A DNA stretch of 64,000 nucleotides, taken from positions 62,001-126,000 of the forward strand of contig NZ_KZ845671.1 in NCBI RefSeq assembly GCF_003313465.1. The letters are read 5' to 3'. The stretch is from Thermoflavimicrobium daqui (GTDB taxonomy: Bacteria; Bacillota; Bacilli; Thermoactinomycetales; Thermoactinomycetaceae). This document shows, piece by piece, positions 1-64,000 of the stretch (position 1 is the first letter of the stretch; the number at the start of each line of letters is the position of its first letter). Under the pieces are notes generated by a model, which made no database searches, was not told where the DNA came from, and was given only the letters and a program-made list of their open reading frames with translations. The position numbers and the translations under genes were made by a program.

Positions 1-217
1 TACAAAAAAACCTACTTTTATAGATACAATGTTTTTAAAAGCCCTTAATAAAAGGAGAGGAGGATCTGCTACTACATATCGATTGAATGCTGATTTTTTG
101 TCATTTGTAAGTGGTTGTGTACATATGAATGATCTATTCTTGAAATGCACAACCAAGTCGATCGCTATCTTTTACTATCTGTCTGATTTGGAGATATGGA
201 GTAGCAGAAGGATCTGA
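1..217. other. Window edge, no convincing gene
   Basis: A 62-codon frame (29-217) runs through here, but its start has no ribosome binding site and I recognise nothing in it. A strong purine-rich stretch at 51-63 is not followed by a sensible start. GGTTGTG (about 113) and CACAACC (about 149) could pair as a hairpin. A small gene cannot be excluded. Confidence 0.3.
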
Positions 218-694
218 GTGGATACACTTTGGTGGATACTTATCATTGTACTATTGGTATTGGGGTATGCAGGAATAATTTTACCAGTACTTCCTGATAT
301 GCCCTTGATTTGGGGAGCCTTCCTCATTTATCGTTTCTTTATTAATGATGTCGATTTGGGTTGGGGTTTTTGGATAGTGGTTCATAGTATGACCTTAGTA
401 TTTTTAATAGGCGATTTTGTGATACAGGGGTATTTGGCCAAAAAGTATGGCGGATCTAGTTGGTCTGTATGGGCCTCGATTATAGGAATGATCGTTTGTA
501 TTCCTTTCGGTCCCATTGCTATTATCGTAGGTCCTATGGTGTTAATCTTTATCATTGAGCTGGTACTCCAGAAAAATGCAAGCGATGCGTTTAAAGTTAG
601 TTTAAGTAGTGTGTTTACCTTTATCTTTGGAACAATTTTCAAACTCATTTCTGTTACTGGATTATTGGTTTGGTTTATCTGGAAAGTGGTTTAA
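218..694 (+). CDS. DUF456 family membrane protein
   Basis: This is a 158-residue, almost wholly hydrophobic protein with about four to five membrane segments, so it sits in the cytoplasmic membrane. The N-terminal run YAGIILPVLPDMPLIWGAF has the Gly/Pro-rich pattern (GxxLPxLPxxPL) typical of DUF456 proteins, whose function is unknown. The start is GTG at 218, about 6 nt after AGAAGGAT. The next gene (glnR) has its own promoter, and a good terminator follows this gene, so it is probably transcribed alone or from upstream of the window. The family call rests on the motif and length; no role can be inferred from context. Confidence 0.75.
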   Translation: MDTLWWILIIVLLVLGYAGIILPVLPDMPLIWGAFLIYRFFINDVDLGWGFWIVVHSMTLVFLIGDFVIQGYLAKKYGGSSWSVWASIIGMIVCIPFGPIAIIVGPMVLIFIIELVLQKNASDAFKVSLSSVFTFIFGTIFKLISVTGLLVWFIWKVV

Positions 695-698
695 ATGG

Positions 699-740
699 AA
701 AAGCTTATTCCTTTTATCTGCCTAAGGAATAAGCTTTTTT
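699..740 (+). terminator. Rho-independent terminator
   Basis: AAGCTTATTCC at 701-711 pairs with GGAATAAGCTT at 726-736 and is followed by a T run. It separates the DUF456 gene from glnRA. Confidence 0.85.
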
Positions 741-778
741 CTGTTTTTGTTATACTAAAATATAATTAGATTACTTCA

Positions 779-830
779 TGTCAACTTTTTTAACATTTAT
801 TTGACATGAAAGCTGACATAGGTATATAAT
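779..830 (+). promoter_or_regulatory. glnRA promoter with two GlnR operators
   Basis: TGTCAACTTTTTTAACA at 779-795 fits the GlnR/TnrA consensus TGTNA-N7-TNACA exactly. A second 17-bp site at 802-818 (TGACATGAAAGCTGACA) has one mismatch. The two sites are 6 bp apart (23 bp centre to centre), the spacing known for glnRAo1/o2 of Bacillus subtilis. The second site overlaps the -35 (TTGACA, 801-806); the -10 is TATAAT at 825-830, spacer 18. Repression of glnRA in nitrogen excess by GlnR, aided by feedback-inhibited glutamine synthetase, is inferred from this match. Confidence 0.9.
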
Positions 831-873
831 GACAACAGGAAAGACATTCTTTAAAAGAAAGGGGAATGCTGCG

Positions 874-1272
874 ATGAGGGACCATATCCGGCGGAATATG
901 CCTTTACTTCCAATGCGCATTGTCACGACGCTAACCGAACTTACACCGCGTCAAATTCGCTACTATGAGCAACAACAATTGATTCATCCAGCTCGAACCA
1001 GTGGGAATCAACGACTCTTTTCTTTTAATGATGTAGAACGACTTTTAGAAATTAAAGCATTGATTGAAAAAGGTGTGAATACTGCTGGAGTAAAAGAGGT
1101 ATTGGTGAAATCGCAGCAGGTGCTCATAGCTAAACAAGAAGTAGAAAAAGTGAAAAAAGAGTTATCCGAAAAAGAATTACGTAAAATGCTTAAACAGCAA
1201 CTAACACATCCTTTACGTCCTGGGCAAACCCTATTAAATCAAGGGGAAATGACTCGTTTCTTTAGGCACTGA
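874..1272 (+). CDS. glnR: MerR-type nitrogen regulator GlnR
   Basis: GlnR is the dimeric repressor of glutamine synthetase and other nitrogen genes. The protein is 132 aa from ATG 874, which follows AAAGGGG at about 859-865; a longer frame from 829 lies in the promoter and is not used. Residues 20-75 form the MerR winged helix (LTPRQIRYYEQQQLI, then SGNQRLFSFNDVERL). The tail is rich in Lys/Glu and ends LLNQGEMTRFFRH, the C-terminal region that in GlnR acts as an autoinhibitory segment relieved by feedback-inhibited glutamine synthetase. It lies 32 bp before glnA, and both are controlled by the two GlnR boxes upstream. The synteny and operators make the assignment firm. Confidence 0.95.
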   Translation: MRDHIRRNMPLLPMRIVTTLTELTPRQIRYYEQQQLIHPARTSGNQRLFSFNDVERLLEIKALIEKGVNTAGVKEVLVKSQQVLIAKQEVEKVKKELSEKELRKMLKQQLTHPLRPGQTLLNQGEMTRFFRH

Positions 1273-1304
1273 TCGATGAAACTAAATGAAGGGAAGGCCA
1301 ATAC

Positions 1305-2642
1305 ATGCCTAAAAAATTCACCAAAGAAGATATTTTAAAGATTGCTGAGCAAGAAAACGTTCAATATATTCGTTTGCAATTTACCGATTTGCTTGGAACT
1401 ATTAAAAATGTAGAAATCCCTCGTAGTCAATTACAAAAAGCACTTGATAATAAAATGATGTTTGATGGCTCTTCGATTGAAGGATTTGTTCGCATTGAAG
1501 AATCAGATATGTACTTATTTCCAGATTTAGATACTTGGTTTATTTATCCTTGGGACAATGACCTTGGGAAAGTAGCAGGACTTACATGTGATATTTATAA
1601 TCCAGATGGAACTCCTTTTGAAGGAGATCCACGTGGAATCTTGAAGAAAGTATTAAAAGAAGCACAAGAAATGGGCTTCACTGACTTAAATGTAGGAACG
1701 GAGCCGGAGTTCTTTCTCTTTAAAGCAGATGAAAATGGCGAACCTACGATGAATCTAAACGATAAAGGTGGATATTTTGATTTAGCACCATTGGATTTGG
1801 GTGAAAATTGTCGTCGTGATATCGTACTTACTCTTGATAAGATGGGCTTTGAAGTAGAAGCTTCTCACCATGAAGTAGCTCCTGGACAACATGAGATCGA
1901 TTTTAAATATGCAGATGCTGTGACAACAGCAGATAATATTCAAATCTTTAAATTAGTGGTTAAAAATATTGCTCGTAATTATGGATTACACGCAACTTTT
2001 ATGCCAAAGCCTCTGTTTGGGGTAAGTGGTTCAGGTATGCACTGTCATTTATCTCTTTTCAAAGATCATGTAAATGTTTTCTTTGATGAGAAGGATGAAT
2101 TAGGTCTAAGTGAAACGGCTCGTTATTTCTTAGCAGGTATTTTAAAACATGCTCGTGCTTTTACAGCAATCACCAATCCAACCGTTAATTCATATAAGCG
2201 TTTAGTACCTGGATATGAAGCTCCGTGTTATGTCGCATGGTCGGCGAAAAATCGCAGTCCATTAGTACGAATTCCGGCATCTCGTGGACTTAGTACACGT
2301 GTTGAGTTACGGAGTCCAGACCCATCTGCTAATCCATACCTTGCTCTTGCTGTTATGCTTAAGGCAGGTTTGGATGGTATAAAAAATAAATTAGAATTGC
2401 CATCACAGGTAGATCGAAATATTTATATTATGGATGAAGCAGAGCGCAGAGACGCTGGTATAGAAAGCTTACCAGCTAGCTTAGTAGAAGCTTTAGAAGA
2501 GTTGAAAAATAATCCAGTTATCATCGATGCGCTTGGAGAACATGCATTAAGCCATTTTATCGAAGCAAAAGAAATCGAATGGGATATGTTCCGCACACAT
2601 GTACACGAATGGGAACGTGAACAATATATGTCTTTGTACTAA
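1305..2642 (+). CDS. glnA: Glutamine synthetase type I
   Basis: GlnA makes glutamine from glutamate, ammonia and ATP as a cytoplasmic dodecamer. At 445 aa it has the length of the Gram-positive GSI-alpha enzymes, which are regulated by feedback inhibition and protein contacts rather than by adenylylation. Visible family signatures include FDGSSIEGF near residue 53 (Asp/Ser latch), EPEFFLF near 130, GSGMHCH near 240, [17 protein letters not shown] near 300 and the Arg-rich [19 protein letters not shown] near 330. The start follows GAAGGGAAGG. It forms an operon with glnR and ends in a strong terminator. When inhibited by glutamine it is expected to stimulate GlnR binding to the operators upstream. 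Confidence 0.97.
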
Positions 2643-2659
2643 GTAAGCTTGTTATACTT

Positions 2660-2700
2660 AATCCTCTACCTTGCGGATTTATAGGTAGGGGATTATTTTA
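2660..2700 (+). terminator. glnRA terminator
   Basis: AATCCTCTACCT at 2660-2671 pairs with AGGTAGGGGATT at 2683-2694 (one G-U pair), followed by ATTTTA. Confidence 0.85.
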
Positions 2701-2791
2701 TATAATAAAAATAGGAAGTTATTGGTTAGTCGAAAGAGTGCTCTGAAAATGTACCGTATGTTCAATCTGACGAAGAGGAAGAAGGGATTGG

Positions 2792-5143
2792 ATGTTGACA
2801 GGTTTATTACTCCTGAGTGTCATTGTGTTAGCATTTATTGTCATTCATTTTTATACAAAATTAAAGCAATTAGAGCAGCGAATTAAAAGTGTGGATGAAT
2901 CATTGCAACACTTGAGGCAGAACGGGTACCAAACAGATTGGATTAAAGAGTCACTAGTTCCCTTAGATAAAAAGAATAACGCAATTAAAGAACAGATACC
3001 TGTCGTACAAGAAGAAGCAGGTAGGATATCTACACAGCCATACGAGAAGATAGAAACAGAATTCCAAGTAGAAAAAGCGGGTGATGAGTTTACTTCCGAG
3101 GTGTCAGAGCCAATACAAGTTAAACCAGAAAACCAATCACTACAAGCAGAAGTGCCAGATTTAGGTTCAATGGAAGTTCAAGATGCCAGAACAAAGACCG
3201 AATGGGAGATGCTGATTGGCGGCAAATGGCTGAATCGGATTGGTGCGATTGCTTTAATTCTTGGGATTGGTTTCTTTATTAAATATGCTTTTGATCATGA
3301 ATGGATTAATGAAACGGCTCGAGTATTAATTGGGGCAGTGATCGGAGGATTATTGTTATGGGGTGGAGCACGCTCTTATAAGAAGAACATACCTATTTTT
3401 GGTCAAGGTATAGTGGGCGGGATTGCGATTTTTTATTTATCTGCTTATGCAACTTATAATTTTTATCAACTCGTTTCCTATGAAATCGCTTTACTTTTGA
3501 TGACAAGTGTTACTATCCTTGCTTTTCAGCAAGCTATGCGATATAACTCGCTGGCAATTAGTATTCTTGGCTGGATCGGTGGTTTTTTAACTCCTTTCTT
3601 ATTAAATTCGGGCGAAGTTAGTACCATCGGATTATTAAGCTATTTGGCTTTCTTAGCGGTCGGCATGGTGTGGATAACAGTAAAAAAAGAGAAATGGCGA
3701 GTTCTTTATTTTTTAACTTTTGTGGGTATTTATCTTATTTCTCTTATTTGGATAATTCATTTATCAAATCGGCAGTCGGAGTTTGGATGGTTATTTTTCT
3801 TTACCACTTTGTTTTGGGCTATTTTTTATCTGTTTGAAAATTATTTGCTTATTCGTCCGAGGAGAAAACGTTTTTCCTTCCTTATTTGCCATGTGGGAAA
3901 TACGCTCCTTTACTATGTAACATTAATCATTCTCTTTTTACCAGATCATCGGAAATGGATGGGGCTTATTACCTTGAGTGTAGGTATCCTTTATCTTATA
4001 CCAATTCTATTACAAGGACGCTTTTCATCATTACATAAACTTTCTCCATGGCAAGAAGATCGCTTTAGTTTGACTTTCTACAGCTTACTGATCATGGCCA
4101 CAACCTGGGAATGGATGAAGTTTCCACTCGTATATCTGTGGACGATTGAAGCTTTTCTGATTTCTATAATAGGTATCCATTGGAAAAAACAGGCAAGTCA
4201 TTGGTTTGGAGTTGGATTACTGTCTCTTACGAGTTGGTATCTACTCTTCTTATCTTCGAATGAAGTGGTAAGTATTCCACTTTGGAATCAACGCGCTTTG
4301 GCTTGTTTATTACTAGCCTTTGCTTTTGGAGTTCTCGCTTTCTTCTATGGAACAGCTAAGCTTCGATATGCAAAGAGAATTTCACAAATCTACCATCTCA
4401 CTTGGGCTATCTTCATTTGGATAGGAATTTTGTCCGTGGAATGGATAAATGGTTTGGAAAAATGGTTATTCCCAAATGATCCGCAGTTTATATTATTAAT
4501 GGTTTTATTTGCTTCATGGATGTTCTATAGTTTGGTGATTCATTGGTTTGGGATAAGGTTTAAACTGGAATGTATGATTTATCTATCGTGGATTATTATG
4601 GCTGTAAGCATATTTGGAGTAGTTACAGTTGGTTTTTCTTATGAGCCAATCCATAGCTTTATACCTGTATTGAATCTTCGTCTTTTGGTTTTTCTAATCG
4701 CTGTTTTCATATTATGGATTCATTTAAAATGGTGGCAAAGCCAGAAAATCGTTGACAATAAGTGGATTCCATTAACTTTTACTTTAGGGATCGCTGGGCT
4801 AATGTTTGAATTAGTTTCAGTAGAAGTACTTGATTATTTTAATCGTCTCTTACTTCATCAACAATATTCGGATCATTTTATCCATTTACAACAATGGTCG
4901 TTATCCATTACGTGGCTTATTTATTCGAGTATATTAATGACGATAGGTATTTGGAGGAAAATACAAAGCGTTCGTTTTCTATCAATCGGATTGTTTGGTA
5001 TTGCGATTTTAAAAATCTTTGTATTCGACCTTCAATTTTTGGATACCCTATATCGGATTATCTCTTTTATTGGGCTTGGATTGATCCTACTTGGAATCTC
5101 TTTTATTTATCAAAAATATAAACATTGGTTTCGTCAGTGGTAG
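2792..5143 (+). CDS. DUF2339 polytopic membrane protein
   Basis: This is a 783-aa protein. One N-terminal membrane helix (residues 1-20) is followed by a coiled-coil-prone, charged linker to about residue 130, then some twenty or more hydrophobic segments to the end. The start of the membrane block, GGKWLNRIGAIALILGIGFF then IKYAFDHEW, is the signature of DUF2339 'predicted membrane protein' families, which are usually this long. Function is unknown. The start at 2792 follows GAAGAAGGG. The gene stands alone between two terminators, and a convergent gene follows. Confidence 0.8.
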   Translation: MLTGLLLLSVIVLAFIVIHFYTKLKQLEQRIKSVDESLQHLRQNGYQTDWIKESLVPLDKKNNAIKEQIPVVQEEAGRISTQPYEKIETEFQVEKAGDEFTSEVSEPIQVKPENQSLQAEVPDLGSMEVQDARTKTEWEMLIGGKWLNRIGAIALILGIGFFIKYAFDHEWINETARVLIGAVIGGLLLWGGARSYKKNIPIFGQGIVGGIAIFYLSAYATYNFYQLVSYEIALLLMTSVTILAFQQAMRYNSLAISILGWIGGFLTPFLLNSGEVSTIGLLSYLAFLAVGMVWITVKKEKWRVLYFLTFVGIYLISLIWIIHLSNRQSEFGWLFFFTTLFWAIFYLFENYLLIRPRRKRFSFLICHVGNTLLYYVTLIILFLPDHRKWMGLITLSVGILYLIPILLQGRFSSLHKLSPWQEDRFSLTFYSLLIMATTWEWMKFPLVYLWTIEAFLISIIGIHWKKQASHWFGVGLLSLTSWYLLFLSSNEVVSIPLWNQRALACLLLAFAFGVLAFFYGTAKLRYAKRISQIYHLTWAIFIWIGILSVEWINGLEKWLFPNDPQFILLMVLFASWMFYSLVIHWFGIRFKLECMIYLSWIIMAVSIFGVVTVGFSYEPIHSFIPVLNLRLLVFLIAVFILWIHLKWWQSQKIVDNKWIPLTFTLGIAGLMFELVSVEVLDYFNRLLLHQQYSDHFIHLQQWSLSITWLIYSSILMTIGIWRKIQSVRFLSIGLFGIAILKIFVFDLQFLDTLYRIISFIGLGLILLGISFIYQKYKHWFRQW

Positions 5144-5190
5144 ATTCTTATTTTAGTTTGTTAGGAAATGGCTGAAATATGTTTGATTAA

Positions 5191-5232
5191 AAAAAGCTTA
5201 GTCCCTTCTGGATAGAGGGGACTAAGCTTTTG
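5191..5232. terminator. Bidirectional terminator
   Basis: AAAAGCTTAGTCCC at 5192-5205 pairs with GGGACTAAGCTTTT at 5218-5231, with A and T runs on either side, so it can serve the DUF2339 gene and the convergent capA-like gene. Confidence 0.85.
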
Positions 5233-5302
5233 TTCGTTTCATATAACCGTTTTCTTTAAAAAAGGAAAACGAAGTTATTAGATAGTTTATCAGCTTGTCC
5301 AA

Positions 5303-6427
5303 TTATTTGGTATAGATCGGAAATTTTTGTTTACTGGTGATGACATCTACGATATTTTGATAAGATGTTTTCCATTTTGTCTTGGTTATTCCTGGCCAGT
5401 TCTCTAAAGACTCTGGCTGATCCGAAGGAAGTGGGACAACTTCAACATAGTATCCCTTTTTATAAGTTAAAATAGGAAGGAAAGACACATTTTCTATTTT
5501 AACTTGGTTCTTAACAGGATCTTTCACGACATCAAAGTAGATAATGGCACTCTCATCTGTATGAGGTTGTACTTGATAGGACATGAAGTTCCCCATGGAG
5601 TATATGATTAGTTTTTCTTTTCCATCTACGTTTACTTTCTCAACACGTTGGAGCACATGGGGATGATTACCTAATATAGCATCCGCTCCGTCTTTTAAAA
5701 CTTGCTTTGCTACTTTCTTTTGATATTCATTAGGCTGTTTTTGATATTCTTCTCCGAAATGAAGCGAGACGGCTACAAAATCAGCCCCTTGCTTTTTGGC
5801 ATCTTCAATATCTTTTTTGATCTGCTCTAGTTTAATTCGATTTACTAAATAATTTTTAGGGACGGGGATGCCATTGGTCATTTCAGTGTAAGATAAAAAG
5901 GCAAATTTAATGCCATTTTTTTCTACAAAAGCAGGTTTTCTTTTACCAGGAGATGGTGCAGTACCTGCTGTTTTAATCCCTTTTTCATTTAACACGCGAT
6001 AGGTACGTTTCACACCAGGTACACCTGTATCTATTGAATGATTGTTTGCTGTACTAACTACATCAAACCCACTTGCTTTGATGGCATCAGCAATTTCATC
6101 TGGTGAATTAAAATGGGGATAGCCCATATAGGGTTCTTTCCCCAGAAGGGTAAATTCAAAGTTTCCAATCGCAATATCGGGTTCAGTCAGATAAGGTTTT
6201 ATACTCTTGAAGAAATGGTCAAAATTATAGGTTCCATCTTTCTTTTTTCCCCCTTTGATTTGCCAATCATGCATCATGATATCTCCAGTAGCAGCAATGG
6301 TTGCTTTAGTAGGTGTGGCTTGTATGGGTTGATCTTTCGCTTTAATGTCTGTAGATTCATTATCGCTTAATAATCCAAAGTCAAAAAACCAAGCTCCTAG
6401 ACTCAAAATGATAATAACTAGGATCAC
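5303..6427 (-). CDS. CapA/PgsA family metallophosphatase-like protein
   Basis: This 374-aa protein has one N-terminal membrane helix and an extracytoplasmic PGA_cap domain. CapA family proteins take part in poly-gamma-glutamate capsule synthesis or export; the fold is a calcineurin-like phosphoesterase. Motifs seen are ATGDIMMHD near residue 46, GNFEF near 92, STANNHSID near 125, LHFGEEY near 222, GNHPHVLQ near 250 and IYSMGNFM near 275. No capB/capC neighbours are present, so a capsule role is not supported by context. The start is uncertain: GTG at 6427 follows AAGAAGG, but the frame stays open to CTG (6445) and ATT (6448), which follow AGGAGA and would give a typical Met-Lys-Lys start. Confidence 0.8.
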   Translation of the reverse strand: MILVIIILSLGAWFFDFGLLSDNESTDIKAKDQPIQATPTKATIAATGDIMMHDWQIKGGKKKDGTYNFDHFFKSIKPYLTEPDIAIGNFEFTLLGKEPYMGYPHFNSPDEIADAIKASGFDVVSTANNHSIDTGVPGVKRTYRVLNEKGIKTAGTAPSPGKRKPAFVEKNGIKFAFLSYTEMTNGIPVPKNYLVNRIKLEQIKKDIEDAKKQGADFVAVSLHFGEEYQKQPNEYQKKVAKQVLKDGADAILGNHPHVLQRVEKVNVDGKEKLIIYSMGNFMSYQVQPHTDESAIIYFDVVKDPVKNQVKIENVSFLPILTYKKGYYVEVVPLPSDQPESLENWPGITKTKWKTSYQNIVDVITSKQKFPIYTK

Positions 6428-6687
6428 AATAAGGACCTTCTTCAGAATGAATCATCTCCTATTATTCATTTGTCTATTTTTTATATAGAGTTTATTGCTT
6501 GAACCCCAGCAGAGACTAGTAGACTGAAAAATAACACGGGACACCCTATTCTATAAATTCTGAATTTACCTCTAGATATTTTTTGTATTGGATAGGGTTT
6601 AAGCAACACCTCTAATTTATCTCTTACAAGAATATATTAAATCATTTTCTACAAGATTTCTATTTCTCGATGGACGTGTTACGAGAA

Positions 6688-6717
6688 TTGACTCATTTAG
6701 AAGAGGGAAGGTATAAT
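6688..6717 (+). promoter_or_regulatory. Probable sigma-A promoter of asnS
   Basis: TTGACT at 6688-6693 and TATAAT at 6712-6717, spacer 18. The region 6461-6687 upstream holds no gene. It contains an imperfect ACCCTAT/ATAGGGT pairing but no T-box antiterminator consensus. Confidence 0.7.
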
Positions 6718-6753
6718 TAAAATTAGTGTTATTTTTGGATGGAGGTTACATAC

Positions 6754-8046
6754 GTGTTGGTGACAATTGATCAAATTGCTAAATATGTAGGACAAGAAGT
6801 GAAGATGGGTGGCTGGTTACATAACAAACGCTCAAGTGGAAAAATCCAGTTTTTGCAGTTTCGTGATGGAACTGGATTTATCCAAGGTGTTTTAGTGAAG
6901 AAACAAGTGGAACCAGAAGTATGGGAAACAGCTAAACAGCTTACTCAAGAAAGCTCTTTGTATATTTGGGGAACTGTTCGAGCAGATGAACGTGCTCCAA
7001 GTGGCTTTGAGTTGGATGTCCATAAAATAGAAGTGATTCAAATTGCCGAGGATTATCCAATTCAAAAGAAAGAGCATGGCGTTGATTTTCTGATGGATCA
7101 CCGTCATCTGTGGATTCGTTCACCTAAACAGCGCGCTGTGTTAAAGATTCGTGCTGAAATTATTCGTGCGATCCAAGATTACTTGGATCAACATGGTTTT
7201 ACTTTGGTTGACCCACCTATTTTAACACCGTCTTCTTGTGAAGGAACTACAAACTTGTTCCATACTAAGTATTTTGATGAAGATGCTTATTTAACCCAAA
7301 GCGGACAATTATATATGGAAGCAGCGGCGATCGCTTTAAATAAGGTTTATTCATTTGGACCCACGTTTCGAGCAGAAAAGTCGAAAACACGTCGCCATTT
7401 AATCGAATTTTGGATGATTGAGCCGGAGATGGCTTTTGTCGATCATGAACGAAACTTGGAAATTCAAGAACAATTGATTGCCCATATTGTTACCCATGTC
7501 TTAAATCATTGTAAGTCTGAGTTAAAGACACTGGGACGGGATATAGAAAAACTTGAAAAAATTAAAGCACCATTTCCACGCATCACCTACGATGAAGCTG
7601 TTGAACTATTACACAAAGAAGGCTTCACTGATTTTAAGTGGGGCGAAGACTTTGGTGCACCCCATGAGACCAAAATTGCTGAAAGCTTTGAGAGACCCGT
7701 TTTTATCACGCATTATCCAACCGAAATTAAAGCTTTTTATATGAAACCTGACCCAGCACGTCCTGAAGTTGTACTATGTGCAGACTTAATTGCTCCAGAA
7801 GGATATGGGGAAATCATAGGAGGAAGTCAGCGGATTGATGATCCAACGTTATTAGCAGAGCGCTTTGAAGCGCATAATCTACCCAAAGAAGCCTATGCTT
7901 GGTATTTGGATCTGAGAAAATATGGATCTGTACCCCATTCCGGATTTGGACTGGGCTTAGAAAGAACTGTTGCTTGGATCTGTGGCTTAGAACATGTACG
8001 GGAAACCATTCCGTTCCCACGGATGCTATATCGCTTATATCCATAA
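6754..8046 (+). CDS. asnS: Asparaginyl-tRNA synthetase
   Basis: AsnRS charges tRNA-Asn with asparagine in the cytoplasm. I use GTG 6754, 8 nt after GGAGG (6741-6745); the upstream ATG 6739 would overlap this ribosome binding site. This gives 430 aa, the usual Bacillus length. The N-terminal OB-fold anticodon-binding domain spans about 1-115 ([20 protein letters not shown]). The class II catalytic core follows, with motif 2 around [16 protein letters not shown] and motif 3 at [15 protein letters not shown] near the C-terminus. [10 protein letters not shown] is characteristic of AsnRS rather than AspRS. The dnaD gene follows, as in many Bacillales. Confidence 0.95.
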
Positions 8047-8150
8047 TCAAGTATGGAATTAATCAATGGTGAAATCCGGTATGAACTAGACTGGAAAATG
8101 ACATCACTATGGGATAGAAATAATCGACGAGTTGATTTGGATAGCAAAAA

Positions 8151-8193
8151 AAGCATCGGTATATCGGTTTATATATACCGATGCTTTTTTATT
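8151..8193 (+). terminator. asnS terminator
   Basis: AAGCATCGGTATAT at 8151-8164 pairs perfectly with ATATACCGATGCTT at 8173-8186 and is followed by a T run. Confidence 0.9.
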
Positions 8194-8260
8194 TTTCAAG
8201 TCTGTTTCTAAAGCTAGAAAGAATGATATAGTTATAGATTGAGGAGAGAGGAGGATGAAC

Positions 8261-8986
8261 ATGGAACAGAATGGGATGGTTCAGACTGGACTGGTTCATC
8301 TCCTTCAGGAAGGTTCTATCGCCTTACCTGTTGTGCTGTTAAAAGAATATAAACGATTAGGGCTATCAGAAAAAGAAGTCATGCTACTGATTCATCTGAT
8401 CTTATTTCGAGAGAAGGAGCAAAAACTTTTTCCTTCGATCGGTGAATTAAAGGAGCGTATGAATGGGACTACCGATGAATTACTTCAATTGATTGAGCGT
8501 CTAGTGAAAAGTGGTTTGTTGAAAATTGAAGAAGAATTGGATGAAGAAGGGCTTCATTCAGAACGCTATTCGTTAGTTCCTTTGTTTGAACGGTTAATTT
8601 CTTCTTACACAGAAGAGAAAAATGACAAAATCGCTTTGGAGGAAACCACATACGATTCGATTTTTCATCTATTTGAACAAGAATTTGGACGTCCATTATC
8701 GCCATGGGAATGTGAAACACTAGCACAATGGATCGATACAGATGGTTATCAAGAAGAGCTAATTGAAGCAGCACTCAGAGAAGCGATTTATTGTGGGAAA
8801 ATGAATATACGCTACATCGATCGTATTCTATTGGAATGGCAACAACACAAAATTGAAACAGTTGAACAAGCGATCGAATATTCTAGGAAGTTTCGGCAAA
8901 AAGGAACTTTATATCAATCATCAGAAAGAAATAGCTCACCAAAGCCTGCTTTTTCTTTTTATAATTGGGTAAATCAAGAATCCTAA
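8261..8986 (+). CDS. dnaD: DNA replication initiation protein DnaD
   Basis: DnaD remodels DNA and helps load the replicative helicase with DnaA, DnaB and DnaI at the origin and at PriA restart sites. The protein is 241 aa from ATG 8261, 6 nt after AGGAGG; ATG 8255 abuts that site but could use GAGGAG at 8241. Residues about 10-110 are the N-terminal winged-helix (DDBH1) domain, and about 125-205 the DnaD/DnaB C-terminal domain with YDSIFHLFEQEFGRPLSPWE and AIYCGKMNIRYIDRILLEW (compare the YxxxI/W motif). Position behind asnS supports the call. Confidence 0.92.
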   Translation: MEQNGMVQTGLVHLLQEGSIALPVVLLKEYKRLGLSEKEVMLLIHLILFREKEQKLFPSIGELKERMNGTTDELLQLIERLVKSGLLKIEEELDEEGLHSERYSLVPLFERLISSYTEEKNDKIALEETTYDSIFHLFEQEFGRPLSPWECETLAQWIDTDGYQEELIEAALREAIYCGKMNIRYIDRILLEWQQHKIETVEQAIEYSRKFRQKGTLYQSSERNSSPKPAFSFYNWVNQES

Positions 8987-9003
8987 TCTAAGGAAGAATA
9001 ATG

Positions 9004-9042
9004 ATCCTAGCATCTTTTCATGGATGCTAGGATTTGCTTTTT
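9004..9042 (+). terminator. dnaD terminator
   Basis: ATCCTAGCATC at 9004-9014 pairs with GATGCTAGGAT at 9023-9033, followed by a T-rich stretch. Confidence 0.85.
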
Positions 9043-9109
9043 TCTTGGGCATATTTTGATTTATTCATACATATAAATTCTTTATCTATGATAAGACTGA
9101 GGTGATCAA

Positions 9110-9307
9110 GTGAGTTTATTTGGCTTTGGATGGTCCGATGTTCATGCTGAAGAAAAAAGTAGCGGTTGGTTTCAAGTTCGTGTAGATGAAAAAATAGGGT
9201 TCGGTTGGGCACAAATTAAAGAGACGTCTCGATGTGAACGGCATCAGCCCCATTTTTATTTGTTTGGAGCACCTCGACCCTGTGCTTGTTGCGGACGGAT
9301 GGATTAA
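9110..9307 (+). CDS. Small Cys-rich protein of unknown function
   Basis: A 65-aa protein starting at GTG 9110, after GAGGTGATCAA. The N-terminal half is rich in Gly/Phe/Trp (FGFGW, IGFGWAQI, SGWFQV). The C-terminus holds four Cys (RCERH, then PCACCG) and His residues that could bind a metal. I do not recognise the family. It has its own ribosome binding site and its own terminator, and lies between dnaD and recQ. A real gene is likely because the start, stop and terminator fit together. Confidence 0.6.
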   Translation: MSLFGFGWSDVHAEEKSSGWFQVRVDEKIGFGWAQIKETSRCERHQPHFYLFGAPRPCACCGRMD

Positions 9308-9331
9308 GATAGATGGGATATATTTTGGATT

Positions 9332-9358
9332 AGACATACTTTGGTGTGTCTATTTTTT
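9332..9358 (+). terminator. Terminator
   Basis: AGACATAC pairs with GTGTGTCT around a TTTG loop, followed by ATTTTTTG. Confidence 0.75.
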
Positions 9359-9455
9359 GTTCCAAAATCACCCCTGATCTATTTTTCCTCTCGAAAAATA
9401 GGATTGGATACCCTATGATAGAAAAGAGAGGTTTGGGTCGAGAGAGGTGAATAGT

Positions 9456-11630
9456 TTGCCTACGATTGTCGAGGCTGAACAGCTATTACAAAAGACATAT
9501 GGATACTCTTCCTTTCGCCATGGACAACGACAAATCATCGAGAGTCTATTACAAGGAAAAGATATGCTTGGGATTATGCCAACAGGTGGAGGGAAATCCA
9601 TCTGCTATCAAATTCCAGCACTGATGTTAGAAGGAGTTACACTGGTTATTTCACCCTTAATTTCATTAATGAAAGACCAAGTTGATGCACTCAAACAGCT
9701 CGGTATTTCGGCAACGTATTTAAATAGCTCGATTAGTTGGGGTGAACTACAACAACGGATTGATGAGACCAAAAAACAGAGGTATAAAATTTTATATATT
9801 GCTCCAGAACGGCTGGAGTCTGAATCATTTTTAGAACTACTTCAAGCGATCGATATTTCCTTAGTAGCCGTGGATGAAGCACATTGTATTTCCCAGTGGG
9901 GACATGATTTTCGACCCAGTTATTTACATATTGGTCGCATGATTGAGTCACTTCCGAAGCGTCCGACTGTAGTAGCTTTGACGGCAACAGCCACACAGAT
10001 CGTACGTCATGATATTTTGGACAATCTATCCATTCCACCCGCTCATGTTCTGATCACTAGTTTTAAGCGACCTAACCTACGGTTCGTTGTATTACATGGG
10101 GTGGATAAAAGAGAATATGTTGTGGAATATTTACGTTCTCATCCTCATCATTCTGGAATTATTTATTGTGCGACCCGAAAGGAAGTGGATCAACTCTATC
10201 TTTATCTAAAGGACAAGCACTTTCCTGTTGGAAGATACCATGCGGGGATGGAGGAAAACGAGCGAGATCAGATGCAAGAGCAATTCTCCTTTGATCAACT
10301 ACCTATAATGGTTGCAACCAATGCTTTTGGTATGGGGATTGACAAATCAAATGTTCGTTTTGTCATTCATTATCACATGCCTAAAAACTTGGAGAACTAT
10401 TATCAAGAAGCAGGGCGAGCAGGGCGAGATGGCGAGGACAGTGAATGTCTGCTCCTTTATCATGCTCAAGATATTCATACACAGCGTTATCTTATCGAGC
10501 AGTCAGATTTATCAGTGGAACGGAAACAGGTTGAGCTGAGAAAGCTATTTGATATGAAAAATTATTGCTTGACACAAACCTGCTTGCAACAAACGATTGT
10601 TCGATACTTTGATGATCAAAGTGATGAAAAATGTGGAAAATGTAGCAACTGTTATAAGTATGATCCCGATGCTCAAGTTGAACTAATCGATCGAACCGTT
10701 GATGCACAAAAGGTTTTTTCATGTATCAAGCGAATGAGAGAAAAATTTGGTCTGTCCTTGGTCTCCAAGGTGCTTAAAGGCTCAAAATCACAAAAAGTCA
10801 AGCAGTTTGGCTTTGATCAATTGTCCACTTATGGGATTTTAAGTCAACATACCGAAAAAGAAATTTACCGTTTATGTCAAGAATTAGCGGCAGATGGTTA
10901 TATTCAGATTGAGCTTTCATCTAACTCTTTTCCGGTTGCCAAGCTAACAGAAAATGCACTTGCTGTATTAAAAGGGACAAAAAAAGTGATCCATCGTCAA
11001 TTAAGACCGGAAGAAAAACCAGTTAGTTCAAGTGCTCAGCTACTACGTGATGAGCTATTTGAAGCATTGCGTAAGCTAAGACAGGAATTCTCTATCCAAG
11101 AACAGATCCCACCTTATATGATTTTTCATGATAGTACACTTAAAGAGATGTGTGTGCATTTACCGATAGAGCAATCAGCGATGCTTCGAATCAAAGGAAT
11201 GGGGGTTCATAAATATGAAAAGTATGGAGAAGCTTTCTTAAAGATGGTTAAGGAGTTTGTCGATAAGTATCAGTTATCTCCAGCACAGATAGACAAACCT
11301 TCATCAGTTGCTAGTCATCTGCTTACCTACCAGATGATTCAACAAGGAAAAACATTAGAAGATATCGCCGAAGAGAGGAAGTTAAACTTAAATACCATTC
11401 AAGATCATCTTTTTCGCTGTGAAGTAGAAGGATATCCTATTCGATGGGATGACTATATTCCAAAGGAGTATGAAAAAACGATTGCCGAGGCGATTGCTAA
11501 GCTTGGTGCTCATAAATTAAGACCGCTAAAAGATGAACTACCCGAAGAAGTGAGTTATTTTATGATCAAAGCTTTCATTGCACGCGCTCAACAGCAGAAA
11601 ATGAAAGGAGAGCAAGTTGTTTCATCATAA
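9456..11630 (+). CDS. recQ: ATP-dependent DNA helicase RecQ
   Basis: RecQ unwinds DNA 3' to 5' in recombination and fork repair. I prefer TTG 9456, 6 nt after GAGAGGTGA, giving 724 aa; an in-frame GTG at 9447 lies within that site. SF2 motifs are clear: PTGGGKS (motif I, near 50), [15 protein letters not shown] (motif II with the RecQ aromatic loop, near 140), ALTATAT (III) and [10 protein letters not shown] (VI, near 325). The zinc site CGKCSNC is near 390, the RQC winged helix follows, and an HRDC domain lies at about 515-595. The last ~100 residues form the helix-turn-helix extension ([17 protein letters not shown]) found in longer Bacillus RecQ proteins. Confidence 0.95.
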
Positions 11631-11708
11631 AATTTTTAAGCCGAAATCATTTTTCGTCTTCGATAAAACTATGTCCAAAATAAAAGTGGAAAGAAACTAC
11701 CTTATTTG

Positions 11709-11734
11709 GCGACGGAATAGCTGTCGCTTTTTTT
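11709..11734 (+). terminator. recQ terminator
   Basis: GCGAC at 11709-11713 pairs with GTCGC at 11723-11727, followed by a run of T. The stem is short. Confidence 0.6.
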
Positions 11735-11821
11735 ATTAAATAAGAATGGTGTTTCGAAGTGGTCGTTTTTTACAATCATTAGTTATTATATTTCTCTGGT
11801 TCAAATAGTTCAGAAAAAACA

Positions 11822-11850
11822 TTGACAAAAAAAACATATCGTAATAATAT
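11822..11850 (+). promoter_or_regulatory. Sigma-A promoter of the ArsR-ClpP cluster
   Basis: TTGACA at 11822-11827 and TAATAT at 11845-11850, spacer 17. A CGTA...TACG inverted pair spans the -10 region, a possible operator for the regulator encoded just downstream. Confidence 0.7.
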
Positions 11851-11889
11851 ATTTGTACGAAAGGTAATTTTTTTATGGAGTGATTGAGG

Positions 11890-12489
11890 ATGGCAGAGAT
11901 GCAGGAAGCGTACTTGGTTCAATTGCCCGAACAAGCAACAGCTGTGCTCCATCCCTTGCGGGGAGAGATCTTAGCCCAACTAAGTGAGCCCGCGTCAGCT
12001 ACTGAAGTTGCGAGAAAGATCGGAGAGAAGCCGCAGCGAGTAAACTACCATCTAAAGATTTTAGAGAAAGTTGGACTGGTAAGACGTGTGGGAACGAGAC
12101 AAGTGAAAAACCTGGTTGAAGTGCTTTACCAAGCAGTGGCACGATCGTTTATATTGGCTGACTCCCTTGGCGTTCAACCAGAAATGTTACAACGTCTACA
12201 AGATCAACATTCTTTAGCTCATTTAATCTATACTAGCGAACAAATTAAAAAAGATGCGCTACTTTTGATGGACCAAACAGATGAAGGCGAAGTAATTTCC
12301 AGTGCTACTTTATCGACCCAAATTTATTTGGCAAGTGAAGGTGAAAGAGAAGCATTTGTACAAGAATATGTGTCCATGTTAAAGGAACTCGCCAGCAAAT
12401 ATCAGTCAAAAGAAGTCAATCATCCTTATCAAGTCGTTTTGGCGGTATACCCCGAGCCAAGAAAGGAAGAGGAAAATGAGTCAAAGTAA
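11890..12489 (+). CDS. ArsR-type winged-helix regulator
   Basis: This is a 199-aa DNA-binding protein from ATG 11890, preceded by GGAG at 11877. Residues about 10-85 form an ArsR-like winged helix (LRGEILAQLSEPASATEVA, KPQRVNYHLKILEKVGLV), then a longer C-terminal domain that could be a ligand or dimer module. No ArsR metal-binding Cys are present. Its 3' end overlaps the next small gene by 14 nt, and a ClpP gene follows, so all three are likely co-transcribed. It may regulate its own operon through the inverted pair at the promoter. What it senses is not visible. Confidence 0.75.
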   Translation: MAEMQEAYLVQLPEQATAVLHPLRGEILAQLSEPASATEVARKIGEKPQRVNYHLKILEKVGLVRRVGTRQVKNLVEVLYQAVARSFILADSLGVQPEMLQRLQDQHSLAHLIYTSEQIKKDALLLMDQTDEGEVISSATLSTQIYLASEGEREAFVQEYVSMLKELASKYQSKEVNHPYQVVLAVYPEPRKEEENESK

Positions 12490-12685
12490 ACAGGATCAGT
12501 CTAAGAATCAGAAAGTAGTTCCTTTTCCAGCGAAAAGCGAGACAACCCAAGAGCCGCTTCGTACAACTTGGACCGTTGGTGTTAAACCAAACCAACCACC
12601 GCTAAAAATTACACAAGTTTCGTCTGGATTTGGTAAGTCAAGAACAGTGATGATGTTCGATAGACCTCAAGCTTGTGCTGCTTAA
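12476..12685 (+). CDS. 69-aa protein ending in an ssrA-like Ala-Ala
   Basis: The start ATG 12476 lies inside the end of the ArsR-like gene after AGGAAGAGGAAA, implying translational coupling. The 69-aa product is polar and probably disordered at first (SQSKQDQSKNQK), with a short TWTVGVKPNQPPLKITQV core, and ends DRPQACAA. I do not recognise it. The C-terminal hydrophobic Ala-Ala resembles ClpXP degrons such as the ssrA tag, and a ClpP gene starts 28 bp downstream. That it is a substrate or adaptor of this ClpP is only an inference. Confidence 0.65.
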   Translation: MSQSKQDQSKNQKVVPFPAKSETTQEPLRTTWTVGVKPNQPPLKITQVSSGFGKSRTVMMFDRPQACAA

Positions 12686-12713
12686 ATTATAGATAACAGG
12701 GAGGACATCGCTC

Positions 12714-13289
12714 ATGAAGGGATTAGTACCAACAGTATTGGAAAGTACAGATCGTGGCGAACGTGCATATGATTTGTATTCACGCATGCTTAAAGATCGG
12801 ATTATTTTTGTCAATGGCGAGATTGAAGATCAAATGGCAAGTATGATCGTGGCTCAGCTCCTTTTTTTAGCTGCTGAAGATCCAAAGAAGGATATCTCTA
12901 TGTATATTAATTCTCCAGGAGGGTCTACCACAGCAGGAATGGCCATTTATGATACAATGCAACATATTTCACCTGATGTATCAACGATTTGTGTGGGGAT
13001 GGCAGCATCGGCAGCCTCTATTTTGCTAATGGGAGGGGCTAAAGGGAAAAGATTATCTCTTAGACATTCAGAAGTGATGATACATCAGCCTTGGGGAGGA
13101 TGTAAAGGGCAGGCTACGGATATTGAGATTCAAACAAAACGGATGTTACAAACAAAAGAGTTGCTCCAGCAATTAACGGCTAAACACACAGGGCAACCCC
13201 TTGAAAAAGTAGCCCAAGACATGGAACGCGATTTCTTTATGTCAGCAGAAGAAGCCAAAGAATATGGCTTGATTGATAGTGTATTGTAA
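12714..13289 (+). CDS. clpP: ATP-dependent Clp protease proteolytic subunit (divergent ClpP)
   Basis: A 191-aa serine peptidase subunit that should form tetradecamers with ClpX or ClpC. The catalytic triad is present: Ser in GMAASAAS, His in MIHQP and Asp in ERDFFMS. The start follows AGGGAGGAC. Compared with the canonical Bacillus ClpP, the stretch after the Ser ([20 protein letters not shown] instead of the MGAFLLAAG type), a Cys in GGCKGQ and the short C-terminus differ, so this may be a second, specialised ClpP. It sits at the end of the ArsR-small protein operon, an arrangement not typical for housekeeping clpP. Confidence 0.88.
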
Positions 13290-13404
13290 GTGTTGTAAAA
13301 TCGATCAGATAAAAGGCGATGGTGCTCTAGTTCCTAATCGTTGTCATAGTAAAATAAACTTCATATTTTCTTCACAAGTTTTTGTTATATTTATCTAAGA
13401 CTAT

Positions 13405-13446
13405 AGGCGATTACCCCTGCTAAAAAAAGGGTATCCGCCTTTTTCT
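13405..13446 (+). terminator. Terminator after clpP
   Basis: AGGCG..TACCC at 13405-13416 pairs with GGGTA..CGCCT, followed by TTTTTC. Confidence 0.8.
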
Positions 13447-13485
13447 TTTGAATAAAAGAAATGTGAAGGATCGGAGGCAAGGAGA

Positions 13486-14178
13486 ATGAAGCGAGTTTTA
13501 GTTGTAGATGATGAAGAAAAAATTCGAGAAGTGGTCGTTTCTTATTTAGATAATGAAGGTTATCAAGTGGTTGAAGCAGCTTCAGGGGAGGAAGCAATGG
13601 AGGTGATTGGGCGGCATCCACTTGATTTAGTGATCCTCGATTTGATGTTACCTGATTTACCAGGGGAAGAAATTTGTAAGAGAGCAAGGCAAATCTCTTC
13701 CGTACCCATCATTATGCTTACGGCGAAAGTCGATGAGAAAGATCGAGTACAAGGCCTAACGATGGGTGCTGATGATTATGTAGTTAAACCATTTAGTCCA
13801 AGGGAGTTAATGGCTCGTGTGAAGGCTGTGATTCGTCGCTCGAATGAAAGTGATCTTCTAGCAGACTATCTCTCTTTTAATGATGAAGATCTGGTGATCG
13901 ATACAGTAAGACGCCAAGTTTGGAAGCAAGGCCAAGAAGTTAACCTAACCCCGATGGAATTTCGCTTATTATCCATTTTAGCTCGTCATCCCAAGCGTGC
14001 CTTCTCACGCGAAGAGTTGATCGAAAAGGGGTTTGGCTTTGATTTTACAGGTGATATTCGAACCATTGATCAGCACATGAAAAATTTACGTGCCAAAATT
14101 GAGTCAGATCCAAAGCATCCTAAGTATATTCAAACCGTCTATGGATTTGGCTATCGCTTTCATGGAGCTGGTAAATGA
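13486..14178 (+). CDS. OmpR/PhoB-family response regulator
   Basis: A 230-aa two-component regulator. The receiver domain (1-120) has the acidic pair DDEE near residue 9, the phospho-acceptor Asp in LVILDLMLPD near 53, and Lys in VVKPFSP near 103. The DNA-binding winged helix is at about 130-228 (LTPMEFRLLSILARHPKRAF ... IRTIDQHMKNLRAKIE ... TVYGFGYRF). The start follows AAGGAGA. It overlaps the histidine kinase gene by 4 nt (ATGA), so the two form one translation-coupled pair. The stimulus cannot be read from the sequence. Confidence 0.92.
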   Translation: MKRVLVVDDEEKIREVVVSYLDNEGYQVVEAASGEEAMEVIGRHPLDLVILDLMLPDLPGEEICKRARQISSVPIIMLTAKVDEKDRVQGLTMGADDYVVKPFSPRELMARVKAVIRRSNESDLLADYLSFNDEDLVIDTVRRQVWKQGQEVNLTPMEFRLLSILARHPKRAFSREELIEKGFGFDFTGDIRTIDQHMKNLRAKIESDPKHPKYIQTVYGFGYRFHGAGK

Positions 14179-15248
14179 TGAAAGGCCTGCATTTTCGACT
14201 TTCTCTTATTTTAATTGGGATTGTAACAGGGGTGATTTTACTAGCTACCCTTGTACTTATGCTAGAGACCCATTATCATTTTTTACTATATAAAGAACAA
14301 GTTTCGGTCATGGATTCACAAATGGAAGGCTTAAATCAACATTTTGAGATGGCTTTAATTCAAGCTATTTTATGGACAGCTCTTGGCTCTGTCATTTTAG
14401 CGATTAGTGTTAGTTTTTATATGGCAAAGCGGATTACGGCTCCCTTAGTTGAAATGAGAAAAGCGACAGAAGAGATGATCCGAGGCAATTTACAAAAACG
14501 TGTCCATGTTAAAGGGAATGATGAGATTGCAGACTTAGGAAAAGCATTTAATCATCTGACCAAGCGGCTGGAGCAACAAGAGCTACTACGAAAAAACTTA
14601 ACGGCAGATGTAGCTCATGAATTACGTACTCCACTTACAACACTAAAAAGCTATATGGAAGCATTTGCAGATGGGATATGGGAACCAACCTTTGAGCGAA
14701 TCCATTCTTGTTATGAAGAAATTGAACGACTAATCCGTCTGGTCGATGATCTGCATCAGCTTACCCGTTTAGAATCTCCAGAATTTCAACTTAATCCTAT
14801 TTATGAAGATTTATCATCCATTGTAGGGAGAAGTGCCAAGGCAATCCTACCCGCCTATATACAAAAAGGTGTGCAACTCGTGGTTAAAGCGGATCATCCC
14901 ATATGGATGGAAGTCGATCCTGAAAGAATGACCCAAGTGATCATCAATCTCCTTTCTAATGCTTTAAAGTTTACCCCAGCATTCGGAACAGTCACTGTGA
15001 AAACTGAAGAGGCCAATTCCTCAATCCAATTAGTAGTGATAGATACAGGAATGGGTATTCCTAAATCCGATATCGAAAAGATATTTGAACGTTTTTATCG
15101 GGTTGAAAAGTCAAGAAATCGCCGATTAGGTGGTGCAGGTATCGGTTTAACCATTGTCAAGAAATTGGTTGAAGCCCATCAGGGTAAAATCGAGGTCGAA
15201 AGTGAAGTGAATCAGGGAACGACAATTAGGATACAATTTCCTAAATAG
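14175..15248 (+). CDS. Sensor histidine kinase
   Basis: A 357-aa membrane kinase, partner of the upstream regulator. Two transmembrane helices (about 8-30 and 60-82) enclose a short outside loop. A HAMP linker follows (ITAPLVEMRKATEEMIRGNL). The HisKA box has the phospho-His in DVAHELRTPL near 152. The HATPase part shows the N box NLLSNALKFTP, the G1 box DTGMGIP, an F box (FERFYRVEKSRNRR) and the G2 box GGAGIGLTIVKKL. The small sensor loop suggests it senses an envelope or membrane signal, though the ligand is unknown. Confidence 0.92.
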   Translation: MMKGLHFRLSLILIGIVTGVILLATLVLMLETHYHFLLYKEQVSVMDSQMEGLNQHFEMALIQAILWTALGSVILAISVSFYMAKRITAPLVEMRKATEEMIRGNLQKRVHVKGNDEIADLGKAFNHLTKRLEQQELLRKNLTADVAHELRTPLTTLKSYMEAFADGIWEPTFERIHSCYEEIERLIRLVDDLHQLTRLESPEFQLNPIYEDLSSIVGRSAKAILPAYIQKGVQLVVKADHPIWMEVDPERMTQVIINLLSNALKFTPAFGTVTVKTEEANSSIQLVVIDTGMGIPKSDIEKIFERFYRVEKSRNRRLGGAGIGLTIVKKLVEAHQGKIEVESEVNQGTTIRIQFPK

Positions 15249-15536
15249 ATACAGAGCAGTCATGCTTCTAAGTATTAAAGCGTTCTAAAACACATCTTCT
15301 AATCTAAAGAGGTATTCTCCTCATAAGCTCTTCATGATAATTGCCGACAGGAGACTCACCTTTTTCAAAGGCGTAGAGGAATGATGGCAATCAGCTAAGG
15401 CTTTTCAAGAAATGTCACGTCAAGCAATTCAGGCTACTGATATTCAAAATTAACCAATTTAATTTATAAAAAATCCCTGCTGAAAATAGCAGGGAATGAG
15501 GCTTCTCATCTCTATTATATGACAGAGGTGAAAAAC
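15249..15536. other. Non-coding stretch with an orphan hairpin
   Basis: No intact gene is visible. A hairpin TCCCTGCT..AGCAGGGA at 15470-15492 is followed by a T run only on the minus strand (ATTTTTTAT), so it would terminate leftward transcription, but no minus gene lies to its right. It is probably a relic of lost genes. Confidence 0.4.
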
Positions 15537-15712
15537 ATGAAAGATTTAGTAAATGAGTATAAAAGATCGTTATCTTCAATAAGAGATGCTAAAAAAAGTT
15601 TGGAGATAAAAGAAAATCATAATTATACTAATTTAAAAGATCTTAAGTTATGAATGAAATGGAAAGGGACTTACTTTGGAAAATAAATTGGTTGGAGATA
15701 CACTTTTTGTGA
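15537..15712 (+). pseudogene. Remnant of a phage-type positive-control/sigma-like gene
   Basis: ATG 15537 follows AGAGGTG and opens a 38-codon frame starting MKDLVNEYKRSLSSIRDAKK. It stops at 15653 and continues in the next frame as NEMERDLLWKINWLE until 15712. The two parts together resemble the N-terminus of phage positive-control, sigma-70-like proteins (MxDLxxEYxxSL... then ..xMxxDLxyxixWL). The frameshift and the missing sigma region mark it as broken. The family call is from remembered pattern only. Confidence 0.4.
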
Positions 15713-15793
15713 GATAGGAGGTTTTTGTGAAGAGTATGATGACTGGGGAATGGAGCTACCGATATTCAATGGAAACTCAATGGGAGTGTAGGT

Positions 15794-16048
15794 GTGCAAT
15801 CAATAGATGATCTTATATTAGAAAACTCAGTGATGCACTTTGAGCATAAAAAGAGGTTTGAAAATCAAATTTATAAAATGAACAGAGAAAGTTTTGATAA
15901 AAGAAGGCAGTTAGGGCTTAATGAAGTAAAGAGGGTAGATATTACTAGTGAGAATACGTTTATGGGGAATTTTATAAACGGAAGATTTGATAGAATAAGT
16001 AAATATTTTTTCGATATGAGGAGAATTACATTTAGAGAAAAAATGTGA
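15794..16048 (+). CDS. Hypothetical protein, possibly a fragment
   Basis: An 84-codon frame rich in charged and aromatic residues (KKRFENQIYKMNRESFDKRR). The GTG start has no clear ribosome binding site, and the frame stays open upstream to about 15743. I recognise no family. It lies among decayed sequence after a phage-type remnant, so it may be the tail of a lost gene. Confidence 0.3.
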   Translation: MQSIDDLILENSVMHFEHKKRFENQIYKMNRESFDKRRQLGLNEVKRVDITSENTFMGNFINGRFDRISKYFFDMRRITFREKM

Positions 16049-16140
16049 TAAGTTTAGGGATGAATTGCTGTAAATAGTCAAAAATGATGCTAACCACAGC
16101 TGTCTTTTAGTATTTATTATTGAAAAGGAATGGTAATAAG

Positions 16141-17190
16141 ATGAAATCTGAAATAGTGACAGACGCATTCGCATTGATTATTACTGTGAAACATGAATCA
16201 TTACAAGTTGGATTAAACGAACTTTTTGCTGTTGATAAAAATGGACATCTAGAAAAATGGTTAGGTGAGGGAGTTGGACTTGTTACTTTAGATCAAAGCT
16301 TTAAAAGTGTGGCTGAACAGTTTAGTGTGAAGAAGCCTATTTTTATACAGCATATTTGTCCCGTTCATTTATCTATAAAGCTTAGTAATGATAGAGATGA
16401 TCTTGAGACTATTTTGAAACATATTCAGGAAATTTCATATTTGCTGGATAAGGATAAATCGTTCTCTGTACAAACAAGGTTTGAAGGCTCCAAAGGTAAA
16501 TCCTACAAAAGATTTGAAGTTAATGAGACCGTTTCAAATGCTATTGAAGCTATGGGATTTAAATTAAATATAACTAAACCAGAACAAGTGATATCCATTG
16601 TTTTGTCAGATGAAAATGGTTACTTAGGAATATCATTAGCCAAACAGAATTTAAGTAATTGGGCTGGAGGAAAGTACAGACTTGCTAAACAAGAAGATCA
16701 GATTTCAAGGGCAGAATTTAAGTTGGTTGAAGCAATTGATGTATTTAATGTTCCTATTCCCAAAAAAGGTATGGCAATTGACTTAGGAGCAGCCCCTGGA
16801 GGTTGGACTCGAGTTTTACTTAATCATAACCTAAAAGTATATGCAGTAGATCCTGCAGAATTAGATAAATCATTAAAGAGGCATCCACGAGTCGTACATT
16901 TCAAGGAAACAGCTCAAGTTTTTGTGAAAAGGCATAGCGATTTAAAATTTGATCTAATTGTGAATGACATGAGAATGGATGTTAAGGAATCTGTATCCCT
17001 TATGGGGATAGTTCAAAGCAGTTTAAAAAACGGTGGTTTTGCAATCATGACTTTGAAGTTGCAAAAAAAACATATCCAGAAAACAGTAAATCAAGCCATT
17101 GCTCAATTAGAAAGATGGTATCAAATATTGGGTGCTAGGCAGTTATTTTATAACAGGTCGGAAGTAACTGTTTTTATGAAAAAGAAATGA
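16141..17190 (+). CDS. THUMP/FtsJ-like SAM-dependent RNA methyltransferase
   Basis: A 349-aa protein. The first ~170 residues look like an RlmM-style N-terminal part with a THUMP-type RNA-binding region (KSYKRFEVNETVSNAIEAMG). The C-terminal half is a Rossmann methyltransferase of the FtsJ/RrmJ type: AIDLGAAPGGWTRVLL (motif I) near 215, VYAVDPAEL, LIVNDMRMD (motif IV region) near 275, and MTLKLQKK with the Lys expected for ribose 2'-O-methylation. The expected target is 23S rRNA, but the exact site cannot be given. I chose ATG 16141 over the earlier TTG 16120. It stands among decayed genes and has its own start signal AAGGAATGG. Confidence 0.8.
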   Translation: MKSEIVTDAFALIITVKHESLQVGLNELFAVDKNGHLEKWLGEGVGLVTLDQSFKSVAEQFSVKKPIFIQHICPVHLSIKLSNDRDDLETILKHIQEISYLLDKDKSFSVQTRFEGSKGKSYKRFEVNETVSNAIEAMGFKLNITKPEQVISIVLSDENGYLGISLAKQNLSNWAGGKYRLAKQEDQISRAEFKLVEAIDVFNVPIPKKGMAIDLGAAPGGWTRVLLNHNLKVYAVDPAELDKSLKRHPRVVHFKETAQVFVKRHSDLKFDLIVNDMRMDVKESVSLMGIVQSSLKNGGFAIMTLKLQKKHIQKTVNQAIAQLERWYQILGARQLFYNRSEVTVFMKKK

Positions 17191-17338
17191 TAAATTATAT
17201 AGGAAATATTGGAATTTGGGAATTAGTTCAGATTTTTGAGAGATCGACTATACATATATAGCAATGTTTTCTCTTCTCAACTTACTATTAAACAATCAGC
17301 TTGTAAGTCTTTTTCTCAAATTGAAGGAGGTTATCCTT

Positions 17339-18009
17339 ATGAAGAAGGCAATATTTTTTGATGCTGGTTGTACATTGATTAATCTGTTTGAAGCTAGTAG
17401 CCTAATTTACTTCAATACCATTGTGAAAGGTTTTCTAGCTTCAATTTTTCAAAAATGGATTGGAAGAGAGGACAATTAGCAGCTGAAAAGCATCTGCAGC
17501 AATCCGTAAAAGATAGAGATTATGTATTTACCGAAAGGTTCTGGATTGAAAATTATACCGTTGGTCTACTAGCATCTGGGATGAAGCATATAAAAGCGGG
17601 TCAAATTGCTAAAGAAGTGATAACAAGAGGCAGAAAAGAAAAAAGAACACCATCTCTTGATCCTGATTGTATAGAGACTCTGACACAATTTGTAGTATCT
17701 AATTGGAACGGAACTTTAGAAGCTGTTTTAAAAGACTTTGGTATTATGCATTATTTTGATTACATTGCAGATTCCCAACTAGAGGGTTATGAAAAACCAG
17801 ATAAGGAAATTTTTCAGATTACATTAATGAATATGAATCCTGAAGAGGTAATGCATGTTGGCGATCTTTATTATACAGACATCGTAGGTGCTGAGGGTGC
17901 AGGGATTGATGCTATTCTCCTAGATCATCTTGGGGGATTGCATACAATTTTTGACTGTAAGAGAATAACTCGACTGAAAGAGATTATTGATAAAGTTGGA
18001 ATTGTTTAA
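17339..18009 (+). pseudogene. Broken HAD-superfamily hydrolase
   Basis: The start ATG 17339 follows a perfect GAAGGAGG. The first 46 codons carry HAD motif I (FFDAGCTLI) and stop at 17479. The rest of the gene continues in another frame from about 17455 to 18009 with motif II-like VVSNWNGTLEAVL, the motif III Lys in YEKPDKEIF and motif IV VGDLYYTDIVGA. Besides this frameshift, about 20 residues normally found before VVSN seem deleted. The frameshift separates the nucleophile Asp from the rest, so it is likely inactive. Confidence 0.8.
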
Positions 18010-18143
18010 TTCCAAATAGAATGAACAGTCTATATTGTTAGTTTCTATATAGGTAGTTCAGAATAGACTTGATAGTTGACTAGGAGTCATTTAGAAAATC
18101 ATGATTAATTTCTGATATCGAATAAAACTATGGGAGTGTTAAG

Positions 18144-18266
18144 ATGGATTACTATTACGGAGAAGGATGTTTGAGACACCAACTAGCGAATAGGGATACA
18201 TCACATTTTAATTGGCACTTTTTTAGTCTCTTATCATATGTATATATCAGTCCTATGCCTACATGA
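18144..18266 (+). CDS. Possible 40-aa Tyr-rich peptide
   Basis: A small frame opens at ATG 18144 about 8 nt after GGGAG and starts MDYYYGEGC. The sequence is rich in Tyr, His and Phe. It lies directly before the ferritin-like/cupin gene, whose own N-terminus is also Tyr/Pro-rich, a composition common in spore coat proteins. It could be a small coat protein or a decayed copy of the start of a coat gene. Weak evidence. Confidence 0.3.
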   Translation: MDYYYGEGCLRHQLANRDTSHFNWHFFSLLSYVYISPMPT

Positions 18267-18301
18267 TGAATAGGGTTAAACCTGTGAGGGAGTGAGCAGA
18301 T

Positions 18302-19186
18302 TTGTACTATTCGCCTAATCCATTTCCTTATTACGACCCGATGTATTACTCAAACGTTACGGTGAAAAAAAATCAAGGAAATATTCAACAAGTATTAGAA
18401 GCCATACTTGCTGGAATAAAAAGAGGAGCTACAGCTATTGATTTTTATAACCGGTTACTTAAGTCTGCACCTAAGCAAAAGCATAAAAATTATATCCTTC
18501 AAGCTTTAGAAGATGAAAAATTCCATTTAAACCTATTTACTGAACTGTATATCAAGCTTACTGGAAGACGGCCTATGTATGAAATCGATAAAGTTACATT
18601 CAACAGCTATAGAGAAGGATTACAAAAAGCATATGAAATAGCAGTGAAGGATTACGAAGAATATCGAAATAGTTATTTACTTACTCAGCGTTCACCATTT
18701 CAAGATGTATTTTGGAGAGCTTGTAATAACAAGGCAAATCATGCTAACCGATTTAGTTCATTATCATCATACCAAGAAGGTAGTATCAAATTGAAGGATT
18801 ATGGAAAAAAACCGTTTGTGGTAAATATAAATAAGGCTGCTAAGCAAAATAATACTTTCCGTACCGCAATATGGACAGGAGATCATTTGCAAGTGACCGT
18901 GATGAGTATCAATGTTGGAGATGACATTGGATTAGAAGTTCATCCTACCGTTGATCAATTCTTACGCATTGAAGAGGGGCAAGGTTTGGTTCAAATGGGA
19001 GATAGGAAAGATCAATTGGACTTTAAAGCTAAAGTTTATGATGATTATGCCATCATGGTACCTGCTGGTAAATGGCACAATTTAATCAATACAGGAGATA
19101 AACCATTAAAGCTTTACACTATTTATGCACCGCCTGAGCATCCTTTTGGTACTGTTCATAAAACGAAAGCAGACGCATTGGTCTAA
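18302..19186 (+). CDS. Ferritin-like/cupin fusion protein
   Basis: A 294-aa protein starting at TTG 18302 after GAGGGAGTGAG. The first ~20 residues are Tyr/Pro/Asn-rich. Residues about 25-155 look like an all-helical ferritin-like domain (LEDEKFH as an ExxH-type site). Residues about 175-290 form a cupin barrel (GLEVHPTVDQFLRIEEGQG, VPAGKWHNLIN). Both halves can bind metals. The Tyr-rich start suggests a spore-surface location, but that is inference; substrate and activity are unknown. A strong terminator follows. Confidence 0.7.
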   Translation: MYYSPNPFPYYDPMYYSNVTVKKNQGNIQQVLEAILAGIKRGATAIDFYNRLLKSAPKQKHKNYILQALEDEKFHLNLFTELYIKLTGRRPMYEIDKVTFNSYREGLQKAYEIAVKDYEEYRNSYLLTQRSPFQDVFWRACNNKANHANRFSSLSSYQEGSIKLKDYGKKPFVVNINKAAKQNNTFRTAIWTGDHLQVTVMSINVGDDIGLEVHPTVDQFLRIEEGQGLVQMGDRKDQLDFKAKVYDDYAIMVPAGKWHNLINTGDKPLKLYTIYAPPEHPFGTVHKTKADALV

Positions 19187-19228
19187 AAAAAGACTTGAGT
19201 ATCCGTATAGGAACTCAAGTCTTTTTTT
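19184..19228 (+). terminator. Terminator
   Basis: AGACTTGAGT at 19191-19200 pairs with ACTCAAGTCT, flanked by A and T runs. Confidence 0.9.
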
Positions 19229-19353
19229 CATTTATTGCAAAATTGCTTTTCACTCCCTTCGAGACTGTATTCAATCTGTCATGTTCTATATGTGTGGATG
19301 GAGGGTGCTTGTAAAATGAGCAAACCAATCACATTTAACAGATTGTATTGTCC

Positions 19354-19473
19354 ACTGATGGTAATGTGATTCAAAAATACAGCTCCTATCAAAAATTAGC
19401 AATGGTTACCGATGTAAACTATAAAGATTATAAAGGAACCTATCCTGCTGACCGCAAAAAAGTTCATGAATAA
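19354..19473 (+). pseudogene. C-terminal gene fragment, unknown
   Basis: An open stretch of 39 codons (TDGNVIQKYSSYQKL ... DYKGTYPADRKKVHE) ends at TAA 19471-19473 just before a strong bidirectional terminator. There is no start in frame, so it is the tail of a lost gene. Confidence 0.35.
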
Positions 19474-19483
19474 TATCATCCAA

Positions 19484-19532
19484 AAAAAACATCCCTTTCC
19501 CACTTGTATATAGTGGGAAAGGGATGTTTTTT
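19484..19532. terminator. Bidirectional terminator at the end of the murF-like gene
   Basis: A ~20-bp stem: ACATCCCTTTCCCACT pairs with AGTGGGAAAGGGATGT, with A and T runs on both sides. On the minus strand it lies 30 bp after the murF stop. Confidence 0.9.
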
Positions 19533-19561
19533 GTATTACTAGTTGATAATCGATGTGTTCA

Positions 19562-20521
19562 TTATGCTTTAAACCGTTTCACAATTTTCTCTAAATGCAG
19601 TTTTCGCGAAGCTTTGAAATAGATTAGGGCATTTCTCGGAGCGTATGAAAGATGGTAGAGAACCTCTTCACGACTATGACAAACTGTAACTCTACTGCGG
19701 TCAAATCCACTTTGAATAGCAGATTGTGCTATAATCCGAGCATTTTTGCCAATCGTAATTAAATGGTCGATATTTAATCTAGCTATCAGTCGACCAATCC
19801 GTTGGTGCGAAGAATAGGTTAGCCGACCTAGCTCCAGCATATCACCAAGCACTGCAATGGTCGGTCGAGATCCTGCGATATTCTTTAATACATGCAGACC
19901 AGCTGCCATGGCGGTGGGATTGGCATTCCACGCATCATTGATTAACAAGCGGCTCGCCTGCCCCCTAATCAGTTGTAGACGCATTTGGGGAGCATGAAAA
20001 CGAGCAAGCCCTGTTTGAATCGCTTTGATCGGAACTCCCATACTAAGACTAACACCGATTGCAGCCAGAGCATTATAAACATTGTGGATTCCAAAAGTCG
20101 GTATAAAGAAAGGATAGATCTTTCCATTGATCTTCGCTTCAAATTTCATTCCTCTTGAGGTGTAGTGAACATTTCTCCCTCGAATGTAGGCTGGATTTTT
20201 GATACCAAATGTTCTAATTTTCCCAATAAAATTTCGCGTATTTAGCTTACGTGAACGTGCATCATCGGCATTTAAAAATAAAGTTCCTCTAGGCCGCATT
20301 CCATCGATAATTTCTTGCTTGGCCTTAACGACGATATCTAAATTTCCCAAACTGCCAACATGTGCTTCTCCTACATTCGTAACAACGCCAATATGTGGCC
20401 TGACAATGGAGCATTGTCTCTTAATGTTATAAAGAGACTTCATTCCCATCTCCAGTAAAAGCAATTTATGTTTCGGTTTTAGCTGAACAAGATAGTTGGG
20501 TAAAAAGGTCAGAGTGTTTAG
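19562..20521 (-). CDS. murF: murF-like gene, 3' part (split by element)
   Basis: This is the C-terminal two thirds of a UDP-MurNAc-tripeptide--D-Ala-D-Ala ligase-like protein, the enzyme that adds D-Ala-D-Ala in peptidoglycan precursor synthesis. It lacks a start of its own: the frame is open from the junction core at 20514-20521 and begins LNTLTFLPNYL, then LLLEMGMKSLYNIKR, the middle-domain Mur ligase pattern. Further motifs are GEAHVGSLGN, FGIHNVYNALAA, NDAWNANPTAMAAG and LGDMLELG. The ATP-binding loop is missing here and sits on the other part at 29519-29946. Joined at the shared core, the two parts make a 459-aa frame. The protein is unusually rich in Arg/Lys for a MurF. A normal murF is presumably elsewhere in the genome. 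Confidence 0.92.
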   Translation of the reverse strand, partial: LNTLTFLPNYLVQLKPKHKLLLLEMGMKSLYNIKRQCSIVRPHIGVVTNVGEAHVGSLGNLDIVVKAKQEIIDGMRPRGTLFLNADDARSRKLNTRNFIGKIRTFGIKNPAYIRGRNVHYTSRGMKFEAKINGKIYPFFIPTFGIHNVYNALAAIGVSLSMGVPIKAIQTGLARFHAPQMRLQLIRGQASRLLINDAWNANPTAMAAGLHVLKNIAGSRPTIAVLGDMLELGRLTYSSHQRIGRLIARLNIDHLITIGKNARIIAQSAIQSGFDRSRVTVCHSREEVLYHLSYAPRNALIYFKASRKLHLEKIVKRFKA

Positions 20522-20541
20522 ATTTATATGATACCAGTAAA
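20514..20541. other. Right-type attachment junction (attR-like)
   Basis: The + strand shows murF coding sequence, the core GTGTTTAG (20514-20521), then the element arm ATTTATATGATACCAGTAAA (20522-20541). The same core and an inverted copy of the arm occur at the other end of the element (29493-29526). It is 33 bp from the recombinase stop codon, the usual place for an integrase att site. Confidence 0.88.
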
Positions 20542-20573
20542 GAGTGTATTAATCACTATCAAAATTGTATGAT

Positions 20574-22118
20574 TTATATATGTGGGAAGATCTCTAAAGC
20601 AAACCCATCTCTTTTGGTTTTAGGTTTTCTTTCATACAATATTTTTTTTAAAACGGACTTAAGTAGCTGATTTTTTTTCCGAACATCATCAGTGAAGTGA
20701 TAAGCTTCAATAACTGTTTTGATTTTAGGAATAAACTTTACTTGTTTTTTTTCTTTTTCTTGTTCATATTCAATTTCCTGTTTCAATTCATCAATTTCAA
20801 GTTGAACTGTTTTGATTTTATCTACAACAATTTTCTGGCGTTCCTTAAATGTGGTGACATCATAAATGCCTTGTTCAAGTAGATCGTGTAGATTGTCTTT
20901 TTGTTTATTTAGAACGACTAATTCGCTATTTTTTGTGGTCAAAGCTTTTTTCTTCATGGGTATAGTAGAAGGCTGTTTTATTTGGTGCTCTTCATTGGCT
21001 TCAAACTCACTCACAATTTGTTCTAAAGACTTTAGAACTCTTTGCTCTACTAATGATACTAGGGCACTCCTTTGCTTTCCTTTACAATGGGAACTTTTAC
21101 ACTTGTACATATCGCAACCTTTTTTATCTGAGGAGTAAACGATTGCGTAGCCACAGTATCTACAATATAAAAGTCCGGCTAGTGGATTGACTAACTTCGA
21201 TTTTTTTCTAGTTTTTGGAGTCTTTTTTCCATATGAAGCATGAGCTCTTTCCCATAGTTCTTGGCTAATAATCGGTTCATGTGCGTTGTCTCTTCGTATC
21301 CATTGATCAGATGGTAAAGCTTTCGATATATATTTTCCACTTCGCTTTACCCATTTCATTTTTCCCCAAACAATATGCCCTAAGTACACCTCGTTGTTTA
21401 ACATATTTCTGATCTGTACAGCATTCCATTCACGGGCTTTATCAGGCGACTTTATTCCTAGCTTTCGCAGCTCATGAATAACAGAAGATCGACCATGACC
21501 ATCTGCAATCATCTCGAATATTTTTTTAACTACCCAACTTGTTTCAGGATCAGGATGAAGCTTTAAATTTTCATCACGTATATATCCAAAAGGAGGTTTT
21601 CTGGTAACCGACTTTCCCTCTTGTGCAGAGACACGTCTACCACGTTGCATCCTTTTTGTAATGGCTTTTAGCTCCTCGCGGGAGATAATACTTTTTACAC
21701 CAAATAGAAGTTCGGCACCTTCTGCTAAAGGGTTAATTATTTCGGTTGGTGTGACAATGATCGTTTCAGAGTATTGTAAAGTTCTAAATATATAACCCAT
21801 ATCAAACATGTCTCCGCGTCCTAAACGATCAAGATCCATTACAAGGACAGCATCAACTGCGTTTGCTTCTACTTTACGCAACATTCGCTGAATTTCAGGA
21901 CGATCGATAATATGCTCTCCTGATACTACTTCTTCAAATATTTCTAAAATATTATGATGCTCCTTCTTAGCTAGCTCTAAAAGCTGTCTTCGATGCCTCT
22001 CTAGTGTATCGTATGATCCTCCTTCATTAAGTGCCTTTCTTTCTTCCTCAATATCTTTTCGGCTTTTCCTGAGATAAATGAAACAATCTAATCCAATCGG
22101 ACGATCCATCAATATCAC
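20574..22118 (-). CDS. Large serine recombinase, SprA-like
   Basis: A 514-aa site-specific recombinase and the obvious integrase/excisionase of the element. The N-terminal catalytic domain (1-155) has the nucleophile Ser in YLRKSRKD near residue 17, VSGEHIIDRPEIQRML, and the LDRLGRGD box. The recombinase domain follows (PPFGYIRD ... WNAVQIRNMLNNEVYLGHI). The zinc ribbon is at about 332-365 (YCRYCGY ... CKSSHCKG), then a coiled coil (about 405-465) of the kind that controls directionality. YLRKSRxD and the N-terminal insert (GGSYDTLERHRRQ) recall SprA of SP-beta more than SpoIVCA. The ATG start follows AAGGTGAT. The gene is intact, unlike most cargo, and ends 33 bp from the att arm. Confidence 0.93.
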   Translation of the reverse strand: MILMDRPIGLDCFIYLRKSRKDIEEERKALNEGGSYDTLERHRRQLLELAKKEHHNILEIFEEVVSGEHIIDRPEIQRMLRKVEANAVDAVLVMDLDRLGRGDMFDMGYIFRTLQYSETIIVTPTEIINPLAEGAELLFGVKSIISREELKAITKRMQRGRRVSAQEGKSVTRKPPFGYIRDENLKLHPDPETSWVVKKIFEMIADGHGRSSVIHELRKLGIKSPDKAREWNAVQIRNMLNNEVYLGHIVWGKMKWVKRSGKYISKALPSDQWIRRDNAHEPIISQELWERAHASYGKKTPKTRKKSKLVNPLAGLLYCRYCGYAIVYSSDKKGCDMYKCKSSHCKGKQRSALVSLVEQRVLKSLEQIVSEFEANEEHQIKQPSTIPMKKKALTTKNSELVVLNKQKDNLHDLLEQGIYDVTTFKERQKIVVDKIKTVQLEIDELKQEIEYEQEKEKKQVKFIPKIKTVIEAYHFTDDVRKKNQLLKSVLKKILYERKPKTKRDGFALEIFPHI

Positions 22119-22140
22119 CTTGTATTATGTAATTACCTTT

Positions 22141-22169
22141 ATTAAAAGTGATCTATTTTTTTTCGTCAA
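22141..22169 (-). promoter_or_regulatory. Candidate promoter of the recombinase
   Basis: On the minus strand TTGACG (22164-22169) and TTTAAT (22141-22146) with a 17-bp spacer look like a sigma-A promoter. I looked for sigma-E or sigma-K patterns and found no convincing match here, so timing of expression cannot be read from this site. Confidence 0.5.
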
Positions 22170-22293
22170 GGAAAGATAAAGCACCTGTAATATGTCTACT
22201 TATGAAATGGCTTTTTGCTTTAAAAGCTCTATATATTATGGTTGTCCGATTATTTAGAATAGAGTAAAATAAAGATATTCAAAGGAGAGTGGG

Positions 22294-22398
22294 GTTCCAC
22301 CTTGTCCTTCTTGCGGTAAAACTAGCACTGTAGCGCAAGACAGCAAAAGAGATATCTGGTGGTATTGCTCAGGTTACCAAATAAGATTTAGCAACTAA
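22294..22398 (+). pseudogene. Cassette 1 Cys-rich peptide, no normal start
   Basis: A 34-codon frame PCPSCGKTSTVAQDSKRD-IWWYCSGYQ, with a CPxC pair and a later Cys, follows AAAGGAG, but no ATG, GTG or TTG is in frame; the first usable codon would be GTT. It corresponds in position to the peptides of cassettes 2 and 3, each just before a paralogous ~190-aa protein. It is either broken or uses an odd start. Zinc binding is inferred from the Cys pattern. Confidence 0.45.
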
Positions 22399-22412
22399 AA
22401 GGATGGATTGGA

Positions 22413-22958
22413 ATGGATCTTAGACCCGAAGAGGCATTCATGTTAGGCTATAAGCCAGCTTGTACATGCCAAAAAGGAAATCTACGTTTGAAACCTTATT
22501 TTGACCGATTACTAGAAGGAAAATACCCAAACTATCGCTTTAATGATCTTGAAGCTTATATTTTTTTTCGAACCGAAGAAGAAAAAGAACAATTTGTTCA
22601 AGATATGAAAAGTGTTGAACTATATTCAGTTGAATATGTAATAAAGCTAGGTACTGTACTAGGGATACCGCCTAAGTCTATTAACTTCTTTGCAAAGTAT
22701 TGGGAATCCGACTATCCAAAAGGCAAGATTGGTGTAAACTGTTCAGGAATAGTGTTTGCCACTCATGTTGATATTTTAATAGAAGAAGTGGAATATCTCT
22801 GGAATAAGTATAGAAATACCAGAGCGGAAGAGTATCCAACCATAGTTGAGATCGGAAATAATGAATATCGATACGTAATCAATTATGGTGATGTTTTAGA
22901 ACTTTATTCTGTTGCTCAAGATGTTTCAAAAATAATGTCTGGTAAAGTTACTGCCTAG
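22413..22958 (+). CDS. Cassette 1 protein, unknown family (paralog A)
   Basis: A 181-aa soluble protein starting at ATG 22413. It shares a scaffold with the proteins at 23665 and 24921: an N-terminal (E)AFMLGYKPA motif, a central FFRTEEEKEQF segment, LGTVLGIPPKSINFF in the middle, then GIVFATHVDILIEEVEYLWNKY. I do not recognise a described family. It has two extra Cys near the start (CTCQ). The distance to the Cys-rich peptide frame is 14 bp, suggesting co-transcription. No signal peptide or membrane segment is visible. Confidence 0.7.
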   Translation: MDLRPEEAFMLGYKPACTCQKGNLRLKPYFDRLLEGKYPNYRFNDLEAYIFFRTEEEKEQFVQDMKSVELYSVEYVIKLGTVLGIPPKSINFFAKYWESDYPKGKIGVNCSGIVFATHVDILIEEVEYLWNKYRNTRAEEYPTIVEIGNNEYRYVINYGDVLELYSVAQDVSKIMSGKVTA

Positions 22959-23034
22959 CCCTAGAAAGGGGCTTTTTTGTTTGCATGCAAAAAGCTGATA
23001 TCCTATTTTGACTTTAGGATCTCGGCTTTTTTTA
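22957..23034 (+). terminator. Two tandem terminators closing cassette 1
   Basis: AGCCC..GGGGCT with a T run is followed, after TTTGCATGCAAA, by AAAAGCTGATATCC..GGATCTCGGCTTTTTT. The same pair, with near-identical linker sequence, closes cassette 3 (25968-26040), and the second one closes cassette 2. Confidence 0.8.
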
Positions 23035-23270
23035 GCGGTATTTCCTTACTTTTTCAACAAGATCAGCATATTTTTGTTGTTTTTCTGTAGCTTCCTGTAA
23101 GAGCTTTGATCATTCATAGTACTTGTTAATAAGATCAATAAACGCTGCATCTATCAATCGGCTTTGTGGGTATGAGATAGCTTTGATAACTCTTCAAATG
23201 CTTCCATGATCTCTGGAATAATTGTATTTCCAAAGCGGGTTCTTGTTTTTAAGTCTTTATCTTTTTTCAT
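23032..23270 (-). pseudogene. Broken ribbon-helix-helix type regulator
   Basis: On the minus strand an ATG at 23270 opens MKKDKDLKTRTRFGNTIIPE and IMEAFEELSKLS. It then shifts frame to YPQSRLIDAAFIDLINKYYE, meets a stop, and continues SKLLQEATEKQQKYADLVEK. Together these look like a small Arc/CopG-like DNA-binding protein with a coiled-coil tail. At least one frameshift and one stop make it inactive. It is convergent with cassette 1, as the intact gene at 24352-24513 is with cassette 2. Confidence 0.5.
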
Positions 23271-23453
23271 TTACTTTTCTCTTTCTATACAACTATAAGT
23301 ATCATATTTTTCTAAAAAAACTTGTTAACTTATCACAGTTTTATATATATTTATATCAGAAACAACAGAAAACATTAAACAAATCTAAGTTCATCCCTGA
23401 TAACTGTTGTAATAGTGGACAAACTAACACTATTATTCTAGGGGGATGACGGC

Positions 23454-23585
23454 ATGAAATTTGTTGGTGGTCAACCAGTATTGGAATGTTGTTTCAGAGC
23501 AAGTTGTCCAGGTTATTGTTATAAGGATGAACGTGGCTTTACGGTTTGTACCGATTGTGACGAGGAATCCGGTCCTGGACAATAG
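23454..23585 (+). CDS. Cassette 2 Cys-rich 43-aa peptide
   Basis: ATG 23454 follows GGGGG at a normal distance. The 43-aa product has seven Cys (LECCFRASCPGYCYKDERGF, then VCTDC), enough for one or two zinc sites or for crosslinks. A terminator follows at once (23592-23628), before the partner protein gene, so the peptide should be made in excess over the partner. It is related to the third peptide (shared ..G(F/V)T(V/Y)C-x-x-C-D pattern). Roles as a zinc-ribbon protein or a peptide toxin/bacteriocin precursor are both possible; nothing decides. Confidence 0.6.
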   Translation: MKFVGGQPVLECCFRASCPGYCYKDERGFTVCTDCDEESGPGQ

Positions 23586-23591
23586 TATTAT

Positions 23592-23628
23592 AAAAAGTGC
23601 GGCAGCTATTAAAGTGTCGCACTTTTTG
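23592..23628 (+). terminator. Terminator between peptide and partner protein
   Basis: AAAAAGTGCG at 23592 pairs with CGCACTTTTT. It lies between the cassette 2 peptide and its partner gene, like the hairpin at 24851-24876 in cassette 3. Confidence 0.8.
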
Positions 23629-23664
23629 TTATAATCTTCAATAATTATAAAAAGAGGTGATGAT

Positions 23665-24249
23665 GTGTTATCATCCTACGAGGCATTTTTAGAAGGAGTT
23701 AAACCAGCTACGTATGTCAATTTAGATATTATCGTTCGCCCTGAGTTAATACCTAATTTAATGGAGTATGCAAACTTTAATGAGAGTGATAACTTCTGGA
23801 TGTTTTTCAGAGATGAAGAAATGAAAACGCAGTTTTTAAATCAATACAGCAATTTAAGCCATAATGACCCAGAACGAGAGAGGATTCTTGGTCTTACCTT
23901 AGGATACCCTCCTAAAGCTGTTGACTTTTATACATATTATTATGAATGGCAACAGAGGGAAAGAGAAGAAGCTAAACACTGGTACTTCACACATAAAGTC
24001 GGAATGAAGTATCACGGGATAATGTTTACCAGTCATATTGATGATCTTAAAGAGAATGCCCAATGGCTTTGGGATACTTACCAGATTGAAGAAGATACAT
24101 ATATTAAAGTGGTTAGGATGCCTGATCGCAAGAGAGAAGAATTTCCTGTAGCCTTCCGAAATCTAGCTGATCTAGTAGATGCAAAAGAAAAAGTCCAGAG
24201 GATACTAGATCATAATCGAGTAGCATTGGAGCCAATCGCTCCTAAGTGA
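23665..24249 (+). CDS. Cassette 2 protein, unknown family (paralog B)
   Basis: A 194-aa soluble protein from GTG 23665, which follows AGAGGTGAT. Conserved with its two paralogs: SYEAFLEGVKPATY at the N-terminus, WMFFRDEEMKTQF, LGLTLGYPPKAVDFYTYYYE, then HKVGMKYHGIMFTSHIDDLK and ENAQWLWDTY. The repeated (H)xVGxKYxGIxx(T/S)S(H/S)I block and GYPPKAV are the strongest family marks. I know no named domain with this pattern. Probably cytoplasmic. The short Cys-rich gene and a terminator precede it. Confidence 0.75.
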   Translation: MLSSYEAFLEGVKPATYVNLDIIVRPELIPNLMEYANFNESDNFWMFFRDEEMKTQFLNQYSNLSHNDPERERILGLTLGYPPKAVDFYTYYYEWQQREREEAKHWYFTHKVGMKYHGIMFTSHIDDLKENAQWLWDTYQIEEDTYIKVVRMPDRKREEFPVAFRNLADLVDAKEKVQRILDHNRVALEPIAPK

Positions 24250-24300
24250 GCACATACATAATAAATTTGGTCTTGGAAACAGGGCTTTTTTTGTGTATGA

Positions 24301-24345
24301 AAATAGCCGAGGCATCCAGTTTATTTAGGATGGCTCGGCTTTTTG
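24301..24345 (+). terminator. Terminator closing cassette 2
   Basis: TAGCCGAGGCATCC pairs with GGATGGCTCGGCT around TTTATTTA, then TTTTG. It resembles the closing terminators of cassettes 1 and 3. Confidence 0.85.
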
Positions 24346-24351
24346 TTAGTA

Positions 24352-24513
24352 TTAATCTTCGTCTTTATCATTTGACTTCTTATTAGCTTGATCTTTGTAC
24401 CAGCTTACTAGCTTTTCAATCATACGACCAGCATCAGTATCGTGGTCAACTGCTAATTTTTTCAGTTCCTTTAGTTTCTCTTCATCCATCGTAGTAGTAA
24501 ACTTTTTTCTCAT
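24352..24513 (-). CDS. Small ribbon-helix-helix regulator
   Basis: A 53-aa protein from ATG 24513, after GGGAGG. The N-terminus RKKFTTTMDEEKLKELKKLA has the beta-strand then helix pattern of Arc/CopG regulators, then DTDAGRMIEKLVSWYKDQ as the second helix, and an acidic tail. It is convergent with cassette 2 and divergent from cassette 3, with palindromic boxes between them (24540-24580). It likely represses itself and perhaps cassette 3. As the only small intact DNA-binding protein in the element, it is also one candidate for control of recombination. Confidence 0.65.
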   Translation of the reverse strand: MRKKFTTTMDEEKLKELKKLAVDHDTDAGRMIEKLVSWYKDQANKKSNDKDED

Positions 24514-24536
24514 TTTTCTAATTCCTCCCTTAGCAT

Positions 24537-24584
24537 ATACGCATGATACGCATATAATAAAAATATAGTCGTATCATACGTATT
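24537..24584. promoter_or_regulatory. Paired palindromic operator boxes
   Basis: Two related 11-bp sites, CGCATGATACG (24540-24550) and CGTATCATACG (24570-24580), lie 30 bp centre to centre, three helical turns, between the divergent ribbon-helix-helix gene and cassette 3. Such repeats are typical of operators for this regulator class. Confidence 0.6.
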
Positions 24585-24657
24585 CTCCTTTGAACCATAA
24601 TTTTAGCACTATTCTTTGTAATAGTCTTCGCTAAATTATTGGGAAGGAGGGGATATC

Positions 24658-24833
24658 GTGGCTAGTCTAACCTTCGGATGGTTGTCCATGTTCTTGGGTT
24701 CAGATGATAAAGATAATGATAAGGACAAAGACCGAGATAAAGAATGTCAGATGGGGGTAAACTCAAAAGGACATGGAATGGTGTAACATATTGTGATGGA
24801 TGCGATAAGGAAGACTTTTCACAAAGTTGGTAA
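24658..24833 (+). pseudogene. Cassette 3 Cys-rich peptide, frameshifted
   Basis: GTG 24658 after AAGGAGG opens MASLTFGWLSMFLGSDDKDN, an Asp/Lys-rich stretch and KECQMGVNSKG, then stops at 24786. One frame over, the sequence continues TWNGVTYCDGCDKEDFSQSW to TAA 24831-24833. The join restores a Cys..CxxC peptide like that of cassette 2, so a one-base change has probably broken it. Confidence 0.5.
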
Positions 24834-24850
24834 GACTATTCTTGAGACTG

Positions 24851-24876
24851 GGAGGCTGCATTGACAGCCTCCTTTT
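24851..24876 (+). terminator. Terminator between peptide 3 and partner
   Basis: GGAGGCTG at 24851-24858 pairs with CAGCCTCC at 24865-24872, then TTTT. It overlaps the longest possible start of the next frame, which argues for the later start at 24921. Confidence 0.8.
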
Positions 24877-24920
24877 CATTTAATAATCTGGCAGAAATTT
24901 ATGGGATGAGGTGTGTAGGG

Positions 24921-25961
24921 ATGGAATTTAAACCAAACTACAATATGTCTTTTTCGGAAATACGTAAAGAGCGATGGCGATCTATTGAAGGTTTTCAAAA
25001 AGGAATTAAGCCTGCCTATTATGACAACCTGAAAAACCTATCTCTCGATGAAATCCAGCAATTGGAAAGCTATCCGCATGTGGAAGTAGACAGTGACTCA
25101 ATGATCTACTTTCAGTCTGATACCTTAAAAAATGCCTTTCTTGTGAAATTAAACGACTTGGTTCCATTCTCAGCGGATTACAGGTATTGCGGGCTGAAAG
25201 CCCACGGTTTCAATCGTGGGATGAAAGACTGCGTTGCTCGGTAATCCCTTTTTGGGATTGCTTAGAGCAACAATTTTCTGTATAATCGAATACATGAGCG
25301 GTGCTCATCCTACTTATAGTAGGTTTTGTTCCTAAGTACGTCATGGTATGGGGTTCTAGTGGCGAACAAGTCTTTCCCACTAGGTAAAATCATGAGAGTG
25401 AGTGAAAAGGAACTAGAACGCTGGTGATAGGCGTTCCGCCTATGTGGGTACATTTCTAACTGCATGGGACGGGGTGATGACACACCCCTGAACTTGGGAG
25501 TTGTTCAAAACGGAAACGGACTGCGAACGCTAACTACCCAAGAATTCCATCGGCTTCAGCCGTGGGAGTGTCAAATTACTGTACTTGGTGAAACTTTGGG
25601 ATACCCTCCAAAAGCAGTTTCTTTTTATGTCAATCATTGGGTTAATCTACAAAAGGATCAAGATCAGGAAAGAGTGAACTACGCAACTCATCATGTCGGA
25701 TTAAAATATTGCGGTATAAATTGCTCAAGTAGCATTGTAGACTTTACTGATAATATAAAGTGGTTTTGGGATACATATGAGCAACCTATAGCAATTTGGG
25801 TTGTTGTAGATATGCTTAAATACGATATGGGGGCTGATTTTCGAATACCCTATAGAGATGGACAAGAGCTTTATAATGTAGAAAAGACAGTAAAATCGAT
25901 TCTCTTACAAAATGAAATGGTAATCAGGAAAGATATAGTGGTAGCTTCAATTAATATTTAA
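24921..25961 (+). CDS. Cassette 3 protein, interrupted by a 393-bp element (paralog C)
   Basis: The third paralog of the unknown family. I use ATG 24921 after AGGTG. The first part, with GFQKGIKPAYYDNL and SMIYFQSDTLKNAF, runs to codon TAC at 25179-25181. The coding sequence resumes at 25575 with ITVLGETLGYPPKAVSFY, then HHVGLKYCGINCSSSIVDF and WFWDTYEQ. Between them lies an insertion (25182-25574). Removing it joins the halves in frame as FSADY-ITVLG, giving 215 aa. As sequenced, the first part ends at a stop at 25244 inside the insertion, so the protein is truncated unless the insertion is removed. Confidence 0.75.
25182..25574 (+). mobile_element. Transposase-less IS200/IS605-type element (PATE-like)
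   Basis: This 393-bp insertion follows TTAC (25178-25181) and ends in TCAA (25571-25574). These are the target and right-end cleavage tetranucleotides known for IS608-type single-strand transposition. No target duplication is made. Both ends have the subterminal hairpins expected: CCCACG/CGTGGG at 25201-25220 and CCATCGGCTTCAGCCGTGG at 25547-25565. No tnpA or tnpB frame fits. It must be mobilised by a Y1 transposase from elsewhere. The exact boundaries are set by the paralog reading frame, which is restored without it. Confidence 0.85.
25300..25574 (+). ncRNA. Candidate omega-RNA (TnpB guide RNA scaffold)
   Basis: The 3' part of the small element has no frame but is structured: GGCGTTCCGCC, GGGGTG..CACCCC and the terminal CCATCGG hairpin, ending in the TCAA right end. 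In IS605-family elements the guide RNA scaffold ends at the right end and the flanking DNA gives the guide. A clearly related sequence occurs on the minus strand at 53245-53400 (shared AACTGCATGGGA and CTAACT..AAGAAT blocks). The 5' limit is a guess. No tnpB is in the window. Confidence 0.55.
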
Positions 25962-25967
25962 CTCAAC

Positions 25968-26040
25968 GAGTCCCTAGAAACGGGGCTTTTTTGTTTGCAT
26001 ACAAAAAGCCGAGTTCCCTATGGCTAGGGAATTGGCTTTG
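25968..26040 (+). terminator. Two tandem terminators closing cassette 3
   Basis: GTCCCTAGAAACGGGGC with a T run, then AAAAAGCCGAGTTCCCTA paired with TAGGGAATTGGCTTT. The linker TTTGTTTGCATACAAAAAGC is nearly identical to that after cassette 1, showing that the terminators were duplicated with the genes. Confidence 0.8.
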
Positions 26041-26418
26041 TTGTTAATTCAAGGATCTAACATATTTTATGGATCATTTTCCCTAATGCTAATGTTGCAC
26101 TAAAATAACCCAGTTTACCTTCGCGGAAGAATTCACCTATACGCAAGATTAAAATGAAAGTTCCTAGCTCAGCTGAACCAATAGCTGAGATTTTAATTGA
26201 GTTGGATAAACAAACGAGATAATAACAGGGCAATTAATTTATATCGGATACACACTATTTTGTAAAGTATAAATATTTAGAATATAATAGATGTAAAAAG
26301 CCATCATTAAGGTGCAAGGAAAAATTTTTATTCTTCATGTTTTATACAAAAAGAGACGAAAAATATGCCTGTACAGCTGTCCGATCTGCATAAAGTAGAT
26401 CAGGTAGGTGATGACGAG
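26041..26418. other. Decayed stretch before the next small genes
   Basis: No complete gene is seen. A short frame at about 26156-26222 (KVPSSAEPIAEILIELDKQ) looks like the tail of a lost gene. AT-rich DNA from 26230 probably holds the promoter of the gene at 26419, but I cannot pick one with confidence. Confidence 0.35.
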
Positions 26419-26679
26419 ATGGAGAAGCAGGAAGTTAAACCCAAACAATATCAGTTTGGTAATACGGTTGTTATCATTCATTCAAAGTTAGCACATATGA
26501 CCAAGGAAGAGCAGAGAAATTGGTTTAAGTCTGAATGGGAAAAAGGAAATCCTGTTCTTCGTAATATTTCAAGAGCGATATTTCAATCTTTTCAATCCTC
26601 AGGAGAGTTTCAATCCACAAAAGGAGGTAATAGCATTGCAAGTTTGGGTCAGCGGTTTTGTAAAAAAGAGAGTTCCTAA
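26419..26679 (+). CDS. Small element protein of unknown function
   Basis: An 86-aa protein from ATG 26419, 7 nt after AGGTGA (a longer frame from 26365 has no such site). The core QYQFGNTVVIIHSKLA then MTKEEQRNWFKSEWEKGNPV resembles small proteins I have seen beside recombinases in Gram-positive mobile elements, but I cannot name a family. The tail after NISRAIFQS is low-complexity and may be a recent extension. A 26-codon gene overlaps its end. It is a possible directionality factor only by location and size. Confidence 0.5.
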   Translation: MEKQEVKPKQYQFGNTVVIIHSKLAHMTKEEQRNWFKSEWEKGNPVLRNISRAIFQSFQSSGEFQSTKGGNSIASLGQRFCKKESS

Positions 26680-26716
26680 GGTTTGGATTTATGTTGATGG
26701 TAAGGTTGTTTGGTAG
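26636..26716 (+). CDS. 26-aa peptide
   Basis: TTG 26636 follows AAAGGAGG at an ideal distance and opens a 26-codon frame, VWVSGFVKKRVPKVWIYVDG then KVVW. It alternates basic and aromatic residues in a beta-strand-like pattern. It overlaps the end of the 86-aa gene in another frame, so the two are probably co-translated. Function unknown. Confidence 0.45.
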   Translation: MQVWVSGFVKKRVPKVWIYVDGKVVW

Positions 26717-26736
26717 CGTATGCCCAGCTCCTAGAG

Positions 26737-26769
26737 CAAAAGCTCGCTTCTCTGACGAAAGAAGCGAGC
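26737..26769 (-). terminator. Terminator for the leftward TPR gene
   Basis: GCTCGCTTC (26742-26750) pairs with GAAGCGAGC (26761-26769); the T run is on the minus strand, so it ends transcription from the TPR gene remnant. Confidence 0.7.
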
Positions 26770-26878
26770 CACTAAAAATACTCAAGTGGATACATTTTAC
26801 CAAATATTACGGAGGTATCCCCTCACAATCAGTTTAACCTATTGGTATGAATATTTTACATATTTAACCCCTATAAAA

Positions 26879-27394
26879 TCAAACTATTCGGTTTATCCAT
26901 AGATCAAATAATCTATCATCATTTTTTTCAATAAGGGCTAGTTCAATCCCGGTCATAGCAAACTTAGTAGCTTCTTGATATCTTTTTGTTTTATTAAGTA
27001 GTTCAGCTTGTAATTCATACATATTTAAAAGAACCTCTGTGTTAACGATTTGATGAGATTCCTGCCACATGCTTCCTAAGATATTTAAAGCTTCTTCTAT
27101 TTGACTTTGATTTTTTAGATAATTAACTTGGTTGACCATCAATAGATATTTAAGATGTGTCCAATCACCATCAGCATCAAACGCTTTTAATCCTTCTTTT
27201 GAATAACTTAATGCACTATTGGTATCATTCTGGTAATAAGATACATGACTAAATTCATTGTAGTAAGTAGATTTTATATTGCTCCGAATCGAATTAGGAT
27301 GGTTATCAACTGCTTTAATCCCTTTTGAAAAATAAAGCAAAGCTTGATTCCACATTTTTTCTTGGAGTAGTATTTTCCTTTTTCTAGCTTGGTT
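26879..27394 (-). pseudogene. TPR-repeat protein fragment (Rap/Rgg-like regulator remnant)
   Basis: About 160 residues of helix-turn-helix TPR units are visible (NQALLYFSKGIKAVDN, SALSYSKEGLKAFDADGD, EALNILGSMWQESHQ, RYQEATKFAMTGIEL). The frame is open upstream past its first ATG (27355) to about 27394, where sequence of an opposite-strand LanM remnant begins, so the 5' part is lost. Similar TPR arrays occur in peptide-pheromone-sensing regulators. With a lanthipeptide enzyme remnant beside it, a former role in peptide sensing is possible. Confidence 0.5.
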
Positions 27395-27395
27395 A

Positions 27396-28095
27396 GCGAA
27401 AGTGTCTGGCGAGGAAAAATATGAGGTATTATCTAGGGGAGCTGTTGAGCAAATTAAAATCCTATTAAAAGAGGATTTAATTAAGGGAACTATGAATATT
27501 GGAGCATATGATGGTTTAAGCGGAGTTGTTTATGTACTTTCTAATCTGGCAAAGATCTGGAAGGATGATTCCCTTTTAAGTTGGATTGACCTGATTTTAA
27601 TCCAAATAGAAAAGGTGATAACTAAAGATGAGTACTTGGATTTAATTGGAGGATCGGCTGGATGTATTTTAGTTATGTTAGGACACAATCAGATAAGCAA
27701 GAATAAAAAGGCTTTATCCATTTCTCAAATATATAAATGAAGATTTTATAAAGGAAGAAATTCGAACCGCTGTTCAAACTACTCTAAAGCAAGAACTTTT
27801 TAGCGATAATCATTCACTTTGTCATGGATACTTAAGGAACCTTGATTTCTTATTGAAAGCAATGGAAGTTGTGGATGGTTTTCAAAAAGATTTCAATTAC
27901 TTTGTCTCAAATGTTTTTAAAAGTATTAAGGAACACGGCTGGATTTGCGGAACACCATCTAATATCGAAATACCAGGTTTAATGACAGGTCTTTCGGGAA
28001 TTGGATACAACCTCCTTCGATTTGCTTATCCAGATATTCCTTCCGTTTTGGGTTTAGAGTTTTTTGAAAGCGAAAGAAAAGGGGAAGGGTTTTGA
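27396..28095 (+). pseudogene. LanM-type lanthipeptide synthetase remnant (cyclase domain)
   Basis: Only the C-terminal LanC-like part remains. The first frame (27402-27740) has MNIGAYDGLSGVVYVLSNL and LIGGSAGCILVML. After a frameshift near 27725 it continues EEIRTAVQTTLKQELFSDNH, SLCHGYLRNLDFLLKA, HGWICGTPSNIEIPG and LMTGLSGIGYNLLRFAYPDI. CHG and the WxCG Cys are zinc ligands of the lanthionine cyclase. The dehydratase domain is absent. It once belonged to a class II lanthipeptide cluster; no precursor or leader peptide is recognised nearby. Confidence 0.75.
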
Positions 28096-28099
28096 AAAA

Positions 28100-28452
28100 A
28101 TTTTAGAACATTTCTGATTATATGGATGACTCAGGGATTATCTGCTTTAGGAAATGCTATAAGCTATTTCACGATAGTATTTTGGTTAACCCAGACAGCA
28201 CCAAAAAAAGATTTGATTTTTTTACTAACCGTTTTGAGTTTGATTACATTGATACCTCGATTTGTTATATCCCCAATCGCAGGAGTTTGGGTAGATCGTT
28301 TTGATCGAAAAAAAATTATGTTGGTTGCAGATCTTTTACAAGGATTTCTTATGATTGTTCTTTTGTTTGCATTTTATGAAGACTTAAATGTCTGGATTTT
28401 GTTTTCCTTGTTAGGTGTGATGGCATTAATTAATCAAGTAACCGAAAGCTAA
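28100..28452 (+). pseudogene. MFS transporter, N-terminal fragment
   Basis: The frame reads NFRTFLIIWMTQGLSALGNA, four membrane segments and AGVWVDRFDRKKIM, the conserved MFS loop 2-3 motif, then stops at 28452. The start region is shifted by one base in an A run, and the last eight helices are missing. It probably came from the export part of the peptide cluster. Confidence 0.65.
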
Positions 28453-28689
28453 TATCATTTACAGATTCTTCTAGATTTATTAACTAAGACTTTTTTTGGG
28501 TATAATTCTGGGATTGATATTTGGAGTGATGACCCAGTTCATGAAGCTTTTAAGAAATACCATGCGTTATTGGCAGAACAATATTCCAATATGTCCGAAA
28601 AAGAAGGTTTTATCAAACTGAACAGTTTAGAGAATCCGAAGGTTCTCTTGGAACAGATTTGTATACATCTTAAAGATTATCTAAAGTAA
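28453..28689 (+). pseudogene. Thymidylate-kinase-like C-terminal fragment
   Basis: In the same frame as the MFS fragment, after its stop, comes about 75 codons: GYNSGIDIWSDDPVHEAFKK, YHALLAEQYSNMSEKEGF and LEQICIHLKDYL. The pattern (SxDxxxSFxxYxxxLAExY, then an Ile/Asp strand) recalls the end of dTMP kinase-type proteins. Start and P-loop are missing. Confidence 0.4.
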
Positions 28690-28738
28690 AAGGTCAATTG
28701 ATTCAGCATTGTAATAGTAATTAAGTTTGGATAGATTC

Positions 28739-28776
28739 AAAACCATCTACCATATCAAATCAATTAGATGGTTTTT
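28739..28776 (+). terminator. Terminator
   Basis: AACCATCTA at about 28740 pairs with TAGATGGTT, followed by TTTTTC. Confidence 0.75.
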
Positions 28777-29201
28777 TCTTATATATACTAAACTGCAATC
28801 CTGTATTTATCAGGGTATTTTTCTTCATAATAAAATGCCTCTTTATCTGTAAGAGCATGTTTCCATATATTCACCCAGTAAAATTATTAACCGAATGTAC
28901 GTTTGATTTGATTGGTAAGCAATGGGATCGGTAAATGTACTTCTTAGTACTATCAACCCTTGATATTTAATTAGCAATAGTATAATCTTTTAGTAAGAAA
29001 TTATGTTGCTTTGCGAACACCATGAGCTTCTGAAAAATCCCAAGGGGTGTTCGGAAATGCAAAAGCCCTTGACATATAAGGGATAAGGGAATTGTCAGAC
29101 AGCTCTTAGCAATGAAAAATCACCTTAAAAAGCTGAAAAAGGCGTGGTGTTCGGAAACTGGTCTACAAAGCCAATAGTACCAAGGTCTCCGAACATCTGC
29201 T
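28777..29201 (+). promoter_or_regulatory. Putative CRISPR leader and flanking remnant
   Basis: A minus-strand fragment (28795-28880, WVNIWKHALTDKEAFYYEEK) is a gene tail. From about 29000 the DNA looks like a CRISPR leader: GCGAACACC, then GGTGTTCGGAAA twice (about 29046 and 29152), and a TTGACA at about 29069. The first repeat starts at 29202 on the same strand. Leader identity is inferred from position and repeat orientation. Confidence 0.45.
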
Positions 29202-29309
29202 GTATCAATAGAAAACACCTCATTAAGAGGATTGAAACGCATGAGTGGTGGCGGTAAAGGTTCGTTGCTCCAGTATCAATAGAAAACACCTCATTAAGAG
29301 GATTGAAAC
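29202..29309 (+). CRISPR. Two-repeat CRISPR mini-array without cas genes
   Basis: Two identical 37-bp repeats (29202-29238 and 29273-29309) begin GTATCAATAG and end GAGGATTGAAAC, with one 34-bp spacer (29239-29272). The ATTGAAAC 3' end is the usual 5'-tag of type I-B/III crRNAs. The repeat has a partly symmetrical CTC..GAG stem. There are no cas genes in the window, so any use needs Cas proteins from elsewhere. The spacer can be read as ATG AGT GGT GGC GGT AAA, which could be the start of a gene, but its source is unknown. Confidence 0.85.
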
Positions 29310-29376
29310 TTTAGATATCCGAGCTGTTTTTCTAGTAAGCCTTAATAACAACAAAAAATATCTTTTAGTCAAAATT

Positions 29377-29406
29377 AAAGCTGCCTTCTAATCGGCAGCT
29401 TTTTTA
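29377..29406 (+). terminator. Terminator near the element end
   Basis: AAAGCTGCC (29377-29385) pairs with GGCAGCTTT (29394-29402), followed by TTTT. Confidence 0.8.
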
Positions 29407-29492
29407 TAAACAGGAATCCCTACTAAATGAATCATTAGGGTTTTAACTTGTATCTAATTAAGCCTACTGAAGCCCAAATAATCAGCGGAGGT

Positions 29493-29526
29493 TTTACTGG
29501 TATCATCTAAATATAAATGTGTTTAG
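29493..29526. other. Left-type attachment junction (attL-like)
   Basis: The element arm TTTACTGGTATCAT (29493-29506), CTAA, ATATAAAT (29511-29518) is followed by the core GTGTTTAG (29519-29526) and then murF coding sequence. The arm is an inverted match to that at 20522-20541: the outer 14 bp are perfect, and the arm here is 6 bp longer before the core. Confidence 0.88.
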
Positions 29527-29946
29527 GTTCCCCTCTGTTTTGACCATTGGCCATCTGGATTTTAGTATGGAAGCAACCATGGCGGTTGTCGTCGATTTTC
29601 CAGCACTTCCTGTAATCCCAATCACTTTCGTAGCGTGCTGTCTCCAATTCCAGCGTGCTAGTTTCCAATAAGCAGAAAATGGATCTCTGACCTTAATAAT
29701 TCCTACGCTTCGCGGGATGCTTACTGATGAAGCCTGAAGGGGGAGAACAACAGCAAGTGGCTTAACACGACGAATAGCTCTCAACTGTTTGGTCCAATTG
29801 GTCTTTTGCGAGTAAAAATAGACTTGACGCCGACTCAGTCTTTTCGGTCTGCCATAATTAACAGAATGAATCGGTAATGCACGATGTCCAGAGAGGACTT
29901 GCCCCTCGATCAAATGTGCTAGTTTTCCAAGGGTGATGGTTTTCAT
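29519..29946 (-). CDS. murF: murF-like gene, 5' part (split by element)
   Basis: This is the N-terminal third of the MurF-like ligase. ATG 29946 follows GGGGAGG. The UDP-substrate domain spans about 1-105 and is Arg-rich. The ATP loop GITGSAGKSTTTAMVASIL is near residue 112, and the Mur signature KTEGNLNT comes at the junction. As sequenced the frame leaves the core and stops after four foreign codons (29503). Joined through the core it continues LTFLPNYLV.. in the part at 19562-20513, giving one 459-aa protein. Without excision it can make no active enzyme, since the ATP loop and the C-terminal domain are on separate halves. Confidence 0.92.
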
Positions 29947-30776
29947 GCATAAACCTCCCCAACAGCTGGATCAACAAATGGTAAGTGTAGGTTAATGTCT
30001 CTGTTATCATATTCACAAGTCACTTGTTTGGGATTGGATGAAGGCCTATTTTTAAGGTGGGAAGTGGAGAGTAGGTTGTTGTGAGAGAAAAATGGTGGAT
30101 ATGATTTCATCTCAATATCCCGATCCGAGTTGGCGGTTCGGAATTTGTTTGATCTGATAGGTAAAGCAAAAGAAACATACTGGATTGAAGAGAAATAGAA
30201 AGGAATTTCTTTAAAATAGGATTCATTACTCCTAAAGTTTTAATCTTTGCTCAAGATATAAATAGAAAACACCTCTTGAAGAGGATTGAAATGCTGTTTA
30301 TCTGGAATAGTAGTTTTATTATTACAATGGAACCAGAATTTATTTTACTGGACTTTTTGCGGGATAGATTTGCCATGCGAAATGATTTATTATCATGTAC
30401 AACGAAAGTTTGGTATGAGAATTCATTTATATGAAAATGAGTGGTAATTCCGAAAGTTGTAAATCGATTATAAGCGTATTCAATAAAGACTAAATTAATT
30501 ACCGCCTGTAGAATACAGGCGGTAGAATGTAGCTTAAAATCTAGGGTTTTTTAGAAGCGTGACCAGCTATCGTAGGGATTTTTTCTCCTTTTTTCTGTTG
30601 AAAAATTGCTTTCTCTAAAAGAGGAATTTACCCTTTAAGGGCATTCTCGTTTTGCTCAAAGATGAAAGTATAGCTTTTCGAGTTAGAGAATTGTCAAGCT
30701 CTACAAAAAAGCTATTGATCATCGTAGAAACAATCTGTGCCTTAGGTTGTTCCTAAGGGCTCCAATGGTTTTCTAA
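29947..30776. other. Intergenic region with remnants
   Basis: This 830-bp stretch should hold the murF promoter on the minus strand. Short coding remnants on the plus strand (about 30130-30199, RNLFDLIGKAKETYWIEE; about 30330-30450, MIYYHVQRKFGMRIHLYENE) have no starts. A degenerate CRISPR repeat lies at 30255-30291, and an 11-bp hairpin ACCGCCTGTA..TACAGGCGGT at about 30501-30523 has no T run on the plus strand. No intact gene is seen. Confidence 0.45.
30255..30291 (+). repeat. Degenerate single CRISPR-like repeat
   Basis: AATAGAAAACACCTC then TTGAAGAGGATTGAAAT matches the repeat at 29202-29238 over most of its length, with changes at the 5' end, in the loop and at the last base. It lies outside the element, upstream of the murF-like gene, with no second repeat near. 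Confidence 0.7.
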
Positions 30777-31979
30777 TTATTCCACTAAGCTTTCGGCCAA
30801 TTGTTTTTCTTTCCACATGACTGTAATACTAAAGCCAATGATTAAAATGATACATGCGAAAAGATAAGGATAGTGAATGTTTACGTCAAATAGTATTCCA
30901 CCCGTCGCTGGCCCGACGATATTACCTAAACTCGTATAGGTTGAGTTCATTCCAGCAACAAATCCTTGCTCTTTCCCGGCAGCTTTTGATAAAAATGTCG
31001 TCAATGCGGGACGAAGCAAGTCAAATGCGAGGAAGATGAAGCAAGTTACCACCAGTACTGCCAAAAAGCTAGAGATCACGGTGGACACTACCGCCAATAT
31101 GGCACCTGTAATTAAACATAATTGGATCAGTTTCTTTTCACCAAGTATATCTACCATTTTCCCAAACATAAATACTTGCACAACAACACCAAATATTGAA
31201 CTTATTGTAATAATGACCGCAATATCCTTCGGCGTGAAGCCGAATTTATGATCAGAAAATAGGCTAAAAACAGTTTCATATGTTGACAAACCAAAAGCGA
31301 GTACAAATACAATGATAAATGCAATAAAGTAAAGCGGATTAAGTGATTTTTTTAAATCGCTTATAAAGCTAGTTTTCTGTGTATTAGCAGAAATTTCCGC
31401 AAGCTGCTCTTTTGTTAGCGGCTCTTTTAAAATAAATATTGAAGAAATACATGCTAAAAAGGCAATGCCTGCCGCAAAGAAGAAGGGCATGCGTATACCG
31501 TATTCTGCAATAAATCCACCGATCCCAGGTCCTATAATAAAGCCCGTACTAATAGCGGCAGATATATAGCCCATCGCTTTTGGTCGTTCCTGAATGGATG
31601 TAATATCTGCAACATATGCAGTAACACCTGGCATAACAAAGGCGGCACTAATTCCTCCTAGAATCCTTGATATATAAAGTATGGATACACTCGTGCCTAA
31701 ACCAAAGATAAGTTCTGAAACTCCAAAAAGGAATAAGCCGATTATGATGATCTTCTTTCTACCATAAAGGTCAACCCAACGTCCTGCGAGGGGTGATATA
31801 AGTAGTTGTGCCACTGCAAATACGGCGACAAGATAGCCCATTGTTTTTCCTGATAAATGCATGATATTCATAAAAGACGGCATAACAGGGATGACAAGAC
31901 CAATTCCTAGAAATGCAATGAATATATTGCTTAGAAGAATCATTAATACCGACTTTTGTTCTTTTATTGTTTTCTTCAT
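30777..31979 (-). CDS. MFS drug efflux transporter
   Basis: A 400-aa inner-membrane antiporter with twelve predicted helices, in the NorA/Blt/Tet family of drug:H+ antiporters. The loop motif GRWVDLYGRKKII is near residue 65, the antiporter motif C region GFIIGPGIGGFIAEYG near 150. A large loop lies in the middle (KEPLTKEQLAEISANTQKTS). ATG 31979 follows AAGGGGTG. It lies 25 bp after the TetR gene on the same strand, so the pair is an operon, probably induced by a toxic compound released by TetR. The substrate is not known. Confidence 0.88.
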   Translation of the reverse strand: MKKTIKEQKSVLMILLSNIFIAFLGIGLVIPVMPSFMNIMHLSGKTMGYLVAVFAVAQLLISPLAGRWVDLYGRKKIIIIGLFLFGVSELIFGLGTSVSILYISRILGGISAAFVMPGVTAYVADITSIQERPKAMGYISAAISTGFIIGPGIGGFIAEYGIRMPFFFAAGIAFLACISSIFILKEPLTKEQLAEISANTQKTSFISDLKKSLNPLYFIAFIIVFVLAFGLSTYETVFSLFSDHKFGFTPKDIAVIITISSIFGVVVQVFMFGKMVDILGEKKLIQLCLITGAILAVVSTVISSFLAVLVVTCFIFLAFDLLRPALTTFLSKAAGKEQGFVAGMNSTYTSLGNIVGPATGGILFDVNIHYPYLFACIILIIGFSITVMWKEKQLAESLVE

Positions 31980-32004
31980 GTATCAACACCCCTTTCTGTA
32001 AGAA

Positions 32005-32586
32005 TCATCGATGTGAAATACCTCTCCAAAATACGGTCCAAGAGGCTTCTAATTTATCCTTTAGTCGTTTCTCATCATTGCCATATACCAGCTCTAACAT
32101 AATGGAATCGACTACTCCTAAGAAGGCGAAGGTCGGTGTTTTTGCTACATCTCCGACGATTGCTTTTGCATCGATCCAACCCTGAAATTTACTTTCCAGT
32201 ATCGCTTGTACCTTCTCTTCGATATCAATTACTTCCTTGTCGATTGCTTTCGCCAGATGTGCTGGCGGAAAAAATGACACACGTAGCCAAAACTTTAATT
32301 GTTCATTTTTTTGGAAAAGATCGATTACCAATTGTAGAAAGCCGTATAAGTCTTTTTCGGGATTTTGCGAATCAATTTTACTAAAATATTGGAGTTTTGA
32401 AGATAGCTCCGTCTCTTTCGCATCACGTAAAACTTGCAGAAAAAGATCATCCTTTCCTTTAAAATGGGCGTAAATGGACTGCTTTTTCATGCCGACCGCT
32501 TCAGCTATTAGAGAAAGGGAAGCTCCTTCATAACCATGAATTGTAAAATATTTTAGAGCTGCCTCCTTAATTTCATTGCTTTTCAA
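32005..32586 (-). CDS. TetR-family repressor of the efflux pump
   Basis: A 193-aa regulator from TTG 32586, 6 nt after AGGTGA. The HTH is at residues 3-50 (NEIKEAALKYFTIHGYEGAS, LIAEAVGMKKQSIYAHFKGK). The C-terminal all-helix part is the ligand and dimer domain. It precedes the MFS gene and has a 12-bp palindrome just upstream, so autorepression of the operon is likely. Confidence 0.85.
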   Translation of the reverse strand: MKSNEIKEAALKYFTIHGYEGASLSLIAEAVGMKKQSIYAHFKGKDDLFLQVLRDAKETELSSKLQYFSKIDSQNPEKDLYGFLQLVIDLFQKNEQLKFWLRVSFFPPAHLAKAIDKEVIDIEEKVQAILESKFQGWIDAKAIVGDVAKTPTFAFLGVVDSIMLELVYGNDEKRLKDKLEASWTVFWRGISHR

Positions 32587-32604
32587 TAAAATCACCTCAA
32601 TTTA

Positions 32605-32616
32605 ACGAACGTTCGT
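32605..32616. promoter_or_regulatory. Palindromic operator upstream of TetR
   Basis: ACGAACGTTCGT is a perfect 12-bp palindrome 19 bp upstream of the TetR start, suited to TetR binding. It is too short for a LexA box of the Bacillus type. Confidence 0.65.
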
Positions 32617-32855
32617 CAGTTATATTATCAAATTAAATAAATATAAGCAAGAAGAAAATATATTTATATGCATAAACTAATAATTTATAAACTAAAATGT
32701 TTTAGTAATAAATGAATATTGTCCAAAAGGCGATAGCTCCTCTACCCCTTTGCTTTAATATACATAAATATTAAAATATTACAATAGTACAAAATAGTGT
32801 ATCTATATGAGATAATGAACTAGGGAACACCAATTACATATTAGGAGGAGTTATC

Positions 32856-33194
32856 ATGAAACAGATCAGTAAATGGGTGTCTGTTTGCTTCATTAGTGCT
32901 TTGATGTCCTCGCTAAGCTTTAGTTTAGTAGCTAGTGCATCACCAGCAGCAGTGGTTTTTTTATATGAACATGGTTATTATCAAGGAGAGGAGAAGAGAG
33001 TAGCTGCAAATCCGGGTGTAAGTAGTCTAGGTTCGATGAATGATAAAACTTCTTCGATTAAAGTTAGAGGTCATTGTGTAAGAGTATTTGAACATGAGAA
33101 TTTTAAAGGGAAATCCCTTCGAGTTTGTCAAGATATTGATGACTTAAGCAAATATGGTTTCAATGATCAGATTTCTTCTATATATGTTGATTGA
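32856..33194 (+). CDS. Secreted beta/gamma-crystallin-like protein
   Basis: A 112-aa protein with a signal peptide (cleavage after VASASP-like site near 28). The mature part has two crystallin Greek-key motifs: FLYEHGYYQGEEKRV ... SMNDKTSSIKV and RVFEHENFKGKSLRV ... FNDQISSIYV. NDKTSS and NDQISS match the Ca-binding pattern (N/D)(N/D)xx(S/T)S. Similar small proteins in Streptomyces inhibit proteases (family I36), and a glutamyl endopeptidase is encoded at 47 kb, but a link is only a thought. ATG follows AGGAGGAG. Confidence 0.82.
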   Translation: MKQISKWVSVCFISALMSSLSFSLVASASPAAVVFLYEHGYYQGEEKRVAANPGVSSLGSMNDKTSSIKVRGHCVRVFEHENFKGKSLRVCQDIDDLSKYGFNDQISSIYVD

Positions 33195-33236
33195 TAAAGA
33201 TCCCTTCTATTGAATTACTCGTTGTGAGAATGGGTT

Positions 33237-33266
33237 GAGCGGCATCATTGAACGCCGCTCTTTTTT
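33237..33266 (+). terminator. Terminator
   Basis: GAGCGGC (33237-33243) pairs with GCCGCTC (33254-33260), followed by TTTTTT. Confidence 0.9.
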
Positions 33267-33371
33267 GTTGGTAAATTTCCATTTAGTTCCTTGGTGATTC
33301 CGAAATCAATCAGATGCTCTCTATTCTAGTGTAGAAGTCTATTTTTAAGTTAAATTGATAAAGAACAAGAG

Positions 33372-33902
33372 CTAAATAATTCCCATATATTCCCCGAATT
33401 CTAAAAGCTTCTCATAGGGGTCTCCTTCTAATCCCAAAACTCGGCAAAAAGCAGGCTCCGTTTTAAGTCCTTGTTTTTTGAGTTTTATTACTTCTTCTCT
33501 TAAGGAAGGAAACTGCTTCATTAAAGCATATTCAATGATCATATGAAGATAAGCATATTGTTCTTTTACAGGCTGTGATTGACCAAATAACTCAAATTCG
33601 AACCCATCAAAAATAAAATTCGCTTTAACTACTGGGACTTCTCTAATCAAGAGTCTTTTTAGTTTGAAATCTTTTTTATCACCGTACAAGGTTTCTACCT
33701 TTTCCTCAAATTGATGAAAATCATCAACTTCCATAATCATATCTAAGTCAGAACCCACTATATCAATTCCTATGGGAAATGTACCACACAGTGTGGGATT
33801 ATACTCAGATAAGTTATCCATTATTCCTAAATTCCTAATTGCTTTATAAGCAAGCTTTTGTTTTTCATTCCCAAATTGTAAGTAATCAATAGTATTGAAC
33901 AT
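33372..33902 (-). CDS. DUF4269 nucleotidyltransferase-like protein
   Basis: A 176-aa cytoplasmic protein. The strand-loop-strand GTFPIGIDIVGSDLDMIMEV has the G-S..DxD layout of minimal nucleotidyltransferase folds, and later VVKANFIFDGFEFELFGQ fits the third acidic strand. This pattern and length match DUF4269, for which no substrate is established. Single gene; no partner HEPN gene is next to it. ATG 33902 has only a weak ribosome binding site. Confidence 0.75.
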   Translation of the reverse strand: MFNTIDYLQFGNEKQKLAYKAIRNLGIMDNLSEYNPTLCGTFPIGIDIVGSDLDMIMEVDDFHQFEEKVETLYGDKKDFKLKRLLIREVPVVKANFIFDGFEFELFGQSQPVKEQYAYLHMIIEYALMKQFPSLREEVIKLKKQGLKTEPAFCRVLGLEGDPYEKLLEFGEYMGII

Positions 33903-34043
33903 GAATGATTCTCCAAAAGATTGATTTTATGAGTTTAAATTGTACACGTTTTTAGCGGAAATAAAATATAGAAGTGGTAAAAGTACATGAAGATCAATAC
34001 ATATGTCTCAAATTATTTTCCATAAGTGATGAAAGGTACTGCT

Positions 34044-34460
34044 TTAGGTATCATTCTTAGTCTCCAAAAGATGTCTACTCAAAAAATCGACTTGATCAGA
34101 AGACACCTGTTCACGTATTTCTGGGCAGTAGAAATCGAAGTGACCAACTGGATAGGTTTGCAGTTGTGCATTTGGGGCAGCTTCTACAATCTCCTTCGCC
34201 AATTCTCCAACAGTTTCACGATCATATTCTCCGATACATACAAGCAACGGCATCTTTATCTGGGAAGCCTTTTCACTAGGCTTATACTTCATCATTTCTA
34301 AAAATACCCGAGGAGCGACTTCATTTCGCCAATGTTCACTAATCATGTTCTCTATGGTTTTTTGTGCTTCTAAGCTGGCCATCACTGCCAGCTCCCCAGG
34401 TTTTCCAACCGATTTTATATAATATGGAGATCTACCAAGCCAACCTCGAAGAAGGTGGAA
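34044..34460 (-). pseudogene. Alpha/beta hydrolase, C-terminal fragment
   Basis: The frame holds the end of an alpha/beta hydrolase: a cap region (ELAVMASLEAQKTIENMI), then MPLLVCIGEYDRETVGELA with the acidic residue strand, and YPVGHFDFY with the catalytic His. The nucleophile half is missing; beyond about 34460 the DNA belongs to a LysR remnant on the other strand. Confidence 0.7.
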
Positions 34461-35106
34461 ATTCAGTCGCAGGATCAAGAAAATGCTCGTACCGTCAAAA
34501 TATCGATTTCTAGTCCAAGATTCCTCACAGGACTTATCAGTAAATTTATTAAACAGTATCCTGATACAAAAATACAACCGGGAATCGGAGTGAAAAGTGG
34601 AATACTGACAAGCTTGAAAAAGGGGGAAATTGATTTAGGAATAGCAGGTCCACCTATAACTGATGAAGAGATAGAGAGCTGTGTGCTGATAAATGTAGAT
34701 ATCGTACTGGTTTTACCTTCCAATCACAAGTTTGCAGCCAAATCTGAGATTTCATTAAGCAAAGTTGCCAATGAATCGTTTATTTCCCTTGCCAATCATA
34801 AAGAATATAGCAGTTTTACAACCGAGCTCTGTGAAAAAGCAGGATTCACTCCTAAGAATATTTTTGAGGTGGATTCGAATTTACTGGCAGAAATAATAAA
34901 CCTCGATCAAGGAGTGGCATTACTTCCTATTTCTATATGTAGAAAATACTATTTGAATTACATAAAAATCGTAGATGCTATATTGATCCTATCTTTACAG
35001 TCGGCTTATCTTGGGTAAAAGATAAAGTGTTATCTCCTGCAGTAAGAAATTTTCGAGACTTTATTATTTCTTACTTTAAAGATAACTACGAAATGTACAA
35101 AGTATA
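34455..35106 (+). pseudogene. LysR-type regulator, effector-domain remnant
   Basis: The N-terminal HTH is missing. What remains is the substrate-binding domain: VKISISSPRFLTGLISKFIK, GEIDLGIAGPPI, VLVLPSNHKFA and LDQGVALLPISI. Near 34975 the frame shifts and continues DPIFTVGLSWVKDKVLSPAV, RNFRDFIISYFKDNY to TAA 35104-35106. It has been fused head-to-tail with the broken hydrolase, a deletion scar. Confidence 0.7.
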
Positions 35107-35494
35107 ACCCTTCTTGATAGCAAATTGAAAAACTCCATTTTGGTCAAAATGGAGTTGTATACTAGAAAAGCCGAAAAGATCAGAAGTTCAATCATTAAAA
35201 ACAACAATATAGACATTGATTGCAACTGATTCCGTTGCTGGTCATATTGTTTATCCAGTTAATGACCCTGAAAATCGTGGATGAAGAAACAATTCCTGAA
35301 AAATCACATCTGACACTGGGATTTTTGACTTTGTAGGGTATTAAACTTGAAGAACACGTACTTTTTGGAAGCATTGGTTATCCTAATGAAGAAACAAATA
35401 ATGGCATGTTAAAGAAAGTTAAGGATGCAATCCATTTTCATTTCTCTTAAATATATCAGCGCTACGGAAAATGAAGAAGAAAGGAAGAGAAATC
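35107..35494. other. Decayed intergenic DNA
   Basis: Only short frames are seen, such as IKLEEHVLFGSIGYPNEETN near 35343-35450, probably the tail of a lost reductase or similar gene. No intact gene; the last 25 bp hold the ribosome binding site of the next gene. Confidence 0.35.
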
Positions 35495-36139
35495 ATGAAT
35501 GTACTGATCATAGGGGCAAATGGTCAAATAGGTCAAATTCTTGTGAGACAAATAAAAGAATCAAGTAAGCATAACGCTATCGCTATGGTTCGAAGGGAAG
35601 AGCAAAAAGCGAAATTTGAAGAACAAGGAGTCAAAACAGCACTTGTTGATCTGGAAGGGAGCATTGAAGATATCGCCAGTGTGGCAAAGGAGGCGGATGC
35701 GATTGTATTTACAGCTGGTTCAGGTGGTCATACGGGTGCCGATAAAACAATGATGATTGATTTGGACGGAGCTATCAAATCAATGGAAGCGGCAAAGCAA
35801 GCCGGGGTTAAACGTTTCATCATTGTTAGTGCAATTGGTGTTCATCATCGTGACAAATGGATGAAAAGTGCACCGTACTATAGTGCGGCCAAGCATTACG
35901 CAGATGTTTGGTTAGAGAAGAGTGGTCTTGATTATACAATTATCCGTCCAGGGAGACTGACCAACGATCCTAGAACCGGGAAGATAAAAGTAGCGGTTGA
36001 TCTTGAACGTGGGCAAATCCCTCGTGAAGATGTCGCGTCGGTAATTGTTGCTTCACTGGAAAACAACCATACGATTGGTAAAGCTTTTGATATGGTTGGC
36101 GGAGAAACGCCGATTGAAGATGCACTAAAAACATTATAA
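35495..36139 (+). CDS. NAD(P)-binding atypical SDR protein (YhfK-like)
   Basis: A 214-aa protein from ATG 35495 (after AAAGGAAGAG), with a Rossmann start MNVLIIGANGQIGQILVRQI. Other marks are FTAGSGGHTGADKT, VSAIGVHH, the YxxxK-like YSAAKHYAD and YTIIRPGRLTNDP. This is the atypical SDR group that includes B. subtilis YhfK/YwnB; substrates are mostly unknown, and many members are stress-induced. It stands alone among broken genes. Confidence 0.82.
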   Translation: MNVLIIGANGQIGQILVRQIKESSKHNAIAMVRREEQKAKFEEQGVKTALVDLEGSIEDIASVAKEADAIVFTAGSGGHTGADKTMMIDLDGAIKSMEAAKQAGVKRFIIVSAIGVHHRDKWMKSAPYYSAAKHYADVWLEKSGLDYTIIRPGRLTNDPRTGKIKVAVDLERGQIPREDVASVIVASLENNHTIGKAFDMVGGETPIEDALKTL

Positions 36140-36288
36140 AATGCTACTCCACCCGAGGAAATGGGATGCCTTCCTTGGATTATTCGTCCAACAGTTTAAG
36201 TAGGTTAGTTAGTATAATCTATTATCTGGTCTGGAGAATCTTCTAAGGCTGACACAATAAAAAACATGGGTCTCTTTCTTTTTTAATT

Positions 36289-36477
36289 TTGATGGTGGCT
36301 GTTATTGCCCCGATTGTTGAAGAAATCGTGTTCCGGGGTGTCATCTATCATGGGATCGTGTTCAGTATTAACCATGACACCGCTCTGAATAATTCCAATG
36401 TTATAGTATCTACTACCATTAGGTGGTGGATTTTCTTTTTGTATAGATTAGTGAATGAGAGAATAGTGATTCCATAA
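36289..36477 (+). pseudogene. CPBP-type membrane protease fragment
   Basis: APIVEEIVFRGVIYHG is the EExxxR motif of CPBP intramembrane proteases. The upstream half is missing and the frame degenerates after about 30 residues. The end overlaps a short hairpin CCACC..GGTGG. Confidence 0.6.
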
Positions 36478-36658
36478 AGAGCTTCCTTTTATATGCTTTG
36501 AAGAAAGCAGAATAGATAGCTAGTATGTTATTGTTATATATTGTTAATTTATAATTATTAATATATAATGAAATATGAATCAATACTAATAAATAGATTT
36601 GGAAAAGAAAGTGACCAATCTATATCCATTCTTCATTATTGATATACAGGGGGTAAAA

Positions 36659-37243
36659 ATGGAAAATAAACCAAGCGAAAAGGGAAAGTCAATGAGTATT
36701 GACCTGGATCATCGTCAGCAAAATGCATTTAAAAATATCAAGCAGACGAATGAAGGTAAAAAAGAATTACTTCTTGACTTGTTAAAAACGACACACAAAG
36801 AAATTAGCTGGTTTCCACCTCTAAGTAGGGCTTTGGATGGGCTTACCGCTGAGCAGGCTAAGTGGTGTGATCATACAAACATGAATTCGATTTGGCAAAT
36901 TGTGAATCACCTTGTGTTTTGGAATACTATCTCGCTTCAGCGGTTTAAGGAAAATTCCATTACTGATACGGGTCTTAAGAATGAAGAGACATTCGATATC
37001 CAAGATTTTTCTGAAAAGGAATGGCATGAGACATTAATTCGCTTGGATGATATCTTAAACAAGTGGCATAGTGTTCTTGTTGATTGCTCGGAATCAAGAC
37101 TTCATGAGCATATTCAATTTTTTGATAAAGAGATTTATTGGTGGAAGGCGCTTTTCGACGTATTTACACATAATGCATATCATACGGGGCAAATTGTATT
37201 AATTCGAAAGAAACAAGGCTCATGGGTAGAAATCCCTTGGTAA
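36659..37243 (+). CDS. DinB-family protein
   Basis: A 194-aa four-helix-bundle protein from ATG 36659, which follows CAGGGGGT. Metal-site His residues are in QIVNHLVFWN and FTHNAYHTGQIVLIRK, as in DinB/YfiT-like proteins, often thiol-dependent transferases. The last residues GSWVEIPW fit the family's end. Alone in its transcript; no thiol pathway genes are adjacent. Confidence 0.8.
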   Translation: MENKPSEKGKSMSIDLDHRQQNAFKNIKQTNEGKKELLLDLLKTTHKEISWFPPLSRALDGLTAEQAKWCDHTNMNSIWQIVNHLVFWNTISLQRFKENSITDTGLKNEETFDIQDFSEKEWHETLIRLDDILNKWHSVLVDCSESRLHEHIQFFDKEIYWWKALFDVFTHNAYHTGQIVLIRKKQGSWVEIPW

Positions 37244-37917
37244 ATTCCTATAAGGAATTAAAACGACTTCGAACCAACTAAATATGAAGTTGAGCCAGCT
37301 GCTTCAAAAATAAAGCACATTTATTAGGATTTAATCAATAAGATCAATCGGGATTTGAAAATTCCGATGATGACGAATATTTTTATTCTATAAGGAATAG
37401 CTCTCATCTGCTATCATTGGGTAGCGGATTTTTTTATATAAATTAGATCGAATCGCTTTGTGTAGGATCGACTTTTCCCCAAAGGGACAAGAGCTTTTAA
37501 GAGCAAAGCTCTAAGAAGGTCTATGGACCGATCAAGGGTACGGGAATGAGCGGGAAAGCGCTAAGCGGCTGATTAATGCAGCAACCTCAATATAGAATTT
37601 TATATATATGAAATATGATTGGTGTTTAAATCTAACATGATGAGGCGATTTTCAAGTGAAAAAAGTGAAGGTTTATCATACCTTGCAAATCCTGCAAGAT
37701 AAGAAACTAACTACTTGATTCCAATTTGAGCTAATAAATCGAAAAAGATACCTTTGCTAGATGGCTTCAGCTTGTCGATAAAGCCTATTTTATAATAGAT
37801 CGACAAGCTTTTTTGTTGTAAGAAATAACGTGATTTACAAAGGCTGTCACAACAAAGCAGAAACGGACAGGATTTTAATCACAAAAATCTTTAATATCAA
37901 ATTAAGGAGTGAGGATC
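37244..37917. other. Intergenic region with two terminators and remnants
   Basis: A hairpin at 37406-37437 (ATCTGCTA..TAGCGGAT, T run) probably ends the DinB transcript. Around 37520-37590 a short frame TDQGYGNERESAKRLINA recalls a lost gene. A second hairpin at 37769-37815 (AGCTTGTCGAT paired with ATCGACAAGCT, T run) ends something now gone. No intact gene. Confidence 0.5.
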
Positions 37918-38775
37918 ATGATATGGGTCGAATCATTACAAAAGGCTATCAATTATATGGAAGAGCATTTACTAGAAAATATAACGATTGAAAGTATAGC
38001 GAAACAGGCAAATGTGTCCCCATTTTATTTTCAACGTATATTCATGATACTGACGAATATGTCAGTCGGTGAATATCTGCGTCGCCGCCGCTTAACATTA
38101 GCTGCTCAAGAATTATCGAGAACAAATTGTAAAGTAGTTGATATCGCCTATAAATATGGTTACGAAACTCCTGAGGCTTTTTCCAAAGCTTTTCGTAGAC
38201 AACATGGAGTTCCACCAAGTGAAGTACGAAAGTACATGGGAAAGCTAAAATCTTATAATCGCCTTGTAATACAGGTGAAACTGAAAGGAGCAGAACCGAT
38301 GCATTATAAAATTGTAGAAAGAGATCGTTTTCAAGTGGTAGGGATTAAGCGAAAATTCTCCCTGAATAATGGAGAGAATTATGAGGGAATTCCAAAACTA
38401 TGGGATAAAGTGAATCAGGATGGAACAAGCGATTTATTATTTCAATTGAATAATGGGGAAATTAAAGGAGTATTAGGTGTGTGTGTGGATTATAGTGTTT
38501 CCGATAAAAGTATGGATTATTGGGTAGCTACGGAATATCATGGTGATCCACCAGATGGGTTATCGACACTCGAAATACCTGCAGCCAAATGGGCAGTATT
38601 TGAAGTGCATGGTCCAATGCCCCATGCGATGCAAAAGGCGTGGAAACAGATTTTCTCAGAGTGGTTTCCATCAAGCGGTTATCAGCATGCAGCTGTACCA
38701 GATTTAGAAGTATATAGTGATGAAGATCCATCAAGTCCTGATTTATACTCTGAAATTTGGATTCCGGTAAAGTAA
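37918..38775 (+). CDS. AraC-type regulator with GyrI-like domain
   Basis: A 285-aa protein from ATG 37918 after AAGGAGTG. Residues 1-105 are the AraC double HTH (NITIESIAKQANVSPFYFQR and KVVDIAYKYGYETPEAFSKA, then PPSEVRKYM). Residues about 125-285 are a GyrI-like effector domain (YKIVERDRFQVVGIKR ... KWAVFEVHGPMPHAM). SoxS/Rob-type and BltR-like multidrug sensors use such domains to bind lipophilic compounds. No target gene is beside it. Confidence 0.88.
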   Translation: MIWVESLQKAINYMEEHLLENITIESIAKQANVSPFYFQRIFMILTNMSVGEYLRRRRLTLAAQELSRTNCKVVDIAYKYGYETPEAFSKAFRRQHGVPPSEVRKYMGKLKSYNRLVIQVKLKGAEPMHYKIVERDRFQVVGIKRKFSLNNGENYEGIPKLWDKVNQDGTSDLLFQLNNGEIKGVLGVCVDYSVSDKSMDYWVATEYHGDPPDGLSTLEIPAAKWAVFEVHGPMPHAMQKAWKQIFSEWFPSSGYQHAAVPDLEVYSDEDPSSPDLYSEIWIPVK

Positions 38776-38901
38776 AAGGATAATAGAAATTTTAATGTTT
38801 GATCAGAAATAGGGTACAATTCATGAACACTTTTAGGTCATATCGTCTATTTCCCAAACCCTAATATAAAGGTGACTGCCCGTTGTTATGTACGATGGCC
38901 A

Positions 38902-38935
38902 AAAATCCCTATCAACTATTGATAGGGATTTTTAT
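38902..38935. terminator. Bidirectional terminator
   Basis: AAATCCCTATCAA pairs perfectly with TTGATAGGGATTT around CTA, with A and T runs on the two sides. It can end both the AraC gene and the convergent nuclease gene. Confidence 0.9.
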
Positions 38936-39011
38936 TACAGCTAATCAATATCTATCATATTTTTCTATCTTATATGAAACGATTAGCATCTTACTGTGAT
39001 TTTGCTTGTTT

Positions 39012-39674
39012 TTATTTGGTATATCCAGCCTCTTGGGCATCCTGTTCATTAAAGAAGAAAACACGTTTTTCGATCGGAATTTGCTTGTATAAAGAAGGAA
39101 TTACATATTTTTTGGTATAGTAATTTCCTACGTACTTATCAGGCTCTTGACCAGAGATTCGGTCACGGAACTCAAAAGGTAATTCTTTGATGGGATTGGA
39201 TGGACTCCACATACCTTTCCCACTATTTTTTGCTTCTAAATAAGCAGACTGGTAGTCAGTGAAATATTTCATATTGGGCCAGATATAATATGTAACCGCA
39301 TGACCCTGACGAACCATTTCTTTGTTTACATTTAATGTTCCTTTTTTAACATGAGCCAACAGACGGCCATATGCATCTTTCGCCTCTGTATCCGTTTCGA
39401 TGGTTACTTTGGTACCTGAGGGAAGAAGTTGAGATAGATAATTTTTTGCGTTAGTTCCCCAAGGGCTTTGTGATTGACCATTATAATTCGTTTCAGGTGC
39501 ATCGATGGAAAGCATGCGAACCTTTGTAGTACCAAGGACTGCATTTTTTAAGTAGACGGTATCACCGTCTACAACGCGATCTACATAAGACGTATAGCTA
39601 GCAGCATAAGACTGGGAAGAAAAAGGAAAAACCAAACACGCCCCTAAGATAAGAGAAACAAAGAGTTTTTTCAT
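39012..39674 (-). CDS. Secreted thermonuclease-like nuclease
   Basis: A 220-aa staphylococcal-nuclease family enzyme with a signal peptide (MKKLFVSLILGACLVFPFSS, cleavage near SYAA-S). It should cut DNA and RNA outside the cell, needing Ca. Catalytic residues are visible: DGDTVYL, VRMLSIDAPE (Arg, Asp, Glu) and DAYGRLLAHV (second Arg). After the SNase fold, about 60 more residues (FEFRDRISGQEPDKYVGNYY ... KRVFFFNEQDAQEAGY) resemble the Ada-type metal-binding tail but lack the Cys. A paralog with a lipobox is at 52539. Confidence 0.92.
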   Translation of the reverse strand: MKKLFVSLILGACLVFPFSSQSYAASYTSYVDRVVDGDTVYLKNAVLGTTKVRMLSIDAPETNYNGQSQSPWGTNAKNYLSQLLPSGTKVTIETDTEAKDAYGRLLAHVKKGTLNVNKEMVRQGHAVTYYIWPNMKYFTDYQSAYLEAKNSGKGMWSPSNPIKELPFEFRDRISGQEPDKYVGNYYTKKYVIPSLYKQIPIEKRVFFFNEQDAQEAGYTK

Positions 39675-40402
39675 TCAAATATCCCCCTTTTTGAGATTCA
39701 AAACTTATATACCCTTTTTCGTTATTACATTTATTAAATTAATATAAATATTATATTTATAATTCATTTTATATCTAATAAGAATAGTTTTAAATAGGTA
39801 AAATGGGGTATTCACCTAGAATAGAAGTAGATCAATAATGAGGAATTGAAACTTCATTGGATAATGCGTCTGTTCTTATCAAAGCAAAGCAAGAGATACT
39901 CTCAATTTGATATCTATCAGGATTACAAGATACCCACAACCATTAGGTGGTGGGTTTTCTTTCGATATCAATAATAGCCTGTTACTAGTTCAAATGGTGG
40001 GATTGACAGATGTGGAAGGAGATTTTAGGAAATTGGAAAGAGCTAGAAAAAGTTTGAAGGGAAACAGAAAAGGGATCTAGCTGATCTTGAATGTCGCAAA
40101 AAAGAAATGGATAAATTAAATGAAGGGGTATAGGGCTTAATTTGAACATCATTTTTATTTGGACAAATGGAAAGGGAATGGTTAGTTATTTTTTATAGTT
40201 AAATTATTGATGATATGTTTATATTTTTATTGTTTCATTTTATGATTTAATTAGATAATAACAACATTCAATCCTTTAAAGATTGAATAGATCAAGATTA
40301 AGAATCATCTTGAAGCGATTGTTGACAACCTTGGCTATCTTAAGTATTATTATTTTAAATTTAAGATAATTACCTTTTAAAAGTAAGAAAGGAGGAAGCC
40401 AA
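39675..40402. other. Intergenic region with a terminator-like hairpin
   Basis: AT-rich. A hairpin ACCCACAACC..GGTGGTGGGT with TTTTC at 39939-39966 ends no visible gene. A short charged frame near 40010-40130 (EGDFRKLERARKSL) is a remnant. The last 85 bp hold the promoter and operator of the MarR gene. Confidence 0.45.
40322..40367 (+). promoter_or_regulatory. Promoter and operator of the MhqR-like gene
   Basis: TTGACA (40322-40327) and TATTAT (40345-40350), spacer 17. ATCTTAAG at about 40337 and ATTTTAAATTTAAGAT (about 40352-40367) overlap it and resemble the boxes upstream of azoR, so autoregulation by the MarR protein is likely. Confidence 0.7.
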
Positions 40403-40861
40403 ATGTCAGTCGAGAATGGAAGGGATCAGTCGCTTGAACTCTTTGTCGTTTTAGTACGGGCTTATAATTGGATTAGCGCACATGCTCATCGTGATATTCG
40501 GCGATATGGTTTAAATCCTACTGAATTTGGTGTGCTTGACTTGTTATACCATAAAGGCCCACAACCCCTTCAGCAGATTGGAGAAAAGATCCTTATTTCG
40601 AGTGGAAATATTACCTATGTCATCGATAAACTAGAGAAGAAAAACCTCTTGATCCGCAAACCTTGTCCGAAGGATCGTCGTGTTACTTATGCGGAATTAA
40701 CAGAGCAGGGGGAGCAATTTTTTGCAGAGATTTTTTCACAGCACCAAGAAGTGATTCATCAAGCTTTAAAGGGGCTGGATGTAGATGAAAAGCAGGTTGC
40801 TATTCAGCTGATTAAAAAGTTAGGATATCAAGCACAAAAAAGCTATTCAGCATATGTATAA
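40403..40861 (+). CDS. MarR-family regulator, MhqR-like
   Basis: A 152-aa winged-helix repressor; ATG follows AGGAGG. The core is GLNPTEFGVLDLLYHKGPQP, LQQIGEKILISSGNITYVID, KLEKKNLLIRKPCPKDRRVT. Sequence and neighbourhood match MhqR of B. subtilis, which senses quinones and diazo-type compounds and represses azoR2 and mhq genes. Here an azoreductase gene follows 165 bp on with its own promoter and a near-perfect MhqR-type box. Confidence 0.85.
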   Translation: MSVENGRDQSLELFVVLVRAYNWISAHAHRDIRRYGLNPTEFGVLDLLYHKGPQPLQQIGEKILISSGNITYVIDKLEKKNLLIRKPCPKDRRVTYAELTEQGEQFFAEIFSQHQEVIHQALKGLDVDEKQVAIQLIKKLGYQAQKSYSAYV

Positions 40862-40869
40862 AATAGTTC

Positions 40870-40990
40870 TTGACAATTTTTTCACAATCTATTATCTTAA
40901 TATCGAGATGTTTAATTTGTAAGCTTTCTTAAATATCATCCATCATGTATGTTCTTTTTATTTATTGTATATCTTGAATTTGAGATATAC
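40870..40990 (+). promoter_or_regulatory. azoR promoter with two MhqR-type boxes
   Basis: TTGACA (40870-40875) and TATCTT (40893-40898), spacer 17. Box 1, ATCTTAATATCGAGAT (40894-40909), overlaps the -10. Box 2, TATCTTGAATTTGAGATA (40970-40987), is a near-perfect palindrome close to the MhqR consensus tATCTcgaAtTCgAGATa. It lies in the leader between promoter and gene. Confidence 0.75.
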
Positions 40991-41026
40991 AACTTTAAGA
41001 TTTATAACTAAAAGGAGGATCTTTTT

Positions 41027-41653
41027 ATGAACAAAGTTTTATTTGTCAAAGCAAATTCACGTCCAGCGGAACAAGCAGTAAGTGTCCAAATGTACAATGC
41101 TTTTTTAGAAGCATACAAAGCTGCTCACCCTGAGGATCAAGTAGTTGAGTTAGATTTATTTGCGGAGAATCTCCCTTATTACAGTATAGATATGATTAAT
41201 GGTATGTATAAGCTCGCACAAGGATTTGAGTTAACTTCTGAAGAACAAAAGGCGACTGCGACTGTCAATCAATATCTTGACCAATTCCTAGGTGCTGACA
41301 AAGTTGTATTTGCATTCCCACTATGGAATTTTACAGTACCAGCAGTACTGCATACGTATCTCGATTACTTAAGCCAAGCAGGTAAAACATTTAAGTACAC
41401 ACAAGAAGGACCAGTTGGTCTGGTAACAGATAAAAAAGTGATGTTGCTGTGCGCAAGAGGTGGTATCTATTCCGAAGGTCCAATGGCTGCAAAAGAAATG
41501 GCTTTAAACTACGTAAGTACAATTATGGGCTTCTTCGGAGTTACTGATTTACACACAGAAGTGATTGAAGGTCATAACGCATTCCCAGATCGTAGCCAGT
41601 CCATCATTGAAGATGGATTAGCCAATGTAAGAAAAGCAGCAGAGAAATTCTAA
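41027..41653 (+). CDS. azoR: FMN-dependent NADH-azoreductase
   Basis: A 208-aa flavodoxin-fold enzyme that reduces azo dyes and quinones, protecting against quinone stress. Marks are KANSRPAEQAVSVQMY near 8 (phosphate loop), FPLWNFTVPAVLHTYLDYL near 100, and RGGIYSEGPM near 148. ATG follows AAGGAGG. It follows the MhqR-like regulator, with boxes for that regulator in its promoter region. Confidence 0.92.
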   Translation: MNKVLFVKANSRPAEQAVSVQMYNAFLEAYKAAHPEDQVVELDLFAENLPYYSIDMINGMYKLAQGFELTSEEQKATATVNQYLDQFLGADKVVFAFPLWNFTVPAVLHTYLDYLSQAGKTFKYTQEGPVGLVTDKKVMLLCARGGIYSEGPMAAKEMALNYVSTIMGFFGVTDLHTEVIEGHNAFPDRSQSIIEDGLANVRKAAEKF

Positions 41654-41657
41654 TGAT

Positions 41658-41692
41658 AAAAGCTGGATTCCAGTAGGGAGTCCAGCTTTTTA
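41658..41692. terminator. Bidirectional terminator
   Basis: AAAAGCTGGA (41658-41667) pairs with TCCAGCTTTT (41681-41690), between azoR and the convergent coaA. Confidence 0.85.
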
Positions 41693-41711
41693 TATGAATA
41701 TCATTGTTTTC

Positions 41712-42659
41712 CTATAATTTTCGCAGCTTGATTTCTTTAATACGATGACAGGCACCTTTTTTAAGGATGAGACTAGAACGATAACGTGTAGGTATAATAT
41801 TTTTTTCTAAATTAATTCCATTAATATCGTTCCATATTTGTGTAGCAATTTTTGTCGCTTCATCTTCAGATAGATCAGCATAACGATGGAAATAAGAGTG
41901 AGGGTTTTGAAACGCTGTTCGGCATAAAACATGGAAGCGATCAATATACCACTGCATAATATCTTGTTCATCTGCATCTACATAAATCGAAAAGTCGATA
42001 AAGTCAGAAACAGTTAATCTGGGACGACTTGCTTTTTGATGTCGTGGTGTTTGCAAGATATTCAGACCTTCTATAATCAAGATATCTGGCTGGCGTATGG
42101 TTTGAAACTGATTAGGTATAATATCATACTCTAAATGGGAATAGACAGGAGCGGTTACTTCCGCTTTACCTGATTTTACATCAATTAAAAACTTAATTAG
42201 TTTTTGTAGGTCATAGCTTTCTGGAAAGCCTTTTCGCTTCATGATCCCTCTTTGTTCTAGAATTCGATTGGGATATAAAAAGCCATCAGTAGTAACTAGG
42301 TCTACTTTAGGGTGGTTAGGCCAACGGGTTAAAAGTGCTTGTAAGATACGTGCTGTGGTGCTTTTTCCAACAGCTACACTACCTGCGATCCCGATGATAT
42401 ATGGGACTTTAGGGGTTAAATGTCCTAAAAAAAGATTGACTGCCTTATATGTATCTTGATTATTTGCTACATGAATATTTAGGAGTCGTGTCAAAGGGAG
42501 ATAAATGTCACTAACTTCATCAAGTGATATTTTTTCATTGATCCCCCTTAGTTTTTCTAGTTCTGCTTCGGTTAAAGGAAGTGAAACTGAAGCACGTAAC
42601 TGTTTCCAATCAGGATGTGTAAAAGTGATATAAGGTGAAAGAAGTTCGTTATCTGTCAT
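41712..42659 (-). CDS. coaA: Type I pantothenate kinase
   Basis: CoaA phosphorylates pantothenate, the first committed step to coenzyme A. At 315 aa it has the usual length. The P-loop [17 protein letters not shown] is near 90, TTDGFLYPN near 123, RKGFPESYD near 140, and IIEGLNILQ near 200, the classical CoaA motifs. ATG 42659 follows GAAGGGA. It is a single gene convergent with azoR. Type I kinases are feedback-inhibited by CoA. Confidence 0.95.
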
Positions 42660-42893
42660 AAAATCCCTTCCTCATTATTTAACTGTAACTCTCGAATCGG
42701 TCGCTTGCCGTTTTTTTGCATATACTCCCGTTACCTTAGATCGATCATGATCGTTTCATATGAATGTGTCTATATCCTTCTTATTTTAACTTAATCCGGA
42801 TAAAATACCTAATATAGTTTTTAATCATACATAAGTTTATCAGTAGTGTCGATTAACTAAAGAAATCAATACGATTGTCAATTCGAATTCTAT

Positions 42894-44294
42894 CTAACTT
42901 ACTGACTGGATTGCTCGCTTTAGTCGATATACACCTTCTTTGATGATTTCTGGGGATAAACTACCATATCCCATCACAATTTGTTTCAGATGTCCTCCTT
43001 TTTGTAAGGCAAAATCTTCAACAGGATAGATCTTTACTCCTTCCTGTAAAATTTGTTTCGTAAGTAGAGATGTAAAGACAACATTAGCAAAATCTGCAAC
43101 TAGGTGAATTCCTGTTGCTTGACCTAAAATAGAAATATAAGGAAATTCTTGTTTCAAGGAAGAAATCAATGTCTGCCGACGTTTACGGTAGATTTTTTTC
43201 ATTTTACGAATATGTCTTTCCATGTGACCTTCTTCGAGAAAACGAGCTAAGATTCTCTGTTCTAAGGAAGATGTATGGCGATCCATCAGCCACTTTTGAC
43301 GCTGAAAATGATGAGTGAGAATGGGAGGGAGTACAGCATAACCAATCCGTAGACCAGGCGAAAGGATTTTACTAAATGTTCCTATATATATGACTCTCTC
43401 TGGATCTAACCCTTGCAAAGAGGGTACAGGGCTTCCTTCATAGGTAAACTCACTATCATAGTCGTCCTCAATAATAAACGAATGCGTATCCCGAGCATAT
43501 TGAATCAATTGGGTTCGACGCTGAATAGGGAGCACTCCGCCCATCGGAAATTGATGTGAAGGCATGACAAAAATTAGTTTACAGGAAGTGGTTGGGGGGA
43601 GAAGATGGGTTTGCATCCCTTTTTGATCAACAGGTATTGGATAAATCGAATAACCAGCGGAGATAAAAAGATTGCGAATTTCATATGTAATTGGATCTTC
43701 CATGATGATTTCAGCATTTTGTTCTTTAAAGCACTGAGAAATCAGATGGAATGCTTGCGTAGCACCTGATGTGATCAGTATTTGATCAGGGTGGCACTTA
43801 ACCCCGCGATAGCGATGTAAATATTTGGAGAGTGTCTGTCGAAGTTCCGTTAGTCCGAGAGGATGGCTATAGCTAAAAATGATATCGGAAGCTTGGTTAC
43901 AAACTTGCTTTGCTAGTTGTCCCCACACTTTACGAGGAAAGTAGTCAATGGCAGGATTTGCAGCACGAAAGTCGATATAGGATGTGTCGTCTTGGTTAGG
44001 GCAAGTTTCTATCATTGATGCAGGAGTCCAACTACGCCCTAAGCGTAGTGACGATCCATCAGCTACAAATGTTCCCAAGCGAGGCTGACTGTAGATAAAT
44101 CCTTCAGCGATGAGCTGGTCATAAGCTTCTAAGACGATATTTCGTGAGACTCCTATATTGTTAGCTAATTCACGTGTAGAGGGAATACGTTCACCTGGTT
44201 GAAGCTCGTTATGGAGAATGCTTTCACGAATTTGTTCATAGATTTGCTGTGTCATAGGCTTATGAGAGGAACGGTCTATGGTTATCCAGATCAT
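42894..44294 (-). CDS. MocR/PdxR-type GntR regulator with aminotransferase domain
   Basis: A 466-aa regulator. The GntR winged helix is at 10-75 (QPGERIPSTRELANNIGVSR, NIVLEAYDQLIAEGFI). A fold-type I aminotransferase domain takes the rest, with ITSGATQAFHLI, IIEDDYDSEF and the PLP-Lys region IGTFSKILSPGLRIGYAVLP. Such proteins sense PLP or amino compounds and often control a divergent gene. Here the divergent neighbour is an Asp/Glu racemase, with about 110 bp between the starts, so it is the likely target. Confidence 0.9.
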   Translation of the reverse strand: MIWITIDRSSHKPMTQQIYEQIRESILHNELQPGERIPSTRELANNIGVSRNIVLEAYDQLIAEGFIYSQPRLGTFVADGSSLRLGRSWTPASMIETCPNQDDTSYIDFRAANPAIDYFPRKVWGQLAKQVCNQASDIIFSYSHPLGLTELRQTLSKYLHRYRGVKCHPDQILITSGATQAFHLISQCFKEQNAEIIMEDPITYEIRNLFISAGYSIYPIPVDQKGMQTHLLPPTTSCKLIFVMPSHQFPMGGVLPIQRRTQLIQYARDTHSFIIEDDYDSEFTYEGSPVPSLQGLDPERVIYIGTFSKILSPGLRIGYAVLPPILTHHFQRQKWLMDRHTSSLEQRILARFLEEGHMERHIRKMKKIYRKRRQTLISSLKQEFPYISILGQATGIHLVADFANVVFTSLLTKQILQEGVKIYPVEDFALQKGGHLKQIVMGYGSLSPEIIKEGVYRLKRAIQSVS

Positions 44295-44407
44295 TTTTAA
44301 TTCTCCATTTCCTTTTTTTATTGCTGGTACTATAAATATAACAGAAAGTTGGATCTACATCATACCAATATACTCATGATATGTTGGATTTGGAAGGGAG
44401 AGATAAG

Positions 44408-45100
44408 ATGAAAACTATTGGTTTAATTGGTGGACTTAGTTGGGAATCTTCAGCGATTTATTATCGATTGATCAATGAGAAAATTCGCGAACGGTTGGGT
44501 AAGCTGCATGCAGCAAAATGTATTTTACATTCATTTAATTTCCAAGAAATAACGAATTTACAACATGTTGGGAAATGGGATCAACTAACTGATATGATGA
44601 TCCATGCTGCGAGAAATTTAGAAGCAAGTGGAGCAGAATGTATCCTAATTTGTACGAATACCATGCATAAAATGGCAGATGAGATACAAGTTCAGATAAA
44701 TTCGCCTTTACTACATATTGTTGATGCTACAGCTAAACGTATTCAACAGCTAGGTCTTAATAAAGTGGGTTTACTTGGAACAAAATTTACGATGGAGCAA
44801 GCTTTTTATACAAATCGCTTACAAAATCAATATGGAATACAGACGGTAATTCCTAATGAGGAAGGACGCCAGATTGTTCATCAAGTAATTTATCAAGAAT
44901 TATGTGCTGGAATTATAAGTATAGCTTCTAAAGAAAAGTATAAAAAAGTAATCCAACAGTTGCTTGATGAAGGTGCAGAAGGAATCATCCTAGGATGTAC
45001 AGAAATTCCCATGCTAATTAAACAAGAGGATATAAAAGTTCCGATTTTAGATACGACAGATCTTCACGCTTCATATGCAGTAGAATATTCTCTAAAATAA
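44408..45100 (+). CDS. Aspartate/glutamate racemase family protein
   Basis: A 230-aa PLP-independent racemase from ATG 44408, after GAAGGGAGAG. The two catalytic Cys are in CTNTMH (near 81) and LGCTEIPML (near 194); KTIGLIGGLSWESSAIYYRL is the family start. The product could be D-aspartate or D-glutamate. It is divergent from the MocR-type regulator. Confidence 0.88.
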   Translation: MKTIGLIGGLSWESSAIYYRLINEKIRERLGKLHAAKCILHSFNFQEITNLQHVGKWDQLTDMMIHAARNLEASGAECILICTNTMHKMADEIQVQINSPLLHIVDATAKRIQQLGLNKVGLLGTKFTMEQAFYTNRLQNQYGIQTVIPNEEGRQIVHQVIYQELCAGIISIASKEKYKKVIQQLLDEGAEGIILGCTEIPMLIKQEDIKVPILDTTDLHASYAVEYSLK

Positions 45101-45207
45101 GAATGGATGAAATAACGGTCATATGTCCATACTGAAAATAGATCTCGAAAATAAATAGGTCAAAGATTAGCTCACAATGAGTAAGGAGATTTTCGGAGGG
45201 AAATCAG

Positions 45208-45426
45208 ATGGATCATGGTCAAATTCAAGATACACTCGATCAGATATTTACAGATCGTGAACTAGGTCAAATCGTTTCTGCTTTGAAAAAATCTTATTTT
45301 CTTGCCAAAAGTGAACAGTCTCTAGAGCAGTTAGAGAATATTGAAGGTGCTTTACAAAAAATCGGTTGGGTTATTGATGAAGAACAACCAAAGCAAATCC
45401 GCACCCTACGTGACTATGAGCTTTAA
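45208..45426 (+). CDS. Small acidic hypothetical protein
   Basis: A 72-aa protein; ATG follows GGAGGG at a good distance. Mostly helical and acidic (DHGQIQDTLDQIFTDRELGQ, SLEQLENIEGALQKIG). I recognise no family. It has a strong terminator of its own and stands between the racemase and ctaG. Confidence 0.65.
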   Translation: MDHGQIQDTLDQIFTDRELGQIVSALKKSYFLAKSEQSLEQLENIEGALQKIGWVIDEEQPKQIRTLRDYEL

Positions 45427-45435
45427 AGACAGTGA

Positions 45436-45482
45436 AAAACTGACATTCAAGGAGTATTTTACTTCAGATGTCAGTTTTTTAT
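45436..45482 (+). terminator. Terminator
   Basis: AAAACTGACAT (45436-45446) pairs with ATGTCAGTTTT (45468-45478), then T run. Confidence 0.85.
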
Positions 45483-45586
45483 TTGAAAAATATTTCACAA
45501 GCCTTTAATTTACCCTTTGCGGAAGCGCTCCCCACTTGTGGTATGATAGGGGATGTAAAGTGGATTATGGACTGGAGGGATATTCC

Positions 45587-46441
45587 ATGTCAGCTGAACT
45601 TTTTGACTTATTTACTTATACAAGCAACTGGGACTTAACCCTAAATCTTGTATTTATTGCAGTAGCTATCATGTATTTACTCGTTACAGGACCACTGCGT
45701 CATCGTTTTCCTGAAACCGAACCGGTATCGGGGAAGACCAAGTTTTTTTTCCTGACCGGGCTAATCGTATACTACTTTTCGGCAGGAAGTCCTTTGAACT
45801 TGTTAGCGCATGAATTATTTAGCATGCACATGTTACAGATGTCGTTGCAGTATATTGTACTTCCACCGTTGCTATTACTTGGAATCCCAGCTTGGATGTT
45901 ACGTCCATTGATTAAGATTCACTGGATTCGGGCGATTGGTAAATTTTTCACTCGACCATTGGTTATTCTATTTGTCTTTAATGGTCTGCTTTCCCTATAT
46001 CACTTTCCCTATATCTTTGATCTGATAATGAGTAGTCAGGTATTGCACATTGTTTCACATACTATATTACTTTTTACTGCGCTTTGTATGTGGTGGCCAG
46101 TCGTTTGCCCTGTTCCTGAATTGGATCGGATGAAGCCTCTCTTAAAACTTGGGTTTCTTGTTGCCAATGGTGTGCTCTTGACTCCCGCTTGTGCACTTAT
46201 TATGTTCGCTGATACGGTGTTGTTTGACTATTATGCTTCAGCGTCAAAGTATGTATCTGTGATAAGTTTACGTGATGATGAGCAACTTGGTGGTATCATC
46301 ATGAAAATCATTCAAGAGGTAGTTTATATTACAGCAATCGGTTTTGTATTTGTACAGTGGCTCCGTATACAAAGAGCGCAAGATAAAAAGGAAATGGAAG
46401 AACTGTTTCAACAAAATCGTGTACCTTCACCTCAAGAGTGA
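45587..46441 (+). CDS. ctaG: Cytochrome c oxidase assembly factor CtaG
   Basis: A 284-aa membrane protein from ATG 45587, after GGAGGG. Seven or so helices; the conserved RHRFPETEPVSGKTKFFFLT, MHMLQMSLQYIVLPPLLLLG, HTILLFTALCMWWPVVCPVP and DDEQLGGIIMKI patterns fit caa3_CtaG. It is needed for assembly of the caa3 oxidase (copper site). A c-type cytochrome gene follows after 6 bp. Confidence 0.93.
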   Translation: MSAELFDLFTYTSNWDLTLNLVFIAVAIMYLLVTGPLRHRFPETEPVSGKTKFFFLTGLIVYYFSAGSPLNLLAHELFSMHMLQMSLQYIVLPPLLLLGIPAWMLRPLIKIHWIRAIGKFFTRPLVILFVFNGLLSLYHFPYIFDLIMSSQVLHIVSHTILLFTALCMWWPVVCPVPELDRMKPLLKLGFLVANGVLLTPACALIMFADTVLFDYYASASKYVSVISLRDDEQLGGIIMKIIQEVVYITAIGFVFVQWLRIQRAQDKKEMEELFQQNRVPSPQE

Positions 46442-46447
46442 GCTGAA

Positions 46448-46816
46448 ATGAAACGAATTCTTCAAGCATATAACAAAGGAAAGCAAAAAAGAAAGTATTT
46501 TTTGATCTGGGGATCTGTATGGAGTATGATGATATTGTCAGGCTGTGGTTCCAACTCTTTACCAGAGAATAATCTTGACGCTACTGTAGATCAGGTATCT
46601 GCTGAAGAAAAGCTATATCAAAATTACTGTCTAAACTGCCATGGTGATAAGTTAGAAGGAGAATATGGTCCCAGTTTACGAAGAATCGGGCAAAAATACA
46701 CAGCTGAAGAGATCATAAACATAATGGAAAAAGGAATTGGAAAAATGCCAGCTCAGAATTATATTCCGAAATCTGAACAGCAACAGTTGGCTAAATGGCT
46801 GGTAAAACGAAAATAG
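46448..46816 (+). CDS. Lipid-anchored cytochrome c (c-551 type)
   Basis: A 122-aa protein with a basic N-terminus, one hydrophobic segment and a lipobox ILSGC (Cys 33), so it should be a lipoprotein on the outer face of the membrane. The heme site is CLNCH near 60, with axial Met in GKMPAQNY. It resembles CccB of Bacillus and probably carries electrons to the caa3 oxidase. Co-transcribed with ctaG. Confidence 0.9.
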   Translation: MKRILQAYNKGKQKRKYFLIWGSVWSMMILSGCGSNSLPENNLDATVDQVSAEEKLYQNYCLNCHGDKLEGEYGPSLRRIGQKYTAEEIINIMEKGIGKMPAQNYIPKSEQQQLAKWLVKRK

Positions 46817-46838
46817 TATTAGATTACTTCACAATACG

Positions 46839-46865
46839 TACCGTCCTATGGGCGGTATTTTTTTG
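46839..46865 (+). terminator. ctaG-cytochrome terminator
   Basis: TACCGTCC pairs with GGGCGGTA around TAT, then a T run. Confidence 0.85.
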
Positions 46866-47020
46866 GGCTAAAACTAGGGCTTTCTATATACTCCCATTTA
46901 GTAGAAATAATGTATTTAATTTTAATACGTTTTATAATATATTTTATTTTATAATATCTTTACAGATTAAATAGAATAGTGTTATATTTTAATTAAGTTT
47001 ATATTCTGAGGAGGTAAAAT

Positions 47021-47983
47021 ATGAGGAAGTATTTGAGTGTTATAACAGCCGTGTGTACAGGATTAGCATTGGCTCTAACACCTGCTTTACCATCTCTAGC
47101 AAAAGAAGAAGTTAAAGCTAAGATGCCTGCTAAAAAATTGGCACCCACTAAAACAATTAGTAAGAAGATTGGGAATACTCCTAGCTTACAAAAAGGCTTA
47201 CCTGCTCCGAAAGAAGTACGTTCAAAAGATGGAAAAGCATCTTATTTTGCCAGTTTTAGTGGCACAAAAACCAAAAATATTACTCCTTCGATTGTAATTG
47301 GCCCTGATGATCGCAAACAAGTAACAGATACAACTATTTTCCCATATTCAGCTATTACCTCTCTTGAAATCACATTAGCCGATGGTAGAAAAAGTGGATG
47401 TACGGGTTGGTTAATCGGCCCACATACAGTCGCAACCGCGGGGCATTGTATATATGATACGAGTACTGATACGTGGATGAAATCCGTTCGTGTTTACCCA
47501 GGACGAAATGGTAGTTCTGCTCCATTTGGATCAGTAGAAGGGGTTGAATTAGAGAGTGTATCAGGTTGGGTGAATGATGGAGATCCTGCATATGACTATG
47601 GAGTTATTCATTTGAAAGAGAATATCGGATATGATGCAGGTTGGTTTGGATTCCGTTGGCAAGATGAAACCTACAAAGGTCAAGAAGCAACCATTGCAGG
47701 TTATCCAGGAGATAAATATCAAGGTACGCCTCTGTATTTAAAGACAATGTGGCAACATACCAGCAAAATTCTAAGTGATACCAATACTCGCTTATTTTAT
47801 GATATTGATACCTTTGGTGGTCAAAGTGGTTCACCTATTTGGCAAACACGTTCAGATTGTGGAGAGTGTGGAATTGGCGTTCATGCCTATGGTTATGGAA
47901 GTCAGCAGATGAATGGTGGTACCCGTATAAATCAAGAGCGTTTCAATAAATTTAAAGAGTGGGTAAATAAAACTGTTGAATAG
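47021..47983 (+). CDS. Glutamyl endopeptidase (V8-like serine protease)
   Basis: A 320-aa secreted protease that should cut after Glu. Signal peptide 1-27 (ALTPALPSLA-K), Lys-rich propeptide to about residue 91, mature start near SIVIGPDDRKQVTDTTIFPY. Catalytic His in ATAGHC, Asp in YDYGVI, Ser in GGQSGSPIW. The layout is that of the B. licheniformis/B. subtilis (Mpr/Blase) family. ATG follows GAGGAGG. Two Cys (SDCGECG) near the end may form a disulphide. Confidence 0.94.
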   Translation: MRKYLSVITAVCTGLALALTPALPSLAKEEVKAKMPAKKLAPTKTISKKIGNTPSLQKGLPAPKEVRSKDGKASYFASFSGTKTKNITPSIVIGPDDRKQVTDTTIFPYSAITSLEITLADGRKSGCTGWLIGPHTVATAGHCIYDTSTDTWMKSVRVYPGRNGSSAPFGSVEGVELESVSGWVNDGDPAYDYGVIHLKENIGYDAGWFGFRWQDETYKGQEATIAGYPGDKYQGTPLYLKTMWQHTSKILSDTNTRLFYDIDTFGGQSGSPIWQTRSDCGECGIGVHAYGYGSQQMNGGTRINQERFNKFKEWVNKTVE

Positions 47984-48109
47984 GAAATTGTAGGAGATAA
48001 TTATTTATTGGGTTTGATTTATGCGAATATCTATTAGGAAATCTTGAAAAATAAGTAGAGTAACATTTCCTAACTGAAAATAGTAGTTTTTAGATATGAG
48101 GGAGGCTAC

Positions 48110-48163
48110 CCTTTAAAAAGCCGCTGATCGTTTTTGAATTTGCACCTATACAAAACGATCAGC
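48110..48163 (-). terminator. Terminator of the GNAT gene
   Basis: GCTGATCGTTTT (48123-48134) pairs with AAAACGATCAGC (48152-48163); on the minus strand it is followed by GGCTTTTTAAA. Confidence 0.75.
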
Positions 48164-48214
48164 TATAGTTCTTGGTCTGACAAAGGATTTAGCTCAAATG
48201 ATACAACACGCTTA

Positions 48215-48685
48215 TTAAATTGTAGTAGATTTAACCTCTTTTTCCAAAAAAGTTAAAAAGAAACAAGGAGCGACTTCTTTCTGTTTAACTTCGATAAAAC
48301 CAAGTTTTTTGTACAGTCTAAGAGCAGGAGTGTTATCTGCACCTGTACTTAGCAAATATTTATGCACATTCGTTTCAACATCAAATACATGTTGCATAAG
48401 ACTTTGTCCGATGCCTTGTCGAAAATAGTCTGGATGAACCACTAAACGATCAAATTCAAGGATCCCATTTAATACTTCATAGCCGATGACACCAACTATT
48501 TTTTCTTCCTTGATATATCCATAAAAGGTAAGAGGGCTTTTGACTAGAGAATCTACTGTTTCACGTAATTGAGGTATTTGATCAAATCCAATTAGTTTTG
48601 CTTCGATTTGGTAGGCAGGAATTTGAACTGCTAAAATTTGCTTAGCGATTTGGGGATCGGTTACTTGTAGTTTAATTATCATCAC
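48215..48685 (-). CDS. GNAT-family N-acetyltransferase
   Basis: A 156-aa acetyltransferase. The acetyl-CoA loop is VVHPDYFRQGIGQSLMQHVF near 80-100 (R/QxxGxG/S), and the end has TGADNTPALRLYKKLGFIEV. Substrate unknown. It is a single gene on the minus strand, followed by its own terminator. Confidence 0.88.
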   Translation of the reverse strand: MMIIKLQVTDPQIAKQILAVQIPAYQIEAKLIGFDQIPQLRETVDSLVKSPLTFYGYIKEEKIVGVIGYEVLNGILEFDRLVVHPDYFRQGIGQSLMQHVFDVETNVHKYLLSTGADNTPALRLYKKLGFIEVKQKEVAPCFFLTFLEKEVKSTTI

Positions 48686-48799
48686 GTTTGACTCCTTTAG
48701 CGATAAATGAAAACATGCTTTCTTTTTTCTATATGAGGAAAATCAAAAACCCTGATCGATAATAAGTAATATTGGGTATTTTTCAGTAATATGGCCTTT

Positions 48800-48836
48800 A
48801 AGTCCGTTACTCATAAAAGGTAACGGACTTCTTTTA
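48800..48836 (-). terminator. Hairpin at the end of the heme operon
   Basis: AAGTCCGTTAC pairs perfectly with GTAACGGACTT directly after hemY. The better T stretch is on the plus strand, so its efficiency for hemEHY is uncertain. Confidence 0.6.
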
Positions 48837-48842
48837 TACTAT

Positions 48843-50267
48843 TTAAGTGTGGATAGTTGATTTGAGATTTAGAAATTGAAGTACTTCCTGTACAGCGCGT
48901 TTACCTTGATCGATGCAATCAGGGATACCTACTCCACGATAGGGGGCACCAGCAAGGAAAAGACCAGGGAGATTACTATTTAGGTGTACTTCCAGCTGTT
49001 TAACCCATTCAGTATGTCCAACGGTATATTGTGGATTGGCTTCACGCCAACGAGTGATTCGATAGAAGGACGGTTGTTTACGAATGTTCATCACTTTGGC
49101 CATATCTTTTTGGACATGCTCTAAAATAGATGAGTCGGACTCAGCGACGATCGCTGCATTTCCTGGTCGTCCTATATAAAAGCGTAGGAGGACTTTTCCA
49201 TCTGGTGTAGTGTGTGGCCATTTTTTATGTGTCCATGTACAAGCAGTAATTGTGGTATTTTCTGTACGTGGAACTACGAACCCTGTTCCTTCATAAGGTG
49301 TTTCTACCTCTGTTTGATCATCAAAGCCCAAGATCACGGTGGCTACGGTTGTTGCCGGAGTATGGTTGGGGGGCTTTGGCAGGTCAATGGAAGGTAACAT
49401 TTGGGTTAATGTTGGATACGGTGTTGTTACGATGACTGCATCAGCAGTTAACGGCTTTCCATTTTCCAATTGAATTTGGTAGTTTTTGTCTGTTTTTTCG
49501 ATTGCTTTCACTACACTATTTCGATGAATCGTATTCGATGGTAGTTTTTTTTCGATGGCTTCGACGAAAGCATAAAGCCCGTTTTTGAGCGTTAAAAATT
49601 GACCTTTCGGTTTTCCGGGTAAATTGGTTGAGCGACTTTTCTTCATCGCTAAGATTAAGCTACGGTACTTTTCCTCCATTTGTGCAAACTGAGGGAAGGT
49701 GGCTTTTAGACTTAGCTGATCTAGATTTCCACCATAAATACCAGATAATAAAGGTTCAATCAAGTGATCGACAACATCATTACCTAGGCGATGACGGAAA
49801 AAGCTACCTACAGAGACGTCTTTGTCTAAGGTTTGTCTAGGTAATAGTAAATCAAGTGCAGCACGCATTTTTCCAACGGGTGAAAAGAGACGTGTTGAAA
49901 TAAAGGGAGAAAGCCGAGTAGGTACTCCCATGACCGATCCCTCAGGAATTGGGTGGAGTCGGCTTTGATGCAATATATAAGCTTGTCCTGTCTGATTTCG
50001 TACCAGTTGATCTTCGATGCCCAAGTCGATTGCTAATTGTTTAGCACTGATTTTTCGCTCTAAAAAAGAATCAGGCCCTTTTTCCATCACAAACCCTTGA
50101 AAGAGTTCAGTGCGAATTTTACCACCAATACGCGATTTGGCTTCGAGAAGGGTAATACGAATAGGTAATTGTTGTTCTTCAGCTGATTTAAAAAGATAGA
50201 AGGCAGTGGATAAACCAGTAATTCCACCACCAATGATAACAATATGTTGTGTATTTTCCATACTCAT
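48843..50267 (-). CDS. hemY: Coproporphyrinogen III oxidase (HemY/CgoX type)
   Basis: A 474-aa FAD enzyme. In Gram-positives the HemY protein oxidises coproporphyrinogen III to coproporphyrin III. FAD motif IVIIGGGITGLSTAFYL near residue 8, EAKSRIGGKIRTE, GPDSFLERK, and the C-terminal PGLFLAGAPYRGVGIPDCID. The start is unsettled: the frame opens at TTG 50294, which overlaps the hemH stop, and ATG 50267 or 50261 are also possible. Third gene of hemE-hemH-hemY. Confidence 0.93.
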   Translation of the reverse strand: MSMENTQHIVIIGGGITGLSTAFYLFKSAEEQQLPIRITLLEAKSRIGGKIRTELFQGFVMEKGPDSFLERKISAKQLAIDLGIEDQLVRNQTGQAYILHQSRLHPIPEGSVMGVPTRLSPFISTRLFSPVGKMRAALDLLLPRQTLDKDVSVGSFFRHRLGNDVVDHLIEPLLSGIYGGNLDQLSLKATFPQFAQMEEKYRSLILAMKKSRSTNLPGKPKGQFLTLKNGLYAFVEAIEKKLPSNTIHRNSVVKAIEKTDKNYQIQLENGKPLTADAVIVTTPYPTLTQMLPSIDLPKPPNHTPATTVATVILGFDDQTEVETPYEGTGFVVPRTENTTITACTWTHKKWPHTTPDGKVLLRFYIGRPGNAAIVAESDSSILEHVQKDMAKVMNIRKQPSFYRITRWREANPQYTVGHTEWVKQLEVHLNSNLPGLFLAGAPYRGVGIPDCIDQGKRAVQEVLQFLNLKSTIHT

Positions 50268-50290
50268 ATTTACACACGTACCTTTAACAT

Positions 50291-51241
50291 TCAATGTTTT
50301 TGTTGAGCTAATTGATTACGAATGACAGTGACTAGAGAATCAATAAACATCGGTTTCGTATTGGGCATGTCTGGACGGTAATAGTCAGCTCCCAATTCAT
50401 CACAAACCACTTTACATTCAATGTCATTATCATATAAAACTTCCAAGTGATCAGCGACAAAACCAACTGGACAATAGATAAAAGAAGTATACCCCTTTTC
50501 GTCATGAAGCTGTCGTGTTAGATCCTGTACATCTGGCCCCAGCCATGGATCAGGAGTATTTCCCGCGCTTTGCCAACCAATCTCATAATGCTGAATATCG
50601 GCTTCCTTAGCGATGAGTTCTGCTGTTTCTTGTAACTGTTCTGGATAAGGATCATTCATTTGTAGAATTTTTTCTGGCAAACTATGTGCAGAAAAAATGA
50701 CAACGGTTTTGGCTCGTTTTTCATCTGGAATCTGTTGCGTAGTATGCTTAAGCTGATCCGCCCAATATCCGATAAATTTCGGCTCTTTATACCAACTATC
50801 AATGGAGTGAATGACTAGATTCCCTAATCCATCGGCTTTTTGCTTCGCTCGTCCATTGTATGATTTGACACTAAAGGTAGAGTAATGAGGAGCGAGTACA
50901 AGGCTGATTGCTTCTGTTATTCCATCCAGATGCATCTGTTCGACAGCCTCTTCGATAAAGGGATGAATATGCTTTAGCCCCAGATAAGCTTTAAACTCGA
51001 TCTCAGATTGTACTTCATTGAGCCGTTTTTCAATTGCTGCTACTTGCTCTTCAGTAATATGAGCAAGTGGAGAGATTCCTCCGATAGCTTCATACCGCTC
51101 TCGTAAATCTTGGATTAGCTCATCGGAAGGTTTTCTCCCATGACGAATATGAGTATAGTAAGGAATCAGATCTTCCGGCTTACGAGGTGTTCCGTAAGCC
51201 ATCAGCAATAAGCCCATTCTTTTCTTTTCCGACATAATCAT
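50291..51241 (-). CDS. hemH: Coproporphyrin ferrochelatase
   Basis: A 316-aa enzyme that inserts Fe(II) into coproporphyrin [23 protein letters not shown] at the start, [10 protein letters not shown] (metal-site His) near 190, and [18 protein letters not shown] near 240 are ferrochelatase signatures. It overlaps hemE by 4 nt (ATGA), implying translational coupling. Confidence 0.95.
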
Positions 51242-52287
51242 TTGTTCCCTCCCTTTTTTGTGTAATGATGAACAAATTCAGTCAAACGTTGAAGGGTCTC
51301 TACTTGAACATCAGGGAAGATACCATGGCCTAGGTTAAAAATGTATCCAGGCTGGGAAATGCCTTGATCTAGGATTTCTTTGGCTTTCTTTTCAATGACT
51401 TCCCATGGTGCGAGTAATAGAGACGGATCTAAGTTCCCTTGTAGGGTTTTGGTAATACCAAGCTTTCGTGCTGAGGAGATTGAAGTACGCCAGTCAAGCC
51501 CGATCACATCAATGGGTAGTTTGTCCCATTCGGTTAATAAATGACCTGTACCTATACCAAAATAAATCAGTGGTACATCTGTAGTTTGTTTAAGCGTGTT
51601 AAAGATTTTCTGCATAATGGGTGCGACATATGTCTGATAATCTTCTGCACTTAAAGCACCCACCCACGAGTCAAATACTTGTAGGGCGTGGGCACCGGCA
51701 CGAACTTGTGCTTGGAGGTATGTAATGGTCATGGCTCCGAGTTTCTCCATCAAAGCATGCCATAATGTCGGGTCAGCATACATGAGTCCTTTTGTTTTAT
51801 GATAGTTTTTGGAAGGGCCACCTTCAATCATATAACTAGCTAATGTAAATGGTGCACCCGCAAAGCCGATCAAAGGAACAGACAGCCTTTGCGTAAGCAT
51901 TTGAATAGCTTTTAAAATAAAAGGTACACCCGACTCAGGATCAAGTTCACCTAGACGCTTAACATCTTGTTTTGTACGAATCGGATTGGAAATGACAGGT
52001 CCAACCCCTGAACGAATTTCTACATCTACCCCAATTGGTTTTAGAGGTGTCATGATATCAGCAAATAAAATAGCAGCATCTACCCCTAGTTGGGTAACAG
52101 GTAAGCTGGTTACTTCTACACATACTTCAGGTGTTTCACTCATTTCAAAGAAAGAATACTGTTTACGAATCTGACGATATTCTGGTTGATAACGACCAGC
52201 TTGTCGCATATACCAAACAGGTATGTAGTCTGTCGGCTCCTGTCGGCAAGCTTTGAGGAATGTATCATTGATGGGTTGTTGGGTCAT
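51238..52287 (-). CDS. hemE: Uroporphyrinogen decarboxylase
   Basis: A 349-aa enzyme converting uroporphyrinogen III to coproporphyrinogen III, first in this operon. I use ATG 52287 after AAAGGTGTG; the longer frame to 52344 lacks a site. [16 protein letters not shown] near 25 (substrate Arg/Asp), LFADIMTPL near 70 and [20 protein letters not shown] near 130 are HemE signatures. With hemH and hemY it makes the lower part of the coproporphyrin-dependent heme route; HemQ is expected elsewhere. Confidence 0.95.
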
Positions 52288-52538
52288 TATGACACACCTT
52301 TCAATCTCATTGTCATGGCATTGTATCCACGAAAAATATTTCATTTTCTTTTTATATTATTACCATATCCTTTTATAACTAATGGAGATAGAGGTTCTAA
52401 TAAAATGTCATCAAATTTTCTTTCTTTCTCTCATATAGAAAGCGATAAAAGATAACAAGAATGAACGCAAGTTGCTTTTTTGTTGGCAAATGCATAGAAT
52501 AAAATGTCTTTTTTAAATGAATCAATGGGGGTTAGTTT

Positions 52539-53234
52539 ATGCTGGTGAAAAGTGGTTGGCTTAAGTATCTTTGGGTAAGTTCCTTAGGAATATTATTATT
52601 ACTTGGTTGTGAACCAAAGACACAGTCCCAAGCACCATCATATAACGCAACAGTTGATCGTGTAGTCGATGGGGATACCATCAGGCTAAAACAAGATGTA
52701 TTAGGTACACGTAAAGTTCGATTGCTTTCGATAGATGCTCCAGAATTACATTATCAAAATCAAGCACAAAACCCTTGGGCTAAGCAAGCGAAAGACTTTT
52801 TGGAAAATCTCATACCACCAGGAACCCAAATACAATTGCAAACTGATCAAGATGCGAAGGATGCTTATGGTCGTCTTTTAGCACATATCCGAAAAGGAAA
52901 AATCGATATTAATAAAGAAATGCTTAGAAAAGGTCATGCTGTAACCTATTATATTTATCCCAATTTAAAGCATTTTAAATCCTATCAAGCTGCGTATTTA
53001 GATGCGAAGGAAAAAGGAAAGGGAATGTGGGATTCTACTAACCCTATTCCAGAGCTCCCCTTTGAGTTTCGAGATCGTGTATCAGGACAAAGCCAAGATA
53101 AATATGTTGGTGACTTTGAGCAAAAGCAGTATGTATCCCCAGAAAAATATAAACAAATACAAGTTGAAAAGCGAGTCTTTTTTTTAAATGAAGAGGATGC
53201 TATCCAGGCCGGGTATCAAAAAAGAAATAAATAA
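52539..53234 (+). CDS. Lipoprotein thermonuclease-like nuclease
   Basis: A 231-aa SNase-family nuclease, paralog of that at 39012. The signal has a lipobox LLLLGC (Cys 24), so it should be anchored outside the membrane. Active-site residues VRLLSIDAPE and DAYGRLLAHI are conserved. It shares the C-terminal extension (FEFRDRVSGQSQDKYVGDFE ... KRVFFLNEEDAIQAGY). ATG follows GGGGGTTAG. A minus-strand omega-RNA-like sequence begins 11 bp after its stop. Confidence 0.92.
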   Translation: MLVKSGWLKYLWVSSLGILLLLGCEPKTQSQAPSYNATVDRVVDGDTIRLKQDVLGTRKVRLLSIDAPELHYQNQAQNPWAKQAKDFLENLIPPGTQIQLQTDQDAKDAYGRLLAHIRKGKIDINKEMLRKGHAVTYYIYPNLKHFKSYQAAYLDAKEKGKGMWDSTNPIPELPFEFRDRVSGQSQDKYVGDFEQKQYVSPEKYKQIQVEKRVFFLNEEDAIQAGYQKRNK

Positions 53235-53244
53235 GGAAGGTTGA

Positions 53245-53400
53245 TTGACCACTCCTCATAGCTAAAGACGGGGATTCTTAGTTAACGCTCTAAGGTCCAT
53301 TTCTGCTTCGGATAACTTCCAAGTTAGAGATGTGACATTTACCCTACCATCCCATGCAGTTCTAGGGATTTTGTCTACATGCTCCCGCCTAGTCGGTACC
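53245..53400 (-). ncRNA. Orphan omega-RNA-like sequence (IS200/IS605 right end)
   Basis: Read on the minus strand this is related to the 3' part of the element at 25182-25574: AACTGCATGGGA, AACTTGGAAGTT, CGTTAACTAAGAATCCCC, a GAC..GTC-type end hairpin, and a right end ending GGTCAA at 53245. No tnpA or tnpB is present and the left end is not recognised, so it is a remnant or a stand-alone guide RNA. The DNA just beyond its end, the 3' end of the nuclease gene, would provide the guide. Confidence 0.5.
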
Positions 53401-53428
53401 TATTACACGAGACGGCTCAAATTCGGTT

Positions 53429-53462
53429 TTCCTTTTCTAATGAAGCGGAAAAGGAAAACCGA
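53429..53462. terminator. Hairpin between convergent genes
   Basis: CGGTTTTCCTTTTC pairs with GAAAAGGAAAACCG, a 14-bp stem with no strong T run, just after the wHTH gene on the minus strand. Confidence 0.6.
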
Positions 53463-53467
53463 ATGGG

Positions 53468-53824
53468 TTAGTATTCTTGGGCAGCAAAGGATGCTGCCTT
53501 TTTATTTGGATCCCATTGCTTGGTCACTTCGCGGATATGATCAAGCTTTTTCCAATACTGTTCAATCGCTGCTTTCCCTTCAAGAGTGATACGAATAGTC
53601 GTATGTGGAATTTTTTTGCGGACAAATCTTTTATCGATGACAACATAGCCAGCTTTCTCCAATTTAGAGAGATGACAGGACATATTTCCCTTTGTTAATC
53701 CTGTTACCTCCTGCAAGAAAAGAAATTCAGCCATTGTACAAGCATAAAGAGCACTCATAATCGCTAAGCGAGCTGGTTCATGAATCGTTTTATTAAGCCT
53801 GGCCATCTCTTTAAAAGGCATCAT
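53468..53824 (-). CDS. Winged-helix transcriptional regulator
   Basis: A 118-aa DNA-binding protein of the ArsR/MarR-like 'transcriptional regulator' group: EPARLAIMSALYACTMAEFL, TGLTKGNMSCHLSKLEKAGY, VVIDKRFVRKKIPHTTIRIT. It has two Cys, one within the recognition helix, perhaps chance. No ribosome binding site stands out. A small membrane protein gene lies about 260 bp away on the other strand, a possible target. Confidence 0.8.
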   Translation of the reverse strand: MMPFKEMARLNKTIHEPARLAIMSALYACTMAEFLFLQEVTGLTKGNMSCHLSKLEKAGYVVIDKRFVRKKIPHTTIRITLEGKAAIEQYWKKLDHIREVTKQWDPNKKAASFAAQEY

Positions 53825-54084
53825 AAATTTTATCCCCTTTACAACCTTTTAAATCTTCAACTAGTTTGTATTATAAACCATAAATAATATGAAATAAAGT
53901 CAGATATATCGTGTTGACAAGAGAAATAAGTCAACAATTTACTATCGATGAAATTTTCGAAAAATATACTCGATGTAGATTAAATGAATAATCTACTATC
54001 GTTTTGTATAAGTTCGTTTATAATTCAATTTTAATTAATATAAAATATTATTTTATCATTATAAAATCCATCTAGAAATGGAGT

Positions 54085-54264
54085 TTGATAGGCGATGTCT
54101 ATATCGGAGTTTTTGATGTGCTCATAGTCGTACCTATGGGATTTGTAGCATCGAGTTCTTTAACTGGAAATAGCTTAGTTGCTATTTTTATAGGTTATAC
54201 CGCATTTACTTTGTTTGGATTTTGTTTTCCTGTTAAGAGAAATAGGGAGAAAGTGGCTCTTTGA
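54085..54264 (+). CDS. Small membrane protein or remnant
   Basis: A 59-codon frame from TTG 54085 with two hydrophobic segments (VFDVLIVVPMGFVA and SLVAIFIGYTAFTLFGFCFP) and a basic tail. The ribosome binding site (GGAG) is too near, so this may be the end of a lost membrane protein gene. Confidence 0.35.
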   Translation: MIGDVYIGVFDVLIVVPMGFVASSSLTGNSLVAIFIGYTAFTLFGFCFPVKRNREKVAL

Positions 54265-54409
54265 TTCAATAAAACTGCTTGTAAAGATGTGTCCCCTGTG
54301 GTCACTTGTTTGCAAGAACAAGGATACAGGGGATGTTTTATGTTCTCTTTCCCGCATTGTTGCCTTCGTTGTTAATCTTACAGAGATTAGCTATAATAAA
54401 AATAATTTC

Positions 54410-54586
54410 TTAATTTTTATCAACATATTTCACATGAGAAATCTGTTGTTTAACCTGTTTTCGAATAGCTTTGAGGTAAATTTGACGTAGCTCTGTTTGC
54501 TCTTTAAATTCTTCCGCAGTAAGCCCTTCTGCTTTTCTCTTTTTAGCTAAGTCATTGAGACGCTGAATTAACTTTTGATCGATCAT
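54410..54586 (-). CDS. ynzC: DUF896 protein (YnzC-like)
   Basis: A 58-aa helical-hairpin protein from ATG 54586 after AAGGAG. The sequence IDQKLIQRLNDLAKKRKAEG, LTAEEFKEQTELRQIYLKAI, RKQVKQQISHVKYVD matches DUF896/YnzC closely. In B. subtilis ynzC lies in the SOS-controlled yneA-yneB-ynzC operon. Here it is divergent from a yneB-like gene. Function unknown. Confidence 0.88.
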   Translation of the reverse strand: MIDQKLIQRLNDLAKKRKAEGLTAEEFKEQTELRQIYLKAIRKQVKQQISHVKYVDKN

Positions 54587-54771
54587 GTAAAAACCAACTC
54601 CTTCGTTCTGAATGTATTCTATTCTAACATGGAAAGGTTGGCAAGATAGAGTTGACTCTATTATGAGATTGTGATCGGAAGTTGCTGATCGTTTTTATAT
54701 GATAGTAAGTTCGTATATGTATCGCTATACGGAAGAGACAGCCCAAATATAGGAAGGAAATTGGGGATTAA

Positions 54772-56504
<1,733 letters not shown>

Positions 56505-56510
56505 TCAAAT

Positions 56511-56550
56511 AAAGAGGGTCCTCCACTTGGGGAACCCTCTTTATTTTTAT
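56511..56550. terminator. Bidirectional terminator
   Basis: AAAGAGGGT (56511-56519) pairs with ACCCTCTTT (56534-56542), with A and T runs. Confidence 0.85.
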
Positions 56551-56783
56551 TTATTCTCTACGGACTCATTAAGCGTATAGTACACGATTTTATCAGTAGG
56601 AATGACAGTAGTAGAATTTTTGTGATAGGAGATATTGGGATTCGTTTTGCGTTTGTGTATGATTTGCGACTGAGGTCCAGCTGTTTTCAATTTGTCAAAG
56701 ACGGTCATTGCTTCTTTACCAGAAAAAGTAAGAGGCTTTTCTTTTCCAACAAAATAAATGTTTAAAGATACTTGTTTCATCAT
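56547..56783 (-). CDS. Hypothetical 78-aa protein
   Basis: A beta-rich small protein (KQVSLNIYFVGKEKPLTFSG, KEAMTVFDKLKTAGPQSQII). I see no ribosome binding site before ATG 56783, but the sequence is protein-like and ends at a shared terminator. No family recognised. Confidence 0.55.
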   Translation of the reverse strand: MMKQVSLNIYFVGKEKPLTFSGKEAMTVFDKLKTAGPQSQIIHKRKTNPNISYHKNSTTVIPTDKIVYYTLNESVENK

Positions 56784-57179
56784 TTTAGTATTCTATGGAT
56801 CAGCTTGTATACAATCATATATTCCTAATATTCCGATGATTATATACAATGCATGATCCTTGTAGAATAACCTCCTTAAATAGAATTGTTTTTTGCTATA
56901 AAGTTCAGCTTCCCTTATCTTTTTTTGATTAAACATCTAATTTGTTACAGGAATTTGAAAAGGAAAAAATGGATAAGAAAGAAGGGGCTTGTCTGTGAGA
57001 AGTTACCAACCACCGATGTTGAATATGAATTGTTGATTAATGATCAAGAAGATTCAGAAGTGAATTTGGAACTTATAGTGAAGGGGAAATAAAAACGAGT
57101 GTCCATGTTGTCATTATAAAATGGGATGGGAATGAAGAGAAAATTTTACTAAAGCGAACTAAATAGGTTTTCATTGATA
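56784..57179. other. Intergenic region with a remnant frame
   Basis: A frame ending at 57092 (CEKLPTTDVEYELLINDQED, SEVNLELIVKG) and another ending near 57165 (VHVVIIKWDGNEEKILLKRT) look like pieces of a small degraded gene. Neither has a good start. Confidence 0.35.
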
Positions 57180-57229
57180 AAAAGGCTGTTCAATTAGACA
57201 AGATCCTTTCTAATTGAATAGCCTTTTTT
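57180..57229. terminator. Terminator
   Basis: AAAAGGCTGTTCAATTAGA pairs with TCTAATTGAATAGCCTTTT, with A and T runs; it can end the symporter operon on the minus strand. Confidence 0.9.
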
Positions 57230-57242
57230 AGAAATAAATAAA

Positions 57243-58745
57243 TTATTCAGCACCAATTCCTGTGTTGGAGCGCACATATAATTCTGTGTATTTTTGCTGG
57301 TCTTCTTTTTTGCTTAAAAGTGTTCCGATGATTGCTCCTAGGAAGCCAAGCGGTACAGAAAGGATGGCTGGATTCTTAAGTGGGAATAGGGCTTGTTCAG
57401 GCTCCATGACATTCGGGCTAATTAATACGAGTACAATGGAACTAATTAATCCTGCTAGCATTCCGGTGACGGCACCTGCCGTATTAAAGCGCTTCCAAAA
57501 AAGGCTAAATAAGATGACGGGAAGATTAGCACTAGCAGCTACAGCAAAAGCAAGCGAAACGAGAAATGCCACATTTTGATCTTTGGCTAGTAAGGCTAAG
57601 ATAATCGAAGCAACTCCGACTCCGACAGAAGCCCATTTAGCGACCCGAATTTGCTCTTGTTCGGTTGCTTTTCCACCACGAAGTACGTTGGAGTAAAAAT
57701 CATGGGCGAAGGCACCTGCGGCTGAGATGACAAGTCCAGCTACTACCGCTAAAATGGTCGCAAACGCCACTGCTGCAATGAATGCAAGGAAGAAGCTTCC
57801 ACCTAACGCTTCAGCTAAGAGTGGGGCAGCCATGTTTCCAGCTTGATCGGCTGCTTTAATTTTATCAGGACCAACCAATAATGCTGCACCAAATCCAAGG
57901 AAAGTTGTCATAATATAAAAGGCTCCGATAATAAACATCGCCCAGACAACCGAAGTACGGGCTTCCTTCGCTGTTGGAACGGTATAAAAACGAATCAGAA
58001 TGTGGGGAAGTCCAGCAGTACCAGCAAGAAGCGCTAAACCTAATGAAATATTCTCTAAAGGATTTTTGTAAAGAAGTCCAGGCTCGAGAAAATGTTGACC
58101 AAATTTTGTGGAAACTTGATTAAACATCTCTACCATACTAAATCCATATTGACCTAAAACAAGGAGACTAAGCAAAATGGTGCCTGCCATGAGAAGGACG
58201 GCTTTAACAATTTGAACCCACGTAGTTGCTAACATACCACCAAGAACCACATATAAAATCATTAAGATTCCAATCACAATAATAGAGACTTCGTAATCAA
58301 TATTTAAGAGCAACTTAACAATGGCACCCGCTCCAACCAATTGGGCAATCATATAAAAAGTAGAGATAGCAATCGTATTTAAAGCGGCTACCGAACGAAC
58401 CGGTTTGCTTTTCATTCGATAAGCTAACATATCAGCGAGGGTATAACGTCCTGAGTTCCGAAGAGGTTCGGCAACGATGATCAGAACGACGAGATAAGCT
58501 ACTAACCAACCGACTGAATAAAGAAAGCCATCAAAGCCACCTAATGCGATCAGTCCAGCAATCCCTAGAAAAGAAGCAGCACTCATGTAATCACCTGCGA
58601 TGGCAATTCCATTTTGCCAACCTGATATCTTTCGACCTGCAGCATAAAAGTCGGAGGTTGTTTGTGTTCGTTTGGAAGCCCAATAAGTAATGAGAAGTGT
58701 TAGTAAAACAATGGCTAGAAAGAGAGCGAATGCGGTGATATTCAT
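57243..58745 (-). CDS. Sodium:solute symporter, acetate (ActP) type
   Basis: A 500-aa transporter with about 13 helices. The start of the SSS family, [20 protein letters not shown] then [11 protein letters not shown], and [20 protein letters not shown] are typical of ActP/YwcA-type monocarboxylate (acetate, pyruvate) symporters. It overlaps its DUF485 partner gene by 4 nt, as in actP-yjcH operons. No regulator is adjacent. Confidence 0.9.
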
Positions 58746-59074
58746 TCAGCTACCTCCTTTTTTCGCTTAATTTCTTCGATTAATTGATCCGTTTTATTGG
58801 CATGTCTGACATATAAAATTGCTAGAATCCAAGCCATGAAAAATTGGGATAATGCAAATAGATAAGCTCCATTAAGAGAGTCAACAATTTTATTGTTCAA
58901 AAATTTAAAATATCCGGTAAAGAATGGTAATGCGAAGTAGTATAGAATGAAGAAAATAGAGGATAAGATGATGAAGCGCTTTTTTTTCCGCATTAAAGTT
59001 TGGAACTCTTCAGATGAGGCAATTGATTCCCAATCCGGCTGAGTGGATTGCTTTTTCTCATCCATTGATGACAA
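58742..59074 (-). CDS. DUF485 membrane protein (YwcB/YjcH-like)
   Basis: A 110-aa protein with two helices, the usual partner of ActP-type symporters. [35 protein letters not shown] and the end [20 protein letters not shown] fit DUF485. First gene of the two-gene operon; ATG follows AAAGGAGG. Confidence 0.9.
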
Positions 59075-59492
59075 AACCTCCTTTAGCTTATGAACATTTT
59101 TTGTCTAAGTTCTTATTCACAAATATATCACAAAAAAACCTCTATTGTATATTATTATTAAAATATTTTATATAAAATCATTTATATTATGATTGTTAAT
59201 ATATTATCAAATTAATTCTCTTATGATTTTTCCTTTGCGTCTAAATTAAGGGGAATAAGGAGAGAGACCTTATACAAACTCATCGATCATTGAAGCTTTT
59301 GAATGGCTGGGTACTTTGGATGATCATAGTATTGTTTTCGCTTGAGTTCCACCATTGAATGAACCTAATATAATTCTCTATTAATTGTGTTAAAAGTAGG
59401 TAGATATTTTGATTAAACTTTCTTGACTTTGATCAGTCAATCGATTACTCTATATATGAATAAATTATTTTTTTATTCATCAAATCATAGAA
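59075..59492. other. Divergent intergenic region with TetR operator
   Basis: AT-rich, no gene. Near its right end TTGACT (59423-59428) and AGTCAA (59435-59440) form an inverted repeat spaced 6 bp that overlaps the probable -35 of the TetR gene, a likely autorepression site. A promoter for the symporter operon must lie near 59080-59200 on the minus strand, but I cannot choose one. Confidence 0.5.
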
Positions 59493-60116
59493 ATGAGTGA
59501 GACAGTGGGGAAAAAATTTTCTGAAAGAGAAAGGGATTATATTCGTCAGAAACTGATACAAGAAGGAAAAAAGTTGTTTGAAGCGTTTGGTTTAAGAAAA
59601 ACGAGTATTGAAGACCTTACAAAAGCAGCAGGTATTGCACAAGGAACCTTTTATTCCTTCTTTAATTCAAAAGAAGAGCTATATTTTGAAATTGTCGAAG
59701 TGGAAGAAGAGAACATTCGCCAAACTTTATTCAATGAATCTTTTCTACAAGGACCAGTAACGAAAGAAAGCTTGAAGCAATTTTTGGGTCACTCTATTAC
59801 GATGATTGAACAACACCCGATTTTTCGCCAAATGTATGAGCAAGAGTTATTGGAGCAATTAATACGAAAATTGCCACCAGAAAAGCTGGAGAAGCATGCA
59901 AATCAGGATACAGAATGGGCATTACCTTTAATTCAACACTGGCAAAATTCAGATTGGATCATCGATTTAGATCCAAAAATAATTATAAGTATGATTCGGG
60001 CATTGATTATTTTAACGTTACAAAAACAAATGATTGGTGAAGAATTATATAAACCTACGATTGAGTTTTATATTGATATGTTAGCGGAGAGACTGATACG
60101 AAAGGAAGCGAAGTAG
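59493..60116 (+). CDS. TetR-family regulator
   Basis: A 207-aa regulator. HTH at about 12-58 (IRQKLIQEGKKLFEAFGLRK, TSIEDLTKAAGIAQGTFYSF). It lacks a strong ribosome binding site. It is followed within 3 bp by an ABC exporter cassette, so it is the first gene of that operon and probably its repressor via the TTGACT/AGTCAA site. Confidence 0.86.
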   Translation: MSETVGKKFSERERDYIRQKLIQEGKKLFEAFGLRKTSIEDLTKAAGIAQGTFYSFFNSKEELYFEIVEVEEENIRQTLFNESFLQGPVTKESLKQFLGHSITMIEQHPIFRQMYEQELLEQLIRKLPPEKLEKHANQDTEWALPLIQHWQNSDWIIDLDPKIIISMIRALIILTLQKQMIGEELYKPTIEFYIDMLAERLIRKEAK

Positions 60117-60119
60117 ATC

Positions 60120-60974
60120 ATGATTCAGGTTCGTGATCTGGTTTATCGTTACCCAGGAAATAATGTGAACACATTAAAAGGGCTTAACTTCTCTATTAAA
60201 AAAGGGGAGATATTTGGTTTTCTTGGACCATCAGGGGCAGGGAAAAGCACCACTCAAAAAATATTAATTGGCATTTTAAAGAACTACCAAGGTAATGTGA
60301 TAGTACAAGGGACAGAGCTAAATACAGTACGATCTGATTATTATGAAAAGATAGGAATTGCTTTTGAATTTCCTAACTTTTACTCTCGATTTACAGCCTT
60401 GGAGAATTTATCTTTTTTTCGTTCTCTTTATGCTTATGATACCGAAGAACCTCAAGAGCTCTTAAAACGAGTAGGTTTAGAAAATCACGGGAATACCAAA
60501 GTGGCAAGCTTATCCAAAGGGATGAAAACCCGTTTAAACTTATGTCGTTCCCTTCTCAATCGACCTGAGATTTTGTTTCTGGATGAGCCTACTTCTGGTT
60601 TGGATCCAACCAATTCACGGATGGTTAAAGATATACTGCTGGAAAAGAAGGATCAAGGCAAGACAATCATTATTACTACACATCATATGAATGTAGCCGA
60701 GGAAATTTGTGATCGTGTAGCTTTTATTGTAGATGGTCAAATTTGTCTGATTGATTCTCCTCGGGAATTGAAACTACGTCAAGGTAAGAAATCATTAAAA
60801 GTAGAGTATAAAGAGGAGTACATGGTAAAAACAGCAGAGTTTCCGCTTAAGAAAATTGGTGAAAATAGAGATTTCCTCGAATTAATTCAAAAGAAAAAAA
60901 TAGAAACGATGCATACCCAAGAGACAACATTGGAACAGATTTTTATTAATGTGACAGGTAGGTCTTTATCATGA
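60120..60974 (+). CDS. ABC exporter ATP-binding protein
   Basis: A 284-aa ATPase. Walker A GPSGAGKSTT near 38, Q-loop region AFEFPNF, signature ASLSKGMKTRLN near 128, Walker B LLNRPEILFLDEPTSGLD, switch His in TTHHM. Works with the two membrane proteins encoded next to export an unknown compound, possibly a drug. Translation is coupled to the following gene (4-nt overlap). Confidence 0.93.
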   Translation: MIQVRDLVYRYPGNNVNTLKGLNFSIKKGEIFGFLGPSGAGKSTTQKILIGILKNYQGNVIVQGTELNTVRSDYYEKIGIAFEFPNFYSRFTALENLSFFRSLYAYDTEEPQELLKRVGLENHGNTKVASLSKGMKTRLNLCRSLLNRPEILFLDEPTSGLDPTNSRMVKDILLEKKDQGKTIIITTHHMNVAEEICDRVAFIVDGQICLIDSPRELKLRQGKKSLKVEYKEEYMVKTAEFPLKKIGENRDFLELIQKKKIETMHTQETTLEQIFINVTGRSLS

Positions 60975-61678
60975 GTAGAAGAGCAGCGAAGCTTTTGAAT
61001 GATATACGATTTCAGTGGAGACATGGCTTTTATTTTGCATACTTTGTTGTGACTGTTATGTATATTTGTTTGCTTTCACTCGTACCAGAGTCAGTTCAAT
61101 CTACTGTTTCGGTGCTCATTCTTTTGTCAGACCCTAGTGTACTGGGTTATTTTTTTATTGGCGGTATTGTGTTGTTAGAGAGAGGGCAAAATATCATGGA
61201 GAACTTATTTGTTACTCCATTGAGACTATCTGAGTACTTATGGGCGAAAGCCACTTCGTTGCCCCTACTTTCATTAGGGAGTAGCCTCCTAATACACAGA
61301 TCTGTGGGGGATTTTAACCATTATTCATGGTATTTGATCATTGGAGTGGGATTAACTTCTGTTTTTTTTACTTTGTTTGGCTTAGGAGTAGCTGTTCGGC
61401 ATAAAACATTAAATGGTTTTTTTCTTTCTTCGATTTTCTATACGACCCTTTTTTTTGTCCCTTTGCTTGGATATTTAAACATCGTTGAAACGCCTCTCTA
61501 TTACTTGTTGCCTACACAAGCTTCTTTGGAACTTATACAGGCTAGTTTACAACCGATTGCCATCAGTAAAGGAATAGGTTTTATTTTTCTTTTATTGATT
61601 TGGATATGGATTGCCTATCATTGGGCTTATCGGTCATTTCAAAAGTATGTGATAAAAAATATCGGGGGTGGGAGCTAA
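60971..61678 (+). CDS. ABC exporter membrane subunit 1
   Basis: A 235-aa ABC-2 type permease with about six helices; ENLFVTPLRLSEYLWAKATS is the cytoplasmic coupling helix region. It overlaps both neighbours by a few nt (TAATG at the 3' end), so all four genes form one operon. Half-size compared with usual ABC-2 proteins, hence the need for two. Confidence 0.88.
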   Translation: MSRRAAKLLNDIRFQWRHGFYFAYFVVTVMYICLLSLVPESVQSTVSVLILLSDPSVLGYFFIGGIVLLERGQNIMENLFVTPLRLSEYLWAKATSLPLLSLGSSLLIHRSVGDFNHYSWYLIIGVGLTSVFFTLFGLGVAVRHKTLNGFFLSSIFYTTLFFVPLLGYLNIVETPLYYLLPTQASLELIQASLQPIAISKGIGFIFLLLIWIWIAYHWAYRSFQKYVIKNIGGGS

Positions 61679-62400
61679 TGCGTCGCTACTCCTCACTACT
61701 TTTAGCCGATGTCAAAAATATTCGTCGCGATCCAATGCTAATCTTGGCTACAATGGGCCCGGTTGTGATGGCAGTCGTTTTTCGTTTCGTCGTACCTATT
61801 TTGTCCGATTGGCTTGAACAGTCTATGCACTTCCGATTATCCGATTATTACGAATTAATACTGGTGATCATTTTACAATTGGTACCACTAATGTTAGGAA
61901 TGATTGTAGGCTATGTGATGCTCGATGAAAGAGATGAACAGTTAATTCAACTTTTTGCAGTAACTCCTCTACGCAAATCGGGTTATCTCTGGATTCGTTT
62001 GATAGTCCCTATGGTGATTACACTGTTTTTTACTGTTTTTTTGATATACTTTGTAGATCTTATGCCAGTTGATTGGCGAACACTCTTATTGTTCCTCCCT
62101 TTTCAACTATTGTTGACACCGATATTTGCTTTGTTGCTCGTTGGTTTTGCAGCGAATAAAGTAGAGGGGCTTGCATTTACCAAGGGAGCAGGTATCCTTG
62201 TTCTTGTCCCACTTATCGCCTATTTTGTCAAATGGCCTTGGCAACTTATGGTGGGTATTTTTCCAACATACTGGTCAAGTAAAGTCTTTTTTGTCGAAGG
62301 ACAAGGTGGGGGCACTTGGTTTTTTTGGGGGATGGGAATTTTGGTGCATTTGGTGCTTTTTTGGTATTGTTATGTAAAATTTGAGGAGAGAGTTGATTGA
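61678..62400 (+). CDS. ABC exporter membrane subunit 2
   Basis: A 240-aa permease, ATG 61678 overlapping the previous stop. Six helices; LFAVTPLRKSGYLWIRLIVP mirrors the coupling region of subunit 1 (VTPLRLSEYLW), so the two arose by duplication and form a heterodimer. Confidence 0.88.
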   Translation: MRRYSSLLLADVKNIRRDPMLILATMGPVVMAVVFRFVVPILSDWLEQSMHFRLSDYYELILVIILQLVPLMLGMIVGYVMLDERDEQLIQLFAVTPLRKSGYLWIRLIVPMVITLFFTVFLIYFVDLMPVDWRTLLLFLPFQLLLTPIFALLLVGFAANKVEGLAFTKGAGILVLVPLIAYFVKWPWQLMVGIFPTYWSSKVFFVEGQGGGTWFFWGMGILVHLVLFWYCYVKFEERVD

Positions 62401-62544
62401 GTGCAGGTGATTAGTCTCAAAGTTATGTAAAGTAGTTCATAAAAGACATTAACACAATGTTTGAAAATATAAATTAATCTTATAGTACAAGTAAAAATAT
62501 AAAGTACAATTAAATAAAGAACGATGTCGTTTAGGAGGAGTATG

Positions 62545-62874
62545 ATGTTAAAGTTCGATGCAGAAAAACTAAGAGATATTTTGATCCATGAAGAGGGGTA
62601 TAAAGATAACGAAGCAGATGCAATGAAACATGCATTACCCAAGTTAAATAGCAAGTTACAGAAGTATTTAGACCAATGGATGGAGGATCGCACCGTTTCC
62701 GAGGAGCTAAATATCGAAGGGGTAACTTTAAAAATAATCATGGAGAAACGTAGAATTGGTTTTTGTAGTGCATTGATATTTATGAATGTTTATATTGATA
62801 AACCCGAATTAGCTAAGAAATTTCTAAAAAGACCCATCTTTCATCGAGGTAAACCTCATAGAAAAAGATCTTAA
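62545..62874 (+). CDS. Hypothetical protein, pair with HExxH protein
   Basis: A 109-aa charged protein; ATG 62545 is 6 nt after AGGAGG (ATG 62542 is also possible). Sequence FDAEKLRDILIHEEGYKDNE, ADAMKHALPKLNSKLQKYLD, NIEGVTLKIIMEKRRIGFCS. I know no family. It precedes the HExxH gene by 29 bp on the same strand, so the two are probably co-expressed. Confidence 0.6.
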   Translation: MLKFDAEKLRDILIHEEGYKDNEADAMKHALPKLNSKLQKYLDQWMEDRTVSEELNIEGVTLKIIMEKRRIGFCSALIFMNVYIDKPELAKKFLKRPIFHRGKPHRKRS

Positions 62875-62903
62875 ACCTTTATCCTTTATGATGAGGTATA
62901 AAT

Positions 62904-63671
62904 ATGAGGCGATTTTTAAATAGATTGATTAGAAGTAAAAAATATCCTGCTATTTTTCACAGTAGTAATTGGAAGAGATCTTCTTATAATGAGAGATTAG
63001 AGGCATTGACAAAGCTGGAAGAAGAGTTTGCGAGAAAACAGGGGAGGGAATCTTGTCCTGTTAAAGAGGATGATACTTTGGATTTTTATGAATGTGGTTA
63101 CTATGATCCGAACGAAAAAGCCATTTATATTAATTCGAAACATTTAGAGGATCATCAGGACTATAGTTATCTGAATTATCTTGCTGTAGAAACGATTATT
63201 CATGAAGGAAGACATGCGTATCAAGATCATTGTATTGAAGCTGGACTGCATGATGATAAAGAAGAGTTGCAAAAATGGATAGAAAATGACATTGATTACT
63301 ATGAGGATCCGCCCTTTCTGTATCGATTTCAAATACTTGAAAGAGATGCTAATGACTATGCGAATATTGAAACAGATAGGATTTTTGAGAGTTTAGAAAA
63401 AGAATTTGGAGAAAATGTAGGTTATAGTGATTATGTCTGGGAATGGAGAGAAGAAGAAAGAGAAACGTTAACAGAAGCTGCTATGATAGAGTATGGTGAG
63501 AATTTTATTCAGAAAATTGATGAACGTGTACGTGAAAAATACTTAGCGATGGGGCTTGGTGAGGAAACAGAGACCGAAAATCTTAAAGAGAGACAGAATC
63601 TGATGAGTGAAGAATCGGAAGAAAAGCCAGAGGAAGAACCAGAAGAAGAGACGGAAAATGAAAGTTTGTAA
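62904..63671 (+). CDS. HExxH metalloprotease-like protein
   Basis: A 255-aa protein with no signal peptide. The motif ETIIHEGRHAYQDH near residue 97 is a zinc-protease HExxH, and LERDANDYA about 50 residues on could give the third ligand, a gluzincin-like layout. The last ~45 residues are very acidic and repetitive (EESEEKPEEEPEEE). With the small upstream gene it could be a toxin/partner pair or a phage-derived peptidase; neither is shown. Confidence 0.65.
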   Translation: MRRFLNRLIRSKKYPAIFHSSNWKRSSYNERLEALTKLEEEFARKQGRESCPVKEDDTLDFYECGYYDPNEKAIYINSKHLEDHQDYSYLNYLAVETIIHEGRHAYQDHCIEAGLHDDKEELQKWIENDIDYYEDPPFLYRFQILERDANDYANIETDRIFESLEKEFGENVGYSDYVWEWREEERETLTEAAMIEYGENFIQKIDERVREKYLAMGLGEETETENLKERQNLMSEESEEKPEEEPEEETENESL

Positions 63672-63732
63672 GGGATATAGGAATTAAAAAGATATATTGT
63701 AATTCGAACCAAAAATAAATCGTTCAACATCA

Positions 63733-63775
63733 TAACTAAAAAGGGTTGATCATTTAGATCAACCCTTTTTAGTTA
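63733..63775. terminator. Strong bidirectional terminator
   Basis: A perfect 19-bp stem (TAACTAAAAAGGGTTGATC paired with GATCAACCCTTTTTAGTTA) around ATTTA, with A and T runs for both strands. Confidence 0.9.
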
Positions 63776-63826
63776 TATTTGTTTTAATTAGGGATATAAT
63801 AGTATATTATTATAACTTACTTCAAA

Positions 63827-64000
63827 TTAAAAGAATGATTCATTATCTCTCTTTGTTTGTGTTGTAGTTGTATTCGTTGATGATGAATTTGTATTTGAAT
63901 TAGTAGGGGAAGTGAATGAATCCGTAATCACTTTTTCATTTGTAAAAGAAACTTTACTCCATTTTTGATATGCAGCTTCGCCCCCGAGAACTTGTATATC
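63827..64000 (-). CDS. C-terminal end of a protein with Ser/Thr/Asn-rich tail (partial)
   Basis: The minus strand is open from the window edge to TAA at 63827-63829: 57 residues, DIQVLGGEAAYQKWSKVSFT, then a low-complexity SPTNSNTNSSSTNTTTTQT tail. The tail suggests a surface protein. The family cannot be decided from this piece. Confidence 0.55.
   Translation of the reverse strand, partial: DIQVLGGEAAYQKWSKVSFTNEKVITDSFTSPTNSNTNSSSTNTTTTQTKRDNESFF

Follow-up and report, generated by a model that had tools for sequence, protein, structure and literature searches.

A cas-less CRISPR mini-array with an exact phage target on a gene-splitting serine-recombinase element of Thermoflavimicrobium daqui

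A CRISPR mini-array with two spacers lies inside an integrated element of about 9 kb in the genome of Thermoflavimicrobium daqui. The element encodes an intact large serine recombinase and splits a second murF gene of its host. One of the two spacers matches a provirus exactly, and further copies of the repeat, together with cas genes, are found elsewhere in the host genome. The array is a genuine part of the element, lacks cas genes and has an exact phage target; from the sequence data we infer a mechanism, leaning towards the reading that the array uses the Cas proteins of the host in trans against competing phages. The stretch of DNA analyzed here, referred to as the window, comprises 64,000 nucleotides and is part of contig 9 of the 3.87-Mb genome.

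The sequence-only reading had proposed two perfect 37-bp repeats around a 34-bp spacer, and both repeats and spacer were found exactly so at 29202–29309 (Table 1). It had missed a second spacer and a decayed third repeat which follow directly, so that the mini-array holds two spacers. Repeat 3 agrees with the nearest repeat variant at 25 of 37 positions, a score never reached when the local stretch was randomized in 5000 simple shuffles. Its site ranks fourth among the repeat-like sites on the plus strand of the window, behind repeats 1 and 2 and a solo repeat at 30256. The array is followed by a terminator-like stem (AAAGCTGCC/GGCAGCTTT), which the scan flags on the minus strand only, the plus-strand reading having been made by eye; the AGCTGCC/GGCAGCT stem of this stretch also stands behind the array of a second element of the same genome (comparison by eye).

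Besides that, the solo degenerate repeat (30256–30292, 32/37) has no leader, lies outside the element and is a candidate remnant or single repeat unit. It sits in a block of about 10 kb between a murF part and marR (29946–40403), which is absent from the congeneric genome G002, where the distance is 505 bp. An RNA anti-CRISPR made of a single repeat unit was rejected for the array, whose structure is repeat-spacer-repeat-spacer; the solo repeat alone would fit such a unit.

Table 1 Features of the element, its array and the split genes. Coordinates refer to the window unless a locus is named.
Feature	Position	Strand	Basis or remark
Split second murF, C-terminal part	19562..20464	-	Pfam Mur_ligase_M and _C; tblastn
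Att core, left copy GTGTTTAG, inverted arm on its right	20514..20521	.	Direct repeat of 29519-29526
Large serine recombinase, 514 aa, intact	20574..22118	-	Pfam Resolvase and Recombinase; PHROG integrase 3.4e-104
Cargo ORFs 22413-22958, 23665-24249, 24861-25244, 25464-25961	22413..25961	+	Three of four linked by similarity
Decayed cargo: TPR-regulator fragment (-), LanC-like fragment (+), MFS fragment (+)	26879..28452	.	Pfam for LanC, MFS
CRISPR leader	28911..29201	+	Gapped homology to C2:180575 leader; alignment of 9 leaders
Repeat 1	29202..29238	+	
Spacer 1	29239..29272	+	No protospacer in searched sets
Repeat 2, identical to repeat 1	29273..29309	+	
Spacer 2	29310..29344	+	36/36 to provirus gene in G002 (match runs to 29345)
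Decayed terminal repeat 3	29345..29381	+	25/37
Terminator-like stem AAAGCTGCC/GGCAGCTTT	29377..29402	.	Scan flags - strand only; + strand reading by eye
Split second murF, N-terminal part	29503..29946	-	77% to intact G002 gene
Att core, right copy	29519..29526	.	
Split Mn-catalase-family gene (second element)	N part L018:10428-10883; C part L115:8881-9231		

The carrier is delimited by direct copies of an 8-bp att core, with the array between them and with inverted arms beside the cores in which, at the best offset, 23 of 25 positions are identical. With its intact recombinase, direct core, inverted arms and split host gene, the carrier corresponds to a gin/skin-like element. The second murF gene is intact in G002 (461 aa, TIGR01143 murF), and another murF-like match of the host genome lies at C3:492170. 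The array had been placed 184 bp from the left arm of the element: the nearer arm indeed starts about 183 bp away, at what is the right end in window coordinates. The claim that no cas genes accompany the array inside the element agrees with the PADLOC analysis, which recognized no cas gene and no defence gene among eight element ORFs. Likewise, no phage structural gene was recognized among the element ORFs scanned.

Four cargo ORFs between the recombinase and the decayed genes gave no Pfam and no PADLOC match. Those starting at 22413, 23665 and 25464 match a phage family of unknown function and resemble each other (27% between 22413 and 23665, 35% between 23665 and 25464); relatives of the cargo are present in the second element of the genome, with 80% for 22413. 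The TPR-regulator fragment was recognized by tblastn against the intact TPR regulator of that second element. At the DNA level, the region 27500–31000 had no match in phages, and in plasmids only about 200 bp at 30804–31000, around an MFS-like gene. Because its terminal repeat and part of its cargo have decayed, the element may be old.

The DNA upstream of the array had been described as leader-like, and it proved to be a genuine leader. Leader and repeat are 91.4% identical to another host array (C2:180575) over 290 columns, of which about 253 belong to the leader and 36 to the repeat, in a block starting at about 28949; the repeat of the window matches that array at 36 of 37 positions. Searching the host for the same repeat and for cas genes, as had been suggested, was successful on both counts. 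The repeat family occurs with leaders at eight other array places (nine in all), and the alignment of the nine leaders contains long invariant blocks which are kept in the window leader. In a leader tree with 15 rows, the shortest path from the window leader (0.10) leads to C2:180575, and the leader of the second element is placed elsewhere. All G002 rows fall into a single branch (100/100), nested in a weakly supported fork together with further leaders of the host genome, several forks of the tree being weak; because of this position of the G002 branch, the duplication cannot be dated from the tree. The window leader shares about 70% identity with the G002 leaders. A single array inherited by both elements of the genome was not upheld, since their leaders are not grouped in the tree (support weak).

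With respect to the machinery, PADLOC identified two effector sets on contig C2, namely type I-D genes (Cas10d, Csc2, Csc1, Cas3d, Cas4 and Cas1) at about 113–122 kb and type I-B genes (Cas8b, Cas7b, Cas5b and Cas3) at about 163–168 kb. Cas1 is present three times in the genome (in the type I-D locus on C2, at C2:168942 and at C1:284667) and Cas6 has one match, at C1:257464; all whole-genome Cas1 and Cas6 matches lie outside the element. In addition, a Cas9-like ORF, recognized by eye only, is located on C1 at about 285–289 kb.

Spacer 2 together with one further base (29310–29345) is identical at 36 of 36 positions to the minus strand of a provirus in G002 (C51:14269–14304). The target is an ORF of 324 aa with matches to replisome organizer and DnaD-like PHROGs (2.6e-54), adjoining a DnaC-like helicase loader, in the provirus on contig C51 (42,109 bp), which has its own serine integrase. 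Of these bases, 34 also occur exactly (35 by BLAST) in the IMG/VR contig UViG_2675903228_000001, which is equal in length to C51. Searching 42 genomes, including its own, with the 34-nt pattern at three mismatches returned G002 only, besides the array itself; spacer 2 is therefore no self-target, because its sole copy in its own genome is the array. On one side the identity stops where the repeat begins, and on the other it exceeds the spacer by a single base, a pattern that would be expected of a spacer rather than of a shared gene fragment. The trinucleotide ATT stands immediately 5' of the protospacer in the provirus, and no second protospacer was found with which this flank could be compared for a PAM. 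In phage records, spacer 2 found pieces of about 23 nt at most (40 records, E of 1 or worse, none covering 80%). The target provirus shares a distant integrase (38%), and its TPR regulator has 33% identity to that of the second element.

As a side observation, the target provirus itself has array-like clusters (L044:13501–14790; repeat ATTGAATCCATTTTGGAATTAGAAC, spacing 72–78) near a sigma-like regulator gene. Similarly, on a provirus contig of genome G035 (L122; equal in length to IMG/VR UViG_2675903148), an array with about 10 repeats lies close to a gene of this sigma-like-regulator family.

Spacer 1 had been read as a plausible gene start, for which the searches returned no counterpart: there was no protospacer in 200 genomes, its own included, at three mismatches, the sole match being the array itself; an exact search of IMG/VR gave nothing, and phage and plasmid records, which had been suggested for this search, yielded just chance-level pieces of 17–23 nt. 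The proposed use of host Cas proteins against rivals draws on the host cas genes and on the provirus match of spacer 2, with no target on the side of spacer 1. For the second element, its clear spacer was found neither in 200 genomes, apart from its own array, nor in IMG/VR, and the 35 nt after its last repeat had no IMG/VR match either. The same search gave no match for one spacer of an element of genome G040, and for one spacer of the G035 provirus array it gave a match limited to a contig equal in length to its own. When all extracted spacers were compared by local BLAST with the loci collected up to that point, spacer 2 alone had an outside target; three matches of 21 nt at 90% were set aside as chance.

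A possible course of events is that the element received a copy of a host leader-repeat cassette near its att end and that host Cas1-Cas2 then added spacers in trans. Spacer acquisition may have been recent, because repeats 1 and 2 are identical. The array would be transcribed from its leader and cut by host Cas6 into crRNAs in which the ATTGAAAC handle precedes spacer 1 or spacer 2. Loaded into a type I-B or I-D complex of the host, these crRNAs would lead to the destruction of phages with a protospacer. In this way, the cell, and hence the resident element, would be protected from a competing temperate phage. This reading is supported by the host repeat family, the 91% leader identity, the host cas genes and the exact provirus match of spacer 2.

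A second recombinase of the host genome, at C3:150268, belongs to an element that splits a Mn-catalase-family gene (Pfam Mn_catalase), which we take to be cotJC. About 175 bp from the split, this element carries a mini-array, in which one spacer is clear, together with its leader. It has relatives of the window cargo as well as an intact XRE-TPR regulator and a lasso-cyclase-like gene (below the NCBIfam cut-off). In both elements of the genome, the array is thus situated within about 210 bp of an att core or split gene. XRE-TPR regulators recur among elements and proviruses (L018:2827–4257, L082:2694–4028, L044:2092–3456 and L122:8639–9973) and are possibly peptide-sensing regulators. Besides the two elements, another array of the host genome lies 236 bp from an ORF that by eye resembles a serine recombinase (L016:1914–3380 and 3616–3874); the surroundings include a relative of the window cargo and genes that look phage-like by eye.

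Relatives of the recombinase (E <= 1e-60) were found in 45 of 200 genomes; a recombinase/integrase search in genome contigs confirmed none, and the nearest relatives come from the 200-genome search. Around these recombinases, 49 neighbourhoods were gathered, most of them with a length of up to 20 kb and some truncated where a contig ended, of which 48 were searched with a direct-repeat detector (L076 left out). Arrays occur in 7 of the 48 neighbourhoods versus 0 of 40 control stretches of the same genomes, whose positions were picked by hand. The positive neighbourhoods are the window, L082, L085, L122, L149 and L044, all reported by the detector, and L018, which the detector missed and the repeat search found. 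The one-sided Fisher value is 0.012 (0.023 with detector matches only) for neighbourhoods that are not independent, genomes G000 and G040 supplying four of the seven. The clusters at L044:13501–14790 were counted as array-like although their repeat has no cas assignment, and L134, around a third G040 recombinase with two arrays, stayed outside the count, as this recombinase is absent from the list of relatives. Dropped by eye were detector matches with collagen-like coding repeats (L124, L126, L132, L152) or 72-bp spaced repeats (L136, L137, L044:3–24) and one control match with coding-like repeats (L156); L084:4116 (21 bp) fell under the length limit of the detector. Array size varies among the seven, with about 10 repeats in L122, so that not all are mini-arrays.

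In Thermoactinomycetaceae and relatives (L082–L150), serine-recombinase elements have inserted repeatedly into three genes, namely the Mn-catalase-family gene, yhbH and the second murF gene. Both halves of the split gene are in view in seven neighbourhoods for the Mn-catalase gene and in four for the second murF, and in five, yhbH (NCBIfam spore_yhbH) is interrupted next to the recombinase, at about residue 345, with a partial sixth match in L086. Since arrays accompany one of the seven Mn-catalase, two of the four murF and one of the five yhbH insertions, most such elements are without an array. In G040 (one contig), 29 copies of the 30-bp element repeat (up to three mismatches) are found near serine recombinases only (L082, L085 and L134). 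This genome has no Cas1 match, and its Cas6 match at 2.735 Mb is near arrays of another repeat type, so that its element arrays may be without matching machinery. G015, the genome of the element array in L149, has no Cas6 match.

A host array could serve the same purpose as the array of the element. An ordinary host array might have been copied into a genomic island, where it would work in the same way and serve the host, the element being incidental. This would be in agreement with the nine array places in one genome, with a leader closest to a chromosomal array of its own genome (91% versus about 70% to G002) and with a target phage that threatens the host as well. The position of the array close to an att core or split gene in both elements and the 7/48 versus 0/40 distribution speak against it, and we regard this explanation as rather unlikely. 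We give even less credence to a dead remnant, that is, a cassette captured once and now decaying with the element without function. Although only 25 of 37 positions are left in repeat 3, the LanC, MFS and TPR cargo is fragmentary and spacer 1 is without a target, repeats 1 and 2 do not differ at any position, the blocks common to nine leaders persist in the window leader, the recombinase is intact and spacer 2 perfectly matches a sequenced provirus.

It is highly improbable that the array is older than the insertion and belongs to the chromosomal locus instead of the element. The solo degenerate repeat outside the element could be taken as a hint of this, but it has no leader and sits in the separate block of about 10 kb missing from G002. 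Moreover, the array is placed between the att cores, and the intact second murF of G002, with 505 bp to the next ORF, has no such repeat in the 3.4 kb around it. Use of host Cas proteins by the element remains our preferred reading, supported also by the second element with its array near a split gene and by the count of seven against none. It is weakened by the lack of a target for spacer 1 and for the clear spacer of the second element, by the G040 element repeat, which occurs only near serine recombinases in a genome without a Cas1 match, and by an enrichment that rests on few genomes.

Arrays of this kind are already known; what is new is the gene-splitting carrier and its recurrence. The Sulfolobales viruses SPV1 and SPV2 carry cas-less mini-arrays of one or two spacers with host-like leaders that target related viruses (Medvedeva 2019, PMC6858448), and a review describes mini-arrays in the competition between viruses (PMC11656645). 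Compared with the arrays of SPV1 and SPV2, our array is alike in its one or two spacers, host-like leader and repeats, lack of cas genes, mobile genome and a spacer exactly matching another virus. It differs in that the carrier is a bacterial, integrated, gene-splitting element, the target phage is no close relative of the carrier, and the system is known here from sequence alone. Clostridioides difficile offers a second parallel: most strains have several prophage arrays, whose crRNAs are the most expressed in two strains (PMC6079278). As in our case, these are arrays in mobile DNA of a spore-forming Bacillota with type I-B systems (PMC6079278, citing Hargreaves 2014 and Boudry 2015), and they were likewise proposed to act against competing phages. 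There, the carriers are prophages with crRNAs detected in two strains, whereas here the array is minimal and no phage structural gene was recognized.

The carrier itself resembles gin, described as a non-phage gene-intervening element with serine recombinases (Abe 2017, PMC5595907), and skin and similar elements treated there, in having a serine recombinase, a short direct core, inverted arms and a split chromosomal gene. The term ‘CRISPR array’ occurs 0 times in PMC5595907, and among the matches listed, with their titles and abstract beginnings, there was no report of arrays on gene-splitting serine-recombinase elements. The gene split here is the second murF, and relatives cut yhbH and the Mn-catalase-family gene.

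More tentatively, the capture of leader-repeat cassettes might be a recurrent event in Thermoactinomycetaceae and related families, both for serine-recombinase elements and for phages. Such cassettes, which lie beside an att end in the present genome and adjoin phage genes of one kind in two proviruses, would be carried as arrays apart from cas genes, and guide arrays would then be standard weapons of the gene-splitting elements of these spore formers. How a cassette comes to lie beside an att site can be tested, since arrays recur in two elements of one genome and in relatives. The element of T. daqui provides a simple test case: its guide cassette has two spacers, the Cas machinery is encoded elsewhere in the genome, and the phage target is known and matches exactly. 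If our reading is true, CRISPR warfare between mobile elements, best shown so far for archaeal viruses, would reach the small gene-dwelling elements of spore formers.
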